From contig JAGKQI010000053.1 of assembly GCA_018806915.1 (NCBI GenBank), positions 248,001 through 312,000 of the forward strand: a DNA stretch of 64,000 bases. Direction: 5' to 3'. The position numbers were made by a program, and so were the translations under genes. A model generated the notes under the pieces. The model searched no databases, was not told the DNA's origin, and was given only the letters and a program-made list of their open reading frames with translations. Below are positions 1 to 64,000 of this stretch, in pieces; positions within the stretch are counted from its first letter, which is position 1; each line of letters opens with the position of its first letter. Source of the stretch: Phytophthora colocasiae. Its lineage: Eukaryota > Oomycota > Peronosporomycetes > Peronosporales > Peronosporaceae.

Positions 1-1
1 G

Positions 2-2479
2 CGAGGTTCGTCGGGTCCGGCTCCAGACCACGCGCGCCCGCTCTCATCCGATGAGACTGGGCCGATGCCGGGCAGTCCAGGGCGGGATCGCCTGATGCGC
101 GAACGCGATCAGCTAAGTCGTGAAGCCATGGAACTTCGGGCGCATGTCGACGCCATGGAGCTGTTCCGGGCGGACCAGCAGGGCGAGATCGCGCGTCTGG
201 AGCGCGAGATCGTTGATCTCGCGGAGGAAGCCTCTGATCTCGATGGGTTGCGTATGCAGGTTCACCAGCTCCGATCGGAACGCGACGAGTTCGCGCGGCG
301 TCTTAACTCTGCCCAGGCAGACCTAGATCGAGCTACAGAGGACCGGGATCGTTTGACTGAAGAGGTGGAACAAGCCACTAACGAGATCCAGGATCTCCAG
401 GCGGAAGCCCGGATCCATGCTTGCGATCTGGCCGAGGCGAAGCAAGACTCCGTCACCGCCAAGGCCAGCTACAACCGGATCTCGGCTGATCTTGCACATC
501 TCCAACTGGATTCCAGCCCCACGCCTTCGACCGGGGCTCCCACCCGATTGGCCCTGGCTGAGCGAGATCGAGCCTTGGCGGACTCCGCCCGAGCGACCGC
601 TTACCTGACCAGTATCGCTGCCGAACGTGACCTGGTCACCGATCAACTCGCCCACGCTAACTCTGAACTGAACCGAGTCACCTCGGAGCGGGATCGCCTA
701 CTTGTGGAACGAGACCAAGCGTTCGCAGATCGCGACAGAGCACAGACGGATCTCAGCACCGAGCGACAACGATCCACTCGTCTAGGTACGCATATAGTCT
801 AGATCCTCCACCTGACCATGATCACTCATATTCTGTTTGTCGTAGAGGATGATCTGATCGGTACCCATGCCGAAGTGCAGGAGTTAGAAGCGAGTCTTCA
901 AGCACTGCAGGAGAACTACGATCAGGCGGAAGATAACGTATGGGCAACTACCAACGTCCTGACCGAAATGGTGTCTCGGCTCCGCGCTGCTCAAGATGAA
1001 CGGGGGGTCAAACGTGCTCTCAGTCCGCCCCCATCTCCTGCTACATCGCCCCCGCACAAGGCCTCGCGGACGGAGCCTCCCCCGACCGATCACGACGCGG
1101 CCACACCTGACGTTCCCGCTGGAGACCAACCTGGTGGCCAGGCCCAGGCGACCGAGCTCGAAGAAAAGCACGAGGAAGACCCAGACCCCTTCGATCTGGG
1201 TCCTGAACCCGCGATCCCGACTGGGCCGGATGCGGAGGAAGCAGATCGCACCCAGGCCACCTCGCAAGTGACCGTGGAAGCACCTTCCCCGAAGAAGGGT
1301 GGCTCGGATCGGTCCAAACGCAAGCCCGATCCGGAGCATGACGATGACGAAGAGGATTCTGGCGCTGGATCCGACGACGCTCTTCGGGCTACGATACTCC
1401 GATCGCTGTCGTGGCACCGCCGGCATGGAAATCCTCCTCCAGCATCCGGTGATCAAGGGGGGTCTGCTCCTTCGACGCCTCCGGCGCAGCCGACACCTCC
1501 GGGCGGCAGTTCCCCACAGACTCCGATCACTTCTCCTCAGGGGTCCCCGAGGGGTAGTCCAGCTGGCGGGAGCCCTCCCGGTGGGGGATCTCCGGGTGGC
1601 GGCTCCCGGCGGCTCGCCGCGCCCCCAGCTGCACCCTCCTCTGTTCGCGATCAGCTCGTCTATTCCCGGGTATGCGAACGTCCGGCAGTTTGCGGCGGGT
1701 GATGTCTTCCCGTGGGATCCGATGTTCATCGGAACTTTGGCGATCGTCGGTATGATCCTCTCCACATTGTCCAAAAGGCTGCTGCTACCTCCCGGATTCC
1801 TCTACCCAGCGAGATCACCGGCTAATCGCCCTTCCCGAGCCGGGGTCGGTTGGTTGGCTAGCCTGATCACTGGGCCCAACGTGCAGGCCCTACTTGCTAC
1901 CCGACCTTGGGAGGTGCTCCGCAACCGACCGGCCCCCCTCACCTTCGATCTCGGTCTACATCGTCGTGCTGGAACCATGCTGGGGCAGATCGCGGATGCC
2001 TACGCCGCCTTCGAGTCAGATCACTTGCAGGCCTACTGGAATCGACCCATTATCTCGAGATCACGAAGGCGATGTATGAAGCTGATCCTGATCTCCATCG
2101 ATACTACCTCGAACGTCGGCAACGGCGTAGCCGCACCGGAGAACGTTGGCGGCTGCTATTGGGACGATTCCTGCCCATGATGCGTGCGATGTGGGCGGAC
2201 ATCGATCTTCTGCTCGATCCCTACTTCCTGCACTTCCCCACTATCCGTGATCGGGTATACTGGTATCCCGGATCGGCCTCTCGAATGGCCAACCTGGCCC
2301 AGCCGACTCTGAACCGACCGGAGCCCACCGATCTGATCTCCGCGTTGGCAGAATGCGACCAAGAGGACCTTTGGCGTAACCATTACCGCGATCGGCCGGC
2401 AGATCACCCGTCTCGGCAGATCCCACGGCTCGAAAACAAGTTTCACCCGCCGGCTCCTACACCTCCTGGGACTCCTTGA
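2..2479 (+). pseudogene. Antisense gene (aORF) of element A1, 5' end outside window
   Basis: Protein of unknown function encoded opposite to gag-pol in the 3' part of element A1. The frame is already open at the left edge; by alignment with A2 the start lies about 100 bases outside. Order of parts: a long charged coiled coil with many ERDR/ERDQ heptads (to about 1000), an acidic and proline/serine-rich disordered stretch (about 1010-1620), then a conserved C-terminal domain (about 1630-2460) with the motif LITG-NVQALLA and a W/R-rich tail. Two breaks: an in-frame TAG at 800-802, with the frame open on both sides, and loss of one G at 2038-2039, after which the reading continues in another frame to 2479. 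A frame change is also visible near 1620. The same TAG and G loss are present in A2. No signal peptide or clear membrane anchor is seen. Function unknown. Confidence 0.75.
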
Positions 2480-2853
2480 TCTCGCGATCTCGGCCAGTCC
2501 GGAGGTGATCAGCTGAACCTGGAGTCGATCAGTACGTCTACATGTTCTTCATCACGATCCGGTGCCTCACCGCGCGATCTCGATTCCAGCTTAACTTCCG
2601 TTCAATCCCACGTAATTTCTCCAACTTCAAAGATCAGCGTTCATCTCCATACTTGCTCCACAGTTTCGATCCCACTTAGCATCCTCGAAATCTCCATTTC
2701 TTCCTTCCAATCACTCCGGTTTCACATGCATATACAAGAAAAATATAAAATCTCCACGAAAAATATAAAATCTCCACATCTGATCTAGATAGACATCCAG
2801 ATCAGCACCCGCGATCTCGGCGTTGTGACCCGGTCACGTCGCCTTCTCTGCGT
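2480..2853. other. Convergent intergenic spacer of A1
   Basis: About 370 bases between the end of the aORF (plus) and the end of pol (minus). It is AT-richer than its surroundings and holds a 20-base tandem duplication around 2739-2780 (unit AAAAATATAAAATCTCCACG). Both transcripts would be expected to end, or start overlapping, here. No gene seen. Confidence 0.6.
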
Positions 2854-3792
2854 CTACACCTCTTCGTGCGACTGCATCACGCCAAACCGATTTCGGTTAG
2901 CATGATCACGTAGGAACGCGCTCAGTATGGCCCCACAGTTAAGATCAGCTTCGTCAACCCAAGTTGGTTCGTCATAACCGACCCAGTGCACCAGGAATTC
3001 ACGATAGATCCGGCCGTAGCGAGTCCGTTTCCCACTTCGCATGTCCGAGATCCGTTCGACCTCGTACTCATCGGCATCCAGATCTGGGACCCAACTGTCC
3101 TCCGGAAGGAGGATCTCATCGAAATCGAGCCGATCTGCTTCATCCACCGTCAACTCGATCCGCGGTCGATCCGGGAAATTCCGCACCAGCTTTAGCTTAG
3201 AAACATGGACCACTGGGAAGATATGATAATCAGATCCCGCGATCTCCAGCTTGATCGTGAATTCGTTGAGCTTCTCTGCAACACGGAACGGGCCGTGCCA
3301 AAGGTGAGCGAGTTTACGCGCGTATCCTTCCTTCACACGATCTAGATACAGCCAAACCCGTGATCCAGCTTCGATCTGATGCGGATCGACATCCTCATTA
3401 TGCCGATCGGCTCGATCTGCAATCGCCTCTCGTAGTCTAGCATTGACCTGCTCTCGCGACTGCTGGTAGTATCTCTGAACCCGATATCTCCACCGTCTTG
3501 GATCGCGATCGTGGCGTCTGGTCGATCCGATCGGGATCGTTGCTTCCAACGTCGATCTCGGATCCCATCCATGTACCAGGTAGTGAGGGGTATCTCCCCG
3601 AACCCGATCGTGAGCCGTGTTAATGGCGAACGTCAGTCTCTCCGCGTATTCATCCCAGTCCTTCTGATCGAGATCTTGAACATACATCTTGATCGCCCTA
3701 GTCGCCGTTTGCACCATCCGTTCCGCAGTCCCATTGGCTTGTGGCCGGTAGGCCATCGTCGCCCGTTGTCGCTGCCCCAGGATCTTATTGAA
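2854..3792 (-). pseudogene. A1 integrase C-terminal half and chromodomain
   Basis: C-terminal part of the family A polyprotein. It carries the last third of the integrase catalytic core (the glutamate in NGTAERMV), the integrase C-terminal domain, and a chromodomain near the end with YEVERI, HWVGY and TWVDEADL. Chromodomains in Ty3/gypsy integrases bind histone tails and bias insertion toward heterochromatin (family knowledge). The frame ends at 2854. It is separated from the first part of integrase by the 315-base insertion at 3793-4107, so A1 cannot make a continuous integrase. Confidence 0.85.
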
Positions 3793-4107
3793 TTGCTGTA
3801 GAAAGTTAAGCAGTCCCCACCTCGGGCAGTGTTCGGGTGGGTGACGTATAGTATACGTATACCTCCCGTATAGTCCCGAGGTGTTGCGCTGTTTGACGAT
3901 CTGTGGTAGTTCTGGCTGGGCCATTAGACACTTGGACCGGGAGGGGTCGGAGCGACGCCACGGCAGATACCGTGCCCCGAGAAATCCTTGAAGTTATTGG
4001 AAGGTAACCGTACCCTGTCACCATAGTGATACGCACGTTCTCCAACCCTGGAGAACACGCAGCACCTAAGACATCGTCAGGTGGGGAGTTTGGTTTGGGT
4101 CAACTAA
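3793..4107. mobile_element. SINE-like 315-base insertion in A1 integrase
   Basis: The insertion is flanked by a 17-base direct repeat (CCCAGGATCTTATTGAA, 3776-3792 and 4108-4124), so one copy is a target-site duplication. A4 shows the uninterrupted site with FNRILGQRQR read straight through. A variable-length duplication of 14-17 bases is typical of target-primed reverse transcription (LINE/SINE) rather than LTR integrase (4-6 bases). No poly(A) tail or convincing Pol III A/B boxes were identified, so SINE is a working label. The identical insertion is in A2. Confidence 0.65.
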
Positions 4108-5400
4108 CCCAGGATCTTATTGAACGATCGGAAGAAGTCGGACATGAAGCCCGGTTCTCGATCGTGCCTGATCATCTCGCTAGCACCAAATCTGCGGAAC
4201 ACGCATTCTTCATAAGATTCCGCGACGGTCTGGGCCGATCGGGAGGAACTGGCCTTCGCGATCACATATCCCGTGAACAGATCTACCCAGATCAGTAGCT
4301 CGGTGTTGCCTTTGTTAGATCTGGGCAGAGAGGGTATGTGATCCATCGCTATGATCTGGAATGGGTACGTCGCTTGTAGATTCCCCGGCGACTCGCCCCG
4401 GATCGTGGGCCTCCCTTTTCCAGTCTCACAGTCTACACACTCGCCTACGTATCGCTGCACGCTCCGATATAATCCCCTCCAATGGAAATGATCTCGGATC
4501 CGCTGATAAGTACGTCCGAACCCCTGATGTCCCCCTTCCAGAGTCGTATGGTAGTGGTGGAGGACATCCTGCTGTAGCGTTTCTGGAACTACGAGTCTCA
4601 TCAGGCGGTCGCGATCACCACTTGATCTCGGCCCTGGTGGGCAGTAAAACAGCAGATCTTGTTCATCTACCTCGTACTCGGAGGCGATCTTGGCGTAGGA
4701 TCCAGATTCGGCTCGAGTAAGATCCGCGATCTGCCCAGCCAGGTACTTCTTTAGTCCGGCGATCCAGACCTCTTCGTCCTGGGCTCGCCTGATCCGATCC
4801 ACCCGCATCTCCCGGATCAGTTCTTCTTGCAGGACGGCGGCATCAGGTCGCGCTCGGGCTGCACGCGTGGCAACTGCCGACACTTGCACAGTTCGATCTT
4901 CAACTCGAGGGGTCAACACCTCATCAAGCCGATTTAGGGTGATCAGATCGCACCGATCTGCCTCATCGTGGATCTCGATCCCGCTTCCTCGCTGCAGAGC
5001 GGCACTTGCCAAGCTATCTGCGCTCCCGTTCCAGTCTCTCTTCACATGGACCAGCTCATGATCTCCCCAATTCCGCAAGTGATCTAGCACCTTCTGTTTC
5101 AGTAACGTCAATCCTGGTGCCTTACAGTCGATCTCGCCCCGGACTTGTCGGATCACCAGGTTCGAATCGCCACAAACGACCAAACGGCGGCGTTCTAACT
5201 GTGCGATCATGCCAAGACCTAGCAAGAGTCCACGGTATTCCGCTTCATTGACAGTAAGGCTTTCAGCATAATCCGATCTAGCCTTGATCGCTTTCCACTC
5301 TGGTAAACTCACACGATCGCGCTGAAAGCGCCTCCTCCTCGTTTCACGCGTGCCGATCCGTCGAAACTTATAACCCACAACTCCTCATCTGGGTCTACGG
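4108..5400 (-). pseudogene. A1 second RNase H and integrase N-terminal half
   Basis: Reading leftward: a second RNase H with glutamate in NEAEYRG and aspartates in CGDSNLV and NGSADSLA, then an integrase zinc region (HHYHTTLEGGHQG followed by CVDCETGKGR), and the catalytic core with aspartates in AMDHIPSL and RHDREPGF. The catalytic glutamate lies beyond the insertion at 3793-4107. A 1-base deletion near 5310 relative to A2 shifts the frame inside the second RNase H, so its first aspartate motif (FDGSAR) is out of frame in A1. Confidence 0.8.
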
Positions 5401-5588
5401 TGGGGATCGGCATCTGGATCCGACGTTTTGGCTCCTTTCGTGGCGCGATCGCGATCAGAGCTTCGTCGATCTCCGATCTGGGCGTTATGTTAGCTGCGAT
5501 CGCCCCAGTATCTCATCCTCTCCTTCGTACACTTCGTGATCTCGAGTGTCCACGGGGACAGAAGAGCAGACCATTGTCCCAGACGTCC

Positions 5589-7032
5589 TTAGAGGCCGGC
5601 AGATTTGAACAGCCAGGCAAGCGTTGAGTGTCGGGTTAGGACCTTGATCCGACGTCCCACCAACAAGGTGTAGTGTAGATCCAAGATCCGAAGTAGAGCC
5701 AACACCTCCTTTTCGGCAACATTATAATTCAGCTCGTTGGTCTTCAAGGTTCGGCTGGCAAACGCGACCGGGTGGTAGATCTGGTCGTGTTCCTGCATCA
5801 GTGCGGCGGAAATCGCCCAGTCACTAGCATACACAATCACCACAGGTAATTTCGCCGTGTCGAAGTGACGGAGGATCGGGGTCGACGCGATCTTGGCTTT
5901 CAAGGCTGTAAACGCTCTATATGCTCTACCCCACCTCTCGCCGCCAGTTTTTTGGGCCAGATTGGCTTCGATCTCGCTTGAACAGGGGAGGCATCGCCCC
6001 AAGTCAGGATCGGGTACACTATCCCTTTTGAGTCGAGGTGTCTGGTGATCCACCCTGATTCGACTTAAGCGCAACGCGATCTCGAGTGATCGGGTCCGTG
6101 TTATCCATGATCCTTCGTAGATCTGGTCGCTTCTTCAGTTCTGCGAACTCCACCTCACGTAGTTCATATAGGACCGATGCATAGATCGCATAATCCTCGA
6201 TGAACCGACTATAGTAATTCAAACTTCCAAGGAACGATTGCATGGATCGGAGTGATCCAGGGAATGGTAGATCCGTCAGAGACTTCAGGTCTTTCGGGTT
6301 TGCCTCCAATCCATCGATCGACACTTTGTGTCCGAGATATTCCACCTTATCCATGCCCCAGAAGCTCTTTGCCACACTGATCGAGAGATTCCACTTATCA
6401 CAGGCCTCCAATAGGTCTTCCACCCGATCGCACATCTGATCCCATGATCCAGCCGTGATCAAGATATCGTCGATGTATGATCTCCGTCCTAGCACCGACG
6501 GGCGACCGGGATCTTCCGGGATCCCTGATTCGAACACATCCGCAGAGCCTTCCACATCTCCGGACTGGGAGATCTTCAAAAATCCATATAGGGCATTGTC
6601 CACAAGGCGTTGATAGATCTGAGGGGCGTTCTTCAGCCCGAACGGCATGCGATTCCACTCTAAAAGGCCAAATGGAGTGATGAAAGCCGAGATCGCGCGA
6701 GCTCGATCGGTCATTGATACGACCCAGAATCCACTCGCCATGTCTAATGAACAATACCACAGAACCTTGTCAAGATCTTCTAACAGGTCATTGATCAGAG
6801 GCATCGGGTAGATCATCAGCCTTGTGAGACCGTTCACCAGCCGATAATCGATACATAGTCGGATGTCTACACCGTTCTTCTTGATGATCACCACGATCGG
6901 AGATGCCCATGGCGATGTCGATGGCCGAATGATCTTGGCAGCTAGGAGTCCTTTGATAAGATCCGATACTTTCTCGCGAAACTGTGGCGCCACCTTTCGG
7001 ACTCGTTGTGCGATCGGCTTTGCATCACCCAC
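5589..7032 (-). pseudogene. A1 reverse transcriptase and first RNase H
   Basis: Reverse transcriptase followed by the RNase H usual in Ty3/gypsy pol. RT motifs: SPWASPIVVIIKKNG, SLDMASGFW (first catalytic aspartate), MPFGLKNAP, and SYIDDILI (YxDD box). An insert of roughly 35 residues lies between NALYGFL and the YIDD box. RNase H begins near KAKIASTPILRHFD with the aspartate in VYASDWAIS and ends at SAGL. The two parts are in different frames around 6019-6074. A stop just after SAGL (also in A2) replaces a glutamine codon present in A4, separating the first from the second RNase H. Confidence 0.85.
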
Positions 7033-7088
7033 GTCGATATCGCATATAACACCCTTGGCCGCTGGAGGAAGTGCATTTCCCTTTCCGA

Positions 7089-8773
7089 TCAGGAGATGTC
7101 GCTTCTTCCAAATAATTTGTCGAAGTTTCTCGATCTCCTCCGGGGTAGCCGATCCGGATTCCCTACTTGCAGATCTTCAATCCTGACTTCTTCAGTGGTG
7201 GAGATCTGGATCTCTGGTACTACTGCGAGATTATCGGCTAGATCTTCGGCCGAAAAATCGCCACTTTCGTGTAAGTGGGTCTGATCAGCGTTCTCGATCC
7301 CTTCAGGAGATGCCGGATCCGGTTCATCCGTTGATTGATCACGCAGCCTATCGTCCTTGGCTGTCAAGATCGGGGTGTCTTTAACCATGGGGACGGCATC
7401 GGCGTCGGATTCATGTTTGATCTCGATTAAAATCTGGTTTTTCTGTTTTTACCTCGATCTCTTCTTCGCATGTCTGATCTGTCCGATCTGGGGCCTGATC
7501 TGGCAAGCTCTCATTCGTCTCAGTCTCACCGCCCCTGCTTCGCCACTCAGGGTCTTGTCGGAACTGATCGTAATCGGTGTGGTATCCATGGGATCCGGTT
7601 GGGGATCGATGAATGCGACCTTGACTTCGGCTGCGTCGGTCGATCGGGTTGATGATCGAGGTTCTAATGTCGATATTGGCGCAGGATCAGGATCGGTCCT
7701 GGTTGCCCCACCTCGGCGGAGTATGGATCGCGGCGTAACGTAGGTCGGCCGTTCGACCGACGGTAAGGGATCTCTACGGATTCTTGAAGTTCTGGTCTTG
7801 CGTCCACAGTCGCTTCTAGAGCTAGGTTCTGCCACTCCATGTAGCGCCGGGACCCGACCGACACAAACCCGGGGAATCGAGGCACTTTTTCCTGATCCGA
7901 GTACCATTCCAACATGTAATCGGTGATCCAATCGTAAAATCTTCTCGCTCAAATTCGTGATCACTAAATACCGAGTTCGGCCGGGTCCATTTACCACAGT
8001 AGGTACCCATCGGTCGCCTCTGGTCACCCACATTTTCTCCGTCGCCGATACTTTCACTCTCGACGCGGTCTCTTCGGATGCCCCAACTGGGATATGTAGA
8101 TCTTCCTCCAATTTTACCGATCTTACCTTCTCCCCGTATAATCTCTTGCGACCACTAAGTGGGATCCCCACTTCATTAGGTAAGCACATCGATCCCTTCG
8201 CTAGGTCCATCCGTACCCCAGCCGGAATCATGAAATCCATACCCAGGATCGCATCTTGCCCGGATAGATTCCCGATCCAAATATCGAAAAAGTAGACCAA
8301 GTATCCCGCAAGCGTGATCTTGACCCTCGTTCTTCCCTCGGTGGTGTACACATTATCACCGATCCCAACACACTCCTGTCTCTGACTAGTGTCAAAGTGG
8401 CACCCAACCTTACGAGCAAAGGTGGTATCCAAGATGGATACCTCGGCGCCAGTGTCCAGGAGCAAGATCGCTCTTTCGTGATTGATCTTGCCTGAGATCT
8501 TGGCTTGGCGGAACCATTTTCCGGGTGCGTGGTATTTCCAATACCCCCTGGATTCTCCTTCCTTGAGATCCAGAGCCACTTCCGCACCAGATCGAGAGAA
8601 CTCATCGATCCGGGGAAGACTCGCGATCTTAGCAGTATACGAATGCAACTTACATGTATTACCGCGCAGATCCGAATTCTCCCTATCTTGATCTCTCGAT
8701 TTCTTGTTCACATATGCATAGATGCAGTACTCAGAACGCTCGGCTCGTACCGGTTTCCAAACCGGCGAGCGTC
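7089..8773 (-). pseudogene. A1 protease and pol linker
   Basis: Retroviral-type aspartic protease with active site LLLDTGAEVSIL, followed by a long low-complexity linker of unknown role that leads to RT. The frame is entered from gag by -1 frameshifting at 8777-8783. A 2-base deletion in the linker relative to A3/A4 (in the stretch coding KPDF, near 7430, shared with A2) and a 1-base deletion near 7150 break continuity with RT. The linker holds one unit of the GETETN repeat that has two units in A3 and three in A4. Confidence 0.8.
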
Positions 8774-8783
8774 CTAGTTTAAC
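8738..8783 (-). promoter_or_regulatory. -1 ribosomal frameshift signal, A1
   Basis: On the minus strand the heptamer GTTAAAC (8777-8783) is directly followed by the gag TAG stop (8774-8776). Four bases after the heptamer an outer stem ACGCTCG/CGAGCGT encloses the perfect hairpin CCGGTTTGGAAACCGG. A -1 shift at the heptamer reads VKLGRSP into the protease frame. Sequence and structure match A2, A3 and A4. Confidence 0.8.
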
Positions 8784-11108
8784 ATCTTTTCCACCTTCTC
8801 GGGGAACAATCCGGCATGTCGGGTCGGGTCGTACCACTTGCGGATCTGGTTGTAGAATTCTTCCATGGGGCATTCTCCAGCTTCATGGATCTCCCCACAA
8901 CCACGGCAGGTATACAGACAGCGATCCGTTGGGTGACCCCTCTTCCCGCACTTATCACAGGTTAGACGTCTCCAGCAGTCTATATCCGTATGCTTCCGCG
9001 ATCCACAGTGTGAACAGCGACCTCGATCATGATCTGATGTACCCCTGCGATCCGTGATCCGGCCTCGATCTTGCGCGTTCGTGTGCGATCGCGACTGATC
9101 CTGTTGGTGGGGAACGCCCCCAGTACCGATCTGCTTGTCTTCCGACGCGGCAAGATATATCCTCCGGAGATCGCCTTCAGAATCGGATCCGTCCGATCCG
9201 GATATTTCCTCTGATTCCGAGCTCGGATCTTGGGTTTGGATCGCCCGTACCACCGCTCTGGTGGGTGCTGCCGGGGCACTGGCCGGTGCCTTTTGTCTGT
9301 ACTTCGATCCGAACGCAGATTTACGCTGTCTGCTTTTCGCCCGTTCTCGGGCACGAAGTACCTCCTCCAGTTCATCGACGTCGCTCAGTCGGAGTAGGGT
9401 CAGCCGATCAGCTAACTCCGGATCTCCCAATGTCTCGATGTAGTGGTCTACATGTTCCCGGCGGGCCTTAGGGCTCCCATCCTTGATCTTCAGCCTAGCC
9501 CGTAAAGCCGCCACGTTGAGCCGGTAGAGATAATCGAGAGGCGTCTCTTCTGATCGCTTGCGAGCGTGATAGTATTGCCACGCGACCGACATACCCAACC
9601 CACAATACTGGGTCTGGAAACTGTCCAACAGATCTGCCCACTTGGTTTTCGTCGTTCGACTGAGCTGCCTGTACCAGTTCTTTGCCGGTCCCACCATCAG
9701 ATCTGCAAACGTGAGGCATTTCTCTTCTTCCGTAGCCTGATCGCGCTGAAATGCTGACTTGACTTTACTGATCCAGGCCCGAGCGCGATCTTCATCCAGA
9801 TCTTTACCCGCAAAATCTTTCAGATCCGAGATCGCTGAGATCCGGACCCGCTGGATCATCGACGATCCTCCTTGACCCTTGACCGATCGCCGCGGATGCG
9901 ATCGCTGCTCGGCTCGACATCTGTCCACCGGAACTTGGTATGCCCATATCGTCCGGATCGTATTCCCATGCATCCGGATCCGAGGCCGTAACGGACTCCA
10001 TTTCAACATCCAACTCCCCTTTGATCGGCGATCGGGGTGTCGCGAGATTCCGTTCCTTTAAGAAACGATCCATCGCCATTTGGAAGTAGTCGTCCAACTT
10101 GTTGCTCGATCCAGTGGAATTAGTCGTCGGCGCAGTCTGGTCTGTCCGGATCCGGCGATTTTCTTGCTGATCAGGTGTCTTAGCCTCCAGTTTCGTGGCC
10201 ACCGATCGTGTATCTTGCTTCTTCATACGCGATTTCAGGAATTTGGCACCGGAGGGGCCCAGCGACATGCGTTGCAGCCTTCTCGGGCTGTCGGAGTCTG
10301 GTTCCGAAGTCGCTGACGCGTAGCATGACGATCCAGTCTGATAGCCTAGATCGGGCGTCAGTGGGCGTTCGCCGACCAAGACTTTGAGAGAGTTGAATAG
10401 ATCATGGGTCGCAGATTGAATCGCTTCCAGTTCCAGATCAAATAGAGAGTTTGGGTCGAATTCTCCAGCCACTAAACCAGCCTCTTGGAGCAGATCAAGT
10501 AGAATCTTCACCGCGTTCAGGCGGTCCGAGCTAGTCCGGGGTTTCGACACTGGGCCGGTGAGGTTACCGATCTGGCGGACTTGTATGATCGTAAGAACGG
10601 GATCGTTAAGCAAGGTCTCGCTTAGCATCTTCCTGTAATAGGCCTGCTCGATCGCGTCCTTGGTAATCGTCGATCCCGGGCTGATCATATCTTCTGGCTC
10701 TGAGTCTGGAGCTTTCAATTTCGTCCGAGTGCTCTTGATCTTCTTTTTCTTGGTCGATCTTGAGGCGACAGTGGACTTGGTGAGCAGGTTAGGTTTCAGC
10801 TTTGCTGATTCCTTATCGCTCGTGTGCAGATCTCGATTTTCATCGAGATCCGCGGTGGCCCTCGAAGGGGCCTTGGGAGGAATTCGAGGTTTTTCTTCAA
10901 GATCTGGATTGCGATCCAGGTCTGCCTCGTGCCTGTCAGTAGAGATCCTCCCAGAACTCTGCTGATCTGTGGATCTTTCTGTTTTCATCGGTGCCTCCGT
11001 CGATCCAACTTTCGTAGGTGTGGTGGAGCGGATCTGGCCAAAATCTGGTTGAGGCCGATCGCGATCGCCACTTGCGCCCAGACACCGACTAACGGAGGGG
11101 GTCCCCCG
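8774..11108 (-). pseudogene. A1 gag
   Basis: Capsid/nucleocapsid protein of the family A element. A lysine- and serine-rich N-terminal region precedes a retrotransposon-gag capsid domain (WISKVKSAFQRDQ, GPAKNWYRQLS, ETPLDYLYRLN). Zinc knuckles follow: two canonical CX2CX4HX4C (CSHCGSRKHTDIDC and CDKCGKRGHPTDRC) and a third with one residue fewer (CRGCGEIHEAGEC). A 7-base tandem duplication near 9875-9890 shifts the frame ahead of the capsid domain, and about 97 bases of leader/N-terminus around 11015 present in A2 are missing. Confidence 0.85.
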
Positions 11109-11129
11109 ATGATCCGTGATCTTGTTGCG

Positions 11130-12488
11130 TGTAGTGTTCACCTTGTGTACCCGTCGGTAGGCGGGTTACGCTCTTCCAGGTAACTTCTGAAGATGTCTTG
11201 TGACGAGAAGAATGTCTTGGGTGACGCAGGGGTGAGGAGATAGCGTGGGAATACTTCACTCTACCTCGGAGGAGTTGATCCGGGTCGTAGGCGAGTTCTC
11301 GAGCCTTGATCCGGTCGCCTGATCTTCGATCCAGGTCTTCCAAAGGTCCAATGTTGGGGATCCGGTCCCTTCCTTTACGATGCTTGCCGCTTCCTATAGC
11401 GGGTGTCTTGATGGGTTGAGAGTCGACGAGATCGTCAGGCCAAGCAGCCAATTCCTTCCGATCCGTAGTTCGCACGTAAAGGATAGATCACTAGATAGGG
11501 TAAAACTGGCCAATGTATTATCCAGAATTAACCTCTATGCTAGATCTCTTCTCCTTACCTTCTTGATGCTGGTGGGCCAATGTAATTCCCGGTTCCAGTC
11601 TTGGATGAAGGCACTTGTGAGGTCCAGAGCAAATTCGATTCTGTTTATGGTTATTCCTATGTCTACTAGTCCCATCCTCATCCGCTATCCTACGATTACC
11701 TGACATCCGGCTACACAGCTGCCCCTCCGATCTTCGATCTCGATCTCACCTAACCCCTGATCGCGATCTCGATCTACCGATCTACCGATCTGTCGATCTG
11801 CCGATCTGTCGATCAGTCGATCTGTCGATATGCTAATCTGCTGATCTGTCGATCTGTCGATCTGTCGATCTGTCGATCTGTCGATCTGTCGATCTGTCGA
11901 TCTGTCGATCTGTCGATCAGTCGATCTGTCGATCTGCTGATCAGCCGATCTCGATCAACCATCTCAATAATCGATCTTGGTCCACCGTCTTGAACAATGA
12001 TCTCGATCAGCAACCTTCATACTTGATCTCGCGTGCCTGTGTCGTCGACATTCCAGGTCTTGATCTTCCTGGACTTGACCACCGTTCCCCATGCGACCAA
12101 CGCTGCCATCATGTCCCCTCGGCAGCATCTCACAGTTATGTTGTCACCGGCCCACCATACATCGCACCGGTCCCGATCCTCTGCTGCCTTGATCTCCTAC
12201 TCATGCGATCTCAGGCAAGGCGCCCTTTTCTCCTCCGACCCTGAGCCGCTACGCGGGACCGTACGGCGGGGTTCTCCAACCACTTAGTCTCACTCGACCA
12301 AGACGCCATCCATCATCGCTGGCGAGATCGAGACGAACATCGATCTGGATCCATTCGTCAGCCATCGTTCGCGCAATCTGGGGTCATCAACTGACATCTT
12401 GCTTCGCCAGAGGCCCCTGTCGCTTGATCCGACTCTCTCTGGGCCTGACGTTGCCTTTTCTCGGATTTCTTATTCGTGCTTCACCACA
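11130..12488 (-). repeat. Family A LTR shared by A1 (5' LTR) and A2 (3' LTR)
   Basis: Boundaries are set by comparison with the LTRs at 23915-25185, 44822-46137 and 50209-51637. On the minus strand it starts TGTGGTGAAG and ends ACTACA, giving the TGT...ACA ends expected of an LTR. It lies between the gag leader of A1 and the aORF of A2, so it serves both tandem elements. It is 1359 bases long; the excess over the 1271-base copy at 23915 comes mainly from the internal GATC minisatellite. Confidence 0.8.
11756..11960. repeat. 8-base GATCTGTC minisatellite in LTR
   Basis: About two dozen tandem units of GATCTGTC and variants (GATCAGTC, GATCTGCT). The equivalent tract is shorter in the LTR at 23915 (24546-24652) and interrupted in A3 (45355-45510), so unit number varies between copies. 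Confidence 0.9.
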
Positions 12489-12614
12489 TCCGCCCCCAGC
12501 CTGCAAGTTGGTCCGTCTCGGTCCACTTCAGGTCTCATTCTCCAATCTTCAGCCCAAGGCACAAGTCACCCCGACAACACTTCGACCACCATCAACTGAT
12601 CCCTTCCAGTCTCC

Positions 12615-15196
12615 ATGAGTCAGCAAGGAAGTGATCCTGGGAGCGATTATCTGCCTACACCTCCCGATTCCCCAAGATCTCCTGACGGTCCGCCATCTCC
12701 CCACTCCGACATCTCGCGAGGTTCGTCGGGTCCGGCTCCAGACCACGCGCGCCCGCTCTCATCCGATGAGACTGGGCCGATGCCGGGCAGTCCAGGGCGG
12801 GATCGCCTGATGCGCGAACGCGATCAGCTAAGTCGTGAAGCCATGGAACTTCGGGCGCATGTCGACGCCATGGAGCGGTTCCGGGCGGACCAGCAGGGCG
12901 AGATCGCGCGTCTGGAGCGCGAGATCGCTGATCTCGCGGAGGAAGCCTCTGATCTCGATGGTTTGCGTATGCAGGTTCACCAGCTCCGATCGGAACGCGA
13001 CGAGTTCGCGCGGCGTCTCAACTCTGCCCAGGCAGACCTAGATCGAGCTACAGAGGACCGGGATCGTTTGACTGAAGAGGTGGAACAAGCCACTAACGAG
13101 ATCCAGGATCTCCAGGCGGAAGCCCGGATCCATGCTTGCGATCTGGCCGAGGCGAAGCAAGACTCCGTCACCGCCAAGGCCAGCTACAACCGGATCTCGG
13201 CTGATCTTGCACATCTCCAACTGGATTCCAGCCCCACGCCTTCGACCGGGGCTCCCACCCGATTGGCCCTGGCTGAGCGAGATCGAGCCTTGGCGGACTC
13301 CGCCCGAGCGACCGCTTACCTGACCAGTATCGCTGCCGAACGTGACCTGGTCACCGATCAACTCGCCCACGCTAACTCCGAGCTGAACCGAGTCACTTCG
13401 GAGCGGGATCGCCTACTCGTGGAACGAGACCAAGCGTTCGCAGATCGCGACAGAGCACAGACGGATCTCAGCACCGAGCGACAGCGATCCACTCGTCTAG
13501 GTACGCATATAGTCTAGATCCCCCTCCACCTGACCATGATCACTCATATTCTGTTTGTCGTAGAGGATGATCTGATCGGTACCCATGCCGAAGTGCAGGA
13601 GTTAGAAGCGAGTCTTCAAGCACTGCAGGAGAACTACGATCAGGCGGAAGATAACGTATGGGCAACTACCAACGTCCTGACCGAAATGGTGTCTCGGCTC
13701 CGCGCTGCTCAAGATGAACGGGGGGTCAAACGTGCTCTCAGTCCGCCCCCATCTCCTGCTACATCGCCCCCGCACAAGGCCTCGCGGACGGAGCCTCCCC
13801 CGACCGATCACGACGCGGCCACACCTGACGTTCCCGCTGGAGACCAACCTGGTGGCCAGGCCCAGGCGACCGAGCTCGAAGAAAAGCACGAGGAAGACCC
13901 AGACCCCTTCGATTTGGGTCCTGAACCCGCGATCCCGACTGGGCCGGATGCGGAGGAAGCAGATCGCACCCAGGCCACCTCGCAAGTGACCGTGGAAGCA
14001 CCTTCCCCGAAGAAGGGTGGCTCGGATCGGTCCAAACGCAAGCCCGATCCGGAGCATGACGATGACGAAGAGGATTCTGGCGCTGGATCCGACGACGCTC
14101 TTCGGGCTACGATACTCCGATCGCTGTCGTGGCACCGCCGGCATGGAAATCCTCCTCCAGCATCCGGTGATCAAGGGGGGTCTGCTCCTTCGACGCCTCC
14201 GGCGCAGCCGACACCTCCGGGCGGCAGTTCCCCACAGACTCCGATCACTTCTCCTCAGGGGTCCCCGAGGGGTAGTCCAGCTGGCGGGAGCCCTCCCGGT
14301 GGGGGATCTCCGGGTGGCGGCTCTCGGCGGCTCGCCGCGCCCCAGCTGCACCCTCCTCTGTTCGCGATCAGCTCGTCTATTCCCGGGTATGCGAACGTCC
14401 GGCAGTTTGCGGCGGGTGATGTCTTCCCGTGGGATCCGATGTTCATCGGAACTTTGGCGATCGTCGGTATGATCCTCTCCATATTGTCCAAAAGGCTGCT
14501 GCTACCTCCCGGATTCCTCTACCCAGCGAGATCACCGGCTAATCGCCCTTCCCGAGCCGGGGTCGGTTGGTTGGCTAGCCTGATCACTGGGCCCAACGTG
14601 CAGGCCCTACTTGCTACCCGACCTTGGGAGGTGCTCCGCAACCGACCGGCCCCCCTCACCTTCGATCTCGGTCTACATCGTCGTGCTGGAACCATGCTGG
14701 GGCAGATCGCGGATGCCTACGCCGCCTTCGAGTCAGATCACTTGCAGGCCTACTGGAATCGACCCATTATCTCGAGATCACGAAGGCGATGTATGAAGCT
14801 GATCCTGATCTCCATCGATACTACCTCGAACGTCGGCAACGGCGTAGCCGCACCGGAGAACGTTGGCGGCTGCTATTGGGACGATTCCTGCCCATGATGC
14901 GTGCGATGTGGGCGGACATCGATCTTCTGCTCGATCCCTACTTCCTGCACTTCCCCACTATCCGTGATCGGGTATACTGGTATCCCGGATCGGCCTCTCG
15001 AATGGCCAACCTGGCCCAGCCGACTCTGAACCGACCGGAGCCCACCGATCTGATCTCCGCGTTGGCAGAATGCGACCAAGAGGACCTTTGGCGTAACCAT
15101 TACCGCGATCGGCCGGCAGATCACCCGTCTCGGCAGATCCCACGGCTCGAAAACAAGTTTAACCCGCCGGCTCCTACACCTCCTGGGACTCCTTGA
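12615..15196 (+). pseudogene. Antisense gene (aORF) of element A2
   Basis: Best-preserved aORF. The ATG at 12615 is 126 bases from the LTR edge. N-terminus is Ser/Pro-rich (MSQQGSDPGSDYLP), then a coiled coil (about residues 55-330) with MERFRADQQGEIARL and ERDR/ERDQ repeats, an acidic proline-rich linker, and the conserved C-terminal domain (PWDPMFIGTLAIVGMIL, LLLPPGFLYP, SLITGPNVQALLA, PLTFDLGLH, YLEITKAMYEADPDLHRYY, DLLLDPYFLHFP, VYWYPGSASRMANL). The frame is open apart from TAG at 13515-13517 and loss of one G at 14755-14756; with those two exceptions it would encode about 860 residues. Antisense to gag-pol. It contains no RT, integrase, zinc knuckle or clear membrane segment; function unknown. 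Confidence 0.8.
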
Positions 15197-15570
15197 TCTC
15201 GCGATCTCGGCCAGTCCGGAGGTGATCAGCTGAACCTGGAGTCGATCAGTACGTCTACATGTTCTTCATCACGATCCGGTGCCTCACCGCGCGATCTCGA
15301 TTCCAGCTTAACTTCCGTTCAATCCCACGTAATTTCTCCAACTTCAAAGATCAGCGTTCATCTCCATACTTGCTCCACAGTTTCGATCCCACTTAGCATC
15401 CTCGAAATCTCCATTTCTTCCTTCCAATCACTCCGGTTTCACATGCATATACAAGAAAAATATAAAATCTCCACGAAAAATATAAAATCTCCACATCTGA
15501 TCTAGATAGACATCCAGATCAGCACCCGCGATCTCGGCGTTGTGACCCGGTCACGTCGCCTTCTCTGCGT
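15197..15570. other. Convergent intergenic spacer of A2
   Basis: Same 374-base spacer as in A1, including the AAAAATATAAAATCTCCACG duplication near 15456-15497. Nothing gene-like seen. Confidence 0.6.
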
Positions 15571-16495
15571 CTACACCTCTTCGTGCGACTGCATCACGCC
15601 AAACCGATTTCGGTTAGCATGATCACGTAGGAACGCGCTCAGTATGGCCCCACAGTTAAGATCAGCTTCGTCAACCCAAGTTGGTTCGTCATAACCGACC
15701 CAGTGCACCAGGAATTCACGATAGATCCGGCCGTAGCGAGTCCGTTTCCCACTTCGCATGTCCGAGATCCGTTCGACCTCGTACTCATCGGCATCCAGAT
15801 CTGGGACCCAACTGTCCTCCGGAAGGAGGATCTCATCGAAATCGAGCCGATCTGCTTCATCCACCGTCAACTCGATCCGCGGTCGATCCGGAAAATTCCG
15901 CACTAGCTTTAGCTTAGAAACATGGACCACTGGGAAGATATGATAATCAGATCCCGCGATCTCCAGCTTGATCGTGAATTCGTTGAGCTTCTCTGCAACA
16001 CGGAACGGGCCGTGCCAAAGGTGAGCGAGTTTACGCGCGTATCCTTCCTTCACACGATCTAGATACAGCCAAACCCGTGATCCAGCTTCGATCTGATGCG
16101 GATCGACATCCTCATTATGCCGATCGGCTCGATCTGCAATCGCCTCTCGTAGTCTAGCATTGACCTGCTCTCGCGACTGCTGGTAGTATCTCTGAACCCG
16201 ATATCTCCACCGTCTTGGATCGCGATCGTGGCGTCTGGTCGATCCGATCGGGATCGTTGCTTCCAACGTCGATCTCGGATCCCATCCATGTACCAGGTAG
16301 TGAGGGGTATCTCCCCGAACCCGATCGTGAGCCGTGTTAATAGCGAACGTCAGTCTCTCCGCGTATTCATCCCAGTCCTTGAACATACATCTTGATCGCC
16401 CTAGTCGCCGTTTGCACCATCCGTTCCGCAGTCCCATTGGCTTGTGGCCGGTAGGCCATCGTCGCCCGTTGTCGCTGCCCCAGGATCTTATTGAA
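15571..16495 (-). pseudogene. A2 integrase C-terminal half and chromodomain
   Basis: Same domain content as in A1: integrase glutamate motif NGTAERMV, integrase C-terminal domain, then the chromodomain (YEVERI ... HWVGYDEPTWVDEADL). The frame runs from about 16437 to 15571 but is broken near 16380 by a 14-base deletion relative to A1 (in the stretch coding DLDQKDWDE). Separated from the first half of integrase by the insertion at 16496-16810. Confidence 0.85.
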
Positions 16496-16810
16496 TTGCT
16501 GTAGAAAGTTAAGCAGCCCCCACCTCGGGCAGTGTTCGGGTGGGTGACGTATAGTATACGTATACCTCCCGTATAGTCCCGAGGTGTTGCGCTGTTTGAC
16601 GATCTGTGGTAGTTCTGGCTGGGCCATTAGACACTTGGACCGGGAGGGGTCGGAGCGACGCCACGGCAGATACCGTGCCCCGAGAAATCCTTGAAGTTAT
16701 TGGAAGGTAACCGTACCCTGTCACCATAGTGATACGCACGTTCTCCAACCCTGGAGAACACGCGGCACCTAAGACATCGCCAGGTGGGGAGTTTGGTTTG
16801 GGTCAACTAA
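16496..16810. mobile_element. SINE-like 315-base insertion in A2 integrase
   Basis: Same length, site and flanking 17-base direct repeat (16479-16495 and 16811-16827) as the insertion in A1, with only a few substitutions. Because site and duplication are identical, the insertion predates the split of A1 and A2. Confidence 0.65.
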
Positions 16811-18117
16811 CCCAGGATCTTATTGAACGATCGGAAGAAGTCGGACATGAAGCCCGGTTCTCGATCGTGCCTGATCATCTCGCTAGCACCAAATCTGCGG
16901 AACACGCATTCTTCATAAGATTCCGCGACGGTCTGGGCCGATCGGGAGGAACTGGCCTTCGCGATCACATATCCCGTGAACAGATCTACCCAGATCAGTA
17001 GCTCGGTGTTGCCTTTGTTAGATCTGGGCAGAGAGGGTATGTGATCCATCGCTATGATCTGGAATGGGTACGTCGCTTGTAGATTCCCCGGCGACTCGCC
17101 CCGGATCGTGGGCCTCCCCTTTCCAGTCTCACAGTCTACACACTCGCCTACGTATCGCTGCACGCTCCGATATAATCCCCTCCAGTGGAAATGATCTCGG
17201 ATTCGCTGATAAGTGCGTCCGATCCCCTGATGTCCTCCTTCCAGAGTCGTATGATAGTGGTGGAGGACATCCTGCTGTAGCGTTTCTGGAACTACAAGTC
17301 TCATCAGGCGATCGCGATCACCACTTGATCTCGGCCCTGGTGGGCAGTAAAACAGCAGATCTTGTTCATCTACCTCGTACTCGGAGGCGATCTTGGCGTA
17401 GGATCCAGATTCGGCTCGAGTAAGATCCGCGATCTGCCCAGCCAGGTACTTCTTTAGTCCGGCGATCCAGACCTCTTCGTCCTGGGCTCGCCTGATCCGA
17501 TCCACCCGCATCTCCCGGATCAGTTCTTCTTGCAGGACGGCGGCATCAGGTCGCGCTCGGGCTGCACGCGTGGCTACTGCCGACACTTGCACAGTTCGAT
17601 CTTCAACTCGAGGGGTCAACACCTCATCAAGCCGATTTAGGGTGATCAGATCGCACCGATCTGCCTCATCGTGGATCTCGATCCCGCTTCCTCGCTGCAG
17701 CGCGGCACTTGCCAAGCTATCTGCGCTCCCGTTCCAGTCTCTCTTCACATGGACCAGCTCATGATCTCCCCAATTCCGCAAGTGATCTAGCACCTTCTGT
17801 TTCAGTAACGTCAATCCTGGTGCCTTACAGTCGATCTCGCCCCGGACTTGTCGGATCACCAGGTTCGAATCGCCACAAACGACCAAACGGCGGCGTTCTA
17901 ACTGTGCGATCATGCCAAGACCTAGCAAGAGTCCACGGTATTCCGCTTCATTGACAGTAAGGCTTTCAGCATAATCCGATCTAGCCTTGATCGCTTTCCA
18001 CTCTGGTAAACTCCACACGATCGCGCTGAAAGCGCCTCCTCCTCGTTTCACGCGTGCCGATCCGTCGAAACTTATAACCCACAACTCCTCATCTGGGTCT
18101 ACGGTGGGGATCGGCAT
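16811..18117 (-). pseudogene. A2 second RNase H and integrase N-terminal half
   Basis: A continuous frame of about 430 residues. The second RNase H is intact at the motif level: aspartate in SFDGSARVKRGGG, glutamate in NEAEYRG, aspartate in CGDSNLV, aspartate in NGSADSLA. Then come the integrase HHCC zinc region and the catalytic aspartates in AMDHIPSL and RHDREPGF. It ends prematurely in the SINE-like insertion. The second RNase H is distinct from the one next to RT and resembles the cellular/archaeal-like type reported in oomycete Chronos elements and plant Tat elements. Confidence 0.85.
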
Positions 18118-18294
18118 CTGGATCCGACGTTTTGGCTCCTTTCGTGGCGCGATCGCGATCAGGGCTTCGTCGATCTCCGATCTAGGCGTTATGTTAGCTG
18201 CGATCGCCCCCAGTATCTCATCCTCTCCCTTCGTACACTTCGTGATCTCGAGTGTCCACGGGGACAGAAGAGCAGACCATTGTCCCAGACGTCC

Positions 18295-18609
18295 TTAGAG
18301 GCCGGCAGATTTGAACAGCCAGGCAAGCGTTGAGTGTCGGGTTAGGACCTTGATCCGACGTCCCACCAACAAGGTGTAGTGTAGATCCAAGATCCGAAGT
18401 AGAGCCAACACCTCCTTTTCGGCAACATTATAATTCAGCTCGTTGGTCTTCAAGGTTCGGCTGGCAAACGCGACCGGGTGGTAGATCTGGTCGTGTTCCT
18501 GCATCAGTGCGGCGGAAATCGCCCAGTCACTAGCATACACAATCACCACGGGTAATTTCGCCGTGTCGAAGTGACGGAGGATCGGGGTCGACGCGATCTT
18601 GGCTTTCAA
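18295..18609 (-). pseudogene. A2 first RNase H
   Basis: Classical Ty3/gypsy RNase H following RT: VYASDWAISAALMQ, AFASRTLKTNELNYNVAEKE, LTRHSTLAWLF. It ends at a TAA that replaces a glutamine codon of A4; A1 has the same stop. It is out of frame with RT because of small indels in a C-rich stretch near 18690-18740. About 180 bases between 18117 and 18295 are the connector to the second RNase H. Confidence 0.8.
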
Positions 18610-20099
18610 GGCTGTAAACGCTCTATATGCTCTACCCCACCTCTCGCCGCCAGTTTTTTGGGCCAGATTGGCTTCGATCTCGCTTGAACAGGGGGAGGCA
18701 TCGCCCCCAAGTCGGGATCGGGTACACTATCCCCTTTTTGAGTCGAGGTGTCTGGTGATCCACCCTGATTCGACTTAAGCGCAACGCGATCTCGAGTGAT
18801 CGGGTCCGTGTTATCCATGATCCTTCGTAGATCTGGTCGCTTCTTCAGTTCTGCGAACTCCACCTCACGTAGTTCGTACAGGACCGATGCATATATCGCA
18901 TAATCCTCGATGAACCGACTATAGTAATTCAAACTTCCAAGGAACGATTGCATAGATCGGAGTGATCCAGGGAATGGTAGATCCGTCAGAGACTTCAGGT
19001 CTTTCGGGTTTGCCTCCAATCCATCGATCGACACTTTGTGTCCGAGATATTCCACCTTATCCATGCCCCAGAAGCTCTTTGCCACACTGATCGAGAGATT
19101 CCACTTATCACAGGCCTCCAATAGGTCTTCCACCCGATCGCACATCTGATCCCATGATCCAGCCGTGATCAAGATATCGTCGATGTATGATCTCCGTCCT
19201 AGCACCGACGGGCGACCGGGATCTTCCGGGATCCCTGATTCGAACACATCCGCAGAGCCTTCCACATCTCCGGACTGGGAGATCTTCAGAAATCCATATA
19301 GGGCATTGTCCACAAGGCGTTGATAGATCTGAGGGGCGTTCTTCAGCCCGAACGGCATGCGATTCCACTCTAAAAGGCCAAATGGAGTGATGAAAGCCGA
19401 GATCGCGCGAGCTCGATCGGTCATTGATACGACCCAGAATCCACTCGCCATGTCTAATGAACAATACCACAGAACCTTGTCAAGATCTTCTAACAGGTCA
19501 TTGATCAGAGGCATCGGGTAGATCATCAGCCTTGTGAGACCGTTCACCAGCCGATAATCGATACATAGTCGGATGTCTACACCGTTCTTCTTGATGATCA
19601 CCACGATCGGAGATGCCCATGGCGATGTCGATGGCCGAATGATCTTGGCAGCTAGGAGTCCTTTGATAAGATCCGATACTTTCTCGCGAAACTGTGGCGC
19701 CACCTTTCGGACTCGTTGTGCGATCGGCTTTGCATCACCCACGTCGATATCGCATATAACACCCTTGGCCGCTGGAGGAAGTGCATTTCCCTTTCCGATC
19801 AGGAGATGTCGCTTCTTCCAAATAATTTGTCGAAGTTTCTCGATCTCCTCCGGGGTAGCCGATCCCGGATTCCCTACTTGCAGATCTTCAATCCTGACTT
19901 CTTCAGTGGTGGAGATCTGGATCTCTGGTACTACTGCGAGATTATCGGCTAGATCTTCGGCCGAAAAATCGCCACTTTCGTGTAAGTGGGTCTGATCAGC
20001 GTTCTCGATCCCTTCAGGAGATGCCGGATCCGGTTCATCCGTTGATTGATCACGCAGCCTATCGTCCTTGGCTGTCAAGATCGGGGTGTCTTTAACCAT
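18606..20099 (-). pseudogene. A2 reverse transcriptase
   Basis: A single frame of about 495 residues covering the end of the protease linker, the complete RT and the start of the RT-RNase H connector. Motifs as in A1: SLDMASGFW, MPFGLKNAP, SYIDDILI, LGHKVSIDG, FLGSLNYYSRF. The RT itself looks uninterrupted, making it the best RT of the two tandem copies. It is detached from the protease by a 2-base deletion near 20140 that A1 also has. Confidence 0.88.
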
Positions 20100-20121
20100 G
20101 GGGACGGCATCGGCGTCGGAT

Positions 20122-21476
20122 TCATGTTTGATCTCGATTAAAATCTGGTTTTTCTGTTTTTACCTCGATCTCTTCTTCGCATGTCTGATCTGTCCGATCT
20201 GGGGCCTGATCTGGCAAGCTCTCATTCGTCTCAGTCTCACCGCCCCCTGCTTCGCCACTCGGGGTCTTGTCGGAACTGATCGTAATCGGTGTGGTATCCA
20301 TGGGATCCGGTTGGGGATCGATGAATGCGACCTTGACTTCGACCGTATCGGTTGGTGATCGAGGTTCTAATGTCGATATTGGCGCAGGATCAGGATCGGT
20401 CCTGGTTGCCCCACCTCGGCGGAGTATGGATCGCGGCGTAACGTAGGTCGGCCGTTCGACCGACGGTAAGGGGATCTCTACGGATTCCTGAAGTTCTGGT
20501 CTTGCGTCCACAGTCGCTTCTAGAGCTAGGTTCTGCCACTCCATGTAGCGCCGGGACCCGACCGACACAAACCCGGGGAATCGAGGCACTTTTTCCTGAT
20601 CGAGTACCATTCCAACATGTAATCGGTGATCCAATCGTAAAATCTTCTCGCTCAAATTCGTGATCACTAAATACCGAGTTCGGCCGGGTCCATTTACCAC
20701 GGTAGGTACCCATCGGTCGCCTCTGGTCACCCATAATTTCTCCGTCGCCGATAATTTCACTCTCGATGCGGTCTCTTCAGATCCCCCAACTGGGATATGC
20801 AGATCTTCCTCCAATTTTACCGATCTTACCTTCTCCCCGTATAATCTCTTGCGACCACTAAGTGGGATCCCCACTTCATTAGGTAAGCACATCGATCCCT
20901 TCGCAAGATCCATCCGGACCCCAGCCGGGATCATGAAATCCATACCCAGGATCGCATCTTGCCCGGATAGATCCCCGATCCAAATATCGAAAAAGTAGAC
21001 CAAGTATCCCGCAAGCGTGATCTTGATCCTCGTTCTTCCCTCGGTGGTGTACACATTATCACCGATCCCAACACACTCCTGTCTCTGACTAGTGTCAAAG
21101 TGGCACCCAACCTTACGAGCAAAGGTGGTATCCAAGATGGATACCTCGGCGCCAGTGTCCAGGAGCAAGATCGCTCTTTCGTGATTGATCTTGCCTGAGA
21201 TCTTGGCTTGGCGGAACCATTTTCCGGGTGCGTGGTATTTCCAATACCCCCTGGATTCTCCTTCCTTGAGATCCAGAGCCACTTCCGCACCAGATCGAGA
21301 GAACTCATCGATCCGGGGAAGACTCGCGATCTTAGCAGTATACGAATGCAACTTACATGTATTACCGCGCAGATCCGAATTCTCCCTATCTTGATCTCTC
21401 GATTTCTTGTTCACATATGCATAGATGCAGTACTCAGAACGCTCGGCTCGTACCGGTTTCCAAACCGGCGAGCGTC
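20122..21476 (-). pseudogene. A2 protease and linker
   Basis: Aspartic protease with active site LLLDTGAEVSIL and a downstream AILGMDFMIPAG segment, entered by -1 frameshifting from gag. The linker toward RT contains PSVERPTYVTPRSILRRGG and one GETETN unit. It ends prematurely after KPDF because two bases present in A3 and A4 are missing. Confidence 0.83.
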
Positions 21477-21486
21477 CTAGTTTAAC
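21441..21486 (-). promoter_or_regulatory. -1 ribosomal frameshift signal, A2
   Basis: GTTAAAC heptamer (minus strand, 21480-21486), gag TAG at 21477-21479, then the nested hairpin (outer stem ACGCTCG/CGAGCGT, inner CCGGTTTGGAAACCGG). Identical to the other three copies. Confidence 0.8.
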
Positions 21487-23717
21487 ATCTTTTCCACCTT
21501 CTCGGGGAACAATCCGGCATGTCGGGTCGGGTCGTACCACTTGCGGATCTGGTTGTAGAATTCTTCCATGGGGCATTCTCCAGCTTCATGGATCTCCCCA
21601 CAACCACGGCAGGTATACAGACAGCGATCCGTTGGGTGACCCCTCTTCCCGCACTTATCACAGGTTAGACGTCTCCAGCAGTCTATATCCGTATGCTTCC
21701 GCGATCCACAGTGTGAACAGCGACCTCGATCATGATCTGATGTACCCCTGCGATCCGTGATCCGGCCTCGATCTTGCGCGTTCGTGTGCGATCGCGACTG
21801 ATCCTGTTGGTGGGGAACGCCCCCAGTACCGATCTGCTTGTCTTCCGACGCGGCAAGATATATCCTCCGGAGATCGCCTTCAGAATCGGATCCGTCCGAT
21901 CCGGATATTTCCTCTGATTCCGAGCTCGGATCTTGGGTTTGGATCGCCCGTACCACCGCTCTGGTGGGTGCTGCCGGGGCACTGGCCGGTGCCTTTTGTC
22001 TGTACTTCGATCCGAACGCAGATTTACGCTGTCTGCTTTTCGCCCGTTCTCGGGCACGAAGTACCTCCTCCAGTTCATCGACGTCGCTCAGTCGGAGTAG
22101 GGTCAGCCGATCAGCTAACTCCGGATCTCCCAATGTCTCGATGTAGTGGTCTACATGTTCCCGGCGGGCCTTAGGGCTCCCATCCTTGATCTTCAGCCTA
22201 GCCCGTAAAGCCGCCACGTTGAGCCGGTAGAGATAATCGAGAGGCGTCTCTTCTGATCGCTTGCGAGCGTGATAGTATTGCCACGCGACCGACATACCCA
22301 ACCCACAATACTGGGTCTGGAAACTGTCCAACAGATCTGCCCACTTGGTTTTCGTCGTTCGACTGAGCTGCCTGTACCAGTTCTTTGCCGGTCCCACCAT
22401 CAGATCTGCAAACGTGAGGCATTTCTCTTCTTCCGTAGCCTGATCGCGCTGAAATGCTGACTTGACTTTACTGATCCAGGCCCGAGCGCGATCTTCATCC
22501 AGATCTTTACCCGCAAAATCTTTCAGATCCGAGATCGCTGAGATCCGGACCCGCTGGATCATCGACGATCCTCCTTGACCGATCGCCGCGGATGCGATCG
22601 CTGCTCGGCTCGACATCTGTCCACCGGAACTTGGTATGCCCATATCGTCCGGATCGTATTCCCATGCATCCGGATCCGAGGCCGTAACGGACTCCATTTC
22701 AACATCCAACTCCCCTTTGATCGGCGATCGGGGTGTCGCGAGATTCCGTTCCTTTAAGAAACGATCCATCGCCATTTGGAAGTAGTCGTCCAACTTGTTG
22801 CTCGATCCAGTGGAATTAGTCGTCGGCGCAGTCTGGTCTGTCCGGATCCGGCGATTTTCTTGCTGATCAGGTGTCTTAGCCTCCAGTTGCGTGGTCACCG
22901 ATCGTGTATCTTGTTTCTTCATACGCGATTTCAAGAATTTGGCACCGGAGGGGCCCAGCGACATGCGTTGTAGCCTTCTCGGGCTGTCGGAGTCTGGTTC
23001 CGAAGTCGCTGACGCGTAGCATGACGATCCAGTCTGATAGCCTAGATCGGGCGTCAGTGGGCGTTCGCCGACCAAGACTTTGAGAGAGTTGAATAGATCA
23101 TGGGTCGCAGATTGAATCGCTTCCAGTTCCAGATCAAATAGAGAGTTTGGGTCGAATTCTCCAGCCACTAAACCAGCCTCTTGGAGCAGATCAAGTAGAA
23201 TCTTCACCGCGTTCAGGCGGTCCGAGCTAGTCCGGGGCTTCGACACCGGGCCGGTGAGGTTACCGATCTGGCGGACTTGTATGATAGTAAGAACGGGATC
23301 GTTAAGCAAGGTCTCGCTTAGCATCTTCCTGTAGTAGGCCTGCTCGATCGCGTCCTTGGTGATCGTCGATCCTGAGTTGATCACATCTTCTGGCTCTGAG
23401 TCTGGAGCTTTCAATTTCGTCCGAGTGCTCTTGATCTTCTTTTTCTTGGTCGATCTTCAGGCAACAGTGGACTTGGTGAGCAGGTTAGGTTTCAGCTTTG
23501 CTGATTCCTTATCGCTCGTGTGCGGATCTCGATTCTCATCGAGATCCGCGGTGGCCCTCGAAGGGGCCTTGGGAGGAATTCGAGGTTTTTCTTCAAGATC
23601 TGGATTGCGATCCAGGTCTGCCTCGTGCCTGTCAGTAGAGATCCTCCCAGAACTCTGCTGATCTGTGGATCTTTCTGTTTTCATCGGTGCCTCCGTCGAT
23701 CCAACCTTCGTAGGCAC
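21477..23717 (-). pseudogene. A2 gag
   Basis: Gag with Ser/Lys-rich N-terminus, capsid domain and three CCHC-type knuckles, ending at the frameshift heptamer. One nonsense change near 23456 (TGA in place of the serine codon in TVASRSTKKKK of A3) separates the first ~85 residues from the rest; the remaining frame of 645 residues is open. The frame toward the 5' end uses no ATG before MKTERSTD, as in A3. Confidence 0.85.
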
Positions 23718-23914
23718 TTCTTCCCCTTGTTCTTCTTTTATCTTGACATCTTCTTGGGACTCACGGTGCTATCCGAAGTCACCAGAAGATCCGGGCACGC
23801 GCACCATTGTGGTGGAGCGGATCTGGCCAAAATCTGGTTGAGGCCGATCGCGATCGCCACTTGCGCCCAGACACCGACTAACGGAGGTCCCCGATGATCC
23901 GTGATCTTGTTGCG

Positions 23915-25185
23915 TGTAGTGTTCACCTTGTGTACCCGTCGGTAGGCGGGTTACGCTCTTCCAGGTGACTTCTGAAGATGTCTTGGGACGAGAAGAATGT
24001 CTTGGGTGACGCAGGGGTGAGGAGATAGCGTGGGAATACTTCACTCTACCTCGGAGGGGTTGATCCGGGTCGTAGGCGAGTTCTCGAGCCTTGATCCGGT
24101 CGCCTGATCTACGATCCAGGTCTTCCAAAGGTCCAATGTTGGGGATCCGGTCCCTTCCTTTACGATGCTTGCCGCTTCCTATAGCGGGTGTCTTGATGGG
24201 TTGAGAGTCGACGAGATCGTCAGGCCAAGCAGCCAATTCCTTCCAATCCGTAGTTCGCACGTAAAGGATAGATCACTAGATAGGGTAAAACTGGCCAATG
24301 TATTATCCAGAATTAACCTCTATGCTAGATCTCTTCTCCTTACCTTCTTGATGCTGGTGGGCCAATGTAATTCCCGGTTCCAGTCTTGGATGAAGGCACT
24401 TGTGAGGTCCAGAGCAAATTCGATTCTGTTTATGGTTATTCCTATGTCTACTAGTCCCATCCTCATCCGCTATCCTACGATTACCTGACATCCGGCTACA
24501 CAGCTGCCCCTCCGATCTTCGATCTCGATCTCACCTAACCCCTGATCGCGATCTCGATCTACCGATCTACCGATCTGTCGATCTGCCGATCTGTCGATCT
24601 GTCGATCTGCTGATCTGCTGATCTGTCGATCTGTCGATCAGCCGATCTCGATCAACCATCTCGATCATCGATCTTGGTCCACCGTCTTGAACAATGATCT
24701 CGATCAGCAACCTTCATACTTGATCTCGCGTGCCTGTGTCGTCGACATTCCAGGTCTTGATCTTCCTGGACTTGACCACCGCTCCCCATGCGACCAACGT
24801 TGCCATCATGTCCCCTCGGCAGCATCTCACGGTTATGTTGTCACCGGCCCACCATACATCGCACCGGTCCCGATCCTCTGCTGCCTTGATCTCCTACTCA
24901 TGCGATCTCAGGCAAGGCGCCCTTTTCTCCTCCGACCCTGAGCCGCTACGCGGGACCGTACGGCGGGGTTCTCCAACCACTTAGTCTCACTCGACCAAGA
25001 CGCCATCCATCATCGCTGGCGAGATCGAGACGAACATCGATCTGGATCCATTCGTCAGCCATCGTTCGCGCAATCTGGGGTCATCAACTGACATCTTGCT
25101 TCGCCAGAGGCCCCTGTCGCTTGATCCGACTCTCTCTGGGCCTGACGTTGCCTTTTCTCGGATTTCTTATTCGCGCTTCACCACA
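23915..25185 (-). repeat. 5' LTR of A2
   Basis: Family A LTR of 1271 bases, TGT...ACA ends on the minus strand, with a short GATCTGTC tract at 24546-24652. Its right edge abuts family B integrase sequence at 25186, so the A1/A2 pair was inserted into, or recombined with, the family B element. Confidence 0.8.
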
Positions 25186-25202
25186 TCAGCAGCAGGCCCT
25201 GC

Positions 25203-26516
25203 CTACTCGCTATCATCTCTCATGTCTGTGCCCGGCACAGACATTGCGCGCTCGTTCCTGCTCGATCGAGACGTCGCACGCGTCACCGCAGCTGATAGTG
25301 TGCTGCTATCAGTTGCATTCTGCGGTTGTTCGGACGCAACCGTAGATCCTGGTTGTTCGGACGCAACCGTAGATCCTCCCCCACTTAAGGAGGAAACTAC
25401 CCCACCGAGCATGCTCGGCAATCGTGGATGCCTCATGGCATTCACGTAGAACGGTGTATGCCCCGTCGAGGCATGCACCGAGTTGTTGATGGCAAACTCT
25501 GCCATCGGCAAGCACTCGCTCCAATGCGGGAACGAGTGAGCGTAGCTCTTCAGCGTGTCACCCAGTACGCGGTTGACACGTTCGGTTTGTCCGTCCGTCT
25601 GCGGATGATCCGCAGTCGACATTGATAATTGTGAACCAAGAAGTGTAAACACTTCTTGCCAGAACCGCGCTGTGAAGCGTGGATGACACAATGTCGAGCG
25701 GCATGTCATGGTGTTTTTGAACACCATGTCAACAAACAGTCGCACAGTCTGCGCGGCTGTAACAGTAGCCGGGACGGCAGCAAGATGAACCATCTTGCTG
25801 AATCGGTCCACAAAGCCAACGATGCCCGTCCTCCGCTTGCTGTCAGGCGGAAGGCCGAAGACAAAGTCCATGGACATGGACTGCCAACACTCCGACGGGG
25901 TCGGTAGTGATTGAAGAGGAGCCTGCGAGAACTGCGCAGGCTTCACGCGTTGACAAACCTCGCAAGCACGTACGTACTTGCGCACCCACTTGTACTGGTG
26001 GTGCCAGTAGAAGTCACGCGTGAGAAGAGTGTATGTCTTCTCACGACTCGGATGCCCTGTCGTGGGGACATCGTGATACTCGAACATGATCCTCAACCGG
26101 AGGTCATGATCATTCGGAACGACAATGTGATCCGCATTGTCGTCTACTGCACTGTACAACAGTAGGCCTTCGTGTACACGATAGCGGTGTACACGAGCTC
26201 GAAGATGAGGGGTTAGCTTCCGACGTGCCACGTCGGAAGGTGCTGCGAGGAACTCCAGCAGCCCCTTCGCGTCTGCATCCCTTGCATACGCGTTCTTCAC
26301 GTCGTCAATCAACGTTGACGACGGCACACTTGTCCTCACGACGCCAACTGCGTTGGCGTCGACCGTCTCCGCGTAGTCAGGTCGACGCGATAACGCGTCG
26401 GCCACTACATTGAGTCTTCCGGGTTTGTACTCTACCCGGAAGTTGTACTCCGCGAAGAAGGACAACCATCTCGCCATACGTTGCGAGATGTGCGGCGACT
26501 TAATCGCCGTCCGCAA
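25203..26516 (-). pseudogene. Family B RNase H end and integrase
   Basis: Reading leftward: the end of RNase H with the VVADALSRRPDY connector, integrase zinc region (HHQYKW ... CEVCQRVK), and core with MDFVFGLPPDSKRRTG and QTDGQTERVN. The segment that should hold the second catalytic aspartate reads FKNTMTCRSTLCHPRF, which looks like the product of a 1-base insertion and a compensating loss, so the second aspartate is missing. The C-terminus carries a 27-base tandem duplication (25324-25350 and 25351-25377) coding GSTVASEQP twice. The element is truncated at 25186 by the family A LTR. Confidence 0.85.
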
Positions 26517-26977
26517 TGATGCGTGGTCTGTATAGACCGTCTACTCCCAAGTAGATTCACTCGGAACTTTGCGAGTGCATACTTCATGGCAAGGAGCTCC
26601 TTGTCATGTACGGGATAGTTACGCTCAGCTGGCTTCAGCTGACGCAATTGATAGTAGACTACACGATCACGCCCTTCGTGATCGTGTTGCATCAATGCAC
26701 ATCCGATTGCAAAGTCGGATGCATCGCACACTACGTGGAATGGACGATCTTGGTCCGCCACGGCCAAGACCGGCGCTTCAGTCAAGCCCTGCTTGACTGC
26801 ACCGAATGCATCCTCGCACTCGGTCGTCCAAATCCACTCAGCTTCTTTCTTAAGAAGCTGTGACAACGGGCGAATCTTGCCCGCGTAGTTCTCCACGTAC
26901 TTGCACAAGTACGTGGCAAGCCCAAGGAACTGCCTCAGTTCCTTAACATTGGATGGCGTGGGCCATTCATTGATCAC
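26432..26977 (-). pseudogene. Family B RNase H
   Basis: Ty3/gypsy RNase H following RT: WPTPSNVKELRQFLGLA, VVCDASDFAIGCALMQ, YPVHDKELLAMKYAL, LLGSR. It is out of frame with RT at about 26975 and shifts frame again near 26530, just before the TDHxSL-type motif. A decayed member of the common Phytophthora Gypsy lineage. Confidence 0.85.
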
Positions 26978-27377
26978 TCTGACTTCTCTGGGTCAGGGCG
27001 CACGCCGTCTTTCCCCACGAGACACCCCAGCACGGGTATCTCGCTCGCCCCGAAGATGCACTTCTTCAGGTTCGCATAGAGCTTATGCTTCCTCATAAGC
27101 TCTAGCAGCTTCTGGAGATGCACCTTGTGCATCTCAATGTCCGTCTTCCCGTTCACAGCCCGGCTGTGGACGAACACGTCGTCGAAATAGCTCGGTGCGA
27201 TGTCGCGCACCGAGCGCAATAGATGTGTCACGCATCTATTGAACGTCGCAGGGGCGTTCTTAAGCCCCTGTGGCATGACGAGCCACTCCCAAAGCATACC
27301 GCTTGGAGTGCTTACCGCAGTGAGAGGGATGTCCCTCTCACGCATGAGGATCTGATAGAATCCATCACGCAGATCTA
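26974..27377 (-). pseudogene. Family B reverse transcriptase, C-terminal part
   Basis: RT palm and thumb after the transposon insertion: DLRDGFYQILMRE, MPQGLKNAPATFNR, and the YxDD-type box SYFDDVFVHS. The upstream part of the same RT is at 28543-28900; removing 27376-28542 restores the same frame, because element plus TA duplication is 1167 bases. Confidence 0.88.
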
Positions 27378-27535
27378 CACCTTTGCCCGTCCAATATGGG
27401 AATAGCCTCAAGCAAAGTGGTACCGTCATATTTACCTTATCGCAAATATCACACTACTACTCGCTAAACATCAATGAATCAGGGAATGCTTGCATCCAAG
27501 GCGAACCGACACAACGTGTCTGGCTTGTGCATCGC

Positions 27536-27808
27536 CTACGCGCCGTACACCATGTCTTTCATCACCTCCGCCGCGTTCACTGCGTCACGGGCGTGAAGCT
27601 CCATCTTGGTGACCAACGTTGGCGTGATGAACTTCATGCTGGCATGAGCAGCTCGCTCCAGGAAGCGCATCGTGCGCTCCTTGATGGTCAGGGGGTTGCC
27701 ATCCTCGTCCACCATGTTACTGCGGTCACAAATCTCGGCACGATCCAAAGCCAAACGCTCTTTAATGTGAGCCTTCAGCACGAGAAGCAATTCTCGATAG
27801 GGTTGCAC
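27536..27808 (-). pseudogene. Tc1/mariner-type transposase, C-terminal remnant
   Basis: An open stretch of 90 residues (ERTMRFLERAAHASMKFITPTLVTKMELHARDA) in a different frame from the N-terminal part. It fits the C-terminal tail of the same transposase. Together the two parts give about 200 residues where about 340 are usual, so the catalytic middle is deleted and the copy is non-autonomous. Confidence 0.55.
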
Positions 27809-27857
27809 ATTGGTGAATACGGGGCGAGGCGTAGCAAAACGAGATCATTGTGCGGCG

Positions 27858-28181
27858 TTACGCGCTCCTCCGTTTGGCGATGACGTTCAGGTCGAGAGCG
27901 AGCATGGTTCTCATCGTCTCTAACGAGAACGTGCAGTTCTCGTTCAGGTAGCTCTCAAGCTTTTCCTTGACCTCTGGAGTGATCTTCACAACGCGGCCAC
28001 GAGCACCACCACGAGGTAGATCTTCAACACGACCGCTGGCAGCGGTGCGATAGGCAGCAGACTTCGAGATGCCGTTACTCGCGGCGACAGCAAGCCAGTC
28101 AGAGCGACCAGCGCGGAAGGCAGTCAGGACACGGAGCTTTTCAGCCGGGGAGTGCTTGGCGAGAGAGGCTTGGCGGGACAT
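27858..28181 (-). pseudogene. Tc1/mariner-type transposase, N-terminal DNA-binding part
   Basis: Starts at MSRQASLAKHSPAEKL and shows a helix-turn-helix (LAVAASNGISKSAAYRTA) and a basic GARGRVVKITPEVKEKL region, as in the DNA-binding N-terminus of Tc1/mariner transposases. It ends at 27858 without the DDE/DDD catalytic core. Confidence 0.75.
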
Positions 28182-28542
28182 CGCTTGAAGGGGTGTCTTG
28201 AGCAGAAAGCGGGAGATTGGATTGTGATAGCCTCGGACCTGAGCGCTTTTTGCCGCTGCTCGTACGCGTTTTGGCGCGAACGTGTGCCCACCACTCATTC
28301 AGGCGCGAAGGCGGCAGGTTTGGGCGCGTAGGCGGGCTCCTTCGCGCGTGGCAAGAAGGCAGCAAGTTTTGACCGGCAGCTCATCTCATTGCGAGTCCCT
28401 GCTTGACTGCAACTATTCTCAGGTTCAATGCTGATTACCAACTTCAATGCTGACTACCAACTTCAATGTGATATTTGCGATAAGGTAAATATGACGGTAC
28501 CACTTTGCTTGAGGCTATTCCCAGATTGGACGGGCAAAGGTG

Positions 28543-30474
28543 TAGAGCACTGAAGATAGTGCTCAAGGCCATCGAATCGATGATGACATCTTTTCGCGGT
28601 ATCGGCGTCTGCGCCGGTATCGTCGCATCGTTCAGCTTGTTATACGCATGAACGATGCGCCAGCCGCCCTGTGGTTTCTTAACACAGAACGTTGGAGCAC
28701 TGTGCGGTGACTTTGACTTCCGCACTTGACTTGCAAGACGACGACTTTCAAAGAAGTCGTCGATCGCTTGCACTTGTTCACGCGGCAGTGGCCACTGCCG
28801 TGTAACACAGTACTTCGTGCCCGGGACGAGATCAATCTCGTGCTGTACGCCCTTATCCTTCGGAAGCTGCGAAGGAATCTCGTCCGGGAGTACATCTTTG
28901 TACTCCCGCAGAACTTCGTAGTAGGGACTCGACCTCAACGAGTCCCAACTCTGCTCTTCGAAGCGCTGCTTCTTAGTCTTCGCACTGAGGGGGGAGTCAT
29001 CACCCTCAGTGATCTCATCGACGACGAGCTGCTTCAGCTCTTCGGCCTCGCGCTCCACTCTCTCGATATCCGAGAGAATGCAAATTTGTTCGATGCGTCC
29101 ATCGTACAAGTCTCGTGCGAAGCGCTTCCAACTCATCGTTGGAAGTGCGGTCAACGCCGACGCACTCGTCGGCGGATTCTCCAACCGCATCCTCTGGTAC
29201 TGTAACCCAGTACCAGTACGTGTCAAGACGTTCAACGTCTCGACACTCGGTGTCTGCACTGCAGATACACCCGTCTCAGTCCCGGACTGAGACTCGCGCA
29301 GCTCCCTGAGCTTGCGCCGCGAAGATCTACCGTGGAGCCCGGCTCCAGGTGCTCCACGTCCAAGGCATCGCACCTTGGACGGGACGTTATCGCAATCGTC
29401 AGCGGATTCCTTCCGCTGACTCGCACTATCAAGCCCTGCTTGGGTGCCGCTCATCGCGTGCAGCGCTGCTGCACGTGAGCACGCAGGTTGTTCGGGTGCT
29501 GGGCGTTTGCAACCGCCAGCACCTCCTGCCGCGCAGTCGGTTCCCTGAACCGCTGCGCCTCCATCCGCTCCCGGAGAGGATGAAGCAACCGCATCGTCGA
29601 CTCCCGGAGCTGATGCACGATCGCTAGTTCCTAGAACTAGCAGCGACGCACGCCTTTCGGTTCCCCGAATATTTTTTGCTTCGTCAACTCCCAGAGTTGA
29701 CGCGACGTCGTCGGCGCGACCCTTGGAGGCTTGAAGTACCTCCAAGGATACCGGTAATACCGGTATTTTACCTTCTCTCAGGTGAATCGCATTCACCTGA
29801 CCATCACTCATGTGACAAACATCATTCAGATGTTTACGCGTCAGGTGATTCACATTCACCTTACCATCACTCATGTGACCGCGACCCTTCAGCTCAGATT
29901 TCTGAGTCGATACACATTTTCTCCCAACGACTCTCGGAGTCGTTGATGGTCGCCGGCGGCGATCGGAGGCAGCGGCGGCCGCTGCTGCCTCAACTGGGGA
30001 TTCACATGCACCGGCCGGTGCATGTGCAGCACTGACAGGGCCATCGCTCTCTGTCGCGCATGTGTTGTTGAAGCGTACGAGCGTACGCTTCTCCCAGTTG
30101 ATCACCGGGTCATGCCGTGCAAGCCACGGCATGCCTAATACCAAGTCGAACTTATCGTCTAGATCCAAGACGATAAGATCTTCTACAAACGTCCTTCGTT
30201 TGTAAGAGAAGCGCACACGGACTACGCGCTTCTCAGTCCTCACGGTGGCACCTGTTGCCAACCGCACCTCCAACACGCCGCGAGGCGTGTCGGCCTCTTC
30301 GAAGTCAAGCCTTCGAAGACTTCCCTGTCGAACAAAGTTGTTCGACGCGCCCGAGTTCACTAGGGCACGAAGAGAGTTCGCTCTCTTCGACATCACGTTC
30401 AGGATGACAAGGTTTGGCTTGTCATCTTGCAGCTTACAGCGATAAACCTTCTCGCTGGGGGCAGCAGTCCTCAT
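28543..30474 (-). pseudogene. Family B protease and N-terminal reverse transcriptase
   Basis: One frame of about 640 residues. Aspartic protease motif LVNSGASNNFVRQGSL: the catalytic aspartate expected before SGAS is asparagine (AAC), so this protease should be inactive. A long serine/alanine-rich connector follows, then RT fingers (DEIPSQLPKDKGVQHEIDLVPG, RQWPLPREQVQAIDDFF, SAPTFCVKKPQGGWRIVHAYNKLN). It stops at TIFSAL where the Tc1/mariner element begins. Confidence 0.85.
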
Positions 30475-30582
30475 CGTCGCGTGTCCAAGCTCGACACGCG
30501 AGACTGCATCACCAGTAGGACGCCCCGCGCCTACTGGTCCTTGGCGTTTTCTTGAACGCCCGCCCGCTGTGCACTAGCGTGC

Positions 30583-31482
30583 TTAGTGACCGATGTTACT
30601 ACACTTGTAACATCGAACCTTGCTGTTCCTACGCTGCTGTTGACCAGCAGTCGTAGCACTCGAGAGGTCCATAGGTTCCGGACCTCCCGTCTTCACAACA
30701 GGACGCGCCGGCTTCGGCGCGTTCGCATGGAGTTTAGCTTGACGCCGGCTAAACTCCTCTTGCATTGCAAGGCTGATCGCCTCCTCGAGAGTATTTGGAT
30801 ACTCTCGGAAGAGATATGTTTTGACGGGACCATCTCTTAGTCCCTTCATGAACGTGACGACCTTGGTCGCCTCGTCGATCGGGTTGGCCACTATGTTCGA
30901 TACCAAGTATCGAGCACGCTGGGCAAAGGTGTGAACATCATCCTTGCCCTGTTGCAGATCGAGAAACTCCGCTCTCGATCTGAACTCGTTCTTCGGAGGC
31001 TCAAACGCAAGCTTGAGTTCCTCCTTGAACTCCTCGTACGTGCTGAAGCACGTAGGATCCGAGGGTCGGCGCCCATAGGCCTAACTCCTCGCACGTCCGC
31101 CAAGACATGACATGGCGAACGCGACCTTCGACATCGGATCGACGATACGTCGAGCCGCAACGGCTGTGTCGAGTTCGACAAGCCACCGAAGGAGGGTCTC
31201 GTCCTCCTTCCCCGTGTAGGTACTCACGTGGAGTTTCAGCGACTCCACGCGTGGCTTAGGGGAAGCCACCGAGGCAGCAACATCTCGTTGCTCCTTCACA
31301 ATGTACCCCAGAGCAACACCGTGTTGCTCTGTCGGCGATAGCGTACGAAGCATCGTAGCTACCTCTGCCTCTCCAATGACTCTCGCGAGTCATTGGAGAG
31401 CCTCCCACTCTGGATCAGACAGGTAGGCGCAGTCCGTGCGCGTCACGGACATTTGAGGGGTCCCAGTGGATCCCTCATCCAT
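30583..31482 (-). pseudogene. Family B gag
   Basis: Gag of a Phytophthora-type Gypsy element. The start is the ATG at 31480-31482 (MDEGSTGTPQMSVTRTDC). The capsid region shows LLRWLVELDTAVAARRIVDPMSKVAFAMSCLGG and YLVSNIVANPIDEATKVVTFMKGL; a zinc knuckle starts CYKCSNIGH. Nonsense codons replace tryptophan at about 31396 (TGA) and 31081-31083 (TAG), and a stop cuts the knuckle at 30583. Confidence 0.88.
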
Positions 31483-31549
31483 TGGGGAGTTCTCTACCCC
31501 ACGTTCGTATGACTCCATACGAACGAACAGCAGTCGGTCGTGGGACGGA

Positions 31550-31565
31550 CTACAAAGTGCTACCA
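31550..31565 (-). promoter_or_regulatory. Family B tRNA primer-binding site
   Basis: Two bases inside the 5' LTR, reading TGGTAGCACTTTGTAG on the minus strand. It begins with TGG, as expected for pairing with the CCA end of a tRNA. Which tRNA it is was not determined. Confidence 0.65.
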
Positions 31566-31567
31566 GG

Positions 31568-32027
31568 TGTAATGGGTCTACCTAGACCTATTAGGTGGCG
31601 TACACGTGCGCTTACATATATGAGGAAGCGTGCAATGAGAATAGACTTAATTTAAGTATACTTATTAAAATAAGTATAATTAAATCAAATATAACTAAAT
31701 TAAACTGCAAAATACCGTAAAATGAGAACTGTTATTGAATTTGGCACAAGCCAATTATGGACCTCCTAAAACTGTTTGTTATCTATTTCTAAAGGGTCTG
31801 CCAACGTGTGGTTGGCAGAAACTCTGCTCAGTGATTGGTAGAAATCCGTTACTTTCTACCAATAATATGCACAAATGCACACGAACCACCCAATAATGTG
31901 GTTCGCCCATGTATCCATTGGTGTGTACAGCACACCAAGGTCTGGGGCCCATTTCCAACCTCTAACAGTTATCCTAACTGTTAGAGTTACAAGTGGTACA
32001 ACCACTTGTACGTGTAACCCCGTTACA
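31568..32027 (-). repeat. 5' LTR of family B element
   Basis: A 460-base LTR on the minus strand, starting TGTAACGGGG and ending CCCATTACA, with a very AT-rich core (about 31620-31720). The right edge meets family C sequence. The opposite LTR is not in the window. Confidence 0.75.
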
Positions 32028-32200
32028 GGCGGCACGTACTCCGCCGAGTGATGCCGGTCATGGACCGTCACTGGATGCCGATGGCATCGGGCCTTACCAG
32101 GCCGTGAACTGTGGGGCGGCACGTACTCCGTCGAGTGATACTGGTCGTGGACCAAGTCGATCGCTGAGTGTCTCTGACACTGGACCTGTTATGGTCATTG
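32028..32200. repeat. 86-base tandem duplication
   Basis: The sequence GGCGGCACGTACTCC with its next ~40 bases at 32028 recurs at 32114 with a few substitutions (CCGTCGAGTGATACTGG in place of CCGCCGAGTGATGCCGG). It lies at the 3' end of the family C antisense gene, at the family B insertion point. Confidence 0.75.
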
Positions 32201-34993
32201 GGATCTTCCAGATGCCTGGCTCGAACATGAGTGTCTCCGGGAAATCCTTGTGCTTCAGAATCTTGGACACTGCCCCTCGATATTGGCGTAACAGAGACGC
32301 ACGACGAAGCCCGCGTTCCTTGTGCTGTTCACCGGACAGCAGGTCAACATCGGGATCCATTATCACCCAGTGAGTACGTTCCCACAGCGCTTGAGCGTGC
32401 TTGCACATGAGAGACGCGAGTTCTTCGATGTCCGCCTGAACCAAGGGACAGAGGTCTTCACGCCGATGAAAGTACAGCTCGGTCCGCGGTTCTGGTACAT
32501 GACTTCCCAGGGAGCCGGCACTTCGTTCAGCAGAGCTTGGTACTTCTTGGAATTCCAGCGTTTTTTCAGGCGTGCCAGACTGTGTCTGTGGGGCTCGAAG
32601 TCTGGGAACCCGGAAGTCTGCCCGATGGCCGTCTTGGTGTCACTGGTCGGCTGGACGGGGATGCCGTAGTATAGCCATGACGAACAATGTGTGTTCGGGG
32701 CCTCAATTGTCAGCAATTCCTTTGGTGTCAGCGACTTGTACGACTTGGACACCAGACTTGATTTCCGGAGTTTACCAGAAGGTTGCTTGCCCGAAGAACT
32801 CTTAGGCGACTTGGAGTCTTGAGACTTCTTGTCCTTGGGACTCGGCTTGGGAGAGCCACCGGACTTCTGATTGCTTGACTTGGACCTGGATGCCTCGTGT
32901 ACGCTACCCCGCTTGGATTTCTTGGTGGGGATTATCGGACCCGAGTCATCTGAATCGCTGGACTCGTAGTCTCGTGGACGCTTGTTTACCGGCATGCGAA
33001 TGACCATCAGACTCATCGTCGTCAGAATCATCGCCGCTGTCGCTCGACTTTTCGCCATCAGATTCACTGTCGCTGGATGCAGATTCTTGTTCGCCAGGCT
33101 CCTTGAAGTCCGGGTCCTAGGGTCATCCTCTGTGGACTCAGGTTCACTGAAGGGGTACAGGACGTAGTGCCTCCCAGACCGGTGGCTCCACATCGTTCTT
33201 CTGGAGACGGCGTAGTTCTTCTTCTGCCATCTTGTAGTACGTCTCTGGGACGTACGAGGTCCACGGGGTCTGATTCAGCTTGCGCCAGTACATCATGCTC
33301 ACTAGCATTTGTACCAAGGGGCGCCCCGTGAACAGACTATGGGCAGGCTTGTCCGTGCGAAGCCACTTCATCGCAGTCTCGTAATAGATGCCAGCGAGTA
33401 GCGCCAAGCGCAAGTCCGGACGAACTTCTTCCCAGACGACTCCAGCCGGTAATGTGGTGTGAACTGCGTCCTTGGACACCGGAGACTTAGCGTTCGCCGG
33501 ACGCACCGAATCGATGCCAGGCGTGTAGTTCTTGGGGGCGATCCTGAGGGACACGAACCCGATGTTTCCCAGATGGTCTGTCAGGCTTGAGCGGCGGAGA
33601 ACCCGAATATTTAGTCGACCTGGTGGGCGATACAGACTTGTTGTTCACTGGGCGAGTGCCTGACTTCGTGGGATCACCAGCATGTTCACCGGAGACCGTC
33701 ACACGACTGCCAGCACCCGTCAGATCCAGCACTTTGACCGATTTCTTGGCCTCTGCTGCTTGGTCGGACCGCTGCTTAGCGAGACGTTCGTGGAAGTCTG
33801 GGATTACAGTCCTCCGCTGGTCCATCGCAGTCACGTTGATAATGGTGTCCCAGTCTTCTGGCGGCGCCTTACCCTCCTGGAAGTTCACCAGAAGCTCCCG
33901 AAGACGCACCCAACTGCCGTTCAATTCCCCGTGTTCAAACAGGTACTCCAGAAAACCCCAGGAGTCTGTGGCATTGGTCGTGGGACGCGCTTTCAACAGC
34001 TGAACCTCCGTTTGAGAGTCCTTCAGGCGCTCCTCCAGAGCCGACTTTTCAGCCTCGAGAGCGTCAATCTGGTCTTGGTAGTGAGACGCAAGGTCCCTGG
34101 ACTCAGCGCTCAGACGATTTTCGACCTCGCCGGCAGTACGGGCGTCCAGAACTTCGTGACGCCAATACTGGCAGTTGAAGACCCACTGACGCTTGAGATC
34201 TTCAGACTCGTTCTGGATAGCGGCCGTGTCCACCAGAGATGCACCGCCCTGGGACTCTACTTGGAGTCGAAGCCGGCGGTGAGCGCCAGCCATCTGCTTC
34301 AGATAACCCGATGTCTTGTACACCCGCTCGGCGAGACGAGGTGCAGGAGGATTGCCGCCAATTCCCGAAGGACGTCAACGGATCCCATGTGTGCTTCAAG
34401 ACTCATGCGGTTACGGCTGTCCACATGAGGAACGAGCATCTGACTTTCAGTGAAGTCAGGAATCACGCGCTCAAGCTCCGAGATGTCGGCCGGCGTAAAG
34501 CCCTCGAGGCCCACAGAACGCCTGGCCCCCCGTAGATGTTCGCTATGTGGTTCCCCACCCGAAGGTCTTCAGCAAGCGCTGGAACGCCAACCAAGAATGG
34601 CTGTCCTTCAGGCGTTGGCTCGGGGTCCACCCAGTTGGAAGGGGCGTCAGAAGTCATGTCGCCCAGCAGTTGCTGCCCAGGCGCAAACAGACTGTCCACC
34701 TCGGTAGTGGAAAGGATGTGTGGCCCTCTAGAGAATGGAGTTGCGATGCCGGAAGAAGAACTCACAGAAGAAGAAGCCGCAGACGTGTCCGGCATGCTCA
34801 CGTGCTCATCGCCGTCAGCAGCATCAACGCCCTGCTTCGGAGCGGCGGACGCGCTCGACTGTGAGGCTGGGGCGCTAGAGCTGCCTCCAGATGACGCGGC
34901 ATTGCCGCCGTCATCACCTCGCGATGCCGTGGATGCCGAAGCTGGCCCAGTGCCCGAGGTGTTGCCAATAGTAGAAGCCGATGGAGAACCCAT
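32094..34993 (-). pseudogene. Antisense-type gene (aORF) of a family C element
   Basis: Decayed gene read in at least five frames. It has a Ser/Ala-rich N-terminus (MGSPSASTIGNTSG; an in-frame ATG further out is at 35194), a coiled coil (DQIDALEAEKSALEERLKDSQ), a conserved middle (LALLAGIYYETAMKWL, LFTGRPLVQMLVSMMYWRKL), a basic Ser/Lys-rich linker (KKSKRGSVHEASRSK) and a tail (DFEPHRHSLARLKKRWNSKKYQALL). The order of parts and the motifs L-F/I-TG...L and D--PHRH match the aORF of family A, so I call it a diverged homologue. It lies beside a plus-strand family C LTR and points away from it, as in family A. Function unknown. Confidence 0.6.
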
Positions 34994-35193
34994 AGTTGCT
35001 GGATCTTCTTCTGACTTGCTCGTCAGAAAGGAAATCGGGATGTGGCCGTTTGTGGGATACGACAGTTGGCTATTTCTGAGTCTGATGGAATCAGACTGAG
35101 CGACAGGACACCAGAGACTCTGAAATCCTGGAAGTTCTGAAAGCGTCACAGCTACACTATGTTCACGGGACCTCTGACGTACTGGCCTGGTCA

Positions 35194-36956
35194 TGATGCT
35201 CAGTTTGGAGAAAGTTCCGCACTGACGAATTATGACCAGGAGGGGCGGTTGACACGTTGCTAATTACGATTTTTCGAGTGGATATGGACGTTACGCTGTG
35301 ATGTGATTGGATATACACTGGATTGTGGGAGAAAGGGAGATGTGGGACGAGGTTATGTCCCGTGCGACAATGATGGATCTGTGGAAGAAATATAAATATT
35401 AACCTTCACCTGTACTGCAAAGGGGCCCAAGAGATCAGAAGTGTTCCTCGGAAAAGTGCACAAAACTCCGAGAGACAACAACACTCAGTCACTTTCCCCG
35501 ATGATGAGTGCCTAAAGGTTGGCAGAAAGTCTCTCAGAAGAATGTATCTCTGAGAGACCTCATCCCGTTGCCGTCCTGTGTGACGATGATGGTTCAAGGA
35601 ATACAATTTTACCCACAAGATACCAAGTATCGCGCACTGGACGTAGCGCACCCCGCGCATATCCCAACTGGACTTCGTGCGTTGCAGCATACATGCTCCG
35701 CACCCTGAAAACACTCATGGATTTCACGCATGGAACCTCTGATATCACAACATGAAGTCTGACGTACATGAGTCCGACGTACATGGAGTCCGACGAACAT
35801 GAGTCCGACGAACATGATTCTGGTGAACAAGTCTGATGTGTCCGGCTTATATAAGCAATATTCCAGACATCACCAGTTTCCGATGAACAGACTCCGACGT
35901 ACAAGACTCCGATGATCAGACCCAAGTGTCACGACTCTGGTATTACGACTCTGATGTACATGATTCCGGAAGTACATGGTTCCGATGAACATGTCTCCGA
36001 CGCACATGATTCCAGACCCTGATGAACAGGATACCAGACTCTGACACTCTGAAGTCCACCCCCATACTGAAACCAAGTGTACCCAACACGACCTCACGCA
36101 ATCAAGTGAAACGCAACCTGCCCATCCCTGTAATGACATCATTAAGTGTCGACTCGACAAGATCTGCAGCATCGACTACCATAGTGAGCCCAAGTGAAGA
36201 TTCCTGAGTTATACTGAGACCAAGTGTATATGAGAATATGGAAGACAGAAGACAGAGAGATACGAGATAGATAACCAGAGTTCAATTTGCTCGGTACCCC
36301 CGAGTTCAATTTGCGTTATAACCCAAAGTCGATTCGTCGGTTCATTGGAAAGTGTAAGGCCACGACAAAGCTTTGAGTCGTGTGATCTCTCACCTATCAA
36401 GCCCCTTTAGGTGGAGATCAGCGTAACGTAGAGACCTGAGAGGACCCACCTATTCCATTTCCTAGTTGGGTCGTTTGTTTTGTCTCTAGCGGTAGCCCAT
36501 TTCATATTGTACGTTTGGACAGGTTTTGGGAACTAGACAGTCGCTCTCAAGACGCTCGGTAGACTGTTGTATATAACCGATAGTGTGTTGGTTTATTTTC
36601 CCTCTATATATTAGAGGGTGGTGCGCGAAAGGAACAGGGATACCAGACAGACCAGGTGTCTGGTGAACATTCCCTAGTTGACCTGGAGAACTAGCCCACT
36701 GCTCAAGGGCCAGGAAAGAATAAGAGCAGCTACATATTTGTATATTGGAACTCTATATTGCGGTTATCTCGGAAGTCTAGTGACAGGACTTCCCATTGTA
36801 TTAATTTATCTTTTGCCTTCAGAAATCTCCGGCATACACAAGTGTTCACCGGAAAACGTTCGACTCCCAATCGCTCCTGTGAGGACCAGAAGGACATCCG
36901 ACGGTCTACGCAAGGAACCCTCACTCTCCCACACACTCTCACGACCCCGGCGAGGG
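35194..36956 (+). repeat. Family C LTR 1
   Basis: Similar over about 1.5 kb to 40394-41911 in the same orientation, with blocks such as CTTTCCCCGAYGATGAGTG, GAGACCTCATCCCGTT and TTGGGTCGTTTGTTTTGTC. It starts near TGATGCTCAG and similarity ends at CGGCGAGGG. Many substitutions and indels indicate an old family. It lies between the antisense-type gene on the left and gag on the right. Ends are approximate. Confidence 0.6.
35756..36030. repeat. Degenerate ~15-base minisatellite
   Basis: Runs of the unit GAGTCCGACGTACAT and variants (GAGTCCGACGAACAT, GATTCCGGAAGTACAT) inside family C LTR 1. A weaker, different short repeat (CAGACTCTGAAAACC) is in LTR 2 near 40890-40950. Confidence 0.75.
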
Positions 36957-37107
36957 TCTCATTACCAAGACAACGAACCTACGAGGACAGCACAAGGTAA
37001 CACACGCCCACCTGACTCTGGTATCACTACCTATAGTCGCACTTCCAGGTTTACTGTACGCCCCTGCACCGCGGTAAAAGTTGCACCGACTTCGCGACAT
37101 AGCTGTG
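36957..37107 (+). other. Family C leader between LTR 1 and the lone family A LTR
   Basis: About 150 bases after the LTR; presumably the family C 5' leader and start of gag. No primer-binding site was recognised. Confidence 0.4.
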
Positions 37108-38318
37108 TGTAGTTTCACCTTGTGTACCCGTCGGTAGGCGGGTTACGCTCTTCCAGGTGACTTCTGAAGATGTCTTGAAGGTCGAAAGAAAGTCTTGTGG
37201 GACGCAGGGGTTTGAGGTAGCGTGGAAGTTCTTCACTCCACCTCGGGGTACTTGATCCCGGTCGTAGGCGAGTTCTCGAGCCTTGATCCGGGTGCCTGGT
37301 CCTTGATCCAGGTCTTCCAATAGTCCAATGTTCGGGATTCAGTCCCTTCCTTTCCGTTGTTTTCCGCTTCCGATAGGGGGGGTCTTGAGGGGGCGAGATT
37401 CGACGGGATCCTTAGGCTAAACAACCAATTCCTTCCGATCCGATGTATGCACTTAAAGGATAGTTCACTAGATAGGGCAAAGCTGGCCAATATATTATCC
37501 AGACTTAACCACTATACTAGGTCACGTATCCTTACCTTCTTGACGCTTGTAGGGCCAATGTAGTTCCCGGTTCCAGGCGTAGCGAAGACACTTGAGTGGT
37601 TCAGGGCAAATTCGAGTCTGGTTATGGTTATTCCTATGCCTACTAATCCCATCCTGATTTACTATCCTACAATCACAGGACACTGGCTACATAGCTGATC
37701 CCTAGCTTGGTTCCCCTAACCCTGATCGTGAGCCGATTTCGTACTTAACCGGGACTTGATCTCGCACTTAGTCGGGACTTGATCTCGTACCTAATCGGGA
37801 CTTGATCTCGCACTCATTCAGGAGGTGATCGCTGCCAGATCCCGCTTGGTAGTCGTTCGGAGAGTTAGGATCAGGCCACCAGAGGAGTCGGCGTCGGGGC
37901 TGGGGCTGAGCTTGATCTGAAGCTGATCTCGTACTTAAACGGGAGAGGATCACTACGTGATCCCGCTTCGCCGCCGCCCGGGGAATCAGGATCATGTTGT
38001 TAGAAGGCTCCAGGGCGCCGGAGTGAACCGTGAGCCAAGATCGTGCTCACTTGGGACCCCGCCATTGCCGATCGCGCGAGAACACCCTTGATCTCCCTAT
38101 TCTCCCTCCTGGTAGAACTCGGATCACCAGCGAACCGTGCTCCGCTAGGCCTTCCGCAGGTGTCTCCGCTGCCTGTTCCCCGGCGGGACCCATCGTACCT
38201 TCGTCTGATTCGACTCAGATCTGGACATCACAGGTCCCCCCTGTCGCTTGTTCCGGCTCTCTTCGGCTTCGTGGCTGATATCGCCTCTCCGGGAAAGATC
38301 CTCGTTCGCTTCACCACA
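37108..38318 (-). repeat. Lone family A LTR inside family C gag
   Basis: A 1211-base LTR in minus orientation with family A hallmarks: CACCTTGTGTACCCGTC near the left end, a tract with CTTGATCTCGCACTTA repeats, and TTCACCACA at the right end. No family A coding sequence is attached, so it may be a solo LTR. I found no matching target duplication (CTGTG on the left, CCAAG on the right), so a rearranged end is possible. Confidence 0.7.
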
Positions 38319-40027
38319 CCAAGGCCGAAGCCGAACGTGAGTGTGAGCGTGCGCGTGCGACTGACGAGATGAAACGGGACTGGATTTTTCAAATGGAAGC
38401 TCTACAGCAGCGAATGAAAGACATGGAAGCTGATCGCGACAGGGAGAAGGAGAGTTCCCAGAACATGCAACGCTTCCAAACTGGCCAGTTGAGAAACCTT
38501 CGCGCGACATTGTCCCAAGTTCAAGGCCTGCGAAGGGTCGGTCACCCTGATTCAGCAACTGCAACTCCAGTGCTTAGTACTGAGAACCCTGAAGTTGCAA
38601 CTATGCACCCACTATCCGGATCAGAAATTAGAAGTGGCGCAACTGGGGTTAGGGGATCAGAAGGAGTCGTCAACAGGGGTATGGTTGCACCCATTAAAAC
38701 GACAACGGCCTTCTATCCACTTCCTTCTCCAATTAGAGCGGCAACCATTAAGCACGCGAGGGCTGGGAAGCATGGCGCCACCACTACGGCTGCTACAGCG
38801 ACCCAGGCATACCAGGCGGCTCCCCGGACCGGGGCCAAGGCAACAACAAGGCGTGCATCGACACCAAGATGTGCTATGACACCCCAAACGGGTCCTAGAT
38901 GCTCGGAACATGGCGATGCCTTCCCAAAGTTGGAAAAGTTGTTAGAACCTCCAGACCTCGAAGAAAGCTCAGACAACTCAGGCTCGGACTCGGATAGCTC
39001 GTCGTCTGGTATCTGGATGGCCCCTGGAACGGTGAACATGACGACTATGTCTCGAGGACAAGATGGAGCGACTTTGCTAACACTCAAACCTGTCGTAAAC
39101 CCCAAGTTTGTCGAAGAATTTGATCCCAGAGGCACGCGTCGGCAACGAGTTCACTGGTGGGAGCGTTTTCTGAATATGGCATATCAGGAAGGTTGGTCTT
39201 CCAGACAATGCATTCAAGAACTCAAGCTAAAACTTCAGGTATCAGCACGTGACTGGTTTAACCAGCTCCCGAAAAGCGTGTCACGTGACTGGAAAAGATT
39301 ATCGTCAGAGTTCCGAAAACGCTACTGCAAACCTCGATCCCCACATTCTGAGAGATATTTTACGATGGAGATGAGACTTTCAGAGACTCCGTTGGAATTC
39401 TTCTATCGTCTGAACTCCGCCGCTGGGAAAGCAGGCGTGGATTTCAGGAAGTCGTTCAAGTGTCTGGAAAGACATGTTACGGTTTATCACAAAGCTCAAG
39501 GACGCACGTCTGAAGACCTCGTTGCAAACTCAGAGGTTTCGATGTATTTCAGACTTGGAATACGCCCTGCAGCAGGATGAAGACGTGTGGAGGACATGTG
39601 GCCGAGAGATTACCCGAGACTTCAGAACCAATTCTATTCTGCGGCGACAGTTCTGCCCAAATACCTGCATCTAACTGACATCGCAAGATATGTGGATTCT
39701 GAAGATTCGGACTCTGGAAACTCTGAAAATTCTGAAAACCATAAGGAATCTCTGCAGACTGGAGATTCCAGACTTCCGGATGTGACTTCAGAGACTACCC
39801 GGGATGGAAACATTGCGCAAGCTTCCTCAGGTGCTTCAACAGCTCCACCAAGTGCCGACCAGAATCGGCTCTTGACGAACGAAGTCTACCAAATACTATA
39901 CGACATGGGATGGCGCCCACCGACACATTCCTCAATTGTATTATCGAGTCAAGGGTCTCAGCTCAGTGCCCGATCGCATGTACGTTCCCAGCAAACACAG
40001 GCTAGGGGCGGCCATCTCAGAATGTAG
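38319..40027 (+). pseudogene. Family C gag
   Basis: Gag-like protein: coiled N-terminus (MKRDWIFQMEALQQRMKDME; the frame is open upstream to the lone LTR), an alanine/threonine-rich stretch, then a retrotransposon-gag capsid domain (WWERFLNMAYQEGW, LQVSARDWFNQLP, RLSSEFRKRYC, ETPLEFFYRLNSAAG). A frameshift near 39470-39480 moves the reading to a frame with ITKLKDARLKTSLQTQRFRC, and a second shift leads to MEDMWPRDYPRLQNQFYS. No zinc knuckle or pol follows. Confidence 0.75.
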
Positions 40028-40393
40028 ACTGTGCAGCGTTTTCCCGATATCAAGGTTGATGCGCTTTCCAGACATTTGATTTTCAGAAATGCAACGTCTG
40101 AAATGGTGTGCTTCATCCTGAGATCTCTGAGAACCCATTCTGATGTAACCTGTTCTCGTCGACATGTGAATTTACGTGGATCCGGAATTGATTGTGTGGA
40201 GTTATGAATGGATTTCGAAGGCTAAGTCAAGCTATGGATGTGAGGTTGTTGGAAGAAGATTTTTTATGAGGTCTTGCAAGACGTGGCGTTGAATCAAGTG
40301 TGATGAGGATAATTGTTTCAGAGTCTCAAAGTATATCTGGAGCTCCAAGATACTTGAGTAGCGGTTGATTGCTTCGAGGATTTTGCCTGGCCA
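40028..40393 (+). pseudogene. Family C residual pol scrap
   Basis: Short stretch reading ...VDALSRHLIFRNA, which resembles the ADALSR connector after RNase H in gypsy elements. If so, nearly all of pol was deleted between gag and LTR 2. Weak evidence; otherwise nothing seen. Confidence 0.3.
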
Positions 40394-41911
40394 TGGTACT
40401 CAGTTCAGAGAAGAATCCTGATGCAACTTCAGATTTTCTGGCGTCATGCTGCTGTTACCCAGTGATGTACCTGGTTATATTTTGGTTTCGGAGAGGGAGT
40501 TTGTGGGACGTGGCTGCACCCGTGCGGTATCTGGGGAAGATTGTGGGTAAACCTTCGCCTGACTGTAAAGGGGCCCAACGGATACTTCAGAGTGTGCACA
40601 ACTCTGAAGGCTGTCTGGTCACCGGACTTTCCCCGACGATGAGTGCCTAATTTCTGGCGGAAAGTCTCTCAGAAGAACGTATCTCTGAGAGACCTCATCC
40701 CGTTACCGTCCAGCGCGACGATTGATGGTTCAAGGATTCCCAATATATACCCGCAGAGACCAAGTATCGCGCGCCGGACGCCGCGCACCCGCGCAACCCT
40801 CAAGATTTTCGTGTACGTTGTAGCATTGGTGCTCCGTACTTTGATTTCCTACTCAAGACTCTGGTATCCTTCATTCTGAGTGACCAAGACTCTGAAAACC
40901 AAGTGACTTCAGACTCTGAAAACCAGGATACCAGACTCCGAAATCATCGAAGATCCAAGACTATACTGAAACCAAGTGAACCCAAGTTTAAGTCACGCAT
41001 TCAAGTGATGACTGACCTGCACATCCCCCCGTAATGACGTCTCTACCTGTTAACCCATCAAGATCGGCTGCACAGACTGCATACTGAGACCAAGTCAAGA
41101 TATCTGATACATACAAAGTCCAAGAGTACCTAGACTGACTGCATAAAGGACGCAAAAGACGACAAGAAGAACAGAATTACCAGAGATATATGATAGTTAT
41201 GAGAAAGATAAACGATAAACAGAGTTCAATTTGCTTGCTACTGCACAAGTCCGCTTGAGAGGTATTCAAGCCACTGCGTCAAGGACGTACGCCGTGTGAT
41301 CTCCACCAAATTCAGTCCCCTTAGGTGGAGATCAGGTAACGTAGAGACCTGAAAGGACCCGCCTATTCCATATCCTAGTTGGGTCGTTTGTTTTGTCTCT
41401 AGCGGTAGCCCATTTCATATTGCTCGTTTGGACAGGCTCTGGAAACTAGACAGTCGTTTTCAGAGTGCAAGGTAGACTGTTATATATAGCCGATTGTATT
41501 GGTTTATATTTTCCCTCTATATAAGAGGGTGGTGCGCGAACGTAAAGGGATACCAGACAGACCAGGTGTCTGGTAACAAGTCCCTAGTTGACCTGGAGTA
41601 TTAGCCCACCGTTCAAGGGCCTAGAAAGAATAAGAACGGCTGTATATATTTGTATATTTTCGAACTCTGATAATGGTTGTTTATCTCTGAAGGTCAGGTA
41701 TCTCGGTTCTGGATTTGTGATATTCATACACCGATTTCAGACTTTCTCTGGCATATTAATCTCTTTTCGACCGCCGACTTCCTGGAAACCATCTTGGTTC
41801 CTAGAGATTCCGAGTCCCGAACGCTCCTGGAAGGATCTCCTGAATTCCGACACCAGACTCCAAGGGAACTCCAACTCCTCCTCACACCACACTCTCAGAC
41901 TCCGGCGAGGG
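40394..41911 (+). repeat. Family C LTR 2
   Basis: Counterpart of LTR 1 in the same orientation, starting near TGGTACTCAG and ending at CGGCGAGGG. It closes the element that begins with LTR 1 (LTR-gag-deleted pol-LTR, no antisense gene between). Confidence 0.6.
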
Positions 41912-41939
41912 ACCCCCTCCGTTAGTCAGTGTCTGAGCG
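41911..41939 (+). other. Leader motif shared between families A and C
   Basis: Directly after family C LTR 2 the bases CTCCGTTAGTCAGTGTCTG match, with one difference, the leader of every family A copy (near 11077-11100, 23866-23887, 46164-46192 and 51661-51690). LTR 1 is not followed by it. It may be a conserved leader element or mark a template-switch joint. Confidence 0.5.
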
Positions 41940-42000
41940 CCGTGTGTGAACGTTGGAACCCTGTTCATTCCAGTGGATCCACTACATCACAAGTTCAGGC

Positions 42001-42965
42001 TTCCCAGGAACGACTACATGGATCGAAGTGATCCAGGGAATGGGAGAACCGTCAGAGATTTCAGGTCCTTCGGGTTTGCCTCCAATCCGTTGATCGATAC
42101 CTAGTGCCCGAGGTACTCCACTTTGCCCATACCCCAGAAACTCTTTGCCACACTGATCGAGAGATTCCACTTATCACAAGCTTCCGGCAGATCTTCCACC
42201 CGTTTACACATCTGATCCCATGATCCCGCGGTGACCAGGATGTTATCAATTTATGATCGGCGCCCTAACACCGATGGGAGACCAGGATCCTCCGGGATCC
42301 CTGATTCAAACACGTCTGCAGAGCTTTCCGTGTTCCCTAATTGGGAGATCTTCAGGAAGCCGTATAGAGCGTTGTCCACAAGACGTTGGTAGATCTGCGG
42401 TGAGCGTTCTTCAGTCCGAAGGGCATGCGGTTCCACTCGAAGAGGCCAAATGGGGTGATGAAAGCCGAGATCGCGCGAGATCGATCGGTCATTGACACGA
42501 CCCAAAATCCACTCGCCATATATAACGAACAGTACCATAGAACCTTGTCAAGATCTTCTAGCAGGTCGTTGATCAAGGGCATCGGGTAGATCATCAGCCT
42601 TGTGAGACCGTTCACCAGACGATAATCGATACATAGCCGAATGTCTACACCGTTCTTCTTGATGATCACCACGATCGGAGATGCCCACGGCGACGTCGAT
42701 GGATGATCTCGGCAGATAATAGTCCCTTGATAAGGTCTGATACTTTCTCGCGGAACTGTGGCGCCACCTTCCGGACCCGTTGTGCGATTGGTCTTGCGTT
42801 CCCACGTCGATATCACATATGACACCTTTGGCCGCCGGAGGGAGTGCGTTTCCTTTCCCGATCAGGAGGTGTCGCTTCTTCCAAATAATTTGTCGAAGCT
42901 TCTCGATCTCCTCCGGGGTGGCAGATCCCGGATTTCCTACTTGTAGATCTTCGATCTTGATGCCG
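42001..42965 (-). pseudogene. Family A reverse transcriptase relic
   Basis: Fragment corresponding to A2 about 18950-19900. RT motifs SPWASPIVVIIKKNG, MPFGLKNA and a damaged YIDD region (the box near 42253 reads from a stop) are recognisable. Frameshifts near 42400 and 42720 and many substitutions make it older than A1-A4. Both ends are abrupt. Confidence 0.85.
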
Positions 42966-43136
42966 CGAAGAAACTTTGATCGCGGAGCAGTGGGGCGTAT
43001 AGTGAACCCTAGTTATACGACTACTGAAAAGTGGTCTTCAGAGCCGTATAACGATAGGTTGGCGTGTGGTACCTTGCGGTATCCTCGTGGGTTCGTTGTC
43101 TTCGGAAATATGAACTCCGATAACCGTGGGGGTTGC
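42966..43136. other. Unassigned 170 bases
   Basis: Between the RT relic and the variant LTR. By position it may be the leader of a minus-strand element whose gag and protease were deleted. No gene or motif seen. Confidence 0.3.
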
Positions 43137-44034
43137 TGAGGCTCACCTTGTGTACCCGTCAGTGGGCGGGATCTGCTCTCTCAGGAACGGGAGAGTGTAC
43201 ACAGGCGTGAGTGCTTGAACGTCCTTGGCGGGGACTTGGGAGGTTGGACTTGCGTGGGGGTTCCTGCACAGGTTGGGGGGATCTTGGTCTTGGACTCGAA
43301 GATCGTGTGGATCCTTGGATCCGGGTTGCCTTGGTGGGTGTGGGGTCCTTTTCCTTTCCTTTACTGTCTTACTTGCCGCCTCCTGTAGCGGTTGGTCTTG
43401 AGGGTGTGGAGATATCGAAGGATCCTACGCTGGATCCGAGGTCTTCACTAGCGTAAGGTAAGCCGGCCAAATCGGGGATCCGGTCTTAGCTGTAGCTAGG
43501 TAGGCGTAGGGACTTGCAGGAAGACTAAGGGGAGGCCAATACACTATCCTCTTCCCTTGTCTTAGATCCTGAAGAAAACCACTTGCGCACTAGAAGGTAA
43601 ATTCGACTCTCTGATTTATGGTTATCCAGTTTCTCATCCTGTACCCTATATTTCCCACCGCAAATCTCTATCTTGGATCATGCTGGCTCTCCTGCAACTG
43701 CTTCACTTCGTGGATGTCTTGGATCTTGAGGATCCGGCGTCTGGATCCGAGGATCTTGGATCTTGGGGATCCGGTATCTGGATCCGAGGATTTTGGATAT
43801 TGGGGATCCGCATCTGGATCCGAGGATCCTGGATTGTGGATCCTCTCCCATCGTTAGAACGGTGGGATCCGATCTCAGGTCAGCCAGGCCAACCGGATCC
43901 TAACCTAGGACCCGTCCTAGAGTAGGTACCCAGTTTTCCGAGATCTGTCCTTATCGTGGTACCATGTCGCACGTTACCCATCATCATCGTCGTTCTGCGT
44001 CAGATCTGGCTTGATTTGAATCCACTTCACCACA
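43137..44034 (-). repeat. Variant family A LTR
   Basis: About 900 bases in minus orientation. It shares CTCACCTTGTGTACCCGTC at the left and CTTCACCACA at the right with family A LTRs, and a middle block (about 43440-43640) that matches part of the A4 LTR better than the A1-A3 LTRs. It holds a tandem tract of GGATCC-rich units. It lies between the RT relic and an antisense-gene fragment. Confidence 0.6.
43720..43850. repeat. GGATCC-rich tandem repeat
   Basis: About three units of roughly 45 bases, each containing ATCTGGATCCGAGGATC and TTGGGGATCCG. They create short open frames on both strands that I do not regard as coding. Confidence 0.8.
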
Positions 44035-44133
44035 ATCGCCCCTGGGACGAGATGTTGCCGCACGACGGCAACACGTCGTTCCCATTCAAAATTCCAATCC
44101 ATTCGCCACTCTTTTAATCGCGACCGCCGCAAG

Positions 44134-44821
44134 ATGGATCGCTCTGCCGACGCAAATTCCTCCGCTTATACCACAGTGTTCTTCGGCCAGGATCGCTCCG
44201 CGAAGCTCCCTCCGATCTCGCTGCGGCTGCGACTCCAACGGTTCCGGATCTGGATCCGGTGTATGCTGTCGTTGCCTCCCTCCAGTCTCTTTCTGATGGA
44301 TACGCAGAGTTGCAGGCCAGCTACCAACAAGTACTCCATGATCTCACTGCAGCGCGGCGACACAACGAAAGAGCTCCATGGCCTGCTGCAGCCTCGCCTG
44401 AACCTTGCCCAGGCTTTCATCGACTTCGCGCAGCGTCGCTAGCGAAACAGAAGGAAGCGGAAGCGGTGCAAGACCTGGATCGCCTCAAGGATCGGTTGCG
44501 CGAACTCGACACTCTCAAGGTCCAGTATTCCGATATGGAAGCTTCTTCGGCAGAAGCTTACGCGGTCCTGCAAGGCTACGCTGCGGGGCTCGAACGCCGG
44601 ATTGCCGGGGAAGACATCTCCGTGGGGGATCCATCGGTGGTTCGATTGGCTCAAGATCTCAAGTATCAGCGTGAAAAATCTTCGGAGCTATTACAGTGTT
44701 CGACAGAGCTGGAGTCGAAGTTGCAGGAAGCGGAGGCCACGCGAGATGCGGCCCTGCTCGAACGAGATCGCGCCAGTGTCCAGCTCGCGGAGTCTGCCAT
44801 CCGCTGTGACCAGCAAGCACG
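44134..44821 (+). pseudogene. Antisense gene (aORF) fragment of variant family A element
   Basis: The ATG at 44134 (MDRSADANSSAYTT) is 99 bases from the LTR edge, the same spacing as in A2 and A4. After one frameshift near 44210 a coiled coil follows (YAVVASLQSLSDGYAELQ, LDRLKDRLRELDTLKVQYSD, ERDRASVQLAE). It is cut at 44821 by insertion of A3. Only the N-terminal coiled coil survives; sequence is far diverged from A1/A2 but position, strand and composition match. Confidence 0.65.
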
Positions 44822-46137
44822 TGTGGTGAAGCACGAATAAGAAATCCGAGAAAAGGCAACGTCAGGCCCAGAGAGAGTCGGATCAAGCGACAGGGGTCTC
44901 TGGCGAAGCAAGATGTCAGTTGATGACCCCAGATTGCGCGAACGATGGCTGACGAATGGATCCAGATCGATGTTCGTCTCGATCTCGCCAGCGACGATGG
45001 ATGGCGTCTTGGTCGAGTGAGACTAAGTGGTTGGAGAACCCCGCCGTACGGTCCCGCGTAGCTGCTCAGGGTCGGAGGAGAAAAGGGCGCCTCGCCTGAG
45101 ATCGCATGAGAAGGAGATCAAGGCAGCAGAGGATCGGGACCGGTGCGATCTATGGTGGGCCGGTGACAACATAACCGTGAGATGCTGCCGAGGGGACATG
45201 ATGGCAACGTTGGTCGCATGGGGAGCGGTGGTCAAGTCCAGGAAGATCAAGACCTGGAATGTCGACGACACAGGCACGCGAGATCAAGTATGAAGGTTGC
45301 TGATCGAGATCATTGTTCAAGACGGTGGACCAAGATCGATGATTGAGATGGTTGATCGAGATCGGCTGATCGAGATCGGCAGATCGACAGATCAGCAGAT
45401 CGACAGATCGACAGATCAGCAGATCAGCAGATCGGCAGATCGACAGATCAGCAGATCGGCAGATCGACAGATCAGCAGATCGACAGATCGGTAGATCGAG
45501 ATCGCGATCAGGGGTTAGGTGAGATCGAGATCGAAGATCGGAGGGCAGCTGTGTAGCCGGATGTCAGGTAATCGTAGGATAGCGGATGAGGATGGGACTA
45601 GTAGACATAGGAATAACCATAAACAGAATCGAATTTGCTCTGGACCTCACAAGTGCCTTCATCCAAGACTGGAACCGGGAATTACATTGGCCCACCAGCA
45701 TCAAGAAGGTAAGGAGAAGAGATCTAGCATAGAGGTTAATTCTGGATAATACATTGGCCAGTTTTACCCTATCTAGTGATCTATCCTTTACGTGCGAACT
45801 ACGGATCGGAAGGAATTGGCTGCTTGGCCTGACGATCTCGTCGACTCTCAACCCATCAAGACACCCGCTATAGGAAGCGGCAAGCATCGTAAAGGAAGGG
45901 ACCGGATCCCCAACATTGGACCTTTGGAAGACCTGGATCGTAGATCAGGCGACCGGATCAAGGCTCGAGAACTCGCCTACGACCCGGATCAACCCCTCCG
46001 AGGTAGAGTGAAGTATTCCCACGCTATCTCCTCACCCCTGCGTCACCCAAGACATTCTTCTCGTCCCAAGACATCTTCAGAAGTCACCTGGAAGAGCGTA
46101 ACCCGCCTACCGACGGGTACACAAGGTGAACACTACA
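44822..46137 (+). repeat. 5' LTR of A3
   Basis: Family A LTR of 1316 bases starting TGTGGTGAAG and ending ACTACA. Its left end interrupts the antisense-gene fragment, which dates A3 after the variant element. Confidence 0.82.
45355..45510. repeat. GATC-based 8-base minisatellite in A3 LTR
   Basis: Tandem units such as GATCGACA and GATCAGCA (reverse complement of those at 11756-11960), with more interspersed variants than in the other copies. Confidence 0.88.
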
Positions 46138-46371
46138 CGCAACAAGATCACGGATCATCGGGGGACCCCCTCCGTTAGTCGGTGTCTGGGCGCAAGTGGC
46201 GATCGCGATCGGCCTCAACCAGATTTTGGCCAGATCCGCTCCACCACAATGGTGCGCGTGCCCGGATCTTCTGGTGACTTCGGATAGCACCGTGAGTCCC
46301 AAGAAGATGTCAAGATAAAAGAAGAACAAGGGGAAGAAGTGCCTACGAAGGTTGGATCGACGGAGGCACCG

Positions 46372-48579
46372 ATGAAAACAGAAAGATCCACAGATCAGCA
46401 GAGTTCTGGGAGGATCTCTACTGACAGGCACGAGGCAGACCTGGATCGCAATCCAGATCTTGAAGAAAAACCTCGAATTCCTCCCAAGGCCCCTTCGAGG
46501 GCCACCGCGGATCTCGATGAAAATCGAGATCCGCACACGAGCGATAAGGAATCAGCAAAGCTGAAACCTAATCTGCTCACCAAGTCCACTGTTGCCTCAA
46601 GATCGACCAAGAAAAAGAAGATCAAGAGCACTCGGACGAAATTGAAAGCTCCAGACTCAGAGCCAGAAGATGTGATCAACTCAGGATCGACGATCACCAA
46701 GGACGCGATCGAGCAGGCCTACTACAGGAAGATGCTAAGCGAGACCTTGCTTAACGATCCCGTTCTTACTATCATACAAGTCCGCCAGATCGGTAACCTC
46801 ACCGGCCCGGTGTCGAAGCCCCGGACTAGCTCGGACCGCCTGAACGCGGTGAAGATTCTAGTTGATCTGCTCCAAGAGGCTGGTTTAGTGGCTGGAGAAT
46901 TCGACCCGAACTCCCTATTTGACCTGGAACTGGAAGCGATTCAGTCTGCAACCCATGACCTATTCAACTCTCTCAAAGTCTTGGTCGGCGAACGCCCACT
47001 GACGCCCGATCTAGGTTATCAGACTGGATCGTCATGCTACGCGTCAGCGACTTCGGAACCAGATTCCGACAGCCCGAGAAGGCTACAACGCATGTCGCTG
47101 GGCCCCTCCGGTGCCAAATTCTTGAAATCGCGTATGAAGAAACAAGATACACGATCGGTGACCACGAAACTGGAGGCTAAGACACCTGATCAGCAAGAAA
47201 ATCGCCGGATCCGGACAGACCAGACCGCGCCGACGACTAATTCCACTGGATCGAGCAACAAGTTGGACGACTACTTTCAAATGGCGATGGATCGTTTCTT
47301 AAAAGAACGGAATCTCGCGACACCCCGATCGCCGATCAAAGGGGAGTTGGATGTTGAAATGGAGTCCGTTACGGCCTCGGATCCGGATGCATGGGAATAC
47401 GATCCGGACGATATGGGCATACCAAGTTCCGGTGGACAGATGTCGAGCCGAGCAGCGATCGCATCCGCGGCGATCGGTCAAGGAGGATCGTCGATGATCC
47501 AGCGGGTCCGGATCTCAGCGATCTCGGATCTGAAAGATTTTGCGGGTAAAGATCTGGATGAAGATCGCGCTCGGGCCTGGATCAGTAAAGTCAAGTCAGC
47601 ATTTCAGCGTGATCAGGCTACGGAAGAAGAGAAATGCCTCACGTTTGCAGATCTGATGGTGGGACCGGCAAAGAACTGGTACAGGCAGCTCAGTCGAACG
47701 ACGAAAACCAAGTGGGCAGATCTGTTGGACAGTTTCCAGACCCAGTATTGTGGGTTGGGTATGTCGGTCGCGTGGCAATACTATCACGCTCGCAAGCGAT
47801 CAGAAGAGACGCCTCTCGATTATCTCTACCGGCTCAACGTGGCGGCTTTACGGGCTAGGCTGAAGATCAAGGATGGGAGCCCTAAGGCCCGCCGGGAACA
47901 TGTAGACCACTACATCGAGACATTGGGAGATCCGGAGTTAGCTGATCGGCTGACCCTACTCCGACTGAGCGACGTCGATGAACTGGAGGAGGTACTTCGT
48001 GCCCGGGAACGGGCGAAAAGCAGACAGCGTAAATCTGCGTTCGGATCGAAGTACAGACAAAAGGCACCGGCCAGTGCCCCGGCAGCACCCACCAGAGCGG
48101 TGGTACGGGCGATCCAAACCCAAGATCCGAGCTCGGAATCAGAGGAAATATCCGGATCGGACGGATCCGATTCTGAAGGCGATCTCCGGAGGATATATCT
48201 TGCCGCGTCGGAAGACAAGCAGATCGGTACTGGGGGCGTTCCCCACCAACAGGATCAGTCGCGATCGCACACGAACGCGCAAGATCGAGGCCGGATCACG
48301 GATCGCAGGGGTACATCAGATCATGATCGAGGTCGCTGTTCACACTGTGGATCGCGGAAGCATACGGATCTAGACTGCTGGAGACGTCTAACCTGTGATA
48401 AGTGCGGGAAGAGGGGTCACCCAACGGATCGCTGTCTGTATACCTGCCGTGGTTGTGGGGAGATCCATGAAGCTGGAGAATGCCCCATGGAAGAATTCTA
48501 CAACCAGATCCGCAAGTGGTACGACCCGACCCGACATGCCGGATTGTTCCCCGAGAAGGTGGAAAAGATGTTAAACTAG
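46372..48579 (+). CDS. A3 gag, intact
   Basis: The only uninterrupted family A gag, about 735 residues. I chose the ATG at 46372 (MKTERSTDQQSS); the frame is open further upstream to a TAG near 46287 but has no earlier ATG. N-terminal third: lysine/serine-rich and disordered. Middle: SETLLNDPVLTIIQVRQIGN and DRLNAVKILVDLLQEAG. Capsid domain: ARAWISKVKSAFQRD, GPAKNWYRQLS, ETPLDYLYRLNVAALR. Nucleocapsid: CSHCGSRKHTDLDC, CDKCGKRGHPTDRC and a shortened third knuckle CRGCGEIHEAGEC. It ends KMLN-stop at the frameshift heptamer. It should assemble the particle and bind element RNA (family knowledge). Confidence 0.85.
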   Translation: MKTERSTDQQSSGRISTDRHEADLDRNPDLEEKPRIPPKAPSRATADLDENRDPHTSDKESAKLKPNLLTKSTVASRSTKKKKIKSTRTKLKAPDSEPEDVINSGSTITKDAIEQAYYRKMLSETLLNDPVLTIIQVRQIGNLTGPVSKPRTSSDRLNAVKILVDLLQEAGLVAGEFDPNSLFDLELEAIQSATHDLFNSLKVLVGERPLTPDLGYQTGSSCYASATSEPDSDSPRRLQRMSLGPSGAKFLKSRMKKQDTRSVTTKLEAKTPDQQENRRIRTDQTAPTTNSTGSSNKLDDYFQMAMDRFLKERNLATPRSPIKGELDVEMESVTASDPDAWEYDPDDMGIPSSGGQMSSRAAIASAAIGQGGSSMIQRVRISAISDLKDFAGKDLDEDRARAWISKVKSAFQRDQATEEEKCLTFADLMVGPAKNWYRQLSRTTKTKWADLLDSFQTQYCGLGMSVAWQYYHARKRSEETPLDYLYRLNVAALRARLKIKDGSPKARREHVDHYIETLGDPELADRLTLLRLSDVDELEEVLRARERAKSRQRKSAFGSKYRQKAPASAPAAPTRAVVRAIQTQDPSSESEEISGSDGSDSEGDLRRIYLAASEDKQIGTGGVPHQQDQSRSHTNAQDRGRITDRRGTSDHDRGRCSHCGSRKHTDLDCWRRLTCDKCGKRGHPTDRCLYTCRGCGEIHEAGECPMEEFYNQIRKWYDPTRHAGLFPEKVEKMLN

Positions 48580-48617
48580 GACGCTCGCCGGTTTGGAAAC
48601 CGGTACGAGCCGAGCGT
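48570..48617 (+). promoter_or_regulatory. -1 ribosomal frameshift signal, A3
   Basis: GTTAAAC at 48570-48576 in the codon phase G TTA AAC, gag TAG at 48577-48579, and a 4-base spacer before the outer stem ACGCTCG (48581-48587). The stem pairs with CGAGCGT (48611-48617) and encloses the perfect hairpin CCGGTTTGGAAACCGG (48588-48603). A -1 slip joins gag to VKLGRSPVWKPV in the protease frame. GTTAAAC is known as a functional slippery heptamer in arteriviruses. Confidence 0.82.
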
Positions 48618-50208
48618 TCTGAGTACTGCATCTATGCATATGTGAACAAGAAATCGAGAGATCAAGATAGGGAGAATTCGGATCTGCGCGGTAATACATG
48701 TAAGTTGCATTCGTATACTGCTAAGATCGCGAGTCTTCCCCGGATCGATGAGTTCTCTCGATCTGGTGCGGAAGTGGCTCTGGATCTCAAGGAAGGAGAA
48801 TCCAGGGGGTACTGGAAATACCACGCACCAGGAAAATGGTTCCGCCAAGCCAAGATCTCAGGCAAGATCAATCACGAAAGAGCGATCTTGCTCCTGGACA
48901 CTGGCGCCGAGGTATCCATCTTGGATACCACCTTTGCTCGTAAGGTTGGGTGCCACTTTGACACTAGTCAGAGACAGGAGTGTGTTGGGATCGGTGATAA
49001 TGTGTACACCACCGAGGGAAGAACGAGGATCAAGATCACGCTTGCGGGATACTTGGTCTACTTTTTCGATATTTGGATCGGGGATCTATCCGGGCAAGAT
49101 GCGATCCTGGGTATGGATTTCATGATCCCGGCTGGGGTCCGGATGGATCTTGCGAAGGGATCGATGTGCTTACCTAATGAAGTGGGGATCCCACTTAGTG
49201 GTCGCAAGAGATTATACGGGGAGAAGGTAAGATCGGTAAAATTGGAGGAAGATCTGCATATCCCAGTTGGGGGATCTGAAGAGACCGCATCGAGAGTGAA
49301 ATTATCGGCGACGGAGAAATTATGGGTGACCAGAGGCGACCGATGGGTACCTACCGTGGTAAATGGACCCGGCCGAACTCGGTATTTAGTGATCACGAAT
49401 TTGAGCGAGAAGATTTTACGATTGGATCACCGATTACATGTTGGAATGGTACTCGATCAGGAAAAAGTGCCTCGATTCCCCGGGTTTGTGTCGGTCGGGT
49501 CCCGGCGCTACATGGAGTGGCAGAACCTAGCTCTAGAAGCGACTGTGGACGCAAGACCAGAACTTCAGGAATCCGTAGAGATCCCCTTACCGTCGGTCGA
49601 ACGGCCGACCTACGTTACGCCGCGATCCATACTCCGCCGAGGTGGGGCAACCAGGACCGATCCTGATCCTGCGCCAATATCGACATTAGAACCTCGATCA
49701 CCAACCGATACGGTCGAAGTCAAGGTCGCATTCATCGATCCCCAACCGGATCCCATGGATACCCCACCGATCACGATCAGTTCCGACAAGGCCCCGAGTG
49801 GCGAAGCTGGGGGCGGTGAGACTGAGACGAATGGTGAGACTGAGACGAATGAGAGCTTGCCAGATCAGGCCCCAGATCGGACAGATCGGACATGCGAAGA
49901 AGAGATCGAGGTAAAAACAGAAAAACCAGATTTTCAAATCGAGATCAAACATGAATCCGACGCCGATGCCGTCCCCATGGTTAAAGACACCCCGATCTTG
50001 ACAGCCAAGGACGATAGGCTGCGTGATCAATCAACGGATGAACCGGATCCGGCATCTCCTGAAGGGATCGAGAACGCTGATCAGACCCACTTACACGAAA
50101 GTGGCGATTTTTCGGCCGAAGATCTAGCCGATAATCTCGCAGTAGTACCAGAAATCCAGATCTCCACCACTGAAGAAGTCAGGATTGAAGATCTGCAAGT
50201 AGGGAATC
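48577..50208 (+). CDS. A3 protease and linker, truncated by A4
   Basis: The pol frame enters by -1 frameshifting from gag. It contains the intact active site LLLDTGAEVSIL, AILGMDFMIPAGVRMD, and the linker with PSVERPTYVTPRSILRRGG and two GETETN units. It ends at GNL where the A4 LTR starts (50209), before RT. Within this segment no stop or frameshift is seen; the rest of A3 pol lies beyond the right edge of the window, if it exists. Confidence 0.83.
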
Positions 50209-51637
50209 TGTGGTGAAGCGGACGAAAAAAATTTCCCGGAGAGGCGATGTCAGCCACGAACCCGAATAGAGTCGGAACGAGCGACAGGGGGGACCTGTGA
50301 TCGCCAGATCTGGGTCGAATCAGACGAAGGTACGATGGGTCCCGCTGGGAACAGGCAACGGAGACACCGGCGAAGAAGCAGGTGGAGCGGTGTTCGTGGG
50401 TGATCCGAATCCTGCCGGAGGAAGAATGGGGAAATCAAGGATGTTCTTGCGCGATCAACGATGACGGGGCCCCAAGCGAGCATGATCAGCTTACCCTGGC
50501 GCCCCGAAGCCTCTAACAGCACGATCCAACCTTCCCGGGCGGCGACGAAGCGAGATCACGCAAGATCGCGCAATGATCCTCTCCCGTATAAGTACGAGAT
50601 CAGCTCCGGATCAAGGTCAACCCCAGGCGCGACGCAGACTCTTCTGGTGGCCTGATCCGGATTCTTTGAAGGATTACCAAGCGGGATCAGGCAGCGATCA
50701 AGCCCCGATTAAGTGCGAGATCAAGCTTCGGTTAGGTGCGAGATCAAGCTTCGGTTAGGTGCGAGATCAAGCTTCGGTTAAGTGCGAGACCAAGCTTCGG
50801 TTAAGTACGGAATCGGCTCAAGATCAGGGTTAGGGGAACCAAGCTAGGGATCAGCTCTGTAGCCAGTGTCATGTGATCGTAGGATAGTAAATCAGGATGG
50901 GATTAGTAGGCATAGGAATAACCATAAACAGACTCGAATTTACCTTCTAGTGCGCAAGTGGATTTCTTCAGGACCCAGGACAAGGGAAGAGGATAGCATA
51001 TTGGCCTCCCCTTAGTGTTCCAGCAAGTCACTTCGCCCACCTAGCTACAGCTAAGACCGGATCCCCGATTTGGCCGGCTTACCTTACGCTAGTGTGAGGA
51101 TCTCTCGATATCTCAACAACCCCAAGGGACTCGAATTTGCCCTGAACCACTCAAGTGTCTTCGCTACGCCTGGAACCGGGAACTACATTGGCCCTACAAG
51201 CGTCAGGAAGGTAAGGATACGTGACCTAGTATAGCGGTTAAGTCTGGATAATATATTGGCCAGCTTTGCCCTATCTAGTGAACTATCCTTTAAGTGCATA
51301 CATCGGATCGGAAGGAATTGGTTGTTTAGCCTAAGGATCCCGTCGAATCTCGCCCCCTCAAGACCCCCGCTATCGGAAGCGGAAAACAACGAAAGGAAGG
51401 GACTGAATCCCGAACATTGGACTATTGGAAGACCTGGATCAAGAACCAGGCACCCGGATCAAGGCTCGAGAACTCGCCTACGACCGGGATCAAGTACCTC
51501 GAGGTGGAGTGAAGAACTTCCACGCCGCCTCAAACCCCTGCGTCACCCAAGACCTTCTTCTCGTCCCAAGACATCTTCAGAAGTTACCTGGAAGAGCGTA
51601 ACCCGCCTACCGACGGGTACACAAGGTGAACACTACA
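50209..51637 (+). repeat. 5' LTR of A4
   Basis: A 1429-base LTR starting TGTGGTGAAG and ending ACTACA. The first 1078 bases can be compared with the 3' LTR at 62923-64000: about ten differences by eye (around 99% identity), so the insertion is recent. It contains three to four tandem copies of GTGCGAGATCAAGCTTCGGTTA (50710-50800) and a mosaic middle block (about 50920-51120) resembling the variant LTR at 43137. A TATA-like GTATAAGTA lies at about 50587. Confidence 0.85.
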
Positions 51638-51836
51638 CGCAACAAGATCACGGATCATCGGGGACCCCTCCGTTAGTCGGTGTCTGGGCGCAAGTGGCGA
51701 TCGCGATCGGCCTCAACCAGATTTTGGCCAGATCCGCTCCACCACAATAGTGCGCGTGCCCGGATCTTCTGGTGACTTCGGATAGCACCGTGAGTCCCAA
51801 GAAGATGTCAAGATAAAAGAAGAACAAGGGGAAGAA

Positions 51837-54077
51837 GTGCCTACGAAGGTTGGATCGACGGAGGCACCGATGAAAACAGAAAGATCCACAGATCAGCAGA
51901 GTTCTGGGAGGATCTCTACTGACAGGCACGAGGCAGACCTGGATCGCAATCCAGATCTCGAAGAAAAACCTCGAATTCCTCCCAAGGCCCCTTCGAGGGC
52001 CATTGCGGATCTCGATGAGAATCGAGATCCGCACACGAGCGATAAGGAATCAGCAAAGCTGAAACCTAACCTGCTCACCAAGTCCACTGTTGCCTCAAGA
52101 TCGACCAAGAAAAAGAAGATCAAGAGCACCCGGACGAAATTGAAAGCTCCAGACTCAGAGCCAGAAGATGTGATCAACCCAGGATCAACGATCACCAAGG
52201 ACGCGATCGAGCAGGCCTACTACAGGAAGATGCTAAGCGAGACCTTGCTTAACGATCCTGTTCTTACGATCATACAAGTCCGCCAGATCGGTAACCTCAC
52301 AGGCCCAGTGTCGAAGCCCCGGACTAGCTCTGACCGCCTGAACGCGGTGAAGATCCTACTTGATCTGCTCCAAGAAGCTGGTTTAGTGGCTGGAGAGTTC
52401 GACCCAAACTCTCTATTTGACTTGGAACTGCAAGCGATTCAATCTGCGACCCATGATCTATTCGATTCCCTCAAAATCTTGGTCGGCGAGCGCCCACTGA
52501 CGCCCGACCCAGGCTATCAGACTGGGTCGTCATGCTACGCGTCAGCGACCTCGGAACCAGACTCAGATAGCCCGAGAAGGCTGTAACGCATGTCGTTAGG
52601 GCCCTCCGGCGCCAAGTTCCTGAAATCGCGTATGAAGAAACAGGATACGCGATCGGTGGCTGCGAAGCTGGAGGTCAAGATGCCCGATCAGCAAGAAAAT
52701 CGCCGGATCCGGACGGACCAGACCGCGCCGACGACTAATTCCACTGGATCGAGCAACAAGTTGGACGATTACTTTCAAATGGCGATGGATCGTTTCTTGA
52801 AAGAACGGAATCTCGCGACACCCCGATCGCCGATCAAAGGGGAGTTAGATGTTGAAATGGAGTCCGTCACGGCCTCGGATCCGGATGCATGGGAATACGA
52901 TCCGGACGATATGGGCATACCAAGTTCCGGTGGACAGATGTCGAGCCGAGCGGCGATCGCATCCGCGGCGATCGGTCAAGGAGGATCGTCGATGATCCAG
53001 CGGGTCCGGATCTCAGCGATCTCGGATCTGAAAGATTTTGCGGGTAAAGATCTGGATGAAGATCGCGCTCGGGCCTGGATTAGTAAAGTCAAGTCAGCAT
53101 TTCAGCGTGATCAGGCTACGGAAGAAGAGAAATGCCTCACGTTTGCAGATCTGATGGTGGGACCGGCAAAGAACTGGTACAGGCAGCTCAGTCGAACGAC
53201 GAAAACCAAGTGGGCAGATCTGTTGGACAGTTTCCAGACCCAGTATTGTGGGTTGGGTATGTCGGTCGCGTGGCAATACTATCACGCTCGCAAGCGATCG
53301 GAAGAAACTCCCCTTGACTATCTCTACCGGCTCAACGTGGCGGCTTTACGTGCTAGACTGAAGATCAAGGATGGGAGCCCTAAGGCCCGCCGGGAACATG
53401 TAGACCACTATATCGAGACATTGGGAGATCCGGAGTTAGCTGATCGGCTGACCCTACTCCGGCTGAATGACGTCGATGAACTTGAGGAGGTACTTCGTGC
53501 CCGTGAACGGGCGAAAAGCAGACAGCGTAAATCTGCGTTCGGATCTAGTTACAGACAAAAGGCACCGGCCAGTGCCCCGGCGGAACCCACCCGAGCGGTG
53601 GTACGGGCGATCCAAACCCAAGATCCGAGCTCGGAATCAGAGGAAATATCCGGATCGGACGGATCCGACTCTGAAGGCGATCTCCGGAGGATATATCTTG
53701 CCGCGTCAGAGGACAAGCAGATCGGCACTGGGGGCGTTCCCCACCAACAGGATCAGTCGCGATCGCAGGTGAACGCGCAAGATCGAGGCCGGATCGCGGA
53801 TCGCAGGGGTACGTCAGACCACGATCGAGGTCGCTGTTCACACTGTGGATCGCGGAAGCATACGGATCTGGACTGCTGGAGACGTCTAACCTGTGAAAAG
53901 TGCGGGAAGAGGGGTCACCCAACGGATCGCTGTCTGTATACCTGCCGTGGTTGTGGGGAGATCCATGAAGCTGGAGAATGCCCCATGGAAGAATTCTACA
54001 ACCAGATCCGCAAGTGGTACGACCCGACCCGACATGCCGGATTGTTCCCCGAGAAGGTGGAAAAGATGTTAAACTAG
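51837..54077 (+). pseudogene. A4 gag
   Basis: Same organisation as A3 gag, with capsid domain and three knuckles (the second reads CEKCGKRGHPTDRC). One nonsense codon: TAA at 52584-52586 where A3 has CAA for glutamine; the frame is otherwise open to 54077, so the lesion looks recent. Confidence 0.86.
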
Positions 54078-54115
54078 GACGCTCGCCGGTTTGGAAACCG
54101 GTACGAGCCGAGCGT
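54068..54115 (+). promoter_or_regulatory. -1 ribosomal frameshift signal, A4
   Basis: GTTAAAC at 54068-54074, gag TAG at 54075-54077, and the same nested hairpin. Unchanged from the other copies although flanking coding sequence has diverged. Confidence 0.8.
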
Positions 54116-55855
54116 TCTGAGTACTGCATCTATGCATATGTGAACAAGAAATCGAGAGATCAAGATAGGGAGAATTCGGATCTGCGCGGTAATACATGTA
54201 AGTTGCATTCGTATACTGCTAAGATCGCGAGTCTTCCCCGGATCGATGAGTTCTCTCGATCTGGTGCGGAAGTGGCTCTGGATCTCAAGGAAGGAGAATC
54301 CAGGGGGTATTGGAAATACCACGCACCCGGAAAATGGTTCCGCCAAGCCAAGATCTCAGGCAAGATCAATCACGAAAGAGCGATCTTGCTCCTGGACTAC
54401 TGGCGCCGAGGTATCCATCTTGGATACCACCTTTGTTCGTAAGGTTGGGTGCCACTTTGACACTAGTCAGAGACAGGAGTGTGTTGGGATCGGTGATAAT
54501 GTGTGCACCACCGAGGGAAGAACGAGGATCAAGATCACGCTTGCAGGATGCTTGGTCTACTTTTTCGATATTTGGATCGAGGGGATCTATCCGGGCAAGA
54601 TGCGATCCTGGGTATGGATTTCATGATCGGCTGGGGTCGGATGGATCTTGCGAAGGGATCGATGTGCTTACCTAATGAAGTGGGGATCCCACTTAGTGGT
54701 CGCAAAGAGATTATGCGGGAGAAGGTAAGATCGGTAAAATTGGAGGAAGATCTGCATATCCCAGTTGGGGGATCCGAAGAGGCCGCATCGAGAGTGAAAT
54801 TATCGGCGACGGAGAAATTGTGGGTGAACAGAGGCGACCAATGGGTACCCACCGTGGTAAATGGACCCGGCCGAACTCGGTACTTAGTGATCACGAATTT
54901 GAGCGAGAAGATTTTACGACTGGATCACAGATTACATGTCGGGATGGTACTTGATCAAGAAAAAGTTCCTCGCTACCCCGGGTTTGTGTCGGTCGGGTCC
55001 CGGCGTTACATGGAGTGGCAGAATCTAGCTCTAGAAGCGACAGTGGACGCAAGACCGGAACCTCAAGAAACCGTAGAGATCCCCTTACCGTCGGTCGAAC
55101 GGCCGACCTACGTTACGCCGCGATCTATACTCCGTCGAGGTGGGGCAATCAAGACCGATCCTGATCCTGCACCAATATCGACATTGGAACCGCGATCACC
55201 AACCGATACGGTCGAAGTCAAGGTCGCATTCATCGATCCCCAACCGGATCCCATGGATACCCCACCGATCACGATCAGTTCCGACAAGGCCCCGAGTGGC
55301 GAAGCTGGGGGCGGTGAGACTGAGACGAATGGTGAGACTGAGACGAATGGTGAGACTGAGACGAATGAGAGCTTGCCAGATCAGGCCCCAGGTCGGACAG
55401 ATCGGACATGTGAAGAGGAAATCGAGGTAAAAACAGAAAAACCAGATTTTCAAATCGAGATCCAACATGTATCCGACGCCGATGCCGTCCCCATGGTTAA
55501 AGACACCCCGATCTTGACAGCCAAGGACGATAGGCTGCGTGATCAATCAACGGATGAACCGGATCCGACATCTCCTGAAGGGATCGAGAACGCTGATCAG
55601 ACCCACTTACACGAAAGTGGCGATTTTTCGGCCGAAGATCTAGCCGATAATCTCGCAGTAGTACCGGAGATCCAGATTTCCACCACTGAAGAAGTCAGGA
55701 TCGAAGATCTGCAAGTAAAATCCGGGATCAGCTACCCCGGAGGAGATCGAGAAACTTCGACAGATTATTTGGAAGAAGCGACATCTCCTGATCGGAAAGG
55801 GAAACGCACTTCCTCCAGCGGCCAAGGGTGTTATATGCGATATCGACGTGGGTGA
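54075..55855 (+). pseudogene. A4 protease and linker
   Basis: The protease frame is open to 54442, then an extra T in the codons for the active site (near 54398) breaks LLLDTGAEVSIL after LLLD. Further indels near 54580-54710 shift it again. The linker has three GETETN units and continues in one frame to 55855, overlapping the RT frame by a few bases near VICDIDVGDAKP, so at least one more indel separates it from RT. Confidence 0.83.
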
Positions 55856-56954
55856 CGCAAAGCCGATCGCACAACGAGTCCGAAAGGTGGCGCCACAGTT
55901 CCGCGAGAAAGTATCGGATCTCATCAAAGGACTCCTAGCTGCCAAGATCATCCGGCCATCGACCTCGCCATGGGCATCGCCGATCGTGGTGATCATCAAG
56001 AAGAACGGTGTAGACATCCGACTATGTATCGATTATCGGCTGGTGAACGGTCTCACGAGGCTGATGATCTACCCAATGCCTCTGATCAATGACCTGTTAG
56101 AAGATCTTGACAAAGTTCTGTGGTACTGTTCATTAGACATGGCAAGTGGATTCTGGGTCGTGTCAATGACCGATCGAGCTCGCGCGATCTCAGCTTTCAT
56201 CACCCCGTTCGGCCTCTTCGAGTGGAATCGCATGCCGTTCGGGCTGAAGAACGCCCCTCAGATCTATCAACGTCTTGTGGAAAACGCCCTATATGGATTT
56301 CTGAAGATCTCCCAGTCAGGGAATACGAAAGACTCTACAGATGTGTTTGAATCAGGGGTCCCGGAAGATCCTGGTCGCCCGTCGGTTCTAGGACGGAGAT
56401 CTTACATCGACGATATCTTGATCACGGCTGGAACATGGGATCAAATGTGCGATCGGGTGGAAGACCTATTGGAGGCCTGTGATAAGTGGAATCTCTCGAT
56501 CAGTGTGGCAAAGAGCTTCTGGGGCATGGATAAGGTGGAATATCTCGGACACAAAGTGTCGATCGACGGATTGGAGGCAAACCCGAAAGACCTGAAGTCT
56601 CTGACAGATCTGCCATTCCCTGGGTCGCTCCGATCCATGCAATCGTTCCTGGGAAGTTTGAATTACTATAGTCGGTTCATCGAGGATTATGCGATCTATG
56701 CATCGGTCCTATATGAACTACGTGAAGTGGAGTTCGCAGAACTGAAGAAGCGACCAGATCTTCGAAAGATCATGGATAGTACGGACCCGATCAATCGAGA
56801 TCCCGTTGCGCTTAAGTCGAATCAGGATGGATCACCCGACACCTTGACTCAAAAGGGGAATAGTACGCCGGATTTTAACTTGGGGGCGACGCCTCCCCCC
56901 TGTTCAAGCAAGGTCAGAGCCAATCTGGCCCAAAGAGCTGGCGACGAAAGGTGA
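55848..56954 (+). pseudogene. A4 reverse transcriptase
   Basis: Complete RT in one frame of 368 residues: SPWASPIVVIIKKNG, CIDYRLVNGLTRLMIYPMP, SLDMASGFW, MPFGLKNAPQIYQRLVENALYGFL, the insert SQSGNTKDSTDVFESGVPEDPG, SYIDDILI, LGHKVSIDG, FLGSLNYYSRF. The catalytic aspartates are all present. It ends with the connector to RNase H; a stop at 56954 precedes the RNase H frame. Confidence 0.88.
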
Positions 56955-56981
56955 GGTAGGGCACACAGGGCGTTTACAGCC

Positions 56982-57310
56982 TTGAAAACCAAGATCGCGT
57001 CGACCCCGATCCTTCGTCACTTCGACATGACAAAGTTACCCGTGGTGATCGTGTATGCCAGTGACTGGGCGATTTCCGCCGCACTAATGCAGGAACACGA
57101 CCAGATCTACCACCCGGTCGCGTTTGCCAGCCAGACCTTGAAGACGAACGAGTTAAACTATAATGTTGCCGAAAGGAGGTGTTGGCTCTGCTTGGATCCT
57201 GGATCTACACTACACCCTGTTGGTGGGACGTCGGATCAAGGTCTAACCAGACACTCCACGCTTGCCTGGCTGTTCAGGTCTGCCGGCCTTCAAGGGCGTC
57301 TGGGACAATG
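56982..57310 (+). pseudogene. A4 first RNase H
   Basis: VYASDWAISAALMQ and ASQTLKTNELNYNVAE are intact. Then small indels near 57170-57235 scramble the segment that in A2 reads KEVLALLRILDLHYTLLVGRR, and the frame recovers at TRHSTLAWLF. The glutamine codon after SAGL is intact here, unlike A1/A2. Confidence 0.8.
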
Positions 57311-57479
57311 GTCTGCTCTCCTGTCCCCATGGACACTCGAGATCACGAAGTGTAAGAAGGAGAGGATGAGATACTGGGGGCGATCGCAGCTAATATAACG
57401 CCTAGATCGGAGATCGACGAAGCCCTGATCGCGATCGCGCCACAGAAGGAACCAAGGCGTAAGATCAGATGCCGATTCC

Positions 57480-57947
57480 CACCGTAGATCAGGCGAGGAG
57501 CTATGGGTGGTAAGTTTCGACGGTTCGGCACGCGTGAAACGAGGAGGAGGCGCTTTCAGCGCGATCGTGTGGAGTTTGCCGGAGTGGAAAGTGATCAAAG
57601 CTAGATCAGACTATGCGGAGAGTCTTACTGTCAATGAAGCGGAATACCGTGGGCTCTTGCTAGGTCTTGGCATGATCGCACAGTTAGAACGCCGCCGTTT
57701 GGTCATTTGTGGCGATTCGAACCTAGTGATCCGACAAGTCCGGGGCGAGATCGACTGCAAGGCGCCAGGATTGACGTTACTGAAACAGAAGGTGCTAGAT
57801 CACTTGCGGAATTGGGGAGATCATGAGCTAGTCCATGTGAAGAGAGACTGGAATGGGAGCGCAGACAGCTTGGCGAGTGCCGCGCTGCAGCGAGGAAGCG
57901 GGATCGAGGTCCACGATGAAGCAGATCGGTGTGATCTGGCCACCTAA
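57480..57947 (+). pseudogene. A4 second RNase H
   Basis: Chronos-type additional RNase H with all motif residues in one frame: SFDGSARVKRGGG, NEAEYRGLLLGLG, ICGDSNLVIRQ, NGSADSLASAALQ. It runs into a stop at 57945-57947 just after CDLAT. Confidence 0.85.
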
Positions 57948-58605
57948 ATCGGCTTGATGAGGTGTTGATCCCTCGAGTTGAAGATCGACCGGTGCAAGTG
58001 TCGGCCGTAGCCACGGGTGCAGCCCGAGCGCGACCCGATGCCGCCGTCCTGCGAGAGGAACTGATCCGGGAGATGCGAGTGGATCGGATCAGGCGAGCCC
58101 AGGACGAGAGGTCTGGATCGCCGGACTAAAGAAGTACCTGGCTGGGCAGATCGCGGATCTTACTCGAGCCGAGTCTGGATCCTACGCCAAGATCGCTTCC
58201 GAGTACGAGGTAGATGAACAGGATCTGTTGTTTTATTGCCCACCAGGGCCGAGATCAGAGGTGATCGCGACCGCCTGATGAGACTCGTGGTTCCAGAAAC
58301 GCTACAGCAGGATGTCCTCCATCACTACCATACGACTCTGGAAGGGGGACATCAAGGGTCGGACGCACTTATCAGCGGATCCGAGATCATTTCCACTGGA
58401 GGATTATATCGGGTGTGCAGCGATACGTAGGCGAGTGTGTAGACTGTGATACCGGAAAGGAGACCCACGATCCGGGGCGAGTCACCTGGGAATCTGCAAG
58501 CTACATACCCCTTCAGATCATAGCGATGGATCACATACCTCTCTGCCCAGATCCAACAAAGGCAATACTGAACTGCTGATCTGGGTAGATCTGTTCACGG
58601 GATAT
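57948..58605 (+). pseudogene. A4 connector and integrase zinc region, frameshifted
   Basis: Recognisable in pieces: AGLKKYLAGQIADLTRAESGSYAKIASEYE, LLFYCPP, and HHYHTTLEGGHQG. Multiple 1-base indels (near 58110, 58255, 58355, 58410, 58470 and 58545) break the frame. The first integrase core aspartate region (AMDHIPSL) lies at about 58525. Confidence 0.75.
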
Positions 58606-59685
58606 GTGATCGCAAAGGCTAGTTCCTCCCGATCGGCCCAGACCGTCGCGGAATCTTATGAAGAATGCGTGTTCCGCAGATTTGGCGCTAGCGAGATGAT
58701 CAGGCACGATCGAGAGCCGGGCTTCATGTCCGACTTCTTCAGATCGTTCAATAGGATCCTGGGGCAGCGACAACGGGCGACGATGGCCTACCGACCACAG
58801 GCCAATGGGGCTGCGGAACGGATGGTGCAAACGGCCACTAGGGCAATCAAGATGTATGTTCAAGATCTCGACCAAAAGGACTGGGATGAATATGCGGAGA
58901 GATTGACTTTCGCCATTAACACGGCTCACGATCGGGTCCGGGGAGATACCCCTCACTATTTGGTACACGGATGGGATCCAAGATCGACGTTGGAAGCAAC
59001 GATCCCGATCGGGTCGACCAGACACCACGATCGCGATTCAAGACGGTGGAGATATCGCGTTCAGAGATACTACCAGCAGTCGAGAGAACAGGTCAACGCT
59101 AAGCTGCGAGAGGCGATCGCGGACCGAGCTGATCGGCACAATGAGGATGTCGATCCGCATCAGATCGAAGCTGGATCACGAGTTTGGCTATACCTAGATC
59201 GTGTGAAGGAAGGTTATGCCCGTAAACTCGCCCACCTTTGGCACGGCCCGTTCCGTGTTGCAGAGAAGCTCAATGAGTTCACGATCAAGCTGGAGATCGC
59301 GGGATCTGACTACCATATCTTCCCAGTGGTCCATGTTTCTAAGCTAAAACTGGTACGGAATTTCCCGGATCGACCGCGGATCGAGTTGACGGTAGATGAA
59401 GCAGATCGGCTCGATTTCGATGAGATCCTCCTTCCGGAGGACAGTTGGGTCCCGGATCTGGATGCCGATGAGTACGAAGTCGAACGGATCTCGGACATGC
59501 GAAGTGGGAAACGAACTCGCTACGGCCGGATCTATCGTGAGTTCCTGGTGCACTGGGTCGGTTATGATGAGCCAACGTGGGTCGACGAAGCTGATCTTAA
59601 CTGTGGGGCCATATTGAGCGCGTTCCTACGTGACCACGCTAATCGAAACCGGTTCGGCGTGATGCAGTCTCATGAAGAGGTGTAA
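58606..59685 (+). pseudogene. A4 integrase core and chromodomain
   Basis: A continuous frame of about 359 residues: RHDREPGFMSDFF (second aspartate), FNRILGQRQRATMAYRPQANGAAERMVQ (glutamate; this is the uninterrupted site of the SINE-like insertion in A1/A2), the integrase C-terminal domain with GPFRVAEKLNEFTIKLEIAG, and the chromodomain YEVERI ... FLVHWVGYDEPTWVDEADL near the end, finishing at MQSHEEV. Best-preserved integrase end in the window. Confidence 0.88.
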
Positions 59686-60037
59686 GGAGAGTCAGGCGAG
59701 GTGACTGGGTTGCCTCGCCGTGATCGAGGAAGCTGATGTGGAGGAGAATCCAGATCAGAGCGAGAGTTTTATATTTGTGTATATGCATGTGCGTAGGGAA
59801 TTTGACGGTGGAAGATGGTGATCCGGGATGTCGAGATGGAGATGAAAGGGGATCACATTCCTAAAATGATAGAGTACGATGGAATGACGGTGAGAATGGA
59901 GATTACGGATTACGAGTGGAGATTATGAGAATTACGAATGGAGATGGAAGAATGTAGAACGGCCCTGGAAGGGGTTCCGAATCCGAACTCGGGGAGAAGC
60001 CCCGAGCCTTGCTGCAAGTGATCGAAGTTCGCACGAC
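59686..60037. other. Convergent intergenic spacer of A4
   Basis: About 350 bases between the ends of pol (plus) and the antisense gene (minus), AT-richer than the flanks. The counterpart of the A1/A2 spacer, similar in length but not in sequence. Nothing gene-like seen. Confidence 0.55.
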
Positions 60038-62819
60038 TTACGGAGAAGCGGCCCCAGCGGGAGGAGGATTGAACTTGCCGATAAGTCGGGGAATCCTGGT
60101 AGCGGGATGGTTGACCGGGTCTTGCCGATACTGGTTACGCCACGGATCCGCCTCGTCACACTCCTCCAGAGCCTCGATCAGGTTCGCCGGCTCTGGGACG
60201 TTCGCGTTGGGATCCGCCAGGTTGGCACGCCGAGAGACCACCCCGGGATACCAACGAACCACATCCACCGACGGAATGGGGAGGTGAAGGAAGAACGGAT
60301 CCAGCAGGATGTCGAGATCGAACCACTGATTGCGCATTATGGGGAAGGAGGCGAGGAATTGGCGCCAAGCAGACCCAGCCCGACTCCGCCGGGCCTTGCG
60401 AGCAACGTAATACCGCTGCAGTTCAAGATCCGCATCCTGCATGGCAGAGGTGATCTCGAAGTTGTGTGGCCTCCCAAAATGCTTGACGGTGCCGTTCCTC
60501 CAGAACGCGATAGGTGACGGCCACGGCCGCGAGGTGTTCCCTCCCTCTCATGCAGATCGAGGTCGAACGTAAGGGGACCCGGGTTCGCGAAGTCGTTCCA
60601 CGGCTCCAGAGCCAGCAGATCAAGCACGTTCACGCCCGTGATCAACTCGTGGAGGTATTCGGTGCGGGGTCGGTGCAGGCCCAGCCTGTATCTGGGAAGG
60701 AACAGCCAACCCGAAGGGATCAACAACCGTTTGCCCAGAGAACTGGCGATCAGACCCACGATCGAATACTGCCCGATCACCTGCGGATCCCACGGCACGA
60801 TGTCAGCGGCCGCGAAGGTACGCTGCCGATCGTACCCTGGAATGAAAGAGGCGACCGGGAACAGGGGTGGTCGGAGCCCGGGGGGCGAGGAACCGCCGGA
60901 AGGAGGTGGCGGCGGTGACGGGAACCCGGAGGTGATCCTGGAGACGGCGGGCCTGATCCATCTGGAGATGGGCTTGAGCCGTCCGGAGACCCCGATCCAC
61001 GGGTGCCAGAAGGTCCGGATCTCGGAACCTGACCGGACTCGCGCCGGTGCGTCGAGATAGACCGTTGGCGGCCCATGTGTAGAGTCTCGTCCTCCTCGGA
61101 GGCCTCCGCCTCGTTGGAACGTTCCGATTCGGCTTCAGAACTAGTTCCATTGCTGGGTTCTGGGCTTTCGCCCTCTTCGGACGGCGATGAGAATGGGTGC
61201 TGGGGATTGTAGTCAGTCTTCCTCGTCCTCATCCGGCGAATCACCCTCGGCGGGAAGCGATCGGACTGATCCGTAGGCGCTGGGGTCGAATCAGGGCTGG
61301 AGTGTCGGTTTCCTCCTCCGGCTTGCCCAGAAGCTTGATCCGCCAACAGATCCAGCGGACTCGCCGTTGATCCTGCCGGGGTCAGGACCACCGTGGGTGT
61401 GACAGGCTGGGTTGACCCGGGAGCTTCGGTAGCTGCAGGTTTTAGATCACGGGGAGCTGAGGTGCTCCGAGCCGGACGCTTGCGTGAGGAAGGAGGAACG
61501 GCCTGGGGAAGCGGAGGCGCTTCGAGATCTTTTGGTGGCACGAGCCGCCCGTCGATCCGCGATCCACGAGGACAACCGAGCAGAGGAATCCTCGGCGTGG
61601 TGCAGCTGTTGCTCGGCTTCGGCATAATCAGCGTCCAGCTCTTGGTGAGCCTGTCGAAGCTCCGCGTTCTGTCGCTGGAGTTGGTCGAGTTCCTGTGTCG
61701 CCGCATCCAGGGCGGAACGAGCCACGTCAAGGTCTGCGAGGGCAGACAAACGATCTTGGGTGGCATCGTCCAGGTCGACCTGGATTCGATCACGGTCTGC
61801 CGTTACTCGATTGAGATCTTGCATTGCCTGATCCCGGTCGAGGCGGGCCTGATCCAGGTCTGCGACGGCCTGATCCCGCTCGGCAATGGCGGCACGATGC
61901 TGGACGGAGAGCTGGTCCCGGTCGTGCTGGATTATTTCCAGATTTCCCAAGGCGTCTGCCAGATCTTGCTCCAAGCTGGATACGGCGGCGGCATCGGCGG
62001 TTGCACCCAGAGGCGGAGCGCGAGAATCCGGGGCGGATACGTCCTCCAAGGCGAGGTGTGCCTGAGCCAGTTCAACCTGGTGATCCTCTGCCTCGCGTTC
62101 CAGATACGCGACTTCGGCTCGAGCGGCGAGCAACTCCGCTTGGGTCCGCGTCAACTCCAACCTCAACCGAGCTTCCTCTGCTGTCGGGCGAGCCTGATCA
62201 GCAGGCATGGCCATAGCCGCTTGTGGACCTTGGGAGGAATCGTTCCTCTGCCAGCGATCAAGGCTACGCTGAGTGAGGGTCAGAGTCATGACGCACGGCG
62301 GCGAGCTCCCGTTCGCGATCCTGAAGCTCATCCCGGAGTTCAATCTCCGTCTCCCCGGCTATGCGAAGTTCGGCCAGCCGGAAGTCGAGATCCTCGAGCG
62401 CAGAGTCTAGCCGCGCCTGGATCCGGGCCAGTCGCTGCTCAGACTCCCGTCGTTCGGCGTCGTGCTGGGCCCGCTGATCCTGCAAGGCGGCGATCGCGTC
62501 CCCACCGATAGCATCTCCGGTTCCCGATCGCAGATGAGCGATTTCGGCGTTCAGCCGCAAAATCTCCTCCGCTTGGTCGTCCCGGAAGCGCTCCATATCC
62601 TCCATGTCGGATCGCAACCGGCGAACGGTGTCGTCCAGGTGGTCCCGATCGCGACTCAAGGTCTCGCGCATCCGTTGGCTATGGGCCAGCCTCGCTTGCA
62701 AGGTGACCAGCTCAGGGTTTGGGGTTGAGAAGCGGGAGGCCGTGGATCGGGCGGATCGGGCGAGTGCTCGCTCGAGGCGTTCTCGGCGTCAAGGGGGGCG
62801 AGGAAGGCAGATCGGACAT
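60038..62819 (-). pseudogene. Antisense gene (aORF) of element A4
   Basis: Starts at an ATG (MSDLPSSPPLTPRTPR) 103 bases inside the 3' LTR. Reading leftward: coiled coil (MERFRDDQAEEILRL, then ERD/DRDQ repeats to about 61620), basic and acidic proline-rich linker, and the C-terminal domain: VPWDPQVIGQYSIVGLIASS, LLIPSGWLFLP, LITGVNVLDLLALEPW, GPLTFDLDLHERE, ADLELQRYYVARKARRSRAG, DILLDPFFLHLP, VRWYPGVVSRRANL. Domain order and many residues match the A1/A2 protein while codons differ widely. About five small indels (near 62705, 62300, 61580-61790, 60800 and 60540) break it. Function unknown. Confidence 0.78.
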
Positions 62820-62922
62820 TTCGAGAGAGTGGTGGCGCTTGAACGACTTGTGTTCCAGGTGGTGAATGTGGAAATAAACCCGAAGTGAGCTGCGGCAGCT
62901 CAACTTACGTGCTGGGGGCGGA

Positions 62923-64000
62923 TGTGGTGAAGCGGACGAAAAAATTTTCCCGGAGAGGCGATGTCAGCCACGAACCCGAATAGAGTCGGAACGAGCGACA
63001 GGGGGGACCTGTGATCGCCAGATCTGGGTCGAATCAGACGAAGGTACGATGGGTCCCGCCGGGAACAGGCAACGGAGACACCGGCGAAGAAGCAGGTGGA
63101 GCGGTGTTCGTGGGTGATCCGAATCCTGCCGGAGGAAGAATGGGGAAATCAAGGATGTTCTCGCGCGATCAACGATGACGGGGCCCCAAGCGAGCATGAT
63201 CAGCTTACCCTGGCGCCCCGAAGCCTCTAACAGCACGATCCAACCTTCCCGGGCGGCGACGAAGCGAGATCACGCAAGATCGCGCAATGATCCTCTCCGT
63301 ATAAGTACGAGATCAGCTCCGGATCAAGGTCAACCCCAGGCGCGACGCAGACTCTTCTGGTGGCCTGATCCGGATTCTTTGAAGGATTACCAAGCGGGAT
63401 CAGGCAGCGATCAAGCCTCGATTAAGTGCGAGATCAAGCTTCGGTTAGGTGCGAGATCAAGCTTCAGTTGGTGCGAGATCAAGCTTCGGTTAAGTGCGAG
63501 ACCAAGCTTCGGTTAAGTACGGAATCGGCTCAAGATCAGGGTTAGGGGAACCAAGCTAGGGATCAGCTTTGTAGCCAGTGTCATGTGATCGTAGGATAGT
63601 AAATCAGGATGGGATTAGTAGGCATAGGAATAACCATAAACAGACTCGAATTTACCTTCTAGTGCGCAAGTGGATTTCTTCAGGACCCAGGACAAGGGAA
63701 GAGGATAGCATATTGGCCTCCCCTTAGTGTTCCAGCAAGTCACTTCGCCCACCTAGCTACAGCTAAGACCGGATCCCCGATTTGGCCGGCTTACCTTACG
63801 CTAGTGTGAGGATCTATCGATATCTCAACAACCCCAAGGGACTCGAATTTGCCCTGAACCACTCAAGTGTCTTCGCTACGCCTGGAACCGGGAACTACAT
63901 TGGCCCTACAAGCGTCAGGAAGGTAAGGATACGTGACCTAGTATAGCGGTTAAGTCTGGATAATATATTGGCCAGCTTTGCCCTATCTAGTGAACTATCC
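62923..64000 (+). repeat. 3' LTR of A4 (continues past window)
   Basis: Starts TGTGGTGAAG after a purine-rich GGGGGCGGA that could be the polypurine tract. It matches the 5' LTR at about 99% over the visible 1078 bases; the missing end would be near 64350. Confidence 0.88.

What the first reader, a model, noticed from the sequence alone, without database searches (positions are those of the whole stretch)
12615..15196. Conserved antisense gene between pol and the 3' LTR in several Ty3/gypsy lineages
A large protein gene opposite to gag-pol lies between pol and the 3' LTR in A1, A2 and A4, and its start survives at 44134-44821. The proteins of A2 and A4 share order (coiled coil, acidic/proline linker, C-terminal domain) and motifs (LITG-NV, PLTFDL-LH, LLDP-FLH-P, W/RYPG) although the DNA has diverged widely. 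That pattern suggests selection for protein before decay. No family I know fits it. It could be an accessory or structural protein in the env position, but on the other strand.
Basis: partly seen in the sequence, partly recalled or inferred. Interest (0 to 1): 0.9.

Follow-up and report, generated by a model that had tools for sequence, protein, structure and literature searches.

The report
Reverse-strand gene in Phytophthora retrotransposons
A family of jumping elements in an oomycete genome of the Phytophthora group carries a large, evolutionarily protected gene written backwards relative to its other genes; it encodes a coiled-coil protein with a helical domain for which no relative was found, and it travels as one exchangeable unit with the neighbouring control region.

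Summary
The antisense gene is real. A1, A2 and A4 are damaged copies; copies with open frames exist in the same genome. Three families were found. F1 (A1/A2 type) needs a 63-nt GT-AG intron removed on the antisense strand; F2 (A4 type) and F3 (the 44134 remnant) are single frames of about 934 and 1038 aa. Median dN/dS is 0.15-0.19 in the C-terminal domain and 0.11-0.18 in the coiled coil, against a neutral expectation of 0.75 (the pol end: 0.03-0.04). The C-terminal domain is predicted with confidence as helical (pLDDT 91, pTM 0.87), without a recognised relative. Protein relatives were found only in 13 Phytophthora species and Nothophytophthora. The element has the architecture of oomycete Chronos elements (dual RNase H plus chromodomain). 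F1 and F2 share a nearly identical pol end (dN 0.006) but carry different antisense gene plus LTR U3, so gene and U3 move as one cassette. Antisense genes at this place are known in plant elements and fungal Boty, so the kind is known; the protein family, the intron, the oomycete host and the cassette exchange are new as far as my searches show. Most likely function: a nuclear, element-encoded regulator acting on its own U3 (inferred, untested).

The parts
12615..13500 (+). antisense gene (F1, copy A2), exon 1: Ser/Pro-rich N-terminus and coiled coil
   Evidence: median dN/dS 0.176 in 13 core copies open in exon 1; 30% identity to F2, E 1e-13 (coiled coils inflate such scores)
13501..13563 (+). 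63-nt intron-like stretch of the antisense gene (GTACGC...CTGAC...TAG); the exon-1 frame meets a stop inside it in 28 of 28 fetched F1 copies
13564..15196 (+). exon 2: end of coiled coil, acidic/Pro-rich linker, C-terminal domain; this copy changes frame in the last third
14357..15196 (+). C-terminal domain region (the corresponding part of F2 copy L044 was modelled: pLDDT 91.4, pTM 0.87)
12535..12551 (+). oomycete INR+FPR-like core promoter, 80 nt before the ATG; single best match in the window, both strands, to TCAYTYYNCAWTTT (13 of 14); on the 17-nt form it ties with two other places at 15 of 17
   Evidence: motif from PMC3599244; 24 of 27 F1 copies with a located start keep 15 or more of 17
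11722..12488 (-). U3 side of the A2 3' LTR (edge TGTGGTGAAG at 12488, polypurine tract beside it); the U3/R limit is inferred from where A2-A4 similarity resumes
15571..16437 (-). pol end: integrase C-terminus and chromodomain, convergent with the antisense gene
16807..18117 (-). pol: RNase H of RVT_3 type and integrase (H2C2, rve)
18606..20099 (-). pol: reverse transcriptase
20122..21576 (-). pol: aspartic protease
23808..25185 (-). 5' LTR (outer edge 25185) and leader of A2; against 11019-12493 there are 16 mismatches and 5 gap openings in 1475 columns
65..2479 (+). copy A1 of the antisense gene (exon 1 to about 785, intron, exon 2 with the A2-type altered end and one more frame break); its first part lies before the window
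60038..62819 (-). copy A4 of the antisense gene (F2), broken in several frames; INR-like TCACTTC at 62888
50209..51288 (+). A4 5' LTR (99.2% identical to the 3' LTR that starts at 62923, over the 1080 columns inside the window)
55848..59685 (+). A4 pol: RT, native RNase H, RVT_3-type RNase H, integrase end, chromodomain
44134..44821 (+). start of a third antisense-gene family (F3), truncated by an F1-type LTR at 44822; its own 3' LTR edge is at 44034

Best explanation
Chronos-type Ty3/gypsy elements of a Phytophthora-group oomycete carry a separate antisense gene between pol and the 3' LTR. Shown by sequence: protein coding under purifying selection, an intron-like stretch in F1, three families, a promoter-like INR+FPR site between the LTR edge and the ATG in F1, and linkage of each of two gene families to its own U3. 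Inferred: transcription starts beside the polypurine tract, with the 3' LTR U3 as upstream region read backwards; the antisense mRNA is spliced (F1) and translated into a protein of about 850-1040 aa that oligomerises through its coiled coil, enters the nucleus, and uses the helical C-terminal domain to bind the element's DNA or RNA or a host chromatin factor. As an accessory regulator it acts on its own U3, and can act in trans for other copies. Because the genomic RNA is the sense strand, the antisense intron is not removed during copying and persists; and one template switch at the pol end swaps gene and U3 together, so regulator and target can stay matched. I put the gene's reality, selection and antisense placement at 0.97, and the regulator-on-own-U3 step at about 0.4.
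For: Frame and selection (medians): F2 core, 14 copies, 0.187 (coiled-coil halves 0.150 and 0.110, linker 0.324, CTD 0.186); F1 core exon 2, 15 copies, 0.245 (linker 0.343, CTD 0.148); F1 exon 1, 13 copies, 0.176. Frame control: 0 stops only in the stated frame; other frames of F2 1.11-1.98 with 14-25 stops per copy and mirror frame 0.23 with 21 stops; other frames of F1 0.78-1.42 with 6-20 stops and mirror frame 0.39 with 17 stops (third positions coincide in the mirror frame). Neutral expectation 0.75. Placement: pol end and CTD on opposite strands in 63 of 64 loci. Promoter; YCAYTYY also at -69 (F2) and -28 (F3), 8.3% of 100-nt windows hold one by chance. Intron; F2 is contiguous over that place. 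Fold; F3 matches a profile of seven other CTDs with E 7e-42. Cassette: (27 of 28 F1 loci match the F1 U3, 1 matched neither; 17 of 17 F2 loci match the F2 U3). KR.RS-type basic cluster in F2 and many relatives. Plant analogues are nuclear or Smc-like (PMC7264820 section 7).
Against: No transcript, protein, localisation or binding data were available. The pol end is under much stronger constraint (median dN/dS 0.038 in 4 F1 and 0.033 in 13 F2 copies) than the antisense gene. L001 (which is A2), L002 and L003 share the same altered C-terminal frame, so elements with a damaged antisense gene seem to have been copied; A4 has a broken gene although its LTRs are 99.2% identical: the gene is not strictly needed in cis. 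Linkage of gene and U3 follows from one template switch without any functional match. The CTD has no recognised fold, so nucleic-acid binding is a guess. F1 lacks the KR.RS form of the basic cluster (it has KRALS), which weakens the nuclear step. The dN/dS copies were chosen for long open frames; with all 28 F1 copies, altered ends included, the exon-2 median was 0.37. Other species' proteins could not be placed in their elements with these tools.
Confidence: 0.5

Rival explanations
1. Structural or pre-integration-complex protein: the coiled-coil protein joins the particle or the integration complex (nuclear import, targeting beside the chromodomain) and does not act on U3.
For: Coiled coil plus globular domain, with a basic cluster in F2, F3 and many relatives; antisense proteins of plant elements have been proposed to act like retroviral accessory proteins, nuclear import included (PMC7264820 section 7).
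Against: The integrase-chromodomain end of F1 and F2 is nearly identical in protein (dN 0.006) while the antisense C-terminal domains are 52% identical; a particle component would be expected to co-vary with gag-pol rather than with U3. This is an inference.
Confidence: 0.25
2. Self-limiting or immunity-type factor: the protein, or the antisense transcript, restrains copies of the same cassette type, and cassette diversity reflects escape from restraint or host silencing.
For: Antisense transcripts could form double-stranded RNA with the genomic RNA (discussed in PMC7264820, passage); cassettes have diverged strongly (CTD dS about 2.2) on a shared pol; copies with a shared damaged end exist (L001-L003).
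Against: Purifying selection on amino acids shows that the protein matters, not RNA alone; no small-RNA data were at hand.
Confidence: 0.2
3. A captured host gene or passenger carried by a few copies.
For: None found; absence of a host paralogue away from pol was not searched for beyond the fetched loci.
Against: 112 and 139 matches of two families in the genome (lower bounds, some copies give two rows), a third family, relatives in 13 Phytophthora species and Nothophytophthora, pol end beside it in 63 of 64 loci.
Confidence: 0.03
4. A chance open frame produced by composition or by a sense-strand constraint.
For: The elements are GATC-rich, and an opposite-strand open frame of about 300-345 aa exists in many copies.
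Against: Frame test, codon-position pattern, a domain conserved across families and a neutral expectation of 0.75.
Confidence: 0.01

Closest known systems
Plant aORF-3R antisense genes (Grande gene23, RIRE2, Retand ORF4 with Transposase_28 PF04195, PvRetro13)
   Same: Antisense to gag-pol between pol and 3' LTR; present in most copies; some with Smc-like matches or nuclear location (PMC7264820, PMC11963269). Grande, RIRE2 and Retand belong to the Tat group, which has an additional RNase H (grouping recalled; Tat's RNase H in PMC10508981 passages).
   Different: No PF04195 match in our proteins; the word intron does not occur in PMC7264820 or PMC11963269; oomycete host; chromodomain in pol.
Boty antisense ORF (Botrytis, Sclerotinia)
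   Different: Fungal host; sequence not compared here.
Chronos Ty3/gypsy elements of oomycetes (PMC5348765)
   Same: Dual RNase H plus chromodomain next to integrase; found there in Peronosporales and Pythiales.
   Different: The paper's main text holds neither 'antisense' nor 'additional ORF'; section 5 was read. An RT tree was not run here.
HBZ, the spliced antisense gene of HTLV-1 (recalled; the antisense promoter in the HTLV 3' LTR is in a passage of PMC7264820)
   Same: Antisense, spliced, start near the 3' LTR, nuclear regulator.
   Different: Retroviral; no sequence comparison made; analogy only.

Membership tests
Antisense aORF between pol and 3' LTR (aORF-3R kind) | ORF between pol and 3' LTR, antisense to gag-pol | tested here: met
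   63 of 64 loci have pol end and CTD on opposite strands, 1 had no pol match; LTR edges flank gene and gag-pol in A2 and A4
Antisense aORF between pol and 3' LTR (aORF-3R kind) | present in most copies and conserved | tested here: inconclusive
   conserved: dN/dS; many copies (lower bounds); the share of all pol copies that carry the gene was not counted
Retand/TRP28 antisense proteins | Transposase_28 domain PF04195 | tested here: not met
   not listed for F2, F1 exon 2, F3 and five relatives (E limits 5, 0.5, 0.05); for the two exon-1 proteins only the best 25 of 70 and 64 coiled-coil-type matches were shown
Chronos Ty3/gypsy | native plus additional RNase H | tested here: met
   RT_RNaseH, RT_RNaseH_2 and RVT_3 in A4; RVT_3 in A2. 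That RVT_3 marks the archaeal/plant type is recalled
Chronos Ty3/gypsy | chromodomain after integrase | tested here: met
   PF00385 E 3e-07 and 4.4e-07
Chronos Ty3/gypsy | position in the Chronos clade of the RT tree | not tested
   no reference RT sequences were fetched
Env-like protein | signal peptide and membrane helix | tested here: inconclusive
   simple hydropathy of ten proteins gives no support; no dedicated predictor was run
Known fold or Pfam family for the C-terminal domain | significant profile or structure match | tested here: inconclusive
   no Pfam match to the domain, PDB sequences none, Foldseek best E 3.5, 1.3 and 2.0; 10 of the 94 relatives carry precomputed Pfam domains whose positions I did not check
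Ubiquitin-interacting motif in the linker | match to the Pfam UIM model | tested here: inconclusive
   recalled consensus in 34 of 95 proteins (loose; 4.5% per shuffled protein) or 12 of 95 (strict; 0.5%), but no Pfam match in ten peptides, some typed with hybrid ends

The most novel reading that the evidence does not exclude
The antisense gene and its U3 form a matched, exchangeable control cassette: the coiled-coil protein recognises its own U3 (perhaps through the family-specific tandem repeats there) and sets the element's activity; cassettes are swapped between elements with the same gag-pol by template switching, giving elements new regulatory types. Together with dual RNase H and chromodomain this would be a third feature that oomycete Chronos elements share by convergence with plant elements, through a protein fold not yet described.
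Probability: 0.3. Interest if true: 0.87.

Novelty: new variant of a known kind. Interest (0 to 1): 0.72.

Why it matters
Antisense genes of LTR retrotransposons have been known for years without a known function. Here one has more than a hundred copies in one genome, three families, measurable selection, an intron that calls for an antisense spliced mRNA, and a confidently modelled domain that can be expressed and assayed. It suggests that a class of 'hypothetical', 'myosin heavy chain' or 'autophagy-related' proteins in Phytophthora gene sets are retrotransposon antisense products. The parallel with plant elements that also have an additional RNase H suggests a common selective pressure.

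Full report
What is there. The window is G000:C91:248001-312000 of a 92.5-Mb genome in 105 contigs. Copy A2 of the antisense gene starts with ATG 12615 and ends with the stop at 15194-15196. Gag-pol is on the other strand: protease, reverse transcriptase, RVT_3-type RNase H with integrase, and a chromodomain in the frame that ends at 15571. The 3' LTR edge (TGTGGTGAAG, next to a polypurine tract) is at 12488 and the outer edge of the 5' LTR at 25185. The gene thus lies between pol and 3' LTR, convergent with pol, and its start is 127 nt from the LTR.

An intron. The first long frame ends in a stop and the second opens soon after. Between them lies a 63-nt GT-AG stretch (13501-13563) with a CTGAC branch-site-like motif. 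In 28 of 28 fetched F1 copies the exon-1 frame runs into a stop inside this stretch. Of these 28 stretches 22 are 63 nt long, five are 1 or 2 nt shorter, and one is 3 nt longer. F2 is contiguous over the same place. An antisense intron is not removed from the sense genomic RNA, which would explain how it survives copying; this is inference. An alternative, that exon 2 is translated on its own from the ATG inside the stretch, is not excluded by sequence, but selection acts on both exons.

Families. F1 (A1/A2): 112 matches of exon 2 in the genome (lower bound; some copies give two rows). F2 (A4): 139 matches of the C-terminal domain, 19 of which hold a stop by my count of the listing; the 16 copies L044-L059, fetched because of their long frames, have 931-977 aa from the family ATG. 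F3: an intact 1038-aa frame in L064; the window's 43900-44821 stretch is 78% identical to it in DNA. The C-terminal domains of the three families match at 35-52% identity, and the F3 domain matches the profile of seven others with E 7e-42.

Selection. On codon alignments of copies with the family C-terminus the median dN/dS is 0.187 for F2 core (14 copies) and 0.245 for F1 exon 2 core (15 copies); by region 0.150, 0.110, 0.324 and 0.186 for two coiled-coil parts, linker and C-terminal domain of F2, and 0.343 and 0.148 for linker and C-terminal domain of F1. Exon 1 gives 0.176 (13 core copies). From the cores I left out divergent copies: L040, L042 and L043 for F1 and L045, L055 and L060 for F2; with them the medians are 0.242 and 0.194 (pooled pN/pS 0.297 and 0.308). 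A first pass with all 28 F1 copies, altered ends included, gave 0.37. Control frames: in F2 the four non-mirror frames give 1.1-2.0 and the mirror frame 0.23 with 21 stops per copy; in F1 0.78-1.42 and 0.39 with 17 stops. The neutral expectation with the observed fourfold spectrum is 0.75. The ratio does not fall clearly with distance (terciles 0.243, 0.200, 0.195 in F2 and 0.287, 0.272, 0.312 in F1). The pol end is far more constrained: 0.038 in 4 F1 and 0.033 in 13 F2 copies. Copies were chosen for long frames, which biases against stops but not against amino-acid changes. Between F1 and F2 the antisense domain has dN 0.44 and dS about 2.2 (medians of 270 pairs, dS undefined in 10).

Promoter. 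The single best match on either strand of the window to TCAYTYYNCAWTTT (13 of 14) is at 12535, 80 nt before the ATG; on the 17-nt form it ties with two other places at 15 of 17. The motif joins the INR and FPR of oomycete core promoters (PMC3599244, passages); its INR part here, TCATTCT, is called there the most frequent form. Of 27 F1 copies with a located start, 24 keep 15 or more of 17, one 14 and two 13. F2 and F3 have an INR at -69 and -28; 8.3% of 100-nt windows have one by chance, so these two alone are weak.

Protein. The order is: short Ser/Pro-rich start, long coiled coil, a basic cluster (KR.RS in F2 and many relatives, KRRRR in F3, KRALS in F1), an acidic and Pro/Ser/Gly-rich linker, then a domain of about 270-285 residues. 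A S[RL]S[EDWI] match lies in the linker window of 40 of 95 proteins, some clearly by chance (95 counted). The domain was modelled from F2 (pLDDT 91.4, pTM 0.87) and F3 (86.9, 0.84); both models are mostly helical with a similar run of helices, but they were not superposed. Foldseek found nothing below E 1.3. Pfam, PDB sequences and PHROGs gave nothing for the domain; the N-terminal part draws only generic coiled-coil models below their cut-offs. Residues E141, H144, R169, R170, D194, D196, D200, R254, R258 and H264 of the modelled piece are invariant in seven sequences, of which H144, R169, R170, D194, D196 and D200 stay at 90% or more in 53; F3 lacks the second arginine.

Distribution. Three searches of a 5.8-billion-protein collection gave 15, 22 and 94 hits, all in Phytophthora (sojae, infestans, citrophthora, palmivora, rubi, fragariae, fragariaefolia, cinnamomi, megakarya, cactorum, nicotianae, capsici, ramorum) or Nothophytophthora. 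The first scored only the 7989 candidates that shared most words, and the method needs shared five-residue words, so distant relatives may be missed. Names given are hypothetical, uncharacterised or unnamed protein, and in a few rows those of unrelated families; 10 of the 94 rows carry a precomputed Pfam domain whose place I did not check, and which may come from fused gene models.

Cassette exchange. A2 and A4 are 93.6% identical over 7.66 kb from the inner LTR and leader through most of gag-pol and 90% over the last 1.03 kb; similarity stops about 93 nt beyond the pol stop. Over antisense gene and U3 only three short blocks align (190, 153 and 128 nt at 67-71%), and similarity returns within the LTR. 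In the integrase-chromodomain end F1 and F2 differ by dN 0.006 and dS 0.30 (52 pairs), against dN 0.44 in the antisense domain. U3 follows the gene: 27 of 28 F1 loci match the F1 U3 (1 matched neither) and 17 of 17 F2 loci the F2 U3; the two U3 samples share only stretches of 23 and 18 nt. One template switch near the pol end yields this, because both new LTRs take U3 from the 3' end of the RNA (established retroviral logic, applied by inference). F3's U3 was not tested.

Reading. [quoted passage not shown] PMC11963269). The element fits oomycete Chronos by dual RNase H and chromodomain (PMC5348765 section 5). Plant Tat elements also have an additional RNase H (PMC10508981, passages); that Retand, Grande and RIRE2 belong to Tat is recalled. 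So the antisense gene may be a further convergent trait. The best mechanism I can offer is a nuclear regulator acting on its own U3; rivals are a particle or pre-integration-complex component and a self-limiting factor. Against a cis-essential role: A2 (L001), L002 and L003 share the same altered end, and A4 is damaged though its LTRs are 99.2% identical.

Noticed in passing
11019-25190 and 51837-62878: GATC is denser inside the elements (28.2 and 24.5 per kb) than at 25200-36000 (4.3 per kb) or 36000-44000 (11.6 per kb); a link to adenine methylation or codon use is untested.
   Followed up: partly
11769-11951; 50696-50806 and 63409-63518: LTRs carry family-specific tandem repeats: 8-bp TCGATCTG x23 in F1, 23-bp GATCAAGCTTCGGTTAAGTGCGA x4.8 in F2. 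Candidate binding sites.
   Followed up: partly
1-25185: A1 and A2 lie in tandem with a 12.7-kb period and seem to share one LTR.
   Followed up: partly
44822 and 50209: Nested insertions: an F1-type element begins at 44822 inside an F3 antisense gene, and A4 begins at 50209, apparently inside that element.
   Followed up: partly
linker of relatives such as P0006, P0033 and P0035: Acidic stretch followed by a Ser-Arg-Ser-Glu/Asp motif that resembles a ubiquitin-interacting motif (recalled consensus); Pfam UIM not matched.
   Followed up: partly
public records among P0003-P0126: Many Phytophthora proteins filed as hypothetical, or in a few rows as myosin heavy chain or autophagy-related, look like retrotransposon antisense products; their genomic places were not seen.
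   Followed up: partly
25203-30474: By eye, another retroelement with integrase- and RT-like frames and a 676-aa frame on the minus strand.
   Followed up: no
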